A DNA stretch of 35,647 bases from Achromobacter dolens (lineage in GTDB: Bacteria; Pseudomonadota; Gammaproteobacteria; Burkholderiales; Burkholderiaceae_B). The stretch is taken from contig NZ_CADIJW010000054.1 of assembly GCF_902859745.1 (NCBI RefSeq), forward strand, positions 1 to 35,647. The letters are read 5' to 3'. The notes under the pieces were generated by a model. That model saw nothing but the letters and a program-made list of their open reading frames with translations. It was not told the DNA's origin and did no database searches. Each line of letters begins with the position of its first letter. Within the stretch, counting starts at the first letter, position 1. This document shows, piece after piece, positions 1 through 35,647 of this stretch. The translations under genes were made by a program, and so were the position numbers.

Positions 1-60
1 TAGCGCGCTCTTGCGCTTGGCCGTCCAGCGTTTGATGTCGTCTTCCATCTTCATGCTCAT
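1..60 (-). CDS. Transposase orfA, N-terminal fragment (runs off the left edge)
   Basis: The minus strand from 60 reads MSMKMEDDIKRWTAKRKSAL. This matches, from memory, the start of the small helix-turn-helix orfA found in IS3-type elements of Bordetella, Achromobacter and relatives, where it is often labelled a DUF1153-like protein or IS3 transposase. In such elements orfA binds the terminal repeats and is joined to the DDE-integrase orfB by frameshifting. A GAGGGA ribosome binding site lies just upstream of the start. A second in-frame ATG two codons later is possible. Only 20 residues are visible, so the family call rests on that stretch. Confidence 0.55.
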   Translation of the reverse strand, partial: MSMKMEDDIKRWTAKRKSAL

Positions 61-110
61 CGTCAATTCCCTCGATTATGACGTGAGCAGGTTTTCACTG
101 GGTCATTACA
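1..110 (-). mobile_element. End of an IS3-type insertion sequence
   Basis: Read on the minus strand, the segment begins at base 110 with TGTAATGACCCAGTGAAAAC and reaches a transposase orfA start about 50 bases later. Many IS3-family elements begin with TG and have the first ORF close to the terminal repeat. The plus-strand sequence therefore leaves the element at CATTACA, ending at 110, and phage-like coding sequence starts at 111. The rest of the element, its other inverted repeat and the target duplication lie outside the window, so the exact boundary is inferred from one end only. Confidence 0.6.
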
Positions 111-111
111 G

Positions 112-450
112 TTGAGCGTGCCGCCAACGCTCGAACCAGCCAATATCGAAGACATGCCCGCGCCCGATCCTGCCGCAGATCCACCGCAGGCTGTCACCCG
201 CTACCAATTGCGCGAAGCGATGCGGCTGACTCCGTGGCCGCGGGACGACCGGCCGGATTGGACGCCGTTCGATGCTTTCGAGGCGATGATGAATGATCCG
301 GCCACGCCAGCGTATTACCGCCGCGCTTGGGACGAGCTGCAAACCGTCGAGCATGGCAGCGCCATGTTCAACGCGGCGGCGGACGTACTGGGAATTGACC
401 AGGGCAAGCGGGACGACTTGTTCCGCTTCGCGGCCACGCTGAAAGCATAA
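112..450 (+). CDS. Phage protein of unknown function, 5' end cut off by the IS
   Basis: I do not recognise the family. The frame encodes about 112 residues with an acidic, proline-rich start and a compact C-terminal part containing DWTPFDAFEAMMNDPATPAY. It ends eight bases before the next phage gene, in keeping with a tightly packed late operon. The frame is open from base 82, inside the insertion sequence. The only nearby starts are a TTG at 112, directly at the IS junction, or an internal ATG at 154. This suggests that the original start and N-terminus were removed by the insertion and that the product is probably not made in native form. The position before the lysis genes fits a tail-end or lysis-associated phage gene. 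Confidence 0.55.
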   Translation: MSVPPTLEPANIEDMPAPDPAADPPQAVTRYQLREAMRLTPWPRDDRPDWTPFDAFEAMMNDPATPAYYRRAWDELQTVEHGSAMFNAAADVLGIDQGKRDDLFRFAATLKA

Positions 451-458
451 AAGCAACT

Positions 459-710
459 ATGAACGAACAACGTGAAACGCAGGTCTGCCAGCAAGCGGCC
501 GACCTTGCCGTGAAGAAGTTCTTCGCCATTCTGGGCGTGGACGTGGACGTGCCGGAACAGGTCGAAGAATTCCGTGCTGATCTGCGCTTTGGCAGAAAAC
601 TGCGCAAGGTCGCCGATCAGGGAACCGTTGCATTTATCGGTGTGGCCGCGGCCGCGCTGGCCGCTGCATTGTGGGCCGGCATCGTGTCCAACATTACAGG
701 CGGCAAATGA
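459..710 (+). CDS. Small phage membrane protein next to the endolysin (lysis cassette)
   Basis: The 83-residue product has a soluble, charged N-terminal part of about 55 residues (contains FFAILGVDVDVPEQVEEF). One hydrophobic helix follows at roughly 58-78, rich in Ala, Gly and Val, and the tail is short. Proteins of this layout, recalled as DUF6127-like, sit directly before endolysins in many siphovirus prophages and are suspected to act in lysis, possibly as holin or anti-holin. Its TGA overlaps the ATG of the endolysin gene (AAATGATGA), implying translational coupling. The phage membrane role is well supported by context; holin activity is inference. Confidence 0.65.
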   Translation: MNEQRETQVCQQAADLAVKKFFAILGVDVDVPEQVEEFRADLRFGRKLRKVADQGTVAFIGVAAAALAAALWAGIVSNITGGK

Positions 711-1201
711 TGAATTTTGATACTGCATTCGATCGCCTGATCGGCCATGAAGGGGGCTACGTGAACCACCCCGACGATCCGGGCGGCGAAACCAATTGGG
801 GCATCACGCTGCGCACCGCGCGTGAGGCCGGCTACACCGGCTCCATGCGTACCCTGACGCGCGAGCAGGCCAGGGAAATCTACCGGGCTGCCTATTGGCG
901 CCGCGCCAAGGCCGAGCAATACGACGGCGCGATTGCGTTCCAGGTGTTCGACGCTGCCGTCAATCACGGAATCGGCCAGGCCATCCGCTTTTTGCAGCGG
1001 GCGGTGGGCGTGGCTGACGATGGGGTCGTCGGCCCGGCGACACTGGCGGCGGTGCGCGCTGTGCCCGTCGCGAATGTGCTGGCGCGCTTCAATGCGGAGC
1101 GTCTGGATTTCTACACGAAGCTCTCGACCTGGCCGGCCTTCGGCAAGGGCTGGGCGCGGCGTGTGGCGGGCAACCTGAAGTATGCGGCGGAGGATGCGTG
1201 A
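707..1201 (+). CDS. Phage endolysin, glycoside hydrolase family 108
   Basis: The enzyme should cleave the glycan backbone of peptidoglycan to release phage progeny. Near the N-terminus the motif HEGGYVNHPDDPGGETNWGI carries the GH108 catalytic glutamate (Glu15). The C-terminal half (about 95-160) matches the peptidoglycan-binding domain usually joined to GH108, with the FLQRAVGVADDGVVGPAT repeat signature. At 164 residues it has the normal size for this family. I chose the ATG at 707, which overlaps the stop of the preceding gene. The open frame extends upstream to 671, but that extension (with HRVQHYRRQ) is unlike the family and would overlap the previous gene. No signal peptide is visible, so export depends on a holin. 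Confidence 0.93.
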   Translation: MMNFDTAFDRLIGHEGGYVNHPDDPGGETNWGITLRTAREAGYTGSMRTLTREQAREIYRAAYWRRAKAEQYDGAIAFQVFDAAVNHGIGQAIRFLQRAVGVADDGVVGPATLAAVRAVPVANVLARFNAERLDFYTKLSTWPAFGKGWARRVAGNLKYAAEDA

Positions 1202-1803
1202 TGGACTGGAAGGATTTGGCGGGTGTCGTCAGCAAGGCCGCGCCCGTGCTGGGCGGCATCCTGGGCGGGCCGGCGGGCGTTGCCGTGGGCGGCCTGTTGG
1301 CTACGGCGCTGGGCACCGATGCGTCGCCGGATTCCGTGTCGGCGGCCATCCTGCGAGACCCTCAGGCCGCCATAAAACTCAAGGAGCTGGAAACTAATTC
1401 CCGGGTGCAGCTTCAGCAGTTGGCAGTGACGGCCGAACAGAACCGGCTCCAGGCGGCGACAGCGCAGCACGCCTCCGAGGCGGCCGACCGCGACAGCGCC
1501 CGTCGCTTGGCCGCGCGGCAACCCAGGGATTGGGTGCGCCCGGCCGTCACTGTCCTGTTGCTGCTGGGCGCGGCGGGCATCGTCTTCTTCGTGTTCTCCG
1601 GCATGGCCGAAGGGCTGCTGCGCGATGCCACCGCCAGCCTGACCATTGGGACCGTGATCGGGTATTGGTTCAATGAACTTAAGCAGGTGCTGGCGTTCTG
1701 GTTCGGGACGACCGGGGAGACGCAACGGGCCAACGCCGAAGTGCGCCAGTTCGCCGTGTCGCCGGGCAGTGTGACGTTCCCGGATGACGCCGGGGGCCGC
1801 TGA
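1201..1803 (+). CDS. Holin-like protein with three membrane segments
   Basis: This 200-residue product fits the three-TM holin family first described for gene transfer agents and found in many proteobacterial prophages. The N-terminus carries a Gly/Ala-rich amphipathic segment (LGGILGGPAGVAVGGLLATA, about 18-37), followed by a Gln/Ala-rich coiled region. A clear membrane helix lies near 115-135 (VTVLLLLGAAGIVFFVF) and a further hydrophobic stretch near 143-165. Holins set the timing of lysis by opening the inner membrane to the endolysin. The ATG at 1201 shares its first base with the endolysin stop (TGATG); a GTG one codon earlier is possible. The TM count is by eye. Confidence 0.75.
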   Translation: MDWKDLAGVVSKAAPVLGGILGGPAGVAVGGLLATALGTDASPDSVSAAILRDPQAAIKLKELETNSRVQLQQLAVTAEQNRLQAATAQHASEAADRDSARRLAARQPRDWVRPAVTVLLLLGAAGIVFFVFSGMAEGLLRDATASLTIGTVIGYWFNELKQVLAFWFGTTGETQRANAEVRQFAVSPGSVTFPDDAGGR

Positions 1804-1833
1804 GCGGCATTTGACGAGCATAGCCGCATTTAT

Positions 1834-1870
1834 ACGAGGCGCCTCGTTGCGATACCCGAGTCGACGGGTA
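1834..1870. promoter_or_regulatory. Two inverted repeats between the lysis cassette and the cargo gene
   Basis: ACGAGGCGCCTCGT at 1834-1847 is a perfect 14-bp palindrome. It is followed by TACCCG (1853-1858) and CGGGTA (1865-1870), which form a hairpin with a six-base loop. No U-tract follows either, so a classical terminator is not supported. They could separate lysis-gene transcription from the next gene or form an operator for it. Confidence 0.35.
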
Positions 1871-1919
1871 ATGGCATGCTTAGATCTGTGACAAGCCCTG
1901 TAGGAAGGAAGAATCACGA

Positions 1920-2225
1920 ATGGAAGGTAGCACCGACTCAAAATTCACTCAAGCGTCCCAGGCGCCGGAGGTTGCCTATCTGCCTACCGCCGACCTGCAG
2001 CCGGTGAAGAATGCCGCGCGGCGAGGACGGCTGCCCCGCGGGGTAGCTTCGATCCGTAAACCTGCTGCTGCTGCTGCTGCTGCTGCACCAGCGGAGCGGG
2101 TTGCGCAATCAATGACTGATCCTATTGAAGCCGTACGGCAGATGTTGGCGTCGATGCAGGCATCGCTGAATTTCGCGATGGCCGTGATCGCGGAGTACGA
2201 GAAGGCTCCGCGGCGAGCGGGGTAG
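1920..2225 (+). CDS. Unknown prophage cargo protein with a polyalanine tract
   Basis: I do not recognise this 101-residue product. It has a polar start, a basic stretch (KNAARRGRLPRGVASIRKP), then eight alanines encoded by seven GCT codons and one GCA. A C-terminal helix-forming part (TDPIEAVRQMLASMQASLNF) follows. A good AGGAAGGA ribosome binding site precedes the ATG by about nine bases, which supports a real gene. It has its own spacer from the lysis cassette, as expected of an accessory gene. The alanine tract probably acts as a flexible or helical linker. DNA binding through the basic segment is possible but not shown. Confidence 0.6.
   Translation: MEGSTDSKFTQASQAPEVAYLPTADLQPVKNAARRGRLPRGVASIRKPAAAAAAAAPAERVAQSMTDPIEAVRQMLASMQASLNFAMAVIAEYEKAPRRAG
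2062..2085 (+). repeat. CTG/GCT trinucleotide microsatellite, eight units
   Basis: Eight uninterrupted CTG units lie inside the coding frame of the gene at 1920-2225, where they are read as GCT alanine codons. Slippage here would change the number of alanines in steps of one without shifting the frame. Confidence 0.9.
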
Positions 2226-2248
2226 GGGTGGTCATCGGAGGCCGGCGC

Positions 2249-2264
2249 GAGAGTATCAACTCTC
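2249..2264. terminator. Short hairpin between convergent genes
   Basis: GAGAGT and ACTCTC form a perfect six-pair stem with an ATCA loop between the ends of the cargo gene (plus) and the antitoxin gene (minus). No U-run follows on either strand, so a terminator role is only suggested by its position. Confidence 0.3.
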
Positions 2265-2299
2265 CGACGGATGCGCTTGGAAAATGTGCCTGTTTAGAT

Positions 2300-2593
2300 C
2301 TAGGCCGCAGACGCATGCAGGCGCAATCCGAGCGCGCGCGCCACCTTCAGGATGGTGGAAAAGTCCGGGGCACGTTCACCAGATAATGCCTTGTATAGGC
2401 TCTCGCGCGACAGACCGGCGTCTTTCGCTACCTGGGTCATGCCTTTAGCCCGAGCAATATCGCCAAGCGCCTTTGCAATGAATGCTGCATCACCGTCACT
2501 TTCTTCGATGCAGGCGTCCAGGTAGAGCGCCATTTCTTCCGGCGTCCGCAAACGCTCCGCAATGTCGTATTCGCGTGTCTTCAGTTTGATCAT
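2300..2593 (-). CDS. HigA-type antitoxin, HTH domain (HI1420-like addiction module antidote)
   Basis: The 97-residue protein matches the putative addiction-module antidote family typified by HI1420. Residues about 5-45 bind the toxin side (LRTPEEMALYLDACIEES). Residues about 46-95 form a Cro/C1-type helix-turn-helix (GMTQVAKDAGLSRESLYKAL, then FSTILKVARALGLRL). It should neutralise the toxin encoded just upstream and repress their common promoter. The gene is the second in the pair, 73 bases after the toxin stop, which is the reversed toxin-first order typical of HigBA-like systems. A spaced GGAGCAATTC sequence lies before the ATG. The location at a prophage edge fits a stabilising module. 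Confidence 0.88.
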   Translation of the reverse strand: MIKLKTREYDIAERLRTPEEMALYLDACIEESDGDAAFIAKALGDIARAKGMTQVAKDAGLSRESLYKALSGERAPDFSTILKVARALGLRLHASAA

Positions 2594-2666
2594 GAATTGC
2601 TCCGGTCGTTGTTGGAGCGGCCTCGCTTAATGGCTCGATGTCGTCTTGCCGTCAAGCGGCGCATGC

Positions 2667-2960
2667 TTACAGTTGATCCGCTAATTCATAGGCAACGGCA
2701 ATATCTCGCTGCTGGGTGGATTTGTCGCCGCCAACAAGCAGGACTACGATTGTTCCGTCCCTTCGTTCCGTGTAATAGACACGGTAGCCAGGTCCTACGT
2801 CGATACGCAGCTCGGAGACCCCATGCCTCAAGTTGCGATGATCGCCGGGGTTTCCATGGGCCAGTCGCTGTATGCGTGCTTGAATGCGCGCGCGGCCCGC
2901 AAGATCCTTAAGTTTTGCTTCAAAGGCATCGTAGACTTCGGTCGTCAGAATTGTCTTCAT
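2667..2960 (-). CDS. RelE/ParE-superfamily toxin (HI1419-like, HigB-type)
   Basis: The 97-residue product fits the phage-derived Gp49/HI1419 toxin family, thought to cleave ribosome-bound mRNA. Visible hallmarks are the basic segment RARIQARIQRLAHGNPGDHR and the strand GVSELRIDVGPGYRVYYTER. A second strand, IVVLLVGGDKSTQQRDI, carries the conserved Lys that precedes the C-terminal helix. Length and motif order are normal, so it looks intact. It is the first gene of the toxin-antitoxin pair and is expressed from the promoter at 3010-3039. The ribosome binding site is poor, which would keep toxin synthesis low. Confidence 0.87.
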   Translation of the reverse strand: MKTILTTEVYDAFEAKLKDLAGRARIQARIQRLAHGNPGDHRNLRHGVSELRIDVGPGYRVYYTERRDGTIVVLLVGGDKSTQQRDIAVAYELADQL

Positions 2961-3009
2961 GCGATGTGATCATGGTATCTGTCCGCGAAAAGCCTAGATA
3001 CGAGTTTTT

Positions 3010-3039
3010 ATTGTAGCCTACCGGCTACAGAACGTTCAA
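3010..3039 (-). promoter_or_regulatory. Toxin-antitoxin promoter with overlapping operator palindrome
   Basis: On the minus strand TTGAAC (3039-3034) and TACAAT (3015-3010) are spaced 18 bases apart, a good sigma-70 promoter about 50 bases before the toxin ATG. The inverted repeat TGTAGCC-TACC-GGCTACA at 3012-3029 covers the spacer and part of the -10 element. A repressor bound there would block RNA polymerase, as expected for autoregulation by the HigA-type antitoxin. Binding by that protein is inferred. Confidence 0.7.
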
Positions 3040-3216
3040 GCTACTTGTGCCGTTTGCCATGCAATCGGTCACTCGTACACCCACAGCCTGGATCAGGCCG
3101 GCGATGCCCAGGGGCGGGCCGTCGGCCCGGGTGAACCGGGTAGCGACCGAGGTCTTGCTCCGGTACGCCATGCCACCAGTTTCCAGCGGAGACCCGCATA
3201 AAACCTAGAAATTGCG

Positions 3217-3266
3217 CCGGATTGTGATTCCGGTTGTCGTGGGTTCGAGTCCCATCAGTCACCCCA
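3217..3266 (+). other. 3' half of tRNA-His: prophage attachment site copy
   Basis: The segment contains a five-pair anticodon stem (CCGGA/TCCGG), a loop TTGTGAT with the GTG anticodon (3224-3226), the T-arm with TTCGAGT, the 3' acceptor strand and an encoded CCA at 3264-3266. The 5' half, including the D-arm, is absent: the bases before 3217 show nothing like AGCTCAGTTGGTAGAG. Integration into the 3' end of a tRNA gene leaves just such a fragment at the far end of the element, while the intact tRNA-His would lie beyond the integrase, left of this window. Confidence 0.85.
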
Positions 3267-3284
3267 AAGAATTCAAATGAAATC

Positions 3285-3316
3285 AGGCACTTGCGCGAAA
3301 GCGGAGTGCCTTTTTT
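3285..3316 (+). terminator. Rho-independent terminator after the tRNA-His 3' copy
   Basis: AGGCACT (3285-3291) pairs with AGTGCCT (3305-3311). The loop contains a further CGC-GAAA-GCG mini-hairpin, and six T residues end at 3316. It is probably the original host terminator of the tRNA-His transcription unit, now separated from its promoter by the prophage. Confidence 0.8.
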
Positions 3317-3581
3317 CATTTCCGGATGGTGGCAAGGCTGGCATGGGCTGCGAGGTTCTCGTGCCGCCAGGCCGGTCCCTACGAATGTCGCGGTGTGGCG
3401 CAATGGCTGGAGGGCTTCGTCGCTGAGGGGCAGTTGACAGAGCCGAGGGGCAACACGGTGCGGGAGATGTTGGGCGCAGGTCGGGTCGGCGTGCGCGAAC
3501 GGGCCCGCCGCCCGGGCCGGGAAGTGAAGCGCGTTCACCAGGATGCGCGCGCGCTCGTCGAGCTATCCGCCCGTCGCAGGA
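3317..3581. other. Intergenic host DNA without a supportable gene
   Basis: Open frames cross this stretch on both strands, but none has a plausible start with a ribosome binding site or a recognisable protein pattern. The minus-strand frame running into the tRNA copy is the usual antisense artefact of tRNA genes. A decayed gene cannot be excluded. Confidence 0.5.
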
Positions 3582-4517
3582 TCACCCCACATTCCGATCC
3601 AGGAACTCCCGGATCACCCCGCCAATCTCCGCCCCATGCGTCTCCAGCGCCAGGTGCCCCGTGTCGTAGAACCGCACGTCCGCGCCCGGGATGTCCCGCT
3701 TCCACGCCTCGGCGCCGGCGGGCAGGAAGAACGGATCGTTCCTGCCCCAGACGGCCAGCAGCGGGGGTTGGTGCTCGCGAAAATACGCCTGGAACGCCGG
3801 GTACTTTGCCACGTTCGACGCGTAGTCCAGCAGCAGGTCCAACTGCACCTCGGCGTTGCCCGGGCGGGACACCAGATAGCTTTCCAGCGCGATCGCATCG
3901 GGCGCGACCCGGGTCTTGTCGGGCACGCCTTCGAGATACTGCCATTCGATGGAAGCCGGCGTCGGGAAGTCGCGCAGCGCCTCGCGATTGGCCTGCGACG
4001 GCTCCTTCCAGTATCGCTGGATCGGCGCCCAGCCCTGGCCCAATCCTTCCTCGTAGGCGTTGCCGTTCTGCGAAATGATGGCGGTGATGCGGTCGGGATG
4101 CGCCGCCGCGAGGCGCCAGCCCACCGGCGCGCCGTAGTCGAACACCTGGATGGCGTAGCGGTCCAGCCCGAGCTGCTGGGTGAACTGGTCGATGGTCCGG
4201 GCCAGTTGGTCGAACGTGTAGGCGTACTCGCCGCGGGCGGGCGCTTCGGTGAAGCCGAAACCCGGCAGGTCCGGCGCGATGACGTGGTACTTGTCCGCCA
4301 GCATCGGAATCAGATTGCGGTACATGAACGAGGACGCGGCATAGCCGTGCAGCAGCAGCACCGTCGGCGCGTCGGGCGCGCCCGCCTCGCGGTAGAACAC
4401 CTTCACGTCGCCCACCTGCTCGAAGCGGTGGCGGACCTGGAGGCGGGCTGCCTGCGTGTCGCCAGCCTGCGCCAACGCCGCCAGTCCGGCCGCGCCCATC
4501 GATGTCTTCGTGGTCAT
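3582..4517 (-). CDS. Alpha/beta hydrolase of the epoxide hydrolase / haloalkane dehalogenase type
   Basis: The 311-residue protein has a standard alpha/beta-hydrolase core: the oxyanion motif LLLHGYAASS near 54-63 and the strand PDLPGFGFT near 82-90. A nucleophile elbow VFDYGAPVG places Asp127 where esterases have serine. The acid follows in WGRNDPFF and the histidine in TGHLALETH. An aspartate nucleophile points to epoxide hydrolases or dehalogenases rather than lipases. Residues 1-25 resemble a weak Ala-rich leader, but no clear signal peptide is seen. AAGGAG lies eight bases before the ATG. It is divergent from the CGNR regulator gene, which probably controls it. The substrate is unknown. 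Confidence 0.85.
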   Translation of the reverse strand: MTTKTSMGAAGLAALAQAGDTQAARLQVRHRFEQVGDVKVFYREAGAPDAPTVLLLHGYAASSFMYRNLIPMLADKYHVIAPDLPGFGFTEAPARGEYAYTFDQLARTIDQFTQQLGLDRYAIQVFDYGAPVGWRLAAAHPDRITAIISQNGNAYEEGLGQGWAPIQRYWKEPSQANREALRDFPTPASIEWQYLEGVPDKTRVAPDAIALESYLVSRPGNAEVQLDLLLDYASNVAKYPAFQAYFREHQPPLLAVWGRNDPFFLPAGAEAWKRDIPGADVRFYDTGHLALETHGAEIGGVIREFLDRNVG

Positions 4518-4530
4518 GACTAATCTCCTT

Positions 4531-4602
4531 GTAACCGATAAATCGGATTTAAAAGGTTACTCATGATTTTGGTAACTGGTCAATTTATTTTTTATGGGTT
4601 AC
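4531..4602. promoter_or_regulatory. Repeated GTAAC/GTTAC operator motifs between divergent genes
   Basis: The 76-base AT-rich spacer contains GTAAC at 4531 and 4572 and GTTAC at 4556 and 4598. These make two inverted pairs with 20- and 21-base spacing, about 40 bases apart. The last copy overlaps the earliest start codon of the regulator gene. A minus-strand TTGACC lies between the pairs as a possible -35 for the hydrolase. The layout suggests operators for the adjacent CGNR protein, controlling both genes. Confidence 0.55.
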
Positions 4603-5196
4603 ATTGGACGCATGCTGGAAACCGCCAAAAACCCGAAGGCCCCGCTGTTCGTCGGAGACGACCTCGCGCTCGATTTCATCAATAGTGAATTCGGGGTGGG
4701 GGCGGCGCATCACGATTGCTTCGTCGACGACGAGGCCGTGCTGGCCTGGCTGAAGCTCGCCGGGGTGCTGCCCGAGGACGTCGGCGCCGCGCCCAAGGGG
4801 TTGAAGACGCTGGCCCTGCGGCTGCGCGACAACGCCAGGTCGCTGGTGCATGCCGCCAAGCAGGAAGGGGCCTCGGATGCCAGCGTCGTCAACCAGGTGC
4901 TCCAGGCGGGGCGCGCGTCCAAGGAACTGCGGTGGGATGACGCCAGCGCGTCGTTCAAGGTGGTGCGTCAGCGCCGTCGCGACGATGCTGCCAGCTTTCT
5001 CGAACCCGTCGCGCAGGCCGTCGTCAGGCTGCTGACCGACACGCAGCTCGAACTGGTGCGGCAATGCGAGGCGCACGACTGCACGCTGATGTTCCACGAC
5101 AAGACCAAGTCGCACCGGCGCCGCTGGTGCAGCATGGCCCTGTGCGGCAACCGCATGAAAGTGGCGGCGTTCCGCTCGCGCAGGAAAGGGGAATGA
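4594..5196 (+). CDS. CGNR zinc-finger, ABATE-domain transcriptional regulator
   Basis: The product of up to 200 residues has the two-part layout of ABATE/CGNR proteins. An N-terminal ligand-binding-like domain starts with FVGDDLALDFINSEFG. The C-terminal zinc finger places cysteines in CEAHDC and in WCSMALCGNR, followed by the basic KVAAFRSRRKGE. The CGNR tetrapeptide itself is present. Family members are thought to be regulators that bind DNA through this finger. The gene is divergent from the alpha/beta hydrolase, its likely target. The start is uncertain: the ATG at 4594 and the ATG at 4612 both lack a good ribosome binding site, and a GGTTAC motif falls between them, which slightly favours 4612. 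Confidence 0.87.
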   Translation: MGYIGRMLETAKNPKAPLFVGDDLALDFINSEFGVGAAHHDCFVDDEAVLAWLKLAGVLPEDVGAAPKGLKTLALRLRDNARSLVHAAKQEGASDASVVNQVLQAGRASKELRWDDASASFKVVRQRRRDDAASFLEPVAQAVVRLLTDTQLELVRQCEAHDCTLMFHDKTKSHRRRWCSMALCGNRMKVAAFRSRRKGE

Positions 5197-5330
5197 TCCC
5201 CGCGGAGATCTCGCGCCGGGCGCGGGCGCTTCGCCGGACGAGCGCTGCCGCCTCGCGCGTGGGCCCGAAAATCGGTCGGCCCGAACGCCTGTGACGGTAT
5301 GCGCCGATGGCGACGACAACGGAGAAAAAC

Positions 5331-5699
5331 ATGTTTGATCATATCGGTTTTGGTGTCAGCGACATGGATCGGAGCCGCGAGTTTTTTCTCAAGGCGTTTG
5401 CGCCGCTCGGCGTAGGGCTGGCCATGGAGGGGCCGGCAAGCATCGGCCTGGGCAGGCAGGGCAAGCCATCGCTGTGGTTGTATGCGCAATCCCGCGTCAG
5501 CGCGCCCTTGCATATCGCCATTGCCGCCGATTCCCGGGAACAGGTGGACTTGTTCTACGCCGCGGCGCTGGCGGCCGGCGGAAAAGACAACGGTCCGCCG
5601 GGCCTGCGTCCTCACTATCATTCCAATTACTATGCGGCTTTCGTGATCGGGCCGGATGGGCACAACGTCGAAGCCGTCTGCCATCGGCCCGTGGATTGA
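5331..5699 (+). CDS. VOC-family (glyoxalase/dioxygenase fold) protein
   Basis: The 122-residue protein is a single vicinal-oxygen-chelate domain made of two beta-alpha-beta-beta-beta modules. The first starts with FDHIGFGVSDMDRSREFF and the second with APLHIAIAADSREQVDLFY. The typical end YYAAFVIGPDGHNVEAVCH follows. Candidate metal ligands are His4 of the first strand, the His of LHIAI and the Glu of NVEAV. Such proteins include glyoxalase I, resistance proteins and many uncharacterised isomerases or lyases; the substrate cannot be told. The ATG at 5331 has GGAG seven bases upstream and was preferred over an ATG at 5307. It stands alone, 134 bases after the CGNR gene. Confidence 0.85.
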   Translation: MFDHIGFGVSDMDRSREFFLKAFAPLGVGLAMEGPASIGLGRQGKPSLWLYAQSRVSAPLHIAIAADSREQVDLFYAAALAAGGKDNGPPGLRPHYHSNYYAAFVIGPDGHNVEAVCHRPVD

Positions 5700-5749
5700 A
5701 TCCGCCGTTGGGGCGGCGATTCGGCGTCCTGCTCGGCCAGCCACGCCGC

Positions 5750-6709
5750 CTACAGCGGCGTCAACAACGCTTGCCCCGCATACAGCCGCCGCGCATTCTC
5801 CAGGAACTTGTCCACCATCCGTTGCATCGCCTCGGGCGACCAGCCAGCGACGTGCGGCGTCACGACCAGATTGGTGAGGTCGGCAAGCCCGGCGGGCAGC
5901 AGCGGCTCGCCTTCATAGACGTCCAGTGCCGCGCCGGCGATGGTCTGGCGGCGCAGCGCGCGTTCCAGGGCGTCGGTGTCGACGACGCTGCCGCGCGCGA
6001 TGTTGATCAGGTATCCCTTCGGGCCGAGCTGCGCGAGCATGGCGTCGTTGATGAGGTGGCGGGTCGAGTCGCCGCCGGGAACGGCCACGAGCAGCACGTC
6101 GGCCCACTGCGCCAGCTCCATCACGGACGCAAAATAGCGATGCGGCGAGCCCGCGCGCGGGCCGCGGTTGTGGTAGCCGACCTGCATCTCGAAGGCCTGC
6201 GCCCGCAACGCCACCTTCTCGCCGATCCCCCCCAGGCCGATGATGCCCAGCTTCTTGCCCGACACATTGGGTGGAAGCGGCAGTTGCGTGCGCCAGGCGC
6301 CTTGTCGCGTCAGTTGGTCCAGGCGCGGAATGCCGCGGATGATGGCGATCATCATGCCCATGGCGTGGTCGGCGACACAACTGTCGTTGGTGCCCGCGCC
6401 GTTGGCGACCGGGATGCCGCGCCGCCGCGCGTGTGCCAGGTCGATTCTCTCGTGGCCGGCGCCCATGGAGTACACCAGCTTCAGGTTGGGCAAGGCGTCC
6501 ATCTGGTCGGCGGTCAGGCCGATGGCGCCGATGGTCATCACCACCTCGACCCGCGGCGCATGGTCGGCGACGGCTTGGGCGTACCGCTCCGGCGTCGGGG
6601 CGAAGACGACCTCGAAATGGCGGGCGATCTGGTCCCGGTCGCCTTGCGTGACCGGATTCATGATGATGAGCAGGGGCTTGGGGCAGGGCATATCGGTGGA
6701 GCAATCCAT
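5750..6709 (-). CDS. D-2-hydroxyacid dehydrogenase (hydroxypyruvate/glyoxylate reductase type)
   Basis: The 319-residue enzyme carries the complete signature of NAD(P)-dependent D-isomer 2-hydroxyacid dehydrogenases. The dinucleotide motif is GLGGIG at 158-163, the substrate arginine is in NIARGSVVD (Arg239), the catalytic Glu is in DVYEGEP (about 268) and the catalytic His is in TPHVAG (His286). The strand-2 end YHNRG lacks the usual NAD-selecting Asp and has Arg instead, which favours NADP(H). It would interconvert 2-keto and 2-hydroxy acids. It is the last gene of the catabolic operon, one base after the GntR stop, so it probably acts on a keto acid released by that pathway. The substrate is not deducible. 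Confidence 0.9.
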   Translation of the reverse strand: MDCSTDMPCPKPLLIIMNPVTQGDRDQIARHFEVVFAPTPERYAQAVADHAPRVEVVMTIGAIGLTADQMDALPNLKLVYSMGAGHERIDLAHARRRGIPVANGAGTNDSCVADHAMGMMIAIIRGIPRLDQLTRQGAWRTQLPLPPNVSGKKLGIIGLGGIGEKVALRAQAFEMQVGYHNRGPRAGSPHRYFASVMELAQWADVLLVAVPGGDSTRHLINDAMLAQLGPKGYLINIARGSVVDTDALERALRRQTIAGAALDVYEGEPLLPAGLADLTNLVVTPHVAGWSPEAMQRMVDKFLENARRLYAGQALLTPL

Positions 6710-6710
6710 G

Positions 6711-7421
6711 TCAGATCTCGGTGTGCCGCGCGACCAGGCCGATGCGCACGTTGCACAGATGCGCCTGCATCGCGGCGCGCGCGGCGTCCGGGTTGCGATC
6801 CAGGATCGCCTGCAGGATGGTCATGTGTTCTTCGCAGCCTGGAATCAGCCGCTCGGGTGCGCCGTTGCGGTCGAAGCACCGCGCCTTGATGCGCAGGTCG
6901 TGGATTGCCTGCGCCATCAGCCTGTTGCCGCTGGCCTGGGCGATGCTGTCGTGCAGCAGGTTGTCGATGCGATGGTTCTCTTCGTGGGTGGTCTGCCGCC
7001 GCCGCCGGATCTCGCTGACCTGCTCCAGCAGGGCAGCGGCTAGCTCCGGCGGCATGCGGGTGGCCGCCGCCGCCGCGGCGTCGCCTTCCAGCAGCACGCG
7101 CATCTGGAATATCTCGAGGTATTGGCGCAGCGTCGGCTCGGGCACGATCAACTGGCCGCGGGCGGTGCGCACGGCGAAGCCGGCGCCGATCAGGCGGCTC
7201 ATCGCTTCGCGCAGCGGCGTGCGCGATACGCCCAGGGCGCTGGCCAGGTTGCGCTCCTGCAGGGGCTGGTTGATCGGCACCTTGCCGAGCTGGATCATGT
7301 CCAGCAGGGTCGAGTAGGCCTCGTCGACCAGGTCGCGCGCGTCCTCGGCGGGCGTCGCGGCGGTCGCCAGGGACGGGCTCGATGGGCTTTCCGTGGCGGG
7401 AAGGATGGACATGGGGATCAT
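6711..7421 (-). CDS. GntR-family regulator, FadR/VanR (FCD) subfamily
   Basis: The 236-residue protein has an N-terminal winged helix at about 30-95 (LQERNLASALGVSRTPLREA is typical of GntR recognition helices). A C-terminal all-helical FCD ligand domain follows. Histidines in LLHDSIAQASGN, CEEHMTIL and AMQAHL are placed as metal/ligand residues. FCD regulators usually sense a carboxylic acid of the pathway they control. The ATG at 7421 overlaps the PxpC stop (ATGA), so the regulator is co-translated with the operon; an alternative ATG lies at 7412. The 23-bp palindrome at 13098-13120 is its best candidate operator. Confidence 0.9.
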   Translation of the reverse strand: MIPMSILPATESPSSPSLATAATPAEDARDLVDEAYSTLLDMIQLGKVPINQPLQERNLASALGVSRTPLREAMSRLIGAGFAVRTARGQLIVPEPTLRQYLEIFQMRVLLEGDAAAAAATRMPPELAAALLEQVSEIRRRRQTTHEENHRIDNLLHDSIAQASGNRLMAQAIHDLRIKARCFDRNGAPERLIPGCEEHMTILQAILDRNPDAARAAMQAHLCNVRIGLVARHTEI

Positions 7422-8419
7422 GGATACAGTAGGGGGAAAATGGGAAAGTTCGGATCGGCCCGCAATGCGGTCTCGCGGGCGCTGATCCAATCCGAATAGT
7501 CGCGCCAACGCCGCACGGCCTGCGCGGGTTCCAGCGCTTCGAAGCGCAGCGGCTGGCCCGGCCGCATCTGCGCCAGTCGCGGCAGGTCGGCCGAAATGAC
7601 GGTCGCTATCTTGGGGTAGCCGCCGGTCGTCTGGCGGTCGTTCATGGCGATCAGGGGCTGCCCCGCGCCCGGGATCTGAATGCTGCCTGCCGCAATGGGA
7701 TCGGTGATGATGTCGGCCCCCCGGGCATGCGCGATGGCGGGACCCGTCAGGCGCAGGCCCATGCGGTCCGACTGCGGGGCCAGGCGATACGTGGCGCCCA
7801 GAAACCGCGCGATTTCGCCGGGCGCGAAATGATCCTGCTGCGGACCGAGGACGACGCCAATCGGCCCGTCCCGGTAGAACCACTGGGCCTCTCGGGCCGT
7901 CAGCCAGCGCCGCGGCGACCGGCGCCGGCCCGCGCCGGTCGCCAGCAGATCGCCGCGGGCCAGCGCGCGTCCGTCCAGGCCCCCGAGCCGGGCGCGCGTC
8001 AGGGTGGAGGCGCTGCCCAGGACCGGCGTGACGGCGATGCCTCCGCCGACAGCCAGATAGCCGCGCACGCCGCGTTCCAGCGGGCCGATGGTCAAGCTGG
8101 CGCCCGCGGGCACGCGGTGCGATTGCCAAGGAGCCAGCGCGCGCGCGGGCGAAGTGCCGATCGCGCCCACGTGCAGTGCGGCGCCGCCGGCGAAGGCGAT
8201 GACGCAGTCCGCGCCCAGCACCCGCAGCCGGCCGCCCAGCAGTGTGAACTCCAGCGCGGCGGCGTCGGGCGCGTTGCCGATGAGCGCGTTGGCAACGCGC
8301 AGTGCGCCCGGATCCATGGCGCCGGAAGGGGGCACGCCCATGTGCTCATGGCCGGGGCGGCCGAGGTCCTGCACCGTGGTCAGCATGCCGGGCGCTTCGA
8401 CGAGCAGTCGCGCGCTCAT
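7418..8419 (-). CDS. pxpC: 5-oxoprolinase subunit C-like protein, biotin-dependent carboxyltransferase fold
   Basis: The 333-residue protein belongs to the PxpC/KipA family, related to the C-terminal half of allophanate hydrolase subunit 2. The N-terminus LLVEAPGMLTTVQDLGRPGH and the following GVPPSGAMDPGALRVANALI are diagnostic. MNDRQTTGGYPKIATVISAD near the C-terminus is also typical. With PxpA and PxpB it forms the ATP-dependent prokaryotic 5-oxoprolinase that opens pyroglutamate to glutamate. The start at 8419 overlaps the PxpB stop by four bases. An upstream open extension to 8575 is just the other frame of pxpB and was rejected. The true substrate may differ in this cluster. Confidence 0.92.
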   Translation of the reverse strand: MSARLLVEAPGMLTTVQDLGRPGHEHMGVPPSGAMDPGALRVANALIGNAPDAAALEFTLLGGRLRVLGADCVIAFAGGAALHVGAIGTSPARALAPWQSHRVPAGASLTIGPLERGVRGYLAVGGGIAVTPVLGSASTLTRARLGGLDGRALARGDLLATGAGRRRSPRRWLTAREAQWFYRDGPIGVVLGPQQDHFAPGEIARFLGATYRLAPQSDRMGLRLTGPAIAHARGADIITDPIAAGSIQIPGAGQPLIAMNDRQTTGGYPKIATVISADLPRLAQMRPGQPLRFEALEPAQAVRRWRDYSDWISARETALRADPNFPIFPLLYP

Positions 8420-9183
8420 GGGTCGACTCCGGGACCCGGTTGCGGACGATGGGCGGGATCGTCCTGCCAGGCGGCAAGGCGTTCGAACGTCGCCTCGTCG
8501 ATGGGCCGGAACACGATCTCGTCGCCAGCCTCGAACAGAAAGGGGTTGGCGTGGCGCAGATCGAAGCTGCGCCACGGCGTGCGGCCGATCAGGTGCCAGC
8601 CGCTGGGGCCAGGCACCGAGGCGATGGCGGTCTGCTGGCCGCCGATGTTGATGCTGCCGGCTGGCGTATGCGCGCGCGGCATGGCCCGGCGCGGGGTGTG
8701 CAGGACGGGATCCAGGCCGCCCAGATAGGCAAAGCCAGGCAGGAATCCCACCATGTAGACGCGGTAGACCGGCGCCGTGTGGCGCGCGATGAGCTGCGCG
8801 GGGTCGAGCTGATGTTGCCGCGCGATGGCCAGCAGATCCTCGCCGTGTTCGCCGCCGTAGCAGACGGGCACCTCCCAGCGGCGCGGGACGGGCGCCGGCG
8901 CCAGCGCGCTGGCGTCCAGGCTGCGCGCGATCAGGTCGCGCACCGCGTCATGTTCGATTGCCAGCGGATCGAAGCCCACCGCCAGCGAGCGGTACGCCGG
9001 CACCACGCTCGACAGGCCGGCGGTCTTGCGCAGGCGCTGCCGCAGGACGTGCGCCAGCGCCAGCACGCGCGCGTTGGTCTCGGCGTCGATGTGGTCGGCG
9101 AATTCGACCAGCAGCGTGCTGTCGCCCGCGGCCACGATGCGCGGCGCGGCCGCGCCGCCGGAAGAAGGCGTGGCGGGCGTCAT
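8416..9183 (-). CDS. pxpB: 5-oxoprolinase subunit B-like protein (PxpB/KipI family)
   Basis: The 255-residue protein shows the PxpB/KipI pattern. An N-terminal domain begins IVAAGDSTLLVEFADHID and contains VVPAYRSLAVGFDP. A cyclophilin-like C-terminal domain carries YRVYMVGFLPGFAYLGGLDP and GSINIGGQQTAIASVPGPSG. It is slightly longer than usual because of an Ala/Pro-rich linker near residues 90-100 and a Pro-rich tail. It works as a heteromer with PxpC, and with PxpA completes ATP-dependent lactam hydrolysis. The ATG overlaps the ATPase gene stop (ATGA), and its own stop overlaps pxpC, so the three genes are translationally coupled. Confidence 0.92.
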   Translation of the reverse strand: MTPATPSSGGAAAPRIVAAGDSTLLVEFADHIDAETNARVLALAHVLRQRLRKTAGLSSVVPAYRSLAVGFDPLAIEHDAVRDLIARSLDASALAPAPVPRRWEVPVCYGGEHGEDLLAIARQHQLDPAQLIARHTAPVYRVYMVGFLPGFAYLGGLDPVLHTPRRAMPRAHTPAGSINIGGQQTAIASVPGPSGWHLIGRTPWRSFDLRHANPFLFEAGDEIVFRPIDEATFERLAAWQDDPAHRPQPGPGVDP

Positions 9184-10211
9184 GCTGCGCTGGCGAATGC
9201 CATGGCGTCGGTCGGATGGAAGCCCCAGGTCACCGCCTGGCCAGGCGTGCGCTGGACCGTGTCCAGGTCCAGCGGCGCATAGGCCAGGATCACCTTGTCA
9301 TAGGCTTCGATGAAGACTTTCCAGTGCGCGCCGCAGAAGGTCGAGGCCACCACCTTGCCGGCATGGCGCTGGTCGCCGCCCGCCAGGCGGTTGCCCAGCC
9401 GCAGGTGTTCGGGCCGCACGCCTAGCACGCCGTCGTTGGCGGGCAGAAAATTGCACTCGCCCAGGAAGCCGGCGACGAACGCGCTGGCGGGCTTGCGGTA
9501 CAGGCTTTCCGGCGAGCCGGCCTCGACGATGCGGCCCTGCTCCAGGATGACGATGCGGTCCGACAGGTTCATCGCCTCTTCCTGGTCATGCGTGACGAAG
9601 ACCACGGTCAGGCCCAATTCCTGGTGCAACCGGCGCAATTGGAGCTGGATCGACTGGCGCAGGTTCTTGTCCAGCGCGCCGAGCGGTTCGTCCATCAGCA
9701 GGATGTCCGGCGTGAACACCAGCGCGCGCGCCAGCGCCACGCGCTGTTGCTGCCCGCCGGAAAGCGCGCCGGGCTTGCGGTCCGCCAGGGGCGCCAGGCT
9801 CACCAGGTCCAGCGCCTCTCCCACGCGGCGGCGGATGTCGTCGTCGTTCAGGCGCCGCATGCGCAACGCAAAGGCGACGTTCTCGAATACGCTCATGTGC
9901 GGAAACAGGGCGTAGTTCTGGAACACCATGCCGATGTTGCGGTCCGCGATCGGGGTGTGCGTGACGTCGCGTCGCCCGATCGTCACGGTGCCGGCGTCCG
10001 GATGCTCGAAGCCGGCGATGATCTTGAGCAGCGTGGTCTTGCCGGAGCCGGACGCGCCCAGCAGCGTGCAGAACTCCCCGCGCGCCACGGTCAGGTCTAC
10101 CTCGGGCAGGGCGACCGAGTCGCCATAGCGCTTGTGGATGCCCGCGAGCGTCAGTTCCTTGCCCTGGCTTTCCGGCGGGCGTTGCGGGAGGATGTCGTTG
10201 GCGATATGCAT
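9180..10211 (-). CDS. ABC importer ATPase, polyamine/iron (PotA-like) type
   Basis: The 343-residue ATPase has all ABC motifs: Walker A GASGSGKTT at 52-60, Q-loop FQNYALFPHM, signature LSGGQQQRVALARAL, Walker B ILLMDEPLGALD and switch VTHDQEEAM. A C-terminal TOBE-like domain follows (contains GVRPEHLRLGN), as in PotA and related CUT1/polyamine importers, where it may take part in substrate or regulatory sensing. It energises the permease encoded one base upstream. Four-base overlap with pxpB ties transport to the hydrolase. The motif set is intact, so it should be functional. Confidence 0.93.
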   Translation of the reverse strand: MHIANDILPQRPPESQGKELTLAGIHKRYGDSVALPEVDLTVARGEFCTLLGASGSGKTTLLKIIAGFEHPDAGTVTIGRRDVTHTPIADRNIGMVFQNYALFPHMSVFENVAFALRMRRLNDDDIRRRVGEALDLVSLAPLADRKPGALSGGQQQRVALARALVFTPDILLMDEPLGALDKNLRQSIQLQLRRLHQELGLTVVFVTHDQEEAMNLSDRIVILEQGRIVEAGSPESLYRKPASAFVAGFLGECNFLPANDGVLGVRPEHLRLGNRLAGGDQRHAGKVVASTFCGAHWKVFIEAYDKVILAYAPLDLDTVQRTPGQAVTWGFHPTDAMAFASAA

Positions 10212-10212
10212 G

Positions 10213-11919
10213 TCAGAGTTCCTTCTTCCTGCCGATCAGCAGGTTGGCGAGCAGGATCAGCGCCGTTGCCCCGACCAGCAGGCAGGAGGCGGAGATCACG
10301 GTGGGATCGAAGTCGTTGGCCAGTCCTTCGAACATCAGCTTGGGGAGGGTGCGGTTGCGTATGGTGGTCAGGAAGAGCGCCATGACCACGTCGTCGAACG
10401 AACTGACGAAGGCAAAGACGGCGCCGCCGATCAGGCTCGGGATCAGCGCCGGAAGCATGACCAGCCGGAACATCGTCGGCCAGGACGCGCCCATGCCCAG
10501 CGCGGCCAGCTCCAGACTGGGGTCCAGGCTGCGCAGCGCCGCGCGCATGGTGATGTAGACATAGGGGGCGGCCAGCACCGTGTGGCCCAGGATGACGGCC
10601 ATGGAATTGGCGACCCAGCCCATGGGCGCGAACAGGTAGTACAGCGCCACCGCCGTGACGATGGCCGGCACCGACATCGGCACGATGAAGAAGGCATCCA
10701 GCCAACCCTGGCGACGCTTGGCCAACCGGCTGACCCCCAGCGCGGCGGCGGTGCCCAGCGCCGTGGCAAGCAGCGTCACGACCACGGCGATCCGCGTGCT
10801 GGAGGCCAGGGCCGACAGCCATTTGCCGTCGGTGAAGAAGTTCTCGTACCAGCGCAGGCCGTAGCTGGGCGGCGGGAAAATCGGGAAATCCGTGGTGCCA
10901 AAGCTCATCGGGATGACCACGATGATGGGCAGCAGCAGGAACATCGCGCACGCCACGCCCAGAAGGGCCGACACCCGTCCGCCCGGCGTGCGGCGATATC
11001 CCGTGTGGTTGCTGCCCTTGCCGGAACTGGCGCTGATCAGGTTGTTCAGGCCGAACAGCCGGTTGAACAACCACAGCGACAGCAGCACCGTGGCGAGCAG
11101 CACGCCCGCCAGGGCCGAGGCCAGCCCCCAGTTGAGTTCTTCGGTGATGTTGTGCGAAATCAGTTCCGCCGCCATGCGCTGGGCCGGCCCGCCCATCAGC
11201 GACGGCGTGATGTAGTAGCCCACCGCGTTCATGAAGACGATGATGCCGCCGGCGACCGCGCCGGGGCTGGTCAGCGGCAGGATGACCTTGCTGAAGATAC
11301 CCGCGGAGCCGGCGCCCAGGCCTTGCGCGGCCTGCACCAGGCTGCCGTCCAGGGACCGGAACGAGGCATACAGCGGCAGCACCACGAAGGGCATCAGCAC
11401 GTGCGTCATGCCCACCATCACGCCGGTGAAGTTGTAGAGGAACGCCATGGGCTGGTCGAGGATGCCCACCGTCGTCAACAGGGTGTTCAACGGGCCGTTC
11501 TTGCCCAGCAGCGCGATCCATGCCGAAGTGCGCACCAGCGCGCTGGACCAGAAGGGCAGCAGCACCGCGAAGAACAGTACGCGCGCCACCGTGGGCGATA
11601 CGGTCGCCATCAGGTAGGCCAGCGGGTAGCTCAGCACCACGCATGCCAGCGTGACCGCGGCGGCGATCGTGAATGTGTTGACCAGCACGATGCGGTAGAT
11701 CGGCGTGTCCAGCAGGTGGCGGTAGTGCGCCAGCGTCAGGCCGCCATCTTCGCCCTTGAAGCCGTTGCCGAGCAGCCCCGCGATCGGGCCGGCGAAGAAC
11801 AGCAGCAGGAACAGCAACAGCGGCAGCGCGGCGAGGGCCGCGACGCGGCCGCGCCGCGATGCCGCGCCAGGGCGGCGTCTGGCGACAGGCAGGGGGAGGG
11901 CTTCGGTGCTCGTAGTCAT
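10213..11919 (-). CDS. ABC permease, fused PotB-PotC type
   Basis: The 568-residue protein is two binding-protein-dependent permease domains in one chain. The first half (about 28-295) has six or so membrane helices and the cytoplasmic EAA loop LVQAAQGLGAGSAGIFSKVI. A linker (about 296-315, containing SSGKGSNHTGYRR) leads into the second half (about 316-565) with the EAA loop LELAALGMGASWPTMFRLVM. Polyamine-type systems normally have two separate permeases of about 280 residues; fusion replaces the heterodimer. The N-terminal 25 residues are cytoplasmic and Arg-rich. It sits between receptor and ATPase genes, with one base to the ATPase start. The ribosome binding site is weak. Confidence 0.92.
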   Translation of the reverse strand: MTTSTEALPLPVARRRPGAASRRGRVAALAALPLLLFLLLFFAGPIAGLLGNGFKGEDGGLTLAHYRHLLDTPIYRIVLVNTFTIAAAVTLACVVLSYPLAYLMATVSPTVARVLFFAVLLPFWSSALVRTSAWIALLGKNGPLNTLLTTVGILDQPMAFLYNFTGVMVGMTHVLMPFVVLPLYASFRSLDGSLVQAAQGLGAGSAGIFSKVILPLTSPGAVAGGIIVFMNAVGYYITPSLMGGPAQRMAAELISHNITEELNWGLASALAGVLLATVLLSLWLFNRLFGLNNLISASSGKGSNHTGYRRTPGGRVSALLGVACAMFLLLPIIVVIPMSFGTTDFPIFPPPSYGLRWYENFFTDGKWLSALASSTRIAVVVTLLATALGTAAALGVSRLAKRRQGWLDAFFIVPMSVPAIVTAVALYYLFAPMGWVANSMAVILGHTVLAAPYVYITMRAALRSLDPSLELAALGMGASWPTMFRLVMLPALIPSLIGGAVFAFVSSFDDVVMALFLTTIRNRTLPKLMFEGLANDFDPTVISASCLLVGATALILLANLLIGRKKEL

Positions 11920-11927
11920 GGCTTCGG

Positions 11928-11951
11928 GACGCCGGCGCGCGCGCCGGCGTC
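11928..11951 (-). promoter_or_regulatory. 24-bp perfect palindrome between receptor and permease genes
   Basis: GACGCCGGCGCG and CGCGCCGGCGTC form a perfect 24-bp palindrome directly after the receptor gene and before the permease start. No U-tract follows. Stem-loops at this place in ABC operons commonly protect the upstream receptor mRNA or reduce read-through, giving more receptor than permease; that role is inferred here. Confidence 0.55.
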
Positions 11952-11971
11952 GGGGTAGGTAAGCAGGAAGA

Positions 11972-13021
11972 TCAGCGGGCGCGGACCTGGTTGTAGCGCT
12001 CCGTGATGGCGGGGCCGTTCGCGTCCCAGAACTCCGAATTCAGGAAGGTGCTGTGCTTGAGGCGTTCGGACGTCGACGGCAGGCGCTCCAGGCGCTTGGC
12101 GTCGATCAGGGGCAGGGCCTTCTCGGTGGTCGGGCCGTAGGCGATGTATTTGCTGAATTCGGCCTGGTGTTCGGGCTGGATCATGTAGTTCAGCAGTTTG
12201 ATTGCCGCATCGCGATTGGGCGAACCCTTGACGATGGCGAAGTAGCCGACCTGGGCGATGCTGTCGCCCCAGCCCATGGCGATGGGCAGGCCCGAGTCGA
12301 TGCCGGCCTGGAAGCGGCCGTTCCAGCCCAGCGCCATCACCACTTCGCCGCTCGCCAGCGCGTTCACCGGTTCCGCGCCGTTCTTCCACCAGCGGGCGAC
12401 ATGGGGCTTGATCTCGTCGATCTTCTGGAAGGCGCGGTCCAGGCCCTCGGGCGTCGCCAGCACCTTGTACACGTCGGCAGGCGCGACGCCGTCGGCGATG
12501 AGCGCCGCCTCGATCACCGTCGCGGGGTCGTCCTGCAGGGTGCGCTTGCCCGGGAATTTCTTCACGTCCCAGAAGTCGGCGAACGTGCTGGGCTGCGGCT
12601 TCCCCGCCGGGAAGGCCTGGGTCGAGAAGCCGACGTTGGTGGCGAAGATCTCCGACGGCACCCCGTAGTCGTTGCGGGCGTTGGGGATCACGTGGTCCTG
12701 CTTGACCATGTCCGGCGTGATCTTCTCGAAGACGCCGAGCTTGATGCCGCGAGTCAGGCGGGCGCTGTTCTCGGTCACCACGTCCCACGTGATCGACTTG
12801 GTGTCGATCATGGCGCGGATCTTCGCGACCTGCGGATCCGTGTCCTCATGCACCGTGATGCCGGTCTCCTTGGAGAAGGGCTTGAGCCAGGCGTCGCGGA
12901 TGGCGCCCTGGTAGTTGCCTCCCCAGCTCGCGAAATTGAGTTCGTTCGCCTGGGCCGCGCCCGTTGCCATCACCAGCGCGGCGGCAACGGCGCACGTGGC
13001 GTTCTTCCATGTGAAATTCAT
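11972..13021 (-). CDS. ABC importer periplasmic binding protein, PotD-like
   Basis: The 349-residue protein begins with a Sec signal peptide, probably cleaved after AQA at residue 25. The mature part starts NELNFASWGGNYQGAIRDAW, a classical opening of polyamine/iron/amino-acid-like receptors of the PotD/IdiA cluster. Later segments IDTKSITWDVVTENSARLTR and LNYMIQPEHQAEFSKYIAYG are also typical. It should deliver substrate to the fused permease. Genes around it suggest a lactam, ureide or D-amino-acid derivative rather than putrescine. The ATG at 13021 has GGAG upstream; a longer open frame to 13135 lies in the regulatory spacer and has no leader-like features. Confidence 0.92.
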   Translation of the reverse strand: MNFTWKNATCAVAAALVMATGAAQANELNFASWGGNYQGAIRDAWLKPFSKETGITVHEDTDPQVAKIRAMIDTKSITWDVVTENSARLTRGIKLGVFEKITPDMVKQDHVIPNARNDYGVPSEIFATNVGFSTQAFPAGKPQPSTFADFWDVKKFPGKRTLQDDPATVIEAALIADGVAPADVYKVLATPEGLDRAFQKIDEIKPHVARWWKNGAEPVNALASGEVVMALGWNGRFQAGIDSGLPIAMGWGDSIAQVGYFAIVKGSPNRDAAIKLLNYMIQPEHQAEFSKYIAYGPTTEKALPLIDAKRLERLPSTSERLKHSTFLNSEFWDANGPAITERYNQVRAR

Positions 13022-13097
13022 TGTTGGGACTCCATTCCATAAGAAAAGCGCGTTGGGTCGATCCGCCCGATCCCGGGCATTTCGCCTCGGCAATTCC

Positions 13098-13133
13098 TTG
13101 GCATGCAAATTGCATGCCAACGGTATGCCAAAC
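13098..13133. promoter_or_regulatory. Perfect 23-bp palindrome plus half-site, putative GntR operator
   Basis: TTGGCATGCAA at 13098-13108, a central A, and TTGCATGCCAA at 13110-13120 make a perfect inverted repeat of 11-base arms. A further half-site TATGCCAA follows at 13124-13131. It lies in the 144-base spacer between the divergent receptor and pxpA genes, 45 bases before the pxpA ATG. GntR/FCD proteins bind short palindromes of this size, and the operon encodes one, so it is the natural candidate to bind here. Confidence 0.75.
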
Positions 13134-13165
13134 ATTCAAATCCGCTTTTTTCGGGAGTGCTTCAG

Positions 13166-13942
13166 ATGCTCGACGTAGATCTCAATTCCGACCTGGGAGA
13201 GAGCTTCGGCCCCTACAGGATCGGCGCCGACGAGGCCATGCTGGACCTCATCACGTCGGCCAACGTGGCCTGCGGTTTTCACGGCGGCGATGCGTCGGTG
13301 ATGCACCAAACCGCGGCATCCGCCCTGAAACGGGGCATCGACGTGGGCGCCCATCCGGGCTTCAACGACTTGTGGGGATTCGGCCGGCGCAAGATCATCG
13401 GCGACAGTCCGCAGACCCTCGGCGACATGCTCGCGTACCAGATCGCCGCGATGCAGGGCATGGCCCGCGTGGCCGGCCATCGGGTGACGCATGTGAAGGT
13501 GCACGGCGCCCTTGCCACGCAGGCTTTCGAGGATCGCGCGCTGTCCGAGGCGCTGGCCTGCGCCATGCGCGCGCTGGACCCGGATCTGGTGCTGGTCTGC
13601 ACGCCCCATAACGAAACCGAGCGCGCCGCGCGCCGCGCGGGCATCCGCGTGGCCTGCGAGGTATTCGCCGATCGCCTTTATGGCGACAACGGCCTGACGC
13701 TGCCGCGCAGCGAGCCGGGCGCCGTGATCCACGACCCGGCCGCGGCGGCCGCGCAGGCGCTGCGCATGGTGCGCGAACAGGCAATCCGCACGGTGGGCGG
13801 AAAAGTCATCGCGATGCCGGTGCACACGATCTGCGTGCATGGAGACAACCCGCAGGGCGTGGAGATTGCGCGCGCCGTGCGTCTGGCGCTATTGGAAGAG
13901 GGCGTGCGGCTGCGGCCCATCTCGCAACTGGATTTTCAGTAG
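13166..13942 (+). CDS. pxpA: 5-oxoprolinase subunit A-like protein (LamB/YcsF family)
   Basis: The 258-residue protein has the LamB/YcsF beta-barrel signature: VDLNSDLGESFGPYRIG at the start, ITSANVACGFHGGDASVM, DVGAHPGFNDLWGFGRRKI, VKVHGAL and HTICVHGDNPQG near the end. In 5-oxoprolinase PxpA acts with PxpB and PxpC to open a lactam ring using ATP. Compared with E. coli PxpA as I recall it, the HPSFPDR and HVKPHG positions read HPGFNDL and HVKVHG, so this is a different branch of the family. It is divergent from the genes carrying pxpB and pxpC. The ATG at 13166 has GGGAG upstream; an extension to 13103 runs into the operator and was rejected. Confidence 0.9.
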   Translation: MLDVDLNSDLGESFGPYRIGADEAMLDLITSANVACGFHGGDASVMHQTAASALKRGIDVGAHPGFNDLWGFGRRKIIGDSPQTLGDMLAYQIAAMQGMARVAGHRVTHVKVHGALATQAFEDRALSEALACAMRALDPDLVLVCTPHNETERAARRAGIRVACEVFADRLYGDNGLTLPRSEPGAVIHDPAAAAAQALRMVREQAIRTVGGKVIAMPVHTICVHGDNPQGVEIARAVRLALLEEGVRLRPISQLDFQ

Positions 13943-14874
13943 GCGGCGCCTTGCTGCGCCTGCCTGATCAGGGCCTTGATCACCGTGGCAAAGCGCTTGG
14001 TGGTGCTGGACAGCGGGCTGCTGGCCGGATGCAGCAGGTGGATGGCGTGGCCCAGCGCCGGTTCGGTGGGCAGCAGGATGAAATCCTTGCGGAAGTTCGG
14101 GTGATAGCCGAACGACTCGATCAGCGCCACCCCCACGCCCTGTCGCACCAGCGCCAGCGCTTCGGGCGTGGAGCGGATTTCGATCTGGGGCTGCACGGGC
14201 ACGGGGCCGGAATGCAGAAAGCGGCTGGCCAGGCGCCCGAATGGCGTGTCCGCGCCATAGCCGATCAGCAGATGGCCTTGCAGGTCTTCGGCGCGCACGT
14301 GGCTGCGCTTGGTCAGCGGATGGCCGCGCGGCACGGCGCAGCCCAGCCAACCCTGGCCGATTTCCTCGCTGACGATATTGGCGTTGACCGGCGGCGGCAT
14401 CGAGGCGATGCCGAAGTCGGCCTGTCCGAGGAGCAGGTGCGGCAGCAGCGCGTCGAAGGCCAGCGGCCGATAGCGGATCGGCGTATCGGGATGCCGTTCG
14501 CGGAATTTCTGGATCGCGTGGGGGATGAGCCACTCGCTGAAACTGGGGCTCGAGACCAGGCTTACCGCGCCCGCCGCGCCCGCGCCCAGGGCGCCCGCCA
14601 GCTCGTTGAAGCGGCTGACGCGGCCGAAGATCTCCTCGGCTTCGGCAAACAGGCGGCGGGCCTCTGGCGTGGGATGCAGCCTTCCCTTGACGCGCTCGAA
14701 CAGCCGATAGCGCAGGCGGTTTTCGGCCGAGGCCAGCAGCCGGCTCACGGCGGGCTGCGTGACCGACAGCATGCGGCCCGCTTCACTGAGCGAGCCGGTC
14801 AGCATCACGGCATGGAAAACCTCGATCTGGCGGAGCGTCAGCGCGCCAGGCGTGGCGGGGAGCGGGCAGGACAT
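13936..14874 (-). CDS. LysR-family transcriptional regulator
   Basis: The 312-residue protein has an N-terminal winged helix (ALTLRQIEVFHAVMLTGSLS, then MLSVTQPAVSRLLASAENRL) and a periplasmic-binding-like effector domain (about 95-300). The latter contains LVSSPSFSEWLIPHAI and VRQGVGVALIESFG. The AESLRLEVL-like opening of this subgroup is reminiscent of regulators of amino-acid and opine catabolism, but the effector cannot be named. It converges on pxpA, overlapping its 3' end by seven bases, and is divergent from the N-carbamoyl-D-amino-acid amidohydrolase operon, which is its likely target. Confidence 0.92.
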   Translation of the reverse strand: MSCPLPATPGALTLRQIEVFHAVMLTGSLSEAGRMLSVTQPAVSRLLASAENRLRYRLFERVKGRLHPTPEARRLFAEAEEIFGRVSRFNELAGALGAGAAGAVSLVSSPSFSEWLIPHAIQKFRERHPDTPIRYRPLAFDALLPHLLLGQADFGIASMPPPVNANIVSEEIGQGWLGCAVPRGHPLTKRSHVRAEDLQGHLLIGYGADTPFGRLASRFLHSGPVPVQPQIEIRSTPEALALVRQGVGVALIESFGYHPNFRKDFILLPTEPALGHAIHLLHPASSPLSSTTKRFATVIKALIRQAQQGAAY

Positions 14875-15171
14875 AAGGCGGGCGTCGAGGACGGGAATGC
14901 GTTGCCCGCCATTTTATTCCCCGGGGAATCCGCGCGGCGCGCGCGCCGCCGATTTCCCATGATGTTTTGCGCGCAGTCCATAACTAAATGCACAGTCCTG
15001 TTGGCTTTTCCGATGGCCGGGTGCGTAGGAAAAGATATTTGTTTTCATGGGCTTGCGCGCGCCGTGGCGCGTCGTCGGCGGCGGCGCGGCCAAGCGTGGG
15101 CCGTCTTTTCGCGCGGCCGACGCCGCGTCATGCTGCCGGTGAATTCGCAACCTCTCTCTCAGGATTGATTC
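14875..15171. promoter_or_regulatory. Divergent LysR / carbamoylase regulatory spacer
   Basis: This 297-base spacer should hold the promoters of the LysR gene and of the D-amino-acid operon. CAGTCC occurs twice, at 14974-14979 and 14993-14998, 19 bases apart, flanking the AT-rich ATAACTAAATG. This is the only A/T-rich island and the best candidate for a regulator-binding and promoter site. I could not define a convincing -35/-10 pair. Confidence 0.4.
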
Positions 15172-16161
15172 ATGTCCCGCATCGTCACCGTCGCTGCCGC
15201 CCAATTGGGCCCGATCCAACGCGCCGAGGGGCGCGATGTGGCGATCGACCGCATGATCCGGCTGTTGGAGCGGGCGCGTCAGCGCGGCGCCCAGGTCGTC
15301 GTGTTCCCGGAACTGGCGTTGACCACCTTCTTCCCGCGCTGGTATTGCGAAGACCTGGACGAGGCGGATGGCTGGTTCGAAACCAGTCTGCCTTCGCCCG
15401 CCACGCAGCCGCTGTTCGATGCCATCAAGCGCTACGGGCTGATGGTCTACCTCGGCTACGCCGAACTGGCCTGGGAGCCCGATGAGCACGGCGTGGTGCG
15501 CAAGCGCCGCTTCAATACCTCGGTCGTCATCGCGCCCAATGGCGAGGTCGTCCTGAAGTACCGCAAGGTGCATCTTCCCGGCCATGCGGAATTCGCCGAG
15601 CATCGCCAGGTGCAGCATCTCGAAAAGCGCTATTTCGAAGTCGGCAACCTGGGCTTCCCGGTGGTGCGCGCGCCCGTCGCGCCCGGCGTGGACGCCAATC
15701 TGGGCATGCTGATCTGCAATGACCGCCGCTGGCCCGAGGCCTGGCGCGTGCTCGGGTTGCAGCAGGTCGAGCTGGTCATGCTGGGCTACAACACGCCCAG
15801 CCGCAACCAGGACAACCGCGGCTTCGAGGCGCACCATCTGCGGGTGCTGCATTCGCATCTCTCCATCCAGGCGGGCTGCTACCAGAACGCCACCTTCGCC
15901 GCGGCGGTCGCCAAGGCCGGCACGGAAGACGGCCACGAACTGCTGGGCCATTCCATCATCGTCAACCCGCAAGGCGAAATCATTGCCATGGCCGCCACCT
16001 GGGACGATGAGCTGATCGTCGCCGATTGCGACCTGGACTTGTGCGAGCTGGGGCGCAGCACCGTTTTCAACTTCGCCAAGCATCGCCGTCCCGAAGCCTA
16101 CGGCCGCCTCATCGAACAGACCGGCAGCGTCGCGCCCGCCGTCTGGACTCCCTCGGCGTAA
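15172..16161 (+). CDS. N-carbamoyl-D-amino-acid amidohydrolase (D-carbamoylase)
   Basis: This 329-residue nitrilase-superfamily enzyme should hydrolyse N-carbamoyl-D-amino acids to D-amino acid, CO2 and ammonia. The triad is complete: Glu47 in VFPELALTTFFPRW, Lys132 in KYRKVHLPGH and Cys182 in LICNDRRWPEAW. The family-specific features FFPRW, FNTSVVIAPNG, QHLEKRYFE, GYNTPSRN and LLGHSIIV closely follow the Agrobacterium D-carbamoylase. Length is normal (about 304-330). A clear AGGATTGATTC site precedes the ATG. It is first in an operon with a dehydratase, a Bug receptor and a D-aminoacylase. No cyclic-imidase-type hydantoinase is present in the window. Confidence 0.93.
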   Translation: MSRIVTVAAAQLGPIQRAEGRDVAIDRMIRLLERARQRGAQVVVFPELALTTFFPRWYCEDLDEADGWFETSLPSPATQPLFDAIKRYGLMVYLGYAELAWEPDEHGVVRKRRFNTSVVIAPNGEVVLKYRKVHLPGHAEFAEHRQVQHLEKRYFEVGNLGFPVVRAPVAPGVDANLGMLICNDRRWPEAWRVLGLQQVELVMLGYNTPSRNQDNRGFEAHHLRVLHSHLSIQAGCYQNATFAAAVAKAGTEDGHELLGHSIIVNPQGEIIAMAATWDDELIVADCDLDLCELGRSTVFNFAKHRRPEAYGRLIEQTGSVAPAVWTPSA

Positions 16162-16195
16162 CGCGCCTGACCCCTTCATCCCGCAGGACAGCCCC

Positions 16196-17224
16196 ATGAC
16201 CGCGATGCCTCTACCCACGACCATCGAGCACGAACTGCTCGGCACCCTGCGTGTGCCGCAATTGCGCGATGTGACCGCCGCCGCCGAGCGGCTGACGCCC
16301 TACGTGCGTCGCACCATGCTGCTGCGCTCGCCCGCCCTGGACGAACGGGCGCAGGCGCCCATCTGGCTGAAGCTGGAAAACCTCCAGGTGACGGGCTCGT
16401 TCAAGGCCCGTGGCGCATTCAATGCCCTGTTGAACATGGACCCGGCGCAGCGCGAGCGCGGCGTGGTCGCCTACTCGACCGGCAACCACGGCCAGGCCGT
16501 CGCCTGGGCCAGCCGTTGCCTGCGCGTGCCCGCCACCATCGTGATGCCGGTCGATGCGCCGGAGAACAAAGTGGAAAAGGCGCTGCGCCATGGCGCCAGG
16601 GTCGTGCGCTATGACCGCACGCGGGAAAGCCGCGAGGAAATCGGCCTGCGGCTGCTGGCCGAGACCGGCGCCACGCTGCTGCCGCCCGGCGATCATCCCG
16701 ATGTACTGGCCGCCCAGGGCACGCTGGCCCTGGAAGCGTTGCAGGACCTGCCCGCCGCGGCCCGCGCCAACCTGGGCCTGTTCGCCACGCCGTGCGGCGG
16801 CGGCGGCATGGCCGCGGGCTGTTCGCTGGTGTTGCGCGAACTGGCGCCGCAGGCGCGGATCGTGGCCGTCGAGCCGCGCGAATTCGATGACACGGTGCGC
16901 TCGCTGGCCTCGGGCCGGCGCGAAACCAACCCGGCCGGCGCCAAGACCCTGTGCGATGCGCTGCAGGCTGCGACGCCCGCCGAACTGCCCTACGCGATCA
17001 ACCGCCGCGCCTTGAGCGCCGCCGTGTCGGTGAGCGACGAGGAAGTCGTCGCCGCCATCCGGTTCGCGCTGGAGGAATTGCGGCTCGTGGTCGAGCCGGG
17101 CGGGGCGGTGGCGCTGGCCGCGCTGCTCGCGGGCAAGCTGTCGGCCGAAGGCCGTGATGCGGTCATCGTGCTGTCTGGCGGAAACATCGATCTGCCGCTA
17201 TTGCGTCAGATCGCCCTGGACTGA
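16196..17224 (+). CDS. PLP-dependent threonine/serine dehydratase-like enzyme
   Basis: The 342-residue protein is a fold-type II PLP enzyme. The Schiff-base lysine is Lys70 in TGSFKARGA, the substrate loop is STGNHGQAVAWAS, the phosphate-binding Gly loop is CGGGGMAAG and the C-terminal VLSGGNIDL completes the site. Members eliminate water or ammonia from serine, threonine, hydroxyaspartate or diaminopropionate to give keto acids, and some act on D-forms or racemise. The classical SSGNHAQ motif reads STGNHGQ here. It has no ACT regulatory domain, so it looks catabolic. Placed between two D-amino-acid-releasing enzymes, it may consume or invert their product; the substrate is inferred. Confidence 0.88.
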   Translation: MTAMPLPTTIEHELLGTLRVPQLRDVTAAAERLTPYVRRTMLLRSPALDERAQAPIWLKLENLQVTGSFKARGAFNALLNMDPAQRERGVVAYSTGNHGQAVAWASRCLRVPATIVMPVDAPENKVEKALRHGARVVRYDRTRESREEIGLRLLAETGATLLPPGDHPDVLAAQGTLALEALQDLPAAARANLGLFATPCGGGGMAAGCSLVLRELAPQARIVAVEPREFDDTVRSLASGRRETNPAGAKTLCDALQAATPAELPYAINRRALSAAVSVSDEEVVAAIRFALEELRLVVEPGGAVALAALLAGKLSAEGRDAVIVLSGGNIDLPLLRQIALD

Positions 17225-17362
17225 GCGTTCGCGCCGCAGTCCGGAACGGCGGCGCCGCAAGGCCCCGCCGCGCAGTGCCGGCGTCCGTGAGGCGTCCAGC
17301 AAGACCCGCGAGGGCCGCAGAGTCCGAGCGGATACACCTATAACAGTCCAAGGAAGAAAACC

Positions 17363-18349
17363 ATGTCCACGTATCAAAGCAGCGCCAAGCGCTGGCTCGC
17401 GGCCGCGAGCGCGGTGCTGGCCCTGACCGCGGCATCCGCCGCGCAGGCCGCCTATCCCGAGCATCCCGTCACGATCGTCGTGCCGTTCAACACCGGCACG
17501 ACGCCCGACCTCGTGTCGCGCCTGCTGGCCGCCGAAATGGCCAAGCAGACCGGCGGCAATTTCGTGGTGCAGAACCGCACCGGCGCCTCCGGCATCATCG
17601 GCACGCAGGCCGTGGCCAATGCCGCGCCCGACGGCTACACCATCGGCTTTGCCAACGTGGCCACGCTGGCCATCAACCAGAGCCTCTACGCCAAGCTGTC
17701 CTATGACGCCGACAAGCAGCTCGCGCCCGTCGCCCTGACCGGCTCGGTGCAGAACCTGTTGGCCGTGCGCCCGGGCTTGAACGTCAAGAGCGTGGCCGAC
17801 CTGATCGCCATGGCCAGGAAAGACCCGGGCAAGCTGGTCGTCGCGTCCGGCGGCAACGGCACCACCGGGCACCTGAGCGCGGCTATGTTCAGCGCGATGG
17901 CGGGCGTGGAATTCATGCACGTGCCGTACAAGGGCGGCGTCGAGGCGGACCTGGCCGTGTTGCGCGGCGAGGCCGATCTGGTGTTCGACAACATTTCGTC
18001 CATTGCCGGATTCGTGGAGCAGGGCAAAGTGGTGCCGCTGGCGGTGACCGACCTGCGGCGCGACCCGACCATGCCCGAGCTGGCGACGCTGGACGAGCAG
18101 GGCCTGAAAGGCTATCGCGCGGTGGCCTGGACCGGCTTTGTCGCGCCCGCGGGCACCGATCCCCAGGTGCTGGATTACCTGAACGATGCCTTCAACAAGG
18201 CGTTGCAATCGCCGCAGGTGCAGGAAAAGCTCAAGAGCATGGCCTACGTGCCGAACGTGGGACCGCGCCAGCAGCTCTTTGACCGCGCGCATGCCGAGCG
18301 TCCCGTCTGGGCGCAAGTGATCAAGCAAGCCAACGTCAGGATCGACTGA
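17363..18349 (+). CDS. Bug-family (TctC-like) periplasmic binding receptor
   Basis: The 328-residue protein has a Sec signal peptide, probably cut after AQA at residue 29. The mature sequence begins YPEHPVTIVVPFNTGTTPDL, the usual opening of Bug/TctC receptors, followed by VQNRTGASGIIGTQAVANAA and FMHVPYKGGVEADLAVLRGE. These receptors serve tripartite tricarboxylate transporters or act as orphan sensors, and are greatly expanded in Bordetella and relatives. No TctA/TctB membrane genes are adjacent, so this is an orphan receptor that would need a partner elsewhere. An AAGGAAG site precedes the ATG. The ligand is probably the amide or acid handled by the flanking enzymes. Confidence 0.93.
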   Translation: MSTYQSSAKRWLAAASAVLALTAASAAQAAYPEHPVTIVVPFNTGTTPDLVSRLLAAEMAKQTGGNFVVQNRTGASGIIGTQAVANAAPDGYTIGFANVATLAINQSLYAKLSYDADKQLAPVALTGSVQNLLAVRPGLNVKSVADLIAMARKDPGKLVVASGGNGTTGHLSAAMFSAMAGVEFMHVPYKGGVEADLAVLRGEADLVFDNISSIAGFVEQGKVVPLAVTDLRRDPTMPELATLDEQGLKGYRAVAWTGFVAPAGTDPQVLDYLNDAFNKALQSPQVQEKLKSMAYVPNVGPRQQLFDRAHAERPVWAQVIKQANVRID

Positions 18350-18354
18350 ACCTC

Positions 18355-19824
18355 ATGGACCTCGAACGCTACGACCTGCTGATCCGCGGCGGCACGGTGA
18401 TCGATGGAACGGGCGCGGACCGCCTCCGCGCCGATGTGGGCGTGCGCGGCGGCCGCATTGCGGCCGTCGGCGACCTGGGCGACGCCATCGCCGGCCAGGT
18501 GCTGGAGGCTGGCGGCCGCGTCGTGGCGCCGGGCTTCATCGATACGCATACCCATGACGACCGCTACCTGTCGATCGATCCCGGCATGCCCGCCAAGCTG
18601 AGCCAGGGCGTCACCACCGTCATCACCGGCAATTGCGGCATCAGCCAGGCGCCGTGGCGTTCCGGCTGGCGCAGCGACGTGCCTGCGCCGGTCAACCTGT
18701 TGGGCAACGACGTTGGCGACTTTCCCTACGAGACGTTCGGCGCCTACCTGGACAACCTGGACAGGAATCCGCCCGCCGTCAACGCGGCATGCCTGGTGGG
18801 CCACACCTCGCTGCGCGCCGCCGCGATGGACGACCTGGACCGGCCCGCGACCGAGGCGGAAATCGAACATATGCAGGCGCTGCTGCGCGAAGCCATGCTG
18901 AGCGGCGCCATCGGCCTGTCCTCCGGCACCGCGTATCCCGCCGCCATGCCGGCGACGCTCGATGAACTGGTCGCGGTGGCCAGCGTGCTGCGCGAGCATG
19001 GCGGGCTGTACGCCAGCCACATCCGCGACGAAGGCGACCGCATCTTCGCCGCGCTGGACGAGGCCTTCGCCGTGGGGGCCGCGGGCGATGCGCCCGTGCT
19101 GATCTCGCACCACAAGCTGATCGGCCCGCGCAACCATGGCCGCTCGGTGCAGACGCTCGCGCATATCGACAAGGCTGGCCAGCGCCAGGAGGTGGCCCTG
19201 GACTGCTACCCCTATGTCGCCGGCTCGACCATCCTGCGCAAGGACCGCCTGGCGGTGTCCAGCCGCGTCATCGTGACCAAGTCGGTCCCGTATCCGCAAT
19301 ACGCTGGACGCGACCTGGACGACATCGCCCGCGACATGGGCCTGAGCCCCGAAGCCGCGGTCGATGCGTTGCAGCCGGCCGGCGCCATCTACTTCATCAT
19401 GGACGAAGCCGACGTCGAGCGCATCCTGGCCTATCCGGGCACCATGATCGGATCCGATGGCATGCCGCACGACCCCGCGCCGCACCCGCGCCTGTGGGGC
19501 ACGTTCCCGCGCGTGCTCGGCCACTATTGCCGCGACGTCGGGCTGTTCAGCCTGGAACAGGCGGTTCACAAGATGACGGGCAAGCCGGCGGCGTACTTCC
19601 GGCTGCCCGGCCGCGGGCGCATCGCGCCAGGCTACGCCGCTGACGTGGTCGTCTTCGATGCGGATCGGATCAAGGACGTGGCCACCTGGGCATCCCCGAC
19701 GAGCCAGGCCGAGGGCATCGATTATGTCCTTGTCAACGGCGAGATTGCCTGGGCGTTCGGGGCAGGGTCGGGCAGGCGCAGCGGCCAGGTGCTCCGGCCT
19801 CGGGACGCCCGCGCGCGGGCGTGA
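18355..19824 (+). CDS. N-acyl-D-amino-acid deacylase (D-aminoacylase)
   Basis: The 489-residue zinc amidohydrolase closely resembles the D-aminoacylase of Alcaligenes/Achromobacter as I recall it. Visible sites are the HTHDD motif (His65, His67), the metal-bridging Cys94 in TGNCGIS, SHIRDEGDRIF, the metal His of ISHHKLIG and the catalytic Asp of GSDGMPHDP. YPYVAGSTIL and HPRLWGTFPRVLGHYCRD are also characteristic. It removes acyl groups from N-acyl-D-amino acids. It follows the Bug receptor gene by five bases, so both are one unit. It ends in an 18-bp GC palindrome overlapping the stop region (19805-19822). Confidence 0.93.
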   Translation: MDLERYDLLIRGGTVIDGTGADRLRADVGVRGGRIAAVGDLGDAIAGQVLEAGGRVVAPGFIDTHTHDDRYLSIDPGMPAKLSQGVTTVITGNCGISQAPWRSGWRSDVPAPVNLLGNDVGDFPYETFGAYLDNLDRNPPAVNAACLVGHTSLRAAAMDDLDRPATEAEIEHMQALLREAMLSGAIGLSSGTAYPAAMPATLDELVAVASVLREHGGLYASHIRDEGDRIFAALDEAFAVGAAGDAPVLISHHKLIGPRNHGRSVQTLAHIDKAGQRQEVALDCYPYVAGSTILRKDRLAVSSRVIVTKSVPYPQYAGRDLDDIARDMGLSPEAAVDALQPAGAIYFIMDEADVERILAYPGTMIGSDGMPHDPAPHPRLWGTFPRVLGHYCRDVGLFSLEQAVHKMTGKPAAYFRLPGRGRIAPGYAADVVVFDADRIKDVATWASPTSQAEGIDYVLVNGEIAWAFGAGSGRRSGQVLRPRDARARA

Positions 19825-19853
19825 CACCCCTGTGCGCGCGCCGGCCGCCAGCC

Positions 19854-20471
19854 CTAACGGATCGCCGCCAGCTTCACCGCGAACCCCAGCAGGAACACGC
19901 CCGCCAGCCGCTCCAGCAGATTCGCCACGCGCGGGTTGGCGCGCATGCGCTCGGCCAGGTGGTGCGTCAGCAGCACCGCCGCCAGACCGTAGAGAAACGT
20001 CAGCGCCGCCACCGTGACCGCCATGAAGGCGAACGTCACCAGGCCCTGATGCCGGACCGGGTCGATGAACAGCGGGAAGAACGCCATGTAGAACATGATC
20101 GCCTTGGGGTTCAGCAAGGTGATCATCGCGGTCTGGCGCAGGTAGCGGCCGTTGTCCATGCGGCTCGGACGCGGCGCGGCGCCGGGCTTGCTGCGCATCA
20201 TCTGCAGGCCCAGCCAGGCGAGATACGCGGCGCCGGCCCACTGCACGATATGGAACGCCGTGGGATAGGCGGCCAGCAGCGCCGAGACGCCGGCCACCGC
20301 CAGCCACATCAGCACCTGGTCTCCCAGGATCACGCCGCAGGTCGCCGCCAGGCCCGCCTTGATGCCGCCCTTGCCGGTGGCGGTCAACAGGGCGAAATTG
20401 CCCGGGCCGGGGATGATCAGCAGCATGATGAAGGCGAGCACGAATGCGCCATAGTCGGTGACACCGAGCAT
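19854..20471 (-). CDS. LysE/RhtB-family exporter
   Basis: This 205-residue inner-membrane protein has about six membrane helices and the LysE/RhtB signature IIPGPGNFALLTATGKGG near the N-terminus, followed by LGDQVLMWLAVAG and LNPKAIMFYMAFFPLFID. Family members export amino acids or their analogues. It is convergent to the D-amino-acid operon with only 29 bases between, so it may relieve build-up of pathway products, although co-regulation is not shown. I chose the ATG at 20471 with GGGAG upstream; the open frame extends to 20546 but that segment is Arg-rich and overlaps the flagellin terminator region. Confidence 0.9.
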   Translation of the reverse strand: MLGVTDYGAFVLAFIMLLIIPGPGNFALLTATGKGGIKAGLAATCGVILGDQVLMWLAVAGVSALLAAYPTAFHIVQWAGAAYLAWLGLQMMRSKPGAAPRPSRMDNGRYLRQTAMITLLNPKAIMFYMAFFPLFIDPVRHQGLVTFAFMAVTVAALTFLYGLAAVLLTHHLAERMRANPRVANLLERLAGVFLLGFAVKLAAIR

Positions 20472-20544
20472 GGAAAGACTCCCGAAAAGAGAACGGGCAT
20501 TGTAGATCCGCCCGGCGTGACGCGCGGCCGATCTCGCTGACGAC

Positions 20545-20593
20545 AAAAAGGCCGGCCCCCGCCCGCCGCAACGCGCGACGGAGGGGGCCGGCC
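20545..20593 (-). terminator. Flagellin gene terminator
   Basis: GGCCGGCCCCC (20550-20560) and GGGGGCCGGCC (20583-20593) form an 11-pair stem, with a run of five T on the minus strand after it (20549-20545). It lies 24 bases after the flagellin stop. Confidence 0.85.
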
Positions 20594-20616
20594 CGATGGG
20601 CTGGCTGACTACGCGA

Positions 20617-22437
20617 TCAACGCAGCAGCGACAGCACCGTCTGCGGCACCTGGTTGGCCTGGGCCAGGACCGACGTGCCGGCCTGTTGCAGGATCTGGGC
20701 GCGCGACATGTTCGACACTTCCGTGGCGTAGTCGGCGTCCAGGATGCGCGAGCGCGCGCCGGACAGGTTGTTGATCACGTTGTTCAGGTTGTTGATCGTC
20801 GACTCCAGGCGGTTCTGCACCGCGCCCAGTTGGCCGGACACTTTGTTCAGAAGGTTGAAAGCGGAATCTAGCGTTTTCATCGGGTCGCCAGTCTTGTCGC
20901 CCTTGCTGGTGCTTTCGAGCGTCAGGCTGCCGGCTTTACTGCCGGCTCTGGCGACGTACAACTTCTTGCCGTAGTCGTTGACGGCGACGTCTTTGTTGTC
21001 GGTGACGTCTGTGCCGATAGCAGCGGCAACCTGATGATGGAACGTGCTGCCGCCCGCGATGGCAGTGATGTTGCCGGTATCCGGATTGAACTCGTAGCGT
21101 CGGACAGTTTTGGACACCGTCGTCAGTTGCTGCTTGTCATCCATATACAGCAAATGATCGGCATCGGTGTCGAGTTGGCCAGTTTGCGTTACCTGCAGGG
21201 TCAGGCTGAACGCGCCCGCTTCAATCTTGACTTCGGCAGGCGTAGCGGTAGGCTGGGCTTTGAGGTCCGCCGCCAGCTTCTCCTTGGTGATGGTCGCCTG
21301 GAACTTGATGTCTGCCGTCCCGGCGGCCTGGCTCTGGTACGTCGTGCCGTTCACGGTCAGTTTGACGCCTTCAGCAGTGGCGCCGGTACCCATGTAGGTC
21401 GTCACGTCGGCTAGCGTTGCCTGAGTAAAAGCAGCGGCACCCGGAGCGGCACCACCCGTCAGGCCGTCATTGACTGACAGATTGCCCGCGGGGTCCCAGT
21501 ACAGCGCCTTACCGTTGACATCGGTGATGTTGCCGCTAGAGGTGATCAGGATGTCGGCCTGAGCGGTCTTGTTCATGTACGTAGCCGCGATCGGCTTGGC
21601 GCCGATCTGGCCCCTGATGGTTGCTTCGACGGCGGTATCCGTATCGGTATCGTCGTAGACGAAGTTGCCAGCGGCGGCGTCATACGTGTAGGTGGTGGTA
21701 GGTACTGTACCGCCGCCTGCAGGCGCTGCGCCTGTCGTTTTGATAATGGTACTGCCGTCCGTCATCTGGCTCATCAGGTCAGTGGTCGTGGCGGCGGTGT
21801 TCGTTTCCGTGACGTCGTACTGATTGTCCGTGCCCGCCACAAGCTGGATGTTCGGGCCAATCATGTCGCTGACTTGGGCCTTCCTGTTATCGACAATGCC
21901 AACGCCGTTGACGTTGAAGCCGTCCAGGCCCAGCGTCTTGACGCTGATTTCGTTCAAGTCCAGCGTGATGGTTTCGTTGTCGTTGGCGCCGACTTGCAGC
22001 GTCAGGGGCGTGGCCTTGTCCGACAGTACCTTCACGCCGTTGAAGTCGGTCTGCTCGGAGATGCGGTTGATGTCGGCGAGGCGCTCGTTGATTTCGTCCT
22101 GGATGGAGTCGAGCTGCTCTTGCGAGTAGCTGCCGTTGGCGGCTTGCACCGACAGTTCGCGCACCCGCTGCAGGTGGGCGGTGATTTCGGAGGCGGCGCC
22201 TTCCGTCGTCTGCGCCAGCGAGATGCCGTCGTTGGCGTTGCGGGCGGCTTGGGTCAGGCCCCGGACGTTGGACGTGAAGCGGTTGGCGATGGCCATGCCG
22301 GCGGCGTCGTCCTTGGCGCTGTTGATGCGCAGACCCGAGGACAGGCGCTCGATGGCGGTGCCCAGCGCGGACTGGGATTTGTTGAGATTGTTCTGGGCGA
22401 CCAGCGACAGATAGTTGGTGTTGATGACTGCAGCCAT
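20617..22437 (-). CDS. fliC: Flagellin
   Basis: The 606-residue protein is the main filament subunit, exported by the flagellar type III system without a signal peptide. The conserved D0/D1 N-terminus (NTNYLSLVAQNNLNKSQ; LSSGLRINSAKDDAAGMAIA) covers about 1-145. The C-terminal D1/D0 helices (IDNLNNVINNLSG-like region, then LQQAGTSVLAQANQ) cover about 515-606. Between them lies an expanded surface domain of about 350 residues rich in Thr, Ala and Asp, including DTDTAVEATIRGQIG, with base composition visibly lower in GC than the flanks. GAGCTAACAC precedes the ATG. A response-regulator-like gene lies upstream on the same strand behind a terminator. Confidence 0.96.
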   Translation of the reverse strand: MAAVINTNYLSLVAQNNLNKSQSALGTAIERLSSGLRINSAKDDAAGMAIANRFTSNVRGLTQAARNANDGISLAQTTEGAASEITAHLQRVRELSVQAANGSYSQEQLDSIQDEINERLADINRISEQTDFNGVKVLSDKATPLTLQVGANDNETITLDLNEISVKTLGLDGFNVNGVGIVDNRKAQVSDMIGPNIQLVAGTDNQYDVTETNTAATTTDLMSQMTDGSTIIKTTGAAPAGGGTVPTTTYTYDAAAGNFVYDDTDTDTAVEATIRGQIGAKPIAATYMNKTAQADILITSSGNITDVNGKALYWDPAGNLSVNDGLTGGAAPGAAAFTQATLADVTTYMGTGATAEGVKLTVNGTTYQSQAAGTADIKFQATITKEKLAADLKAQPTATPAEVKIEAGAFSLTLQVTQTGQLDTDADHLLYMDDKQQLTTVSKTVRRYEFNPDTGNITAIAGGSTFHHQVAAAIGTDVTDNKDVAVNDYGKKLYVARAGSKAGSLTLESTSKGDKTGDPMKTLDSAFNLLNKVSGQLGAVQNRLESTINNLNNVINNLSGARSRILDADYATEVSNMSRAQILQQAGTSVLAQANQVPQTVLSLLR

Positions 22438-22544
22438 GTGTTAGCTCCTTGGCAGAGTGAGGCTTGATCGAGGCGGGCAGCGGCGCTGCCCGATTGCCAA
22501 CGTGATGAACCGAGAATCAGCGTTCGGGTTCGTCCGTTGCCAAA

Positions 22545-22571
22545 ACTACGACCCTGCCAAATTGATCTTTA
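22545..22571 (-). promoter_or_regulatory. Possible sigma-28 promoter for flagellin
   Basis: On the minus strand TAAA (22571-22568) is followed after 15 bases by GTCGTAGT (22552-22545). This resembles the flagellar TAAA-N15-GCCGATAA pattern only in part. Its place, about 110 bases before the flagellin ATG in a 416-base gene-free stretch, is reasonable. Nothing better was found by eye. Confidence 0.35.
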
Positions 22572-22655
22572 GACGATCGCGGCGCAAACGGCTGTCTTAT
22601 GATTTTTGATGAGTTTTGCTGGAAATTTTCTGAAACACGAGCTTTTACTCGCATG

Positions 22656-22695
22656 AAAAAGAAGGCCCCACTCGCGGGTAAGCGGGTGGGGCCTT
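22656..22695 (-). terminator. Terminator after the response-regulator gene
   Basis: AAGGCCCCAC (22662-22671) and GTGGGGCCTT (22686-22695) form a ten-pair stem, and the minus strand continues TTCTTTTTC. It separates the regulator gene (minus) from flagellin, so the two are independent units. Confidence 0.85.
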
Positions 22696-22853
22696 CGGCC
22701 TTGTCTCTCTTGGGGAAAGTTGCAAGACATGTGTAGTGTAGGCGTTTGGGCGCCGCCGAAAACTCATGAATACTCAACGGCGCAGTGGAGCGCGAGCGGG
22801 CAGGGGCGCCGGCGGCGGGCATCGTCGGGCGCGGCGGCGCCGCCGCGCGGCAA

Positions 22854-23561
22854 TCAGTCGTGCGTCGCGATGCCGATCCTGCCCTCGCGCAGCACCAGCA
22901 AGGACCCTTCGGAATAGATGTTGCGGATCTGCAAGGGGGCATCGCGCAGGGTCGAGAGTTTCTTGCGGACCCGATAGAGCAGCGCGTCGATGCGGTGCTG
23001 ATCGTAGATGACTGCCGGATAGCCGAGATTCTGCGACATCCGCTTGTGGCTGACGGGGTACTTCGGACTCTGGATCAGCGTCGCCATGACGATGGATTCC
23101 TTGGCCGTCAGGCTTAGCTGTTGGCCGTCCGACGATCGCAGTTGGCGCGATTGCACGTCCAGGGTCCAGTTGCAGTGCGAGATCGGGCCCGGCGTCGCGG
23201 TCACGAGCCGGCGTTCGAGCGCGCTGACGGTGACCGCCAGCAGCGCAAGCTGGATCGGCTTGATCAGGTAATGGTCGGCGCCGTCGCTCAGGCTCTGCAA
23301 TTGAGCGGGCATGCGCACGTTGTCGGTTAGCACGATGATGCCCATGGCGGGAAACGTGCGGCGCAGCGGCGCGATGTGGCCGAGCATGTCGCCGTCGGGC
23401 AGCGACGCGGCGGTCACCAGGATGCCGGGTGGGGACTGCCGGATGTGCGCCAGCGCGTCCTGCAGGGTGCCGCAGACGTGCACGCCGCGGCCGAGGCCGG
23501 CGATATGGTTGGACACGCTTTCGGCCCATTCCGGCGGATCTTCAACGACAAGAACGCGCAT
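22854..23561 (-). CDS. Atypical response regulator with winged-helix output, no phosphoacceptor Asp
   Basis: The 235-residue protein has a receiver-like domain (1-115) and an OmpR/PhoB-type winged helix (about 130-225, LSLTAKESIVMATLIQSPKY and RIDALLYRVRKKLSTL). The acidic pair Glu7-Asp8, the switch Thr79 and Lys101 in LIKPIQ are kept. The phosphoacceptor position reads Ala51 in TAASLPDGD, where an active receiver has Asp, as in DLGLPDGDG of the regulator at 34728. It should therefore act without phosphorylation. No kinase gene is next to it. Its place upstream of flagellin suggests, but does not prove, control of motility or surface genes. AGGTATGCG marks a plausible start. Confidence 0.85.
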   Translation of the reverse strand: MRVLVVEDPPEWAESVSNHIAGLGRGVHVCGTLQDALAHIRQSPPGILVTAASLPDGDMLGHIAPLRRTFPAMGIIVLTDNVRMPAQLQSLSDGADHYLIKPIQLALLAVTVSALERRLVTATPGPISHCNWTLDVQSRQLRSSDGQQLSLTAKESIVMATLIQSPKYPVSHKRMSQNLGYPAVIYDQHRIDALLYRVRKKLSTLRDAPLQIRNIYSEGSLLVLREGRIGIATHD

Positions 23562-24048
23562 ACCTGCGATTGATTTCCCGGGCCACGGACTGCGTCGACG
23601 ACTGGACGGCGGGCCTTCTTCCGCCAGCGCGGCATCGCGGAAGCGACGCCCATCCGATTCTAGATTTGTCCTTGCGGGAAAACGCGGTTTGGCGTCTTAA
23701 TGCGGTCTGATATCAAGGTCGGCGTCGCGGCAAGATTGCGGGAGGAGACTCGGGCGGCGGGTGCGCGGCCTCGGTGCAAAGGCCCGCGTCTTCAGAAACA
23801 ATCGCAACAATAGTTTTCTTGCGAGCGCGCCCTGCGCGAGCCTCCCGGCACCGTATCGCCGCGCGTCATCGCGCCGCGGCCCGTGCGCATGCGGGCGTGG
23901 CGTCCGCCCCATCGCGCCGGCCGCGCGAAATCCCACCGTGTTGCCCGCGTGGCCCAATGTTTCAGCGTGCCTCGCCGCGCTTGCGCTCCGGCCCAGAGGC
24001 AGTAGCATGCGCGCTCAGACCGATTCAGCCTCATTTAAGGACCGATCC
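23562..24048. other. 487-base divergent spacer without a gene
   Basis: This lies between the atypical regulator gene (minus) and the lipoprotein gene (plus) and must carry both promoters. The lipoprotein frame stays open back to 23761, but the added N-terminus is Arg/Pro-rich and would bury the lipoprotein signal, so it is not counted. No tRNA, repeat or convincing promoter was identified. Confidence 0.5.
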
Positions 24049-25095
24049 ATGACCTTGCCGCGCCCGCGCCTTGCCTTGTCCCTCCTGACGCTTACGCTGG
24101 CGCTGTCGGGGTGCGTGAACATGCCGTCCTCGAACGGATACGGCACCCGCGACGATCCGCGCTACGGGCAACTGCTGGACCTGATCAACGAGGCGCTGAA
24201 GGCAGACATGGCGGTGGTGCTGGTGGCCGACCTGATGCCGCACGCGACGCTGAAAGACGCCTTGACCATGACGCAGTGGACTCCGACCGTGATCTGGATG
24301 CACGAGAAGGCGCCGCAGGTGACCTTCAGCCGCAAGTTCCAGACCAATACGCTCAAGCGCGACCCGAAGGAAACCTACCTGTTCCAGGCGTTCGAGGTGC
24401 ATATCCTGCCGCCCGGCAAGTACCTGCTGACCGGCGGCGACGACTACAAGCTGAATGCGCTGCTCGATCAGGTCGGGGCCAAGCGCGGGCCGGAGGGATC
24501 GGGCCGCGGCGCCAACGGCACCGCCTATCTTTCGCCGGAACTCTATCGCGAGTTCTACAGGCAGCAGGCGTGGCGCGACGCCACCACCCACAGCGAGACC
24601 AAGACGCGCCAGGTCTGCACGGCCGTGCACGTGGCCTCGGGCGCCTGCGTGAGCTGGGGCGAGCAGCAATACACCGAGACCTCGGCGGGGATGCCGGCGG
24701 GCTACTACGAGGAAACCGATTCGCGCGATATTCCCGCCATCAAGGTGCAGGCGCGCATCCCGCCCAAGCAGGCGCTGGCCAGCTTCACGCTGCAGGGCGG
24801 TCAACTGGTGCTGAGCCAGCGCATGCACCTGAAGACGCCCAGCTACAAGTTCCGCCAGTCGGCCTGCCGCGCGGTCGATCCCAAGATGATCGAGTGCCCG
24901 CTGGAGGACCTGACCGTCTACACCCGCCCGGCGCCGATGGAGTTCGCGCAGAAGTACCTGGCGCAGCGGACCCTGAGCGCCGAGCACCAGGCGCTGCTGG
25001 CCAAGCTGCAGCCCATGCAGATCACGCCGCTGGGCAAGCAGGGCATGGAAGATCCGATCTGGGGCGTGCCGCTGTCGATGGACAAGGGGCGCTAG
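24049..25095 (+). CDS. Putative outer-membrane lipoprotein of unknown function
   Basis: The 348-residue product starts with a lipoprotein signal peptide ending in the lipobox LALSGC, so Cys22 should be lipidated; the next residues VNMPSS do not give an inner-membrane retention Asp. I do not recognise the mature domain. It contains IWMHEKAPQVTFSRKF, FEVHILPPGKYLLTGGDDYK, and two Cys pairs (VCTAVHVASGAC and ACRAVDPKMIEC) that could form disulfides in the periplasm. A beta-rich fold is likely. AAGGA lies eight bases before the chosen ATG. It stands as a single gene, followed by a weak hairpin at 25129-25145. Confidence 0.8.
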   Translation: MTLPRPRLALSLLTLTLALSGCVNMPSSNGYGTRDDPRYGQLLDLINEALKADMAVVLVADLMPHATLKDALTMTQWTPTVIWMHEKAPQVTFSRKFQTNTLKRDPKETYLFQAFEVHILPPGKYLLTGGDDYKLNALLDQVGAKRGPEGSGRGANGTAYLSPELYREFYRQQAWRDATTHSETKTRQVCTAVHVASGACVSWGEQQYTETSAGMPAGYYEETDSRDIPAIKVQARIPPKQALASFTLQGGQLVLSQRMHLKTPSYKFRQSACRAVDPKMIECPLEDLTVYTRPAPMEFAQKYLAQRTLSAEHQALLAKLQPMQITPLGKQGMEDPIWGVPLSMDKGR

Positions 25096-25128
25096 GCCGG
25101 CGCGCGGCGGGAAAAAAAGAGAAGAGCG

Positions 25129-25148
25129 CGCAACGCGGCGTTGCGTTT
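25129..25148 (+). terminator. Weak terminator-like hairpin after the lipoprotein gene
   Basis: CGCAACG (25129-25135) and CGTTGCG (25139-25145) form a seven-pair stem with a three-base loop followed by only three T. An A-rich tract lies on the other side, so it could act weakly in either direction. Confidence 0.4.
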
Positions 25149-25236
25149 GGCGGGGGTAAACTCCCCCACCGCCCCGTCGCATCGGAGCGCCTGACCGTCG
25201 CCATGCAACTGTCCCACCCGGATCGAGGAGTGGACG

Positions 25237-26388
25237 ATGCAACGCCATTTCCTTGTCCTGTTGTTGCTGTCGCTGACCCAGATCGTCGGTTGGGGCGTGG
25301 TCGGCGTGCTGCCGGTCATCGCCGCGCCGGTCGCGTCCGACCTGGGCGCCACCTTGCCGTCGATATTCCTGGGCACGTCGGTCATGTATGTCGCGATGGG
25401 GCTGGCCGCGCCGCTGACCGCCCGCGCGTTCCGCCGGTTCGGCACGCGCCAGGCGATGGCGGCGGGCGCCGCGCTGATCGGACTGGGCCTGGCCCTGTTG
25501 GCGCTGTCTCCGGGCCTAATGGCCTTCTGGGCCGCCTGGGCGCTGATCGGCGTGGCGGGCGCCGCCTTCCTGACGACCGCCGCCTATGCCTACGTCGTGG
25601 AATATGCGCGGGAACAGGCGCGCGGCCTCATCGGCACGCTGATGCTGGTGACGGGCCTGGCGGGCAGCGTGTTCCTGCCGGTCACGGCGTTTCTCGATCA
25701 CCTGATCGGCTGGCGCGATGCGCTGCTCGTGTACGCCGCCGTCATGGCGCTGGCCGTGGGCCCGCTGCTCTGGTTCGGCCTGCCCGCGACCGAAGCGACG
25801 GCGGCAGTGGCCGCGCGGCGCGGCGCCGGCTCCCATGGCAGGATCTTCGTGCTGCTGGTGACCGCGATAGCCTTGAACAGTTTCGTCACCTTCGGCATCC
25901 AGGCCGTGGGCGTGCCGCTGCTGCAGGCCATGTGCATGGATCTGGCGCGCGCCGTCGCGGTTGCGTCGCTGCTGGGCGTTTTCAAGGTCGGCGGGCGCTT
26001 GCTTGACCTGCTGGGCGGCGGGCGCTGGGACGGGCTGTCCACCGGCATTGCCGCGGGCGCCATGATTCCGCTGGGGCTGGCCGCCATCTGGATCGGCGGC
26101 GCGGGCCTGCTGCCGGTCGTCGGCTACCTGCTGCTGTTCGGGGTCGGCAGCGGCGCCTTCGCGGTGGCGCGGGCCACCATGCCGTTGGTGTTCTTCGACA
26201 AGGCCGGCTATGCGGCGGCGATGGCCGCCATCGCCTTGCCGATGAATCTGATCAACGCCCTGGCGCCGCCGGCGCTGGCGGTGTCGATGGAGCAGGCCGG
26301 CGCGCCGGTCACGTTCGCGCTGCTGGGCGGGCTGAGCGTGCTGGCGCTGGCGGCGCTGCTGGCGCTGAGCCGCTTGCGACCGCCGTAG
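25237..26388 (+). CDS. Major facilitator superfamily transporter
   Basis: This 383-residue inner-membrane protein has about 12 hydrophobic helices in two halves, with a cytoplasmic loop near 185-205 (TEATAAVAARRGAGSHGR). The motif-A equivalent after helix 2 is RAFRRFGTRQAMAAGAALIG. The size and lack of extra domains fit the small-solute MFS members often annotated as drug/metabolite or Bcr/CynX-like permeases. The substrate cannot be inferred. GAGGAG lies nine bases before the ATG. It stands 141 bases after the lipoprotein gene, behind the weak hairpin, and may have its own promoter. Confidence 0.88.
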   Translation: MQRHFLVLLLLSLTQIVGWGVVGVLPVIAAPVASDLGATLPSIFLGTSVMYVAMGLAAPLTARAFRRFGTRQAMAAGAALIGLGLALLALSPGLMAFWAAWALIGVAGAAFLTTAAYAYVVEYAREQARGLIGTLMLVTGLAGSVFLPVTAFLDHLIGWRDALLVYAAVMALAVGPLLWFGLPATEATAAVAARRGAGSHGRIFVLLVTAIALNSFVTFGIQAVGVPLLQAMCMDLARAVAVASLLGVFKVGGRLLDLLGGGRWDGLSTGIAAGAMIPLGLAAIWIGGAGLLPVVGYLLLFGVGSGAFAVARATMPLVFFDKAGYAAAMAAIALPMNLINALAPPALAVSMEQAGAPVTFALLGGLSVLALAALLALSRLRPP

Positions 26389-26389
26389 C

Positions 26390-26580
26390 GGTCGAAGTCC
26401 GCCCAGGCCTCGGACCAGTTGAAGGCGACGCCGACGATGCCGACGCCGCCCAGGCGTTGGTCGACGGCCAGCAGCTTCGCCGCCGCGCGCATGAAGGTAT
26501 CGCTGACGTTCGCATCGGGGGCTCGCGGATCGCTTGGACCTTGTCGCACAGGTTGCTGGCGTCCAGGGAAGGCTATGCAG
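26390..26580 (-). pseudogene. Possible remnant of a minus-strand gene
   Basis: On the minus strand two neighbouring frames look protein-like but are not continuous. First comes LDASNLCDKVQAIREPP, then, in another frame, DANVSDTFMRAAAKLLAVDQ continuing through GIVGVAFNWSEAWADFDRYG. The second has no start with a ribosome binding site, and its frame runs on antisense to the MFS gene without a proper end. This is the pattern of a truncated and frameshifted C-terminal fragment. I do not recognise the family. A chance open frame in GC-rich DNA is the alternative. Confidence 0.3.
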
Positions 26581-26778
26581 CGCTACGTATCACTGGGATT
26601 TATAAGGGGCTTAAGCCGTTGCTTGAACCAGCGCGGTGAACAGCCGAGCAAAGTCGTCATTCCTAGGGTTATCCCTAATCTCTTCCTCGCCCTACCATGC
26701 CGGTCCGGTTCAACAAAGCCCCGGAACAACAACAGGCGATCATCGCGCCACCCGGCCGGGGCGACATAGGAAGCAAGC

Positions 26779-28398
26779 ATGTTTGGCCTATTTTCTGGTC
26801 TGCGTATCCGCGCCCGCCTGTCCGGCGCGTTCTTGATGGTGGCGCTGCTGGGCGGCGCGGTCGGCGCCTTCGGCGTGTGGGGGCTGGCCCGTATCAACGA
26901 CATGAACAGCCAGCTCTACGAGGTCGAATTGCGCGGCCTGTCCGACATGAAAAACGCCAACCTGCAGTTGGTGTATGCCGGCCGCGCCCGCAACAGCTAT
27001 CTGGCGGCCTCCACCGAGGCCGAACGCGAGGCCAGCCGTAAACAGTTCGACAGCGCCGTGCGGCGGCTGGACGCGCTGCGCGATCGCGCCGCCAGCTACT
27101 ACCTGGCGCCCGAGGACCGCCAGTTGCTGGCGCGCTTCAGGCAGGCGCAAGACGCCTGGAAGCGCGACGCCGAGGCTTTCTTCACCGCCGCCCGCGAGCT
27201 GCCGCTGCGGGCGAAGGATTCGCGCGCCGTCGAGATCGAAAAGCACGTGATTGCGTCATCGGAGCAACTGGACGGCGTCATGGACCGGCTGGCCGAGTCC
27301 AAGGAAGCCAGCACCGCGCGGTCGGTGCAGGCGGGCTCCGACCTCTACGAACGCACGCGCCTCATCATGATCGCGCTGTCGATCGCCGGCGTGGCGCTCG
27401 GCATGCTGCTGGGCGGGTTCATGACGCGCGGCATCGTGCAGCCGCTTGGGCAGGCGGTGCAAGCCGCGCGCCGCGTGGCCGCCGGCGATCTGACCGGCGA
27501 CATCCGCATCGTCACGCGCGACGAGACGGGCGACCTGATGATCGCCCTGCAAGCCATGAACCACGGCCTGGCCGCTATCGTGCGCGATGTGCGCGATGGC
27601 TGCGAAGGCATCGCCTCGGCGGCCTCCGAGATCGCCCAGGGCAACGCCGACCTGTCGCAACGCACCGAGGAACAGGCCGCCTCTTTGGAGCAAACCGCCG
27701 CTTCGATGGAGCAACTGACCAGCACCGTGCAGTTGAACGCCAGCCACGCCGGCCAGGCCGAGCAACTCGTCACCCAGGCCTCGGCCGTGGCCGTGCGCGG
27801 CGGCAACGAAGTCGATGGCGTGGTGCGCACCATGGACGCCATCTCCGACAGCTCGCGGCGCATCGCCGATATCACGAACGTGATCGACAGCATCGCCTTC
27901 CAGACCAACATCCTGGCCCTGAATGCCGCGGTCGAGGCTGCGCGGGCGGGCGAACAGGGCCGGGGCTTTGCCGTGGTGGCGGGCGAGGTTCGCACCCTGG
28001 CGCAGCGCTCGGCCGTGGCCGCCAAGGAGATCAACGCCCTCATCAACGAGTCCGTCAGCCGCGTCGAAGACGGCGCGCGGCAGGCCGGCGCCGCCGGCCG
28101 CACCATGCGTGAAGTGGTGGCCAGCGTGGGTCAGGCCGTGACGCTGGTGCGCGAAATCGCTGGCGCCTCGGCCGAACAGTCCACCGGCATCGGCCAGGTC
28201 AACCAGGCCGTGGCGCAGATGGATGGCGTCACCCAGCAGAACGCCGCGCTGGTGGAAGAGGCCGCCGCCGCGGCCGCCAGCATGCGCGAACAGGCCGGAC
28301 GGCTGACGCAACTGGTCCGGCGCTTCCAGGTCGATGCGGTCACCGGCGCACGCGTGCTGGCGGCGCGACCCCTGCCCGCGCTGTCCGCGTCCGAATGA
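26779..28398 (+). CDS. Methyl-accepting chemotaxis protein
   Basis: This 539-residue transmembrane receptor has TM1 at about 14-35. A periplasmic four-helix-bundle ligand domain (about 36-193) follows, then TM2 at 195-215, a HAMP domain (about 216-270, with QPLGQAVQAARRVAAGDLTG) and the cytoplasmic signalling domain. The hairpin tip is complete: NVIDSIAFQTNILALNAAVE followed by AARAGEQGRGFAVVAGEVRT. Methylation helices contain Glu/Gln pairs such as EEQAASLEQTA. The C-terminus ends ALSASE, without the WxxxW/F-type pentapeptide that tethers CheR/CheB in major receptors. The ligand is unknown. AGGAAG precedes the ATG, and a 390-base spacer lies upstream. Confidence 0.95.
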   Translation: MFGLFSGLRIRARLSGAFLMVALLGGAVGAFGVWGLARINDMNSQLYEVELRGLSDMKNANLQLVYAGRARNSYLAASTEAEREASRKQFDSAVRRLDALRDRAASYYLAPEDRQLLARFRQAQDAWKRDAEAFFTAARELPLRAKDSRAVEIEKHVIASSEQLDGVMDRLAESKEASTARSVQAGSDLYERTRLIMIALSIAGVALGMLLGGFMTRGIVQPLGQAVQAARRVAAGDLTGDIRIVTRDETGDLMIALQAMNHGLAAIVRDVRDGCEGIASAASEIAQGNADLSQRTEEQAASLEQTAASMEQLTSTVQLNASHAGQAEQLVTQASAVAVRGGNEVDGVVRTMDAISDSSRRIADITNVIDSIAFQTNILALNAAVEAARAGEQGRGFAVVAGEVRTLAQRSAVAAKEINALINESVSRVEDGARQAGAAGRTMREVVASVGQAVTLVREIAGASAEQSTGIGQVNQAVAQMDGVTQQNAALVEEAAAAAASMREQAGRLTQLVRRFQVDAVTGARVLAARPLPALSASE

Positions 28399-28418
28399 GA
28401 GAGGATCGTCTCATTATT

Positions 28419-28448
28419 GCGAACAACAAAATATGCTGTTACGTTCGC
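28419..28448. repeat. GCGAAC / GTTCGC inverted repeat upstream of a small membrane protein
   Basis: GCGAAC (28419-28424) and GTTCGC (28443-28448) flank 18 AT-rich bases including ACAAAATATG. The segment is clearly AT-rich compared with its surroundings and could be a promoter or operator for the gene at 28494. Confidence 0.4.
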
Positions 28449-28493
28449 GAAAAATTTGGCAGAATTGATTCGGGTAAACCGTTACGTGAATCC

Positions 28494-28706
28494 ATGCGCA
28501 GATCCGAAATCGTTTCGAGCGGACGCATACGCGCCGCACGTGCACATTGGCGCCCCTTCGTCCTCGGGATGCTGATCGTGTTCACCGTGACGGCAGTCTG
28601 TGGCCTGTACCTCCATGGCTCGCATCAAGGCGAACATGCCGCGATCGCCATAGGCTGGACCCTGGTCGGGATGCTGGCCCTGGCCTACTGGGTCTGCCGA
28701 CGGTAG
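28494..28706 (+). CDS. Small two-helix membrane protein of unknown function
   Basis: From the ATG at 28494 the product is 70 residues: a basic N-terminus (MRRSEIVSSGRIRAARAHWR), a first membrane helix (PFVLGMLIVFTVTAVCGLYL), a short loop with HGSHQGEH, and a second helix (AAIAIGWTLVGMLALAYWVC). I do not recognise the family. The frame is open back to 28395, where an ATG overlaps the chemotaxis-gene stop, giving 103 residues. The extra part is unlike the rest and covers the AT-rich repeat region, so the shorter form is preferred, though neither start has a good ribosome binding site. The loop histidines could bind a metal, but this is speculation. Confidence 0.55.
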   Translation: MRRSEIVSSGRIRAARAHWRPFVLGMLIVFTVTAVCGLYLHGSHQGEHAAIAIGWTLVGMLALAYWVCRR

Positions 28707-28708
28707 CG

Positions 28709-28743
28709 GCGAGGGCTGGCGCGCGGCGGCCGCCGGCCCTCGC
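28709..28743. terminator. Strong hairpin between convergent genes
   Basis: GCGAGGGC (28709-28716) and GCCCTCGC (28736-28743) pair over eight bases, and the GC-rich interior can pair further (GGCGGCCGCC). It lies between the ends of the small membrane protein gene (plus) and the fimbrial operon (minus). No U-run is present, so efficiency is uncertain. Confidence 0.5.
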
Positions 28744-28754
28744 GAGTGCGTCGC

Positions 28755-29336
28755 TTAGAAGTAGGCCAACGCGTAGGTGGCGTTCGCCTGGACCGAGCCG
28801 GTGCCTGACGTGACCGCTCCGGGGCCGCCCACAACGGACATGCGGGCCCAGTAGCGCAGCTCGTTGCTGCCGTTGATCAGTTGCTTCGCGTTCGCGGCGC
28901 TGGGGGTGGCGGCAAGATTGACGGGCGTGGTGCCATCGCTCTCGAGCAACTGCACGGCGACGGCGGTGGCGGTTCCGGTATTGGAGATCTTGCCCAGCGA
29001 GGTGTTCGTGAAGGTGCCGAGGAACTGGACCGCCACCTTGGACAACTTGCCGTTCGGGTTGGGGGTGGTCCCCGTATCCTCGTCGAACGAGCAGCCCGTC
29101 AGGTGGATGACGACGGGCACCGAGTCGGAGAATTTCCCGGGGCCATTCAGCATGCGCTGGGAGACCTGGCCCAGGTCGATCGTCATGTTGCTGTCGGCGG
29201 CGGAGATGGAGCAAGGCCCTTCGATGACCGTCGCCGAAAAGGTGATGGTGCCGGAGCCGCTGGTGCCCGCCGCAAATCCCGGCGCTGAATTGAACGCGAC
29301 AGCGGCGGCGAGGGCGAGAGTGGATTTCTTGATCAT
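28755..29336 (-). CDS. Fimbrial subunit, type 1 family (last gene of the operon)
   Basis: The 193-residue protein has a signal peptide probably cut after FAA (about residue 23). A mature pilin domain follows with the cysteine pair of the subunit disulfide in EGPCSISAADSN and HLTGCSFDEDTG. A C-terminal beta strand ends in YALAYF, recognised by the chaperone. It is clearly a paralogue of the subunit at 32877-33455, sharing the GTITF opening, the SISAADS block and the terminal aromatic pattern. Its position after the chaperone gene would suit a minor or tip-proximal subunit, but its sequence looks like a major pilin. AGGAG precedes the ATG. Confidence 0.92.
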   Translation of the reverse strand: MIKKSTLALAAAVAFNSAPGFAAGTSGSGTITFSATVIEGPCSISAADSNMTIDLGQVSQRMLNGPGKFSDSVPVVIHLTGCSFDEDTGTTPNPNGKLSKVAVQFLGTFTNTSLGKISNTGTATAVAVQLLESDGTTPVNLAATPSAANAKQLINGSNELRYWARMSVVGGPGAVTSGTGSVQANATYALAYF

Positions 29337-29380
29337 GGGTGACTCCTGTGTTTCCTCTGTGGAAAGTGCATGAATGGTTG

Positions 29381-29401
29381 CGGACCGTATCTGGCGGTCC
29401 G
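29381..29401 (-). promoter_or_regulatory. Intercistronic hairpin before the last fimbrial subunit
   Basis: CGGACCG (29381-29387) and CGGTCCG (29395-29401) form a seven-pair stem in the 97-base gap between chaperone and subunit genes. Without a U-run it may act as a processing or stability element rather than a terminator. Confidence 0.4.
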
Positions 29402-29433
29402 GAACGGTGAAAAAGCGTGCGCGGGTCGCGTCC

Positions 29434-30180
29434 CTATTCCTTGACCCGTTCCTTGAATACGCAAACCCCCGCCGCACAGTGGTAGCGGCTGACGCGCATG
29501 CCGCCGTAGTCGTCGACATTGCCCATCATCAACTGCTTGGCGTCCGCGGGTAACTGGGCCTTGACCGCTTGCTCGGACAGCGGCGCGAGCATGATCGGCG
29601 TGTCGAAGCCGGGCAGCAGTTGCTTGCTGTCCGTGCCCAGCCACATCACCGTGAGGTAATAGGGCGACGTGTTCTTGAGCGTCAGGGTGCGGCCATCGGT
29701 GCGCGCCTGCAGGGCCTGTTCCGGCGCCGCCTCGCCGCGCTCGCCCAGCTTGGGCGGCCGTATGAACAGCTTGAGCTGGCTCTGCGTGGTCAGTTGCAGG
29801 AGGCTGGCGTCCTTGTCCTTCGGCGCCGGCGGGATTTCGCGCACGTTGAAATAGAACAGGGTCTCGCGGTCCTGCGGCAGGCGGGCCTTGGCCGCGGCGC
29901 TCATCTGCATGATCCGCACCTGCGCCTTCTTGCCCGCGTCAATGCGTTGCAGCGGGGGCAGCGCCAGCAGGTCGTTGGTCATCTTGCCGTCCTGGTCCTC
30001 GACCCAGGCCTGTGCCAGGTAGGGGGTATCGGTGCTTTCGTTGGTCAGCACCACCGAGACCGACTTCTGTTCGGTGCCCAGGATGATGCGGGTGCGATCC
30101 ACATTGACCGCGCCCTGGCAGAGGGCGGGCAAGGCGAGCCAGGCGCAGAGCAGCGGTCCGGTGATATGTCTGAGTTTCAT
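29434..30180 (-). CDS. Periplasmic fimbrial chaperone (PapD type)
   Basis: The 248-residue protein begins with a signal peptide ending near CQGA. Two immunoglobulin-like domains follow. The subunit-binding Arg is in VNVDRTRIIL and the Lys in SQLKLFIRPPKLG, the pair that anchors the pilin C-terminus. The LFYFNVREIPP strand is the usual family signature. Two cysteines near the C-terminus (YHCAAGVCVF) could form a disulfide. It folds pilins and hands them to the usher. It follows the usher gene by 46 bases. Confidence 0.94.
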   Translation of the reverse strand: MKLRHITGPLLCAWLALPALCQGAVNVDRTRIILGTEQKSVSVVLTNESTDTPYLAQAWVEDQDGKMTNDLLALPPLQRIDAGKKAQVRIMQMSAAAKARLPQDRETLFYFNVREIPPAPKDKDASLLQLTTQSQLKLFIRPPKLGERGEAAPEQALQARTDGRTLTLKNTSPYYLTVMWLGTDSKQLLPGFDTPIMLAPLSEQAVKAQLPADAKQLMMGNVDDYGGMRVSRYHCAAGVCVFKERVKE

Positions 30181-30226
30181 GTTTTCGCTTTCAAAATGAA
30201 CGTCATGGGATGCGGGATATCAGGCC

Positions 30227-32731
30227 TCATTGGCAGGGCAGCGGCTGCGGGCCCTGGGCCAGCGCCGCGGGCGCGGGCAGGGTCAGGTGGCATTCCTTTT
30301 CGCCAGCCCAGGTCACGGTGAGCGCGTCGCGGTCTTCCGCGGTCACGCCGCTCAGATAGACCAGCCCCTCGTCGCCCACCATGCCGGCCGTCATGCCGGA
30401 ACGGGAGGACAGCACCAGGGCGCCCAGCGGCGGGGCGTTGCCGTCGCTCAACCGGACATGGCCCAGCACCTGCTCGCCCTGGCTGGCGCGGATGCGGGAG
30501 TAGCCGATGGCGCCCTCGGTCAACACCTGGCTGATGATCGAGTCGGCCACGTCGACGTCGTCGGGCAGGGCGTTCACGTCCACCGCGACGTTGCTTTCGC
30601 GGTAGCTCGACACGTTGTTGACCACGGCGATGCCAAAGCGATTGGTAACGCCGTTGCCGTAGTCCACCGGCACGCCAGTGATCCCGTCGGTGTCGACCAC
30701 CAGGCGCGGTTCGTTGCCGGCGGCCGGCTGGCCGAATGCCGCGCCCGCGGCCGTGGCCGTCATCGAGCCATACCAGCTCAGGCCGACGTTGCGGTATTGG
30801 CCGGGCTGCACGGTGAAGTCGGCGCTGGCTCGGCCATAGGGCGTGCGGCTCTGGATGCTGCCGCTCATGCTCTGGCGCCGCGAGTCGTAGTAGCGTTCGT
30901 CGCTCGCGTTCAGGTTCCAGGTGGTGTTCGGATGGCTGAAGTCGGTGTAGCCGACCGTGTGCTGTATCAGGCTGTCGCCGCTGCGCTGGTAGCCATAGCT
31001 GAACTGGCGGTTGTCGCCTATCGGGATGCTGATCGTGGCGTAGATCTGGTTCTCGGCCTGGCCATAGAAGCTCTGGGTACGGGCCAGCGACAGTGACATG
31101 TTGATGTTGCGCAGCGGCCCGATGTTGGCGTTCTTGCTGAGCGTGATCATGTAGTGGTTGTTGGTCGCCGAGTCGTTCCAGTAGTTCAGCCGGCTCAGCG
31201 ACAGCGACACGCTCATGTCCAGCGGCTGGATGTGCTGGCTGTATGCCACCGTGTAGCTCTGCTTCTCGTCGCGGAAGAATTCGTCGCGCAGCACCGAGCG
31301 CATGACGTATTCGGGCAGCGACAGGAAGTGCCGGCCGGAGAATCGGTAGCCCATGAAGGCGATGGTGCTGCCCAGGCCATCGAAGGTCTTGGCGTAGTTG
31401 ACCCGGTAGCTGTAGCCGGTGCGGCGCGGGGCATGGGCGAACGGCAGCCGGGCGTCCGAGCGCGTCACGTCCGCCGACAGGGCGCCCAGCCGGCCCAAGT
31501 TCTGGCCGGCGCCCAGCGCCAGCGCCCGGTATCCGTCCTGGGTGGCAACGAAGCCGCCATACAGCGAGGTATCGTTGAACGCGCCCCAGGTGGCTTCGGC
31601 CGTCATGAAGCCGGGCCTGACCACGTGGTTGTTGGCGCGGCCGCCGAACAGCGGCCGTCCGGCCGAAACCTGGTAGCGCAGGTTGCCCTTGCGCGTCATG
31701 AACGGCACGCTCGCCGTCGTGATCTGCCACGTACGGGTGCTGCCGTCGCTCTCCGTCAAGGTGACGTCCAGATTGCCGCTGATGTTCTGGTTCAGCGCCG
31801 GCAGGACGAAGGGGCCGGGCGACACTCGGGTCTGGTAGAGCAGGCGGCCGCTCTGGCTGACGGTCACTTGCGCGTTGCTGTTGGCAATGCCGGTCACCTG
31901 CGGCGCATAGCCCTGCAGCGATGGCGGCAGCATGCGCTCGTCGCTGGCCAGGGTGACGCCGGCGAAGCGGATCGGATCGAACAGGGAGGACGACAGGTAG
32001 GTCTGGCCCAGCGTCAGCTTCGATTCCCATTGCGGCAGCGGCCGGAACAGGTAGGTCTGCGGCAGGATGGCGTTGGTTTGCGACTTGCCGTGACTGTCGT
32101 GGCGGCTGTACTGGTAGTCGCTGCGCAGGCGCCAAGCGCCCAGGTTCAGGCCGGCGGTGCCGTACAGGGTGTAGCTGGACGAGTTGCTGCCCTGCTGCGC
32201 CATATAGCGGTTGGCCAGCAGGTTGTAGTCGAGGATCACGCCGTTCACGCCCGTGCTCCAGCGCGCCGGCGGCACCCAGTCCGGGTCCTGGTAGCGCAAC
32301 CAGGCCTGCGGCACCGTCACGGTCAGCGACTGGCTGTCCGGGCTGTAGGCGACCTTGCTGTCAGGGGTGTCGAGGTCGACGCAGGGGCCGGCGTCGCTGT
32401 TGACATTGGCGAGCCGCGCCGCGGCGTCGTCCTTGAGGGCCAGCATCTCGAGCATTGCCGGAGTGACACAGAACACCGTGCCGTCGTCTATCACCGGCAC
32501 CGCCTTGACCTGGTACTGGGCCTGGAGCAGGCGCTGGTTCAGGTAGAAGTCGACCAGGTAGGTGCCTGGCGCCACGTAGCCGTCGCGGCTGAAAGTGGAC
32601 AGGTCGACGTTGCGCTTGTCCTTGGTGTTCAGAAAGCCACTGCTGAACTCCGTGGCGTGCGCCGACAGCACATAGGTACTGATTGCCATGATGGATGCCA
32701 AGCGGGCCAGGGTCATGATGTTTTTTGCCAT
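30227..32731 (-). CDS. Outer-membrane fimbrial usher
   Basis: The 834-residue protein has the normal length of PapC/FimD-type ushers. A signal peptide of about 26 residues precedes the N-terminal chaperone-binding domain (FSSGFLNTKDKRNVDLSTFS). The 24-strand barrel with plug follows (TYLSSSLFDPIRFAGVTLAS, YGTAGLNLGAWRLRSDYQYS). The C-terminal domains contain the cysteine pair in KECHL and the final LPCQ. It assembles and secretes the pilus. The ATG at 32731 starts a clear signal sequence; the open frame to 32833 is Arg-rich and overlaps the upstream hairpin, so it was rejected. It is second in the operon, before its chaperone. Confidence 0.94.
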   Translation of the reverse strand: MAKNIMTLARLASIMAISTYVLSAHATEFSSGFLNTKDKRNVDLSTFSRDGYVAPGTYLVDFYLNQRLLQAQYQVKAVPVIDDGTVFCVTPAMLEMLALKDDAAARLANVNSDAGPCVDLDTPDSKVAYSPDSQSLTVTVPQAWLRYQDPDWVPPARWSTGVNGVILDYNLLANRYMAQQGSNSSSYTLYGTAGLNLGAWRLRSDYQYSRHDSHGKSQTNAILPQTYLFRPLPQWESKLTLGQTYLSSSLFDPIRFAGVTLASDERMLPPSLQGYAPQVTGIANSNAQVTVSQSGRLLYQTRVSPGPFVLPALNQNISGNLDVTLTESDGSTRTWQITTASVPFMTRKGNLRYQVSAGRPLFGGRANNHVVRPGFMTAEATWGAFNDTSLYGGFVATQDGYRALALGAGQNLGRLGALSADVTRSDARLPFAHAPRRTGYSYRVNYAKTFDGLGSTIAFMGYRFSGRHFLSLPEYVMRSVLRDEFFRDEKQSYTVAYSQHIQPLDMSVSLSLSRLNYWNDSATNNHYMITLSKNANIGPLRNINMSLSLARTQSFYGQAENQIYATISIPIGDNRQFSYGYQRSGDSLIQHTVGYTDFSHPNTTWNLNASDERYYDSRRQSMSGSIQSRTPYGRASADFTVQPGQYRNVGLSWYGSMTATAAGAAFGQPAAGNEPRLVVDTDGITGVPVDYGNGVTNRFGIAVVNNVSSYRESNVAVDVNALPDDVDVADSIISQVLTEGAIGYSRIRASQGEQVLGHVRLSDGNAPPLGALVLSSRSGMTAGMVGDEGLVYLSGVTAEDRDALTVTWAGEKECHLTLPAPAALAQGPQPLPCQ

Positions 32732-32821
32732 ATTCCGGCGTGAGAGACTGCCGGAAAACCTCGGCGTCGATGTGGCGCCGCATCGCGGCCACCTCGGTAC
32801 GGAAAGCGCGCGTCGGAAATC

Positions 32822-32843
32822 CCCCGCCGCCATGGCGGCGGGG
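32822..32843 (-). promoter_or_regulatory. GC hairpin between first subunit and usher
   Basis: CCCCGCCGCC (32822-32831) and GGCGGCGGGG (32834-32843) form a ten-pair palindrome in the 145-base gap after the major subunit gene. No U-run follows on the minus strand. Such a hairpin would protect the subunit mRNA and limit read-through into the usher, giving the excess of pilin over usher that assembly needs. Confidence 0.6.
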
Positions 32844-32876
32844 TTCCGTACGCACGGAATGGCGGCGTTTGGCCGC

Positions 32877-33455
32877 TTAGAAATACGTCAGCGTGTAGGT
32901 GACCGAGCTGCTCACCGTACCGGCCGTGACGCCGGTGGCGGCGGTCGATGCCAGCCGGGCGAAGAAGTTCAGCACGTTGGTGTTGCCCGCCGTGAGTTGT
33001 TGGGCCGTGGCCGACGTAGGGGCGGTGTTGAAGTTGACCGCGGTGGCGTTGTCCTTGCCCAGGATCTGGACCGCGACGTTGGCGGCGTTGCCCGTGTTCG
33101 TGAGCATGCCCTTGGTCGCGTCGGACGCGGTGCCGGCGAAAGACACGCCGACCTTGGAAAGCTTGCCGTTCGCGTTGGCGCCTGCGCCGGTATCCGCTTC
33201 GAACGAGCAACCCGTCAGGTGGATGGTGATCGGCACCGAAGCGGAGAACTTGCCGGCTCCGACCAGGTCCTTGCGGGAGATCTGGCCCAGGTCGATGTTC
33301 AGGGCGGAGTCGGCGGCCGAGATGCTGCACGGCGCTTCGATGATCGAGCCGGTGAAAGTGATGGTGCCTTGACCGAATTCACCGGCGGCGAATGCCGCGA
33401 CCGGACCCAGCAGGGCGGCGGTGGTTGCAGTGGCGAGGAGCGTCTTCTTAAGCAT
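32877..33455 (-). CDS. Major fimbrial subunit, type 1 family
   Basis: The 192-residue pilin has a signal peptide cut after AFA (about residue 23). A GQGTITFTGSIIEAPCSISA strand begins the mature domain, the disulfide cysteines are in APCSISAADS and LTGCSFEADTG, and the C-terminal donor strand is SVTYTLTYF. It is the first gene of the operon with the longest leader and is followed by a strong hairpin, so it is probably the most abundant product. AAGGAC lies seven bases before the ATG. Its paralogue ends the operon at 28755. Similar small pilins occur in Bordetella and Achromobacter fimbriae. Confidence 0.93.
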   Translation of the reverse strand: MLKKTLLATATTAALLGPVAAFAAGEFGQGTITFTGSIIEAPCSISAADSALNIDLGQISRKDLVGAGKFSASVPITIHLTGCSFEADTGAGANANGKLSKVGVSFAGTASDATKGMLTNTGNAANVAVQILGKDNATAVNFNTAPTSATAQQLTAGNTNVLNFFARLASTAATGVTAGTVSSSVTYTLTYF

Positions 33456-33488
33456 GGATAGTCCTTATTGATATCCGAGGGAGCTAGC

Positions 33489-33508
33489 CTGCGCGGTTGG
33501 CCGCGCAG
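33489..33508 (-). promoter_or_regulatory. Hairpin in the leader of the fimbrial operon
   Basis: CTGCGCGG (33489-33496), a TTGG loop and CCGCGCAG (33501-33508) form a perfect eight-pair stem 34 bases before the major subunit ATG. On the minus strand a T6 run lies just upstream of it. It is likely to be within the mRNA leader and could stabilise the transcript or control translation. A second small stem, CGGCG/CGCCG followed by T6, lies at 33550-33568 on the plus strand. Confidence 0.5.
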
Positions 33509-33742
33509 AGGTTGAAAAAACGGATAGGCCGGGCTCGGAAATGATGGGTCGGCGTGGCGCCGTTTTTTCATCAGCCCGAATGAGAAGCTATTGCGTTCGC
33601 ATGAGATGTCGAGGCGTTAGTTCAAGAGGCCTGGCCGCGCTGAGGCGCCAGGCGTGCGGAGGAATATGTGATGTTCCCGTCATGGACGGAATCTTGCATA
33701 GCGCGGATTATCTGAGCATTAACTCGCGTCAGATATCGAGAG

Positions 33743-33844
33743 GGGGCGTCGGAGCGCCCCGATGGGCGTCCGTCAGGACGCCCTCGGAGGACGCCCATGA
33801 GGGGCGTCCGGCAGGATCGGCGGGAAGGAAAGGCGGGAAGGAAA
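33743..33844. repeat. Interlocking GGGCGTCC / GGACGCCC repeats and a 13-bp tandem repeat
   Basis: GGGCGTCC occurs at 33764 and 33802 and its complement GGACGCCC at 33776 and 33789. The four copies can pair as two adjacent hairpins or as one larger alternative stem (33764 with 33789). A further GGGGCG/CGCCCC stem lies at 33743-33760. Next to them the 13-base unit GGCGGGAAGGAAA is repeated exactly in tandem (33819-33831, 33832-33844). All lie in the 408-base gap between the TauE gene and the fimbrial operon. Confidence 0.8.
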
Positions 33845-33863
33845 GGCCGAAAGGAGGAGCGGC

Positions 33864-34661
33864 TCAGGCGCGCCAGGCGAGCACGGCGGCGACCGCCACG
33901 CAGACCGCCGCGAATACCCGTTGCAGCACCGCTTGCGGCACGCGCGGCGCCAGCGCGCGGCCGGCCGTCATGCCGGCGATGGCCGCGGCCACGAAGGCCC
34001 ATTGCGCGGTCGACAGCGTCAGTCCGTGCAGCAGGGCGGAACTGACCGTGGCGGCCGATACCAGCGCGATCACCATGAGCGAGGTCGAGACGATGCTGAT
34101 CATGCGCGCGTCGCTGAAGTGTGTCATCGCCGGAACGATGATGAAGCCGCCGCCGACCCCGAGCATACCGGTGCACAGGCCGGATACGGCGCCGATGCCG
34201 CCCAGCGTGACGGCGGTCAGGCGGTTCCAGACGAAGCGGCCGGTTTCGGGCGAGAGCCGGCAGGCCTTGCGCGGGGCGTCGGCCGCGCCCGGGGCCGGCG
34301 CGCGGCCGCGCGATTGCTGCACCATGCGGGCGGCCACCAGCAGCATCACCGCTGCAAAAGTCAGACTAAGCCAATGCGCCGGCAAGCGCCGCGCCAGCGA
34401 CAATCCCAGCGGTGCGGTCAGTGCGCCCACCGCGGCCATCAACATGGCGGCCTTGTAGCGCACCAGCCCGCGCATCAGGCCCTGCAGGGCGCCGACCGCC
34501 GACGCGATGCCCACGGCGATCAGCGCCACCGGCGCCGCCTGCGTCAGCGTCAGGCCCAGGCCGAACATCAGTGCGGGCACGGCCAGAATGCCGCCGCCGG
34601 CGCCGGTCAGGCCGAGGGAGACGCCGATGCACAGCCCGAGCAGGGTCGCGGTCACCATCAT
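33864..34661 (-). CDS. TauE/SafE-family membrane permease
   Basis: The 265-residue inner-membrane protein has two repeats of about four helices. Each is headed by the Gly-rich signature of the family: GVSLGLTGAGGGILAVPALM near the N-terminus and GLCTGMLGVGGGFIIVPAMT near residue 160. A cytoplasmic loop near 115-140 is Ala/Pro/Arg-rich. Members move sulfite, sulfoacetate or other small organosulfur anions, but many are unassigned. It is divergent from the response-regulator gene with only 66 AT-rich bases between, which suggests control by that two-component system. Two consecutive ATG codons begin the frame with no clear ribosome binding site. Confidence 0.9.
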   Translation of the reverse strand: MMVTATLLGLCIGVSLGLTGAGGGILAVPALMFGLGLTLTQAAPVALIAVGIASAVGALQGLMRGLVRYKAAMLMAAVGALTAPLGLSLARRLPAHWLSLTFAAVMLLVAARMVQQSRGRAPAPGAADAPRKACRLSPETGRFVWNRLTAVTLGGIGAVSGLCTGMLGVGGGFIIVPAMTHFSDARMISIVSTSLMVIALVSAATVSSALLHGLTLSTAQWAFVAAAIAGMTAGRALAPRVPQAVLQRVFAAVCVAVAAVLAWRA

Positions 34662-34680
34662 TAATTACTTTTAGAAATTA

Positions 34681-34705
34681 ACTTATTACTTCAAATAAGT
34701 ATAAC
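34681..34705. promoter_or_regulatory. AT-rich palindrome in the divergent TauE / regulator spacer
   Basis: ACTTATT (34681-34687) and AATAAGT (34694-34700) form a perfect inverted repeat with six bases between, directly before TATAAC (34700-34705), a fair -10 for the regulator gene. The 66-base spacer is strikingly AT-rich for this genome. It is the likely shared promoter and binding site of the OmpR-type regulator. Confidence 0.6.
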
Positions 34706-34727
34706 GTGCCGGGATGGGGTTTCTGCC

Positions 34728-35393
34728 ATGCGGATTTTGTTGGTCGAGGATGACGCCTCCATCGCGCTGGCCATCCAGGCGGGCCTGGGGTTGCAAGGGT
34801 TCGTGGTGGACGTGGTCGGCAACCTGCGGCAGGCCGACCTGGCGGTGCAGACGTCGCATTTCGGCGCCTGCGTGCTGGATCTCGGGCTGCCCGATGGCGA
34901 CGGCATGGGGCTGCTGGCGCGATGGCGCGCGCGCCGCCTGAACCTGCCGGTGCTGGTGCTGACGGCCCGCTCGGCGGTGCCGCAGCGGGTCGACGCGCTG
35001 CGCGCCGGCGCCGACGACTACGTCCTCAAGCCGTTCGACCTCGACGAACTGGGCGCGCGCCTGCAGGCGCTGATGCGGCGGACCGCCGGGCACACCACCG
35101 ATCGCATCGAGCACGGCCGCCTGACGCTGTTCGTGTCGCGCGGCGAAGTGCTGCTGGACGGCAAGCGCATCGCGTTGCAGCGGCGCGAGCTGACGCTGCT
35201 CAGTACGCTGTTGCAGCATCCCGGGCAGATCCTCACCATGGATCAGTTGCGCGACAGCCTGTACGGCTTCGATGACCGGGTCGAGAGCAACGCCGTCAAC
35301 GTCCACATCCACAAGCTGCGCCGCAAGCTCGGCGCCGACCTGATCGAGACCGTGCGCGGCTGGGGCTACCGGCTGGGGATGCCGGCGCCGTGA
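34728..35393 (+). CDS. OmpR/PhoB-type response regulator
   Basis: The 221-residue protein has an intact receiver (acidic Glu7-Asp8-Asp9, phosphoacceptor Asp51 in LDLGLPDGDGMG, Thr in VLTARS, Lys in VLKPFD). A winged-helix output domain follows (about 125-218, with RRELTLLSTLLQHPGQILT and NAVNVHIHKLRRKLG). Closest by appearance are QseB/PmrA/TctD-like regulators. Its GTGA overlap with the kinase gene shows a two-component operon. Targets probably include the divergent TauE permease gene through the palindrome at 34681. Confidence 0.95.
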   Translation: MRILLVEDDASIALAIQAGLGLQGFVVDVVGNLRQADLAVQTSHFGACVLDLGLPDGDGMGLLARWRARRLNLPVLVLTARSAVPQRVDALRAGADDYVLKPFDLDELGARLQALMRRTAGHTTDRIEHGRLTLFVSRGEVLLDGKRIALQRRELTLLSTLLQHPGQILTMDQLRDSLYGFDDRVESNAVNVHIHKLRRKLGADLIETVRGWGYRLGMPAP

Positions 35394-35647
35394 GTCTGCG
35401 CACGCGCCTGTCGATGTTGCTCGGCGTCGTCTGGCTGGTGGTCGGCGGCGCCGTCACGCTGTGGATGTTCGAGCACGCCAGCGCCCAACTGGACGCGGCG
35501 CTGGACTCCCGGCTGGCGGCGTCGGCGGCGATGGTGACGCGGCTGGTGACGCAATGGCCGCGCGACGCGGCGGTCGGCCTGCCGGACATGGCCGCCGCCA
35601 GCGGCGCGCCGGCGCGCGGCGGCATCGCGTGCGAGGTCGGCGCCTTC
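35390..35647 (+). CDS. Sensor histidine kinase, N-terminal part (runs off the right edge)
   Basis: The frame starts with GTG at 35390, overlapping the regulator stop, and is open to the end of the window (86 residues). It reads SLRTRLSMLLGVVWLVVGGA, then VTLWMFEHASAQLDAALDSR. This is a membrane helix at about 7-25 followed by the periplasmic start of a sensor domain, as in QseC/TctE-type kinases. The second helix, HAMP, His-box and ATPase domains lie beyond the window. The partner is the regulator just upstream. Confidence 0.88.
   Translation, partial: MSLRTRLSMLLGVVWLVVGGAVTLWMFEHASAQLDAALDSRLAASAAMVTRLVTQWPRDAAVGLPDMAAASGAPARGGIACEVGAF

Follow-up and report, generated by a model that had tools for sequence, protein, structure and literature searches.

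PxpA, PxpB and PxpC make up the prokaryotic 5-oxoprolinase, and in the annotated records examined in this study the homologs of PxpA and PxpB were mostly named as its subunits. Ectoine degradation proceeds through DoeA/EutD, DoeB, a transaminase and a dehydrogenase, and in the HyuABC system the carbamoylase HyuC is of the M20 type. The combination of PxpABC, a GntR gene and a transporter is already known from 5-oxoproline metabolism (PMC13274462). HyuAB belongs to the hydantoinase/oxoprolinase family, and caprolactamase, another member of that family, is stated to be not similar to PxpABC (PMC8453981). Among the papers listed for PxpABC, YcsF or 5-oxoprolinase together with hydantoin, carbamoyl or related words, none described such a link in its title or abstract opening.

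In this study, a 35,647-nt stretch of Achromobacter dolens DNA (hereafter the window, at its full length) was analyzed, and its pxpABC locus was compared with those of relatives. We put it at slightly under an even chance that the PxpABC of the window belongs to a hitherto undescribed variant, which would convert a cyclic ureide, its putative substrate, to an N-carbamoyl amino acid by ring opening.

Gene organization of the window

Open reading frames, profile scans and PDB sequence matches placed the pxpBC unit on the minus strand, in the transcription order binding protein, two-domain permease, ATPase, pxpB, pxpC, GntR/FCD regulator and 2-hydroxyacid dehydrogenase (HADH), with pxpA divergent from it. 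ATGA overlaps join the ATPase gene to pxpB, pxpB to pxpC, and pxpC to the GntR gene. The genes of the region are as follows.

5750..6709, minus strand: HADH, a D-2-hydroxyacid dehydrogenase (PF02826/PF00389), last gene of the pxpBC operon, starting 1 nt past the GntR stop
6711..7421, minus strand: GntR/FCD regulator (PF00392 and PF07729), ATGA overlap with pxpC
7418..8419, minus strand: PxpC-like subunit (CT_A_B; PF02626, 298 bits), start set from the ATGA overlap
8416..9183, minus strand: PxpB-like subunit (CT_C_D; PF02682; TIGR00370, 168.4 bits, cut-off 145.55) with the variant motif QTAIASVPGPSGW
9180..10211, minus strand: ABC importer ATPase, PotA-like (NCBIfam profile)
10213..11919, minus strand: ABC importer permease, two domains on one chain, successive halves matching the PotB and PotC profiles
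11972..13027, minus strand: periplasmic binding protein related to agropine, mannopine and GABA binders (PF13416; PDB 4i1d, the GABA sensor 6dgv, 6hly, 5l9g)
13163..13942, plus strand: PxpA-like subunit (LamB/YcsF; PF03746, 299.5 bits; NF003814, 336.8 bits, cut-off 226)
13936..14874, minus strand: LysR regulator adjoining the D-carbamoylase operon (NCBIfam profile), found beside the D-carbamoylase also in relatives
15172..16161, plus strand: D-carbamoylase, nitrilase superfamily (PF00795; PDB 8i99, 6lei, 1erz, 1fo6)
16196..17224, plus strand: PLP dehydratase/racemase-type enzyme, serine/threonine-dehydratase type (PF00291)
17363..18349, plus strand: TctC/Bug solute receptor (PF03401)
18355..19824, plus strand: D-aminoacylase (PDB 1m7j, E 1.3e-164)

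Homologs of all three Pxp subunits thus occur together (PF03746, PF02682, PF02626). An earlier note on this DNA had read a divergent pxpA, a GntR regulator and a 2-hydroxyacid dehydrogenase around pxpBC, and next to them a D-carbamoylase, PLP dehydratase, Bug receptor and D-aminoacylase under a LysR; every one of these genes was recovered by the profiles and PDB matches. The importer, described there as fused in operon with pxpBC, does share the operon, while the fusion is that of the two permease domains to each other. No HyuA or HyuB family domain was found by Pfam in ten proteins of the region, and the permease, ATPase and LysR regulator were covered by the NCBIfam scan.

The D-carbamoylase operon and the hydantoinase question

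The window D-carbamoylase matched the N-carbamoyl-D-amino-acid hydrolase 8i99 with an E value of 2.8e-109, and the two share FPE, YRK and CNDRR in the alignment, which we take to be the catalytic Glu, Lys and Cys with the following RR. The PLP enzyme scored 307.8 bits against the threo-3-hydroxyaspartate ammonia-lyase profile, under its cut-off of 452.

No D-hydantoinase was detected in the window with TIGR02033, the sole match on the contig being the D-aminoacylase at 37 bits. The same genome, on contig C58, encodes a D-hydantoinase (4210-5568; 535 bits, TIGR02033 cut-off 393) and, as the next gene, a second D-carbamoylase (5728-6642) that is 49% identical to that of the window. The earlier remark that no hydantoinase is present here therefore holds for the window and fails for the genome, and the absence was dropped as an argument. 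A co-regulated hydantoinase elsewhere had been named as evidence against the hypothesis, and the presence of the C58 gene counts against it.

The D-carbamoylase operon forms a unit apart, with a LysR gene of its own. It abuts the pxpABC operon in all five Achromobacter loci found. This pxpABC was missing in 8 of the 11 genomes of the D-carbamoylase clade in the family sample, and among the best 80 matching D-carbamoylase loci, many with short flanks, 78 lacked it within the sequence available. A D-hydantoinase lay near the D-carbamoylase in the relatives G036, G011, L079 and L080. The operons being unlinked in related genomes was one of the outcomes that the note itself had said would refute it, and the linkage mostly fails; the hypothesis as first stated is weak. 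Linkage of the two operons was likewise abandoned as direct proof, because the D-carbamoylase operon stands alone in most of the relatives examined.

A variant PxpB motif and its place in the tree

The PxpB of the window carries PSGW rather than the canonical YP..PGGW, and the position of the canonical Tyr is not occupied by an aromatic residue. The window PxpC exceeded the TIGR00724 cut-off but fell far below that of the PxpC equivalog NF045499 (222.1 bits vs. 500). Under motif classes defined for this analysis, 107 aligned PxpB sequences comprised 60 canonical, 34 PSGW and 13 in between. PSGW was present in the PxpB of the five Achromobacter loci and of the 13 loci found to be linked to an M20 amidase of the hydantoinase/carbamoylase family. 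Only three positions separated the linked from the canonical sets, namely PxpA P148 (17/17 linked, 0/53 canonical), PxpB 189 and PxpB 194, the last of which is a circular result, as the classes were drawn by that motif. An early count, in which 11 of 43 invariant PxpB positions were lost, came from 10 other sequences and was superseded by the wider alignments.

In the careful PxpBC tree, built on 51 of the 107 rows, the window was sister to the amidase-linked locus L259 (99/97), and the window GntR was 47% identical to that of the sister locus in G795. The amidase-linked loci stand at four tree places: L259; L220 with L339; L338; and a rhizobial/rhodobacterial group. A 42-row clade holds 33 of the 34 PSGW rows together with nine rows that have a different motif, while L304 falls outside this clade; PSGW is thus no clean clade marker.

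Two further pxp loci were found in the genome of the window, a second, canonical pxpBCA on contig C9 and a third pxpA on C30. The canonical set on C9 would cover 5-oxoproline.

Neighborhoods of the variant loci

The plasmid search matched 161 records, from which we took 15 among the top 21 and 5 among the remaining 140 (H3, H4, H5, H16, H18 and H19 were left out of the top 21, their species or genus being already represented). The PxpB survey covered 80 of 94 places, the others being that of the window and the 13 lowest. The loci of G813 and G836 came from a PxpA search and stand outside this survey. The plasmid set is skewed toward few families. When plasmids were searched with PxpC at a limit of E 1e-50, nothing matched; this limit was evidently too strict, since PxpC adjoins PxpB on those plasmids.

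Within 6 kb, the 15 PSGW plasmid loci contained an M20 amidase in 11 and an HADH in 13, and the window order pxpB-pxpC-GntR-HADH recurred in 10. Among the 13 chromosomal PSGW loci, just one had an M20 amidase. Overall, it was found at 12 of the 28 surveyed PSGW loci vs. none of 72 others (67 and 5), and the PxpA search contributed a 13th amidase-linked locus (G813, L220). The other 12 chromosomal PSGW loci (seven of the f88 family, four of another group, and L304) gave no M20 or D-carbamoylase match within about 10 kb; at the f88 loci, the HADH gene lies 5.6-7.1 kb from pxpB and is not adjacent. Ten proteins were annotated, nine of them around the amidase-free PSGW loci L225 and L226; they comprised products of sulfite reductase, RraA-like, sugar and other genes, and no carbamoylase.

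A scan of five among the 13 M20 proteins against the hydantoinase/carbamoylase profile TIGR01879 put all five above its cut-off (241-285 vs. 204 bits); the one compared with the PDB was closest to the N-carbamoyl-L-amino acid hydrolase 3n5f. The window itself contained neither an M20 nor an M24 match. The D-carbamoylase of Achromobacter is of the nitrilase type and shares no ancestry with M20; what the two have in common is carbamoyl-group removal. The L-selectivity of the known M20-family carbamoylases is hard to reconcile with a D-carbamoylase.

Identity between the window HADH and the operon HADHs of the relatives was only 30-37%, so this position is taken by a different type of HADH, and the idea of one shared ortholog connecting all loci was set aside. 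The window HADH is a bridge only to G036, whose HADH (66%) is the closest beyond the genus among the genomes of the family sample and lies beside an 85% identical D-carbamoylase and a D-hydantoinase. No D-carbamoylase match occurred in the stretches read around the HADHs of 64% (G103) and 57-59% (G126, G250) identity.

Possible functions of the PxpABC variant

To our knowledge, no PSGW member has had its activity measured. In the cyclic-ureide reading, PxpBC would activate, by phosphorylation, a five- or six-membered cyclic ureide resembling 5-oxoproline, and PxpA would hydrolyze it. Hydantoin, 2-oxoimidazolidine-4-carboxylate and hydantoin-5-acetate are candidates, and the product would be an N-carbamoyl amino acid. 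A carbamoylase would then free the amino acid: an M20 amidase encoded within the operon or next to it in Rhizobiaceae, Rhodobacterales and others, and in Achromobacter most likely the adjoining D-carbamoylase. Handling of the carbon skeleton would fall to HADH, joined in many relatives by a D-amino-acid transaminase; the GntR protein would sense the substrate, and the importer, whose type varies, would bring it in. The earlier proposal that PxpABC feeds a carbamoylase is hence better supported than from the window alone, by the non-canonical variant, the linkage to M20 and HADH genes, and the shared gene order; the substrate, the D-stereochemistry and the proposed roles of the dehydratase and dehydrogenase stay putative.

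An ordinary operon for 5-oxoproline uptake and hydrolysis to glutamate, with importer and GntR sensor, beside an independent salvage operon for N-carbamoyl- and N-acyl-D-amino acids, is less probable, at roughly three chances in ten. PxpA and PxpB exceed NCBIfam cut-offs, C. glutamicum pxpTABC with the GntR protein PxpR and a linked transporter is a demonstrated 5-oxoproline system (PMC13274462), the D-carbamoylase operon stands alone in relatives, and 12 of 13 chromosomal PSGW loci have no carbamoylase nearby. It is countered by the second, canonical pxpABC of the genome, the deviating PxpB motif and low PxpC score, and the carbamoylase-family amidase at 12 of the 28 surveyed PSGW loci against none of the 72 others.

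We regard as unlikely that the variant opens 5-oxo-D-proline, or another D-amino-acid lactam, to a D-amino acid processed by a D-amino-acid transaminase and HADH, the carbamoylases serving other substrates of a D-amino-acid scavenging island. One transaminase scanned did pass the D-amino-acid transaminase subfamily cut-off (NF005209, 362.6 vs. 320), such genes adjoin pxpA in Salipiger, Agrobacterium, R. tumorigenes and Shinella and occur in 9 of the 15 PSGW plasmid loci, and the window holds a D-aminoacylase and a D-carbamoylase. However, transaminase matches also occurred at 1/5 and 3/67 of the other loci, known M20 members are not D-specific, and the two unrelated carbamoylase families accompanying the variant are left unexplained. 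Slightly less likely still is a peptide or ectoine-like catabolic operon, with the M20 and M24 proteins serving as a peptidase or a ring hydrolase while PxpABC clears pyroglutamate or another lactam by-product. M24 matches lie within 6 kb in 13 of the 15 PSGW plasmid loci, one such protein matched ectoine hydrolase DoeA profiles (271 bits, under the cut-off of 575), and nearby ABC importer genes in Terrarubrum and R. tumorigenes resemble peptide importers by size and order; but all M20 proteins scanned passed the hydantoinase/carbamoylase cut-off, and the window has neither family.

Taken further, the cyclic-ureide reading leads to a proposal that we hold slightly more tentatively: the variant would be an ATP-dependent, hydantoinase-like cyclic-ureide hydrolase and not a 5-oxoprolinase, unrelated to the metal-dependent hydantoinases and to HyuAB. 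Two carbamoylases of unrelated families would be its partners in different lineages, and in Achromobacter the M20 carbamoylase and HADH of the relatives would have given way to the nitrilase-type D-carbamoylase and another HADH. If so, the variant would constitute a third, mechanistically separate route to opening hydantoin-like rings, of use for the production of D- or L-amino acids, and if the variant opens another ring, many 5-oxoprolinase subunit names are wrong. The PSGW motif and operon make the substrate question directly testable with three small proteins.

Comparison with known systems

The window has in common with the PxpABC 5-oxoprolinases of B. subtilis, E. coli and C. glutamicum (pxpTABC/PxpR) the three homologous subunits and, as in C. 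glutamicum (PMC13274462), a nearby GntR regulator and transporter. It differs in having PSGW, a PxpC that falls short of the equivalog cut-off, a linkage to HADH and carbamoylase genes, and an importer of the ABC type rather than a secondary carrier. In HyuABC of Pseudomonas sp. NS671, ATP-dependent ring opening precedes the HyuC carbamoylase (PMC8453981), like the logic proposed here; HyuAB belongs to the hydantoinase/oxoprolinase family, unlike the PxpABC of the window. The window D-carbamoylase belongs with the D-hydantoinase and D-carbamoylase of the hydantoinase process, whose cyclic amidohydrolase the window lacks. Ectoine degradation (DoeA/EutD, DoeB) has a similar series of ring opener, deacylase, transaminase and dehydrogenase, and the M24 protein of a relative resembles DoeA; the variant has PxpABC and a carbamoylase-family enzyme in place of DoeB.

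Gene content of the window and its genome

The window is a single contig (C54) of a 6.29-Mb genome, and ORF and profile scans gave a minus-strand operon in the order SBP (substrate-binding protein), fused permease, ATPase, pxpB, pxpC, GntR and HADH (2-hydroxyacid dehydrogenase), with ATGA overlaps at the ATPase–pxpB, pxpB–pxpC and pxpC–GntR junctions and a 1-nt gap between GntR and HADH. The divergent pxpA is separated from the SBP gene by 135 bp and overlaps a convergent LysR gene, while a plus-strand operon encodes a D-carbamoylase, a PLP enzyme, a TctC receptor and a D-aminoacylase. Comparison with solved enzymes made the proposed identities of the D-carbamoylase and D-aminoacylase solid. 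The same gene block, at 73–96% identity, was found in Achromobacter sp. MYb9 and A. animicus loci. Segments of the window were as follows:

671–1201: Glycosyl hydrolase 108 protein that also carries a peptidoglycan-binding domain, close to the contig end, probably a phage endolysin remnant
13936–19824: LysR, D-carbamoylase, PLP enzyme, Bug receptor and D-aminoacylase, kept together as one unit in six other genomes of the family (L057–L062)
20617–22437: flagellin, FliC/FljB-type, 606 aa, adjoining a LysE-type exporter
28755–32833: outer-membrane usher and fimbrial subunit genes, a chaperone-usher fimbrial cluster

The premise of the earlier note that no hydantoinase is present fails for the genome, as a D-hydantoinase is encoded at C58:4210–5568, directly followed by a second D-carbamoylase (C58:5728–6642; 49% identical to that of the window). 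A canonical pxpBCA with the PxpB motif QTVIYPNRLPGGW is located on contig C9, and a third pxpA on C30 (locus L072). At L072 (9996 and 13308), a non-adjacent pxpC-like gene lies about 2.6 kb downstream of pxpA.

Genomic settings of the D-carbamoylase

The D-carbamoylase was present at 77–100% identity in 11 of 121 family genomes, three of which, all of the window's genus, also carry the window-type PxpA (93–100%; next best in this sample, 49%). Both operons occurred in three of the six genus genomes and neither in the other three. Five Achromobacter loci carry both operons (the window, L052 and L054 from two other genomes of its genus, and two from a scan over 84,980 species), but among the best 80 D-carbamoylase loci of that scan, PxpABC was found beside the enzyme only in these two and not in the other 78 (53–80% identity, many with short flanks).

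Elsewhere, the D-carbamoylase sits in LysR–D-carbamoylase–PLP–Bug–acylase operons (L057–L062) or near a D-hydantoinase (genomes G036 and G011, and 22 of the best 80 loci). In Acetobacteraceae and other Rhodospirillales, it lies with an amidohydrolase like the hydantoin-5-propionate hydrolase ErtD (21 of 49 loci clustered; 499.9 bits in the one scanned, below the cut-off of 600) and with an Asp/Glu/hydantoin racemase family protein (14 of 49), each identified from one annotated representative. This gene set (L082–L124) possibly encodes a route from hydantoin-5-propionate to D-glutamate. The D-carbamoylases there showed 62–75% identity, and two lie near each other in some loci. Because the enzyme occurs mostly in these other settings, its adjacency to PxpABC, taken alone, could be chance or island co-inheritance.

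A variant PxpB motif and its linked genes

In the alignment, QTGVYPLATPGGW of the E. coli PxpB is replaced by QTAIASVPGPSGW in the window protein, and the 107 aligned PxpBs comprised 34 of this PSGW class, 60 canonical and 13 in between. Loci were surveyed about 9–10 kb each side, less at contig ends. The chromosomal loci were 80 of the 94 PxpB places that 319 genomes of the phylum yielded; to these were added 20 loci on plasmids, 15 taken from the top 21 matches and five from 140 lower ones. The 13 chromosomal PSGW loci contained an M20 (hydantoinase/carbamoylase-family) amidase in one and HADH in eight, 3.1–7.1 kb off and never adjacent to pxpB; the 67 non-PSGW ones contained M20 in none, HADH in three and a transaminase in three. 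On plasmids, M20 was found in 11, HADH in 13 and a D-amino-acid transaminase in nine of the 15 PSGW loci, compared with none, none and one (transaminase) of the five non-PSGW loci. No D-carbamoylase match was found within this reach in any of the 100 loci.

The window order pxpB–pxpC–GntR–HADH recurred in 10 of the 15 plasmid PSGW loci, with the M20 gene next after HADH in eight of the 10. A PxpA search added another amidase-linked locus, L220 of G813. All five M20 proteins scanned exceeded the TIGR01879 hydantoinase/carbamoylase cut-off, and the one compared with PDB was closest to N-carbamoyl-L-amino acid hydrolase. An M24 protein also occurred in 13 of the 15 (L338–L352), the one scanned resembling the ectoine hydrolase DoeA. 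One Lactiplantibacillus plasmid cluster (L356) is a biotin-linked pxp variant, with pxpB, pxpC, biotin carrier, biotin carboxylase, hydro-lyase, pxpA and an NRAMP-type transporter.

In an IQ-TREE analysis of PxpB plus PxpC (51 rows), the five Achromobacter loci formed one group, with L259 of G795 as sister (support 99/97), which has M20, HADH and a GntR 47% identical to that of the window. M20-linked loci fell in three further groups (L220/L339; L338; a rhizobial/rhodobacterial group), and M20 was absent from two groups of four and seven rows. The PSGW class does not form a clean clade: of its 34 rows, L304 lay apart, and the remaining 33 shared a 42-row clade with nine rows of other motifs. 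In our view, an old M20 link with later losses would be the simplest history.

Proposed function

The carbamoylases that accompany this one kind of PxpABC belong to two families unrelated to each other, M20 and the nitrilase type, which share hydrolysis of the N-carbamoyl group. Mainly for this reason, we propose that the variant PxpABC would open a cyclic ureide, making an N-carbamoyl compound. A natural first candidate substrate is the aza-analogue of 5-oxoproline, 2-oxoimidazolidine-4-carboxylate, which the animal enzyme binds as a ligand; in the open-licence literature, we found no paper on this binding, nor any PxpABC–carbamoylase link.

Several observations count against ureide opening. 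The M20 link occurs in just one of 13 chromosomal PSGW loci, the plasmid set is mostly Rhizobiaceae and Rhodobacterales, and the window HADH is of a different kind from those of its relatives. To our knowledge, the stereochemistry of M20 enzymes also mismatches a D-carbamoylase. Moreover, GntR and transporter genes can also occur in a 5-oxoproline pxp cluster (PMC13274462), which favors an ordinary 5-oxoprolinase operon. Because of these counterpoints, we put forward ureide opening only tentatively; the ordinary operon appears somewhat less likely.

Ureide opening would also fit a comparison with the hydantoinase system. G036 carries the D-carbamoylase (85%), LysR (79%) and HADH (66%) together with a D-hydantoinase, whereas in Achromobacter the same three kinds stand together with PxpABC; in this one case, PxpABC may have taken the place of the hydantoinase.
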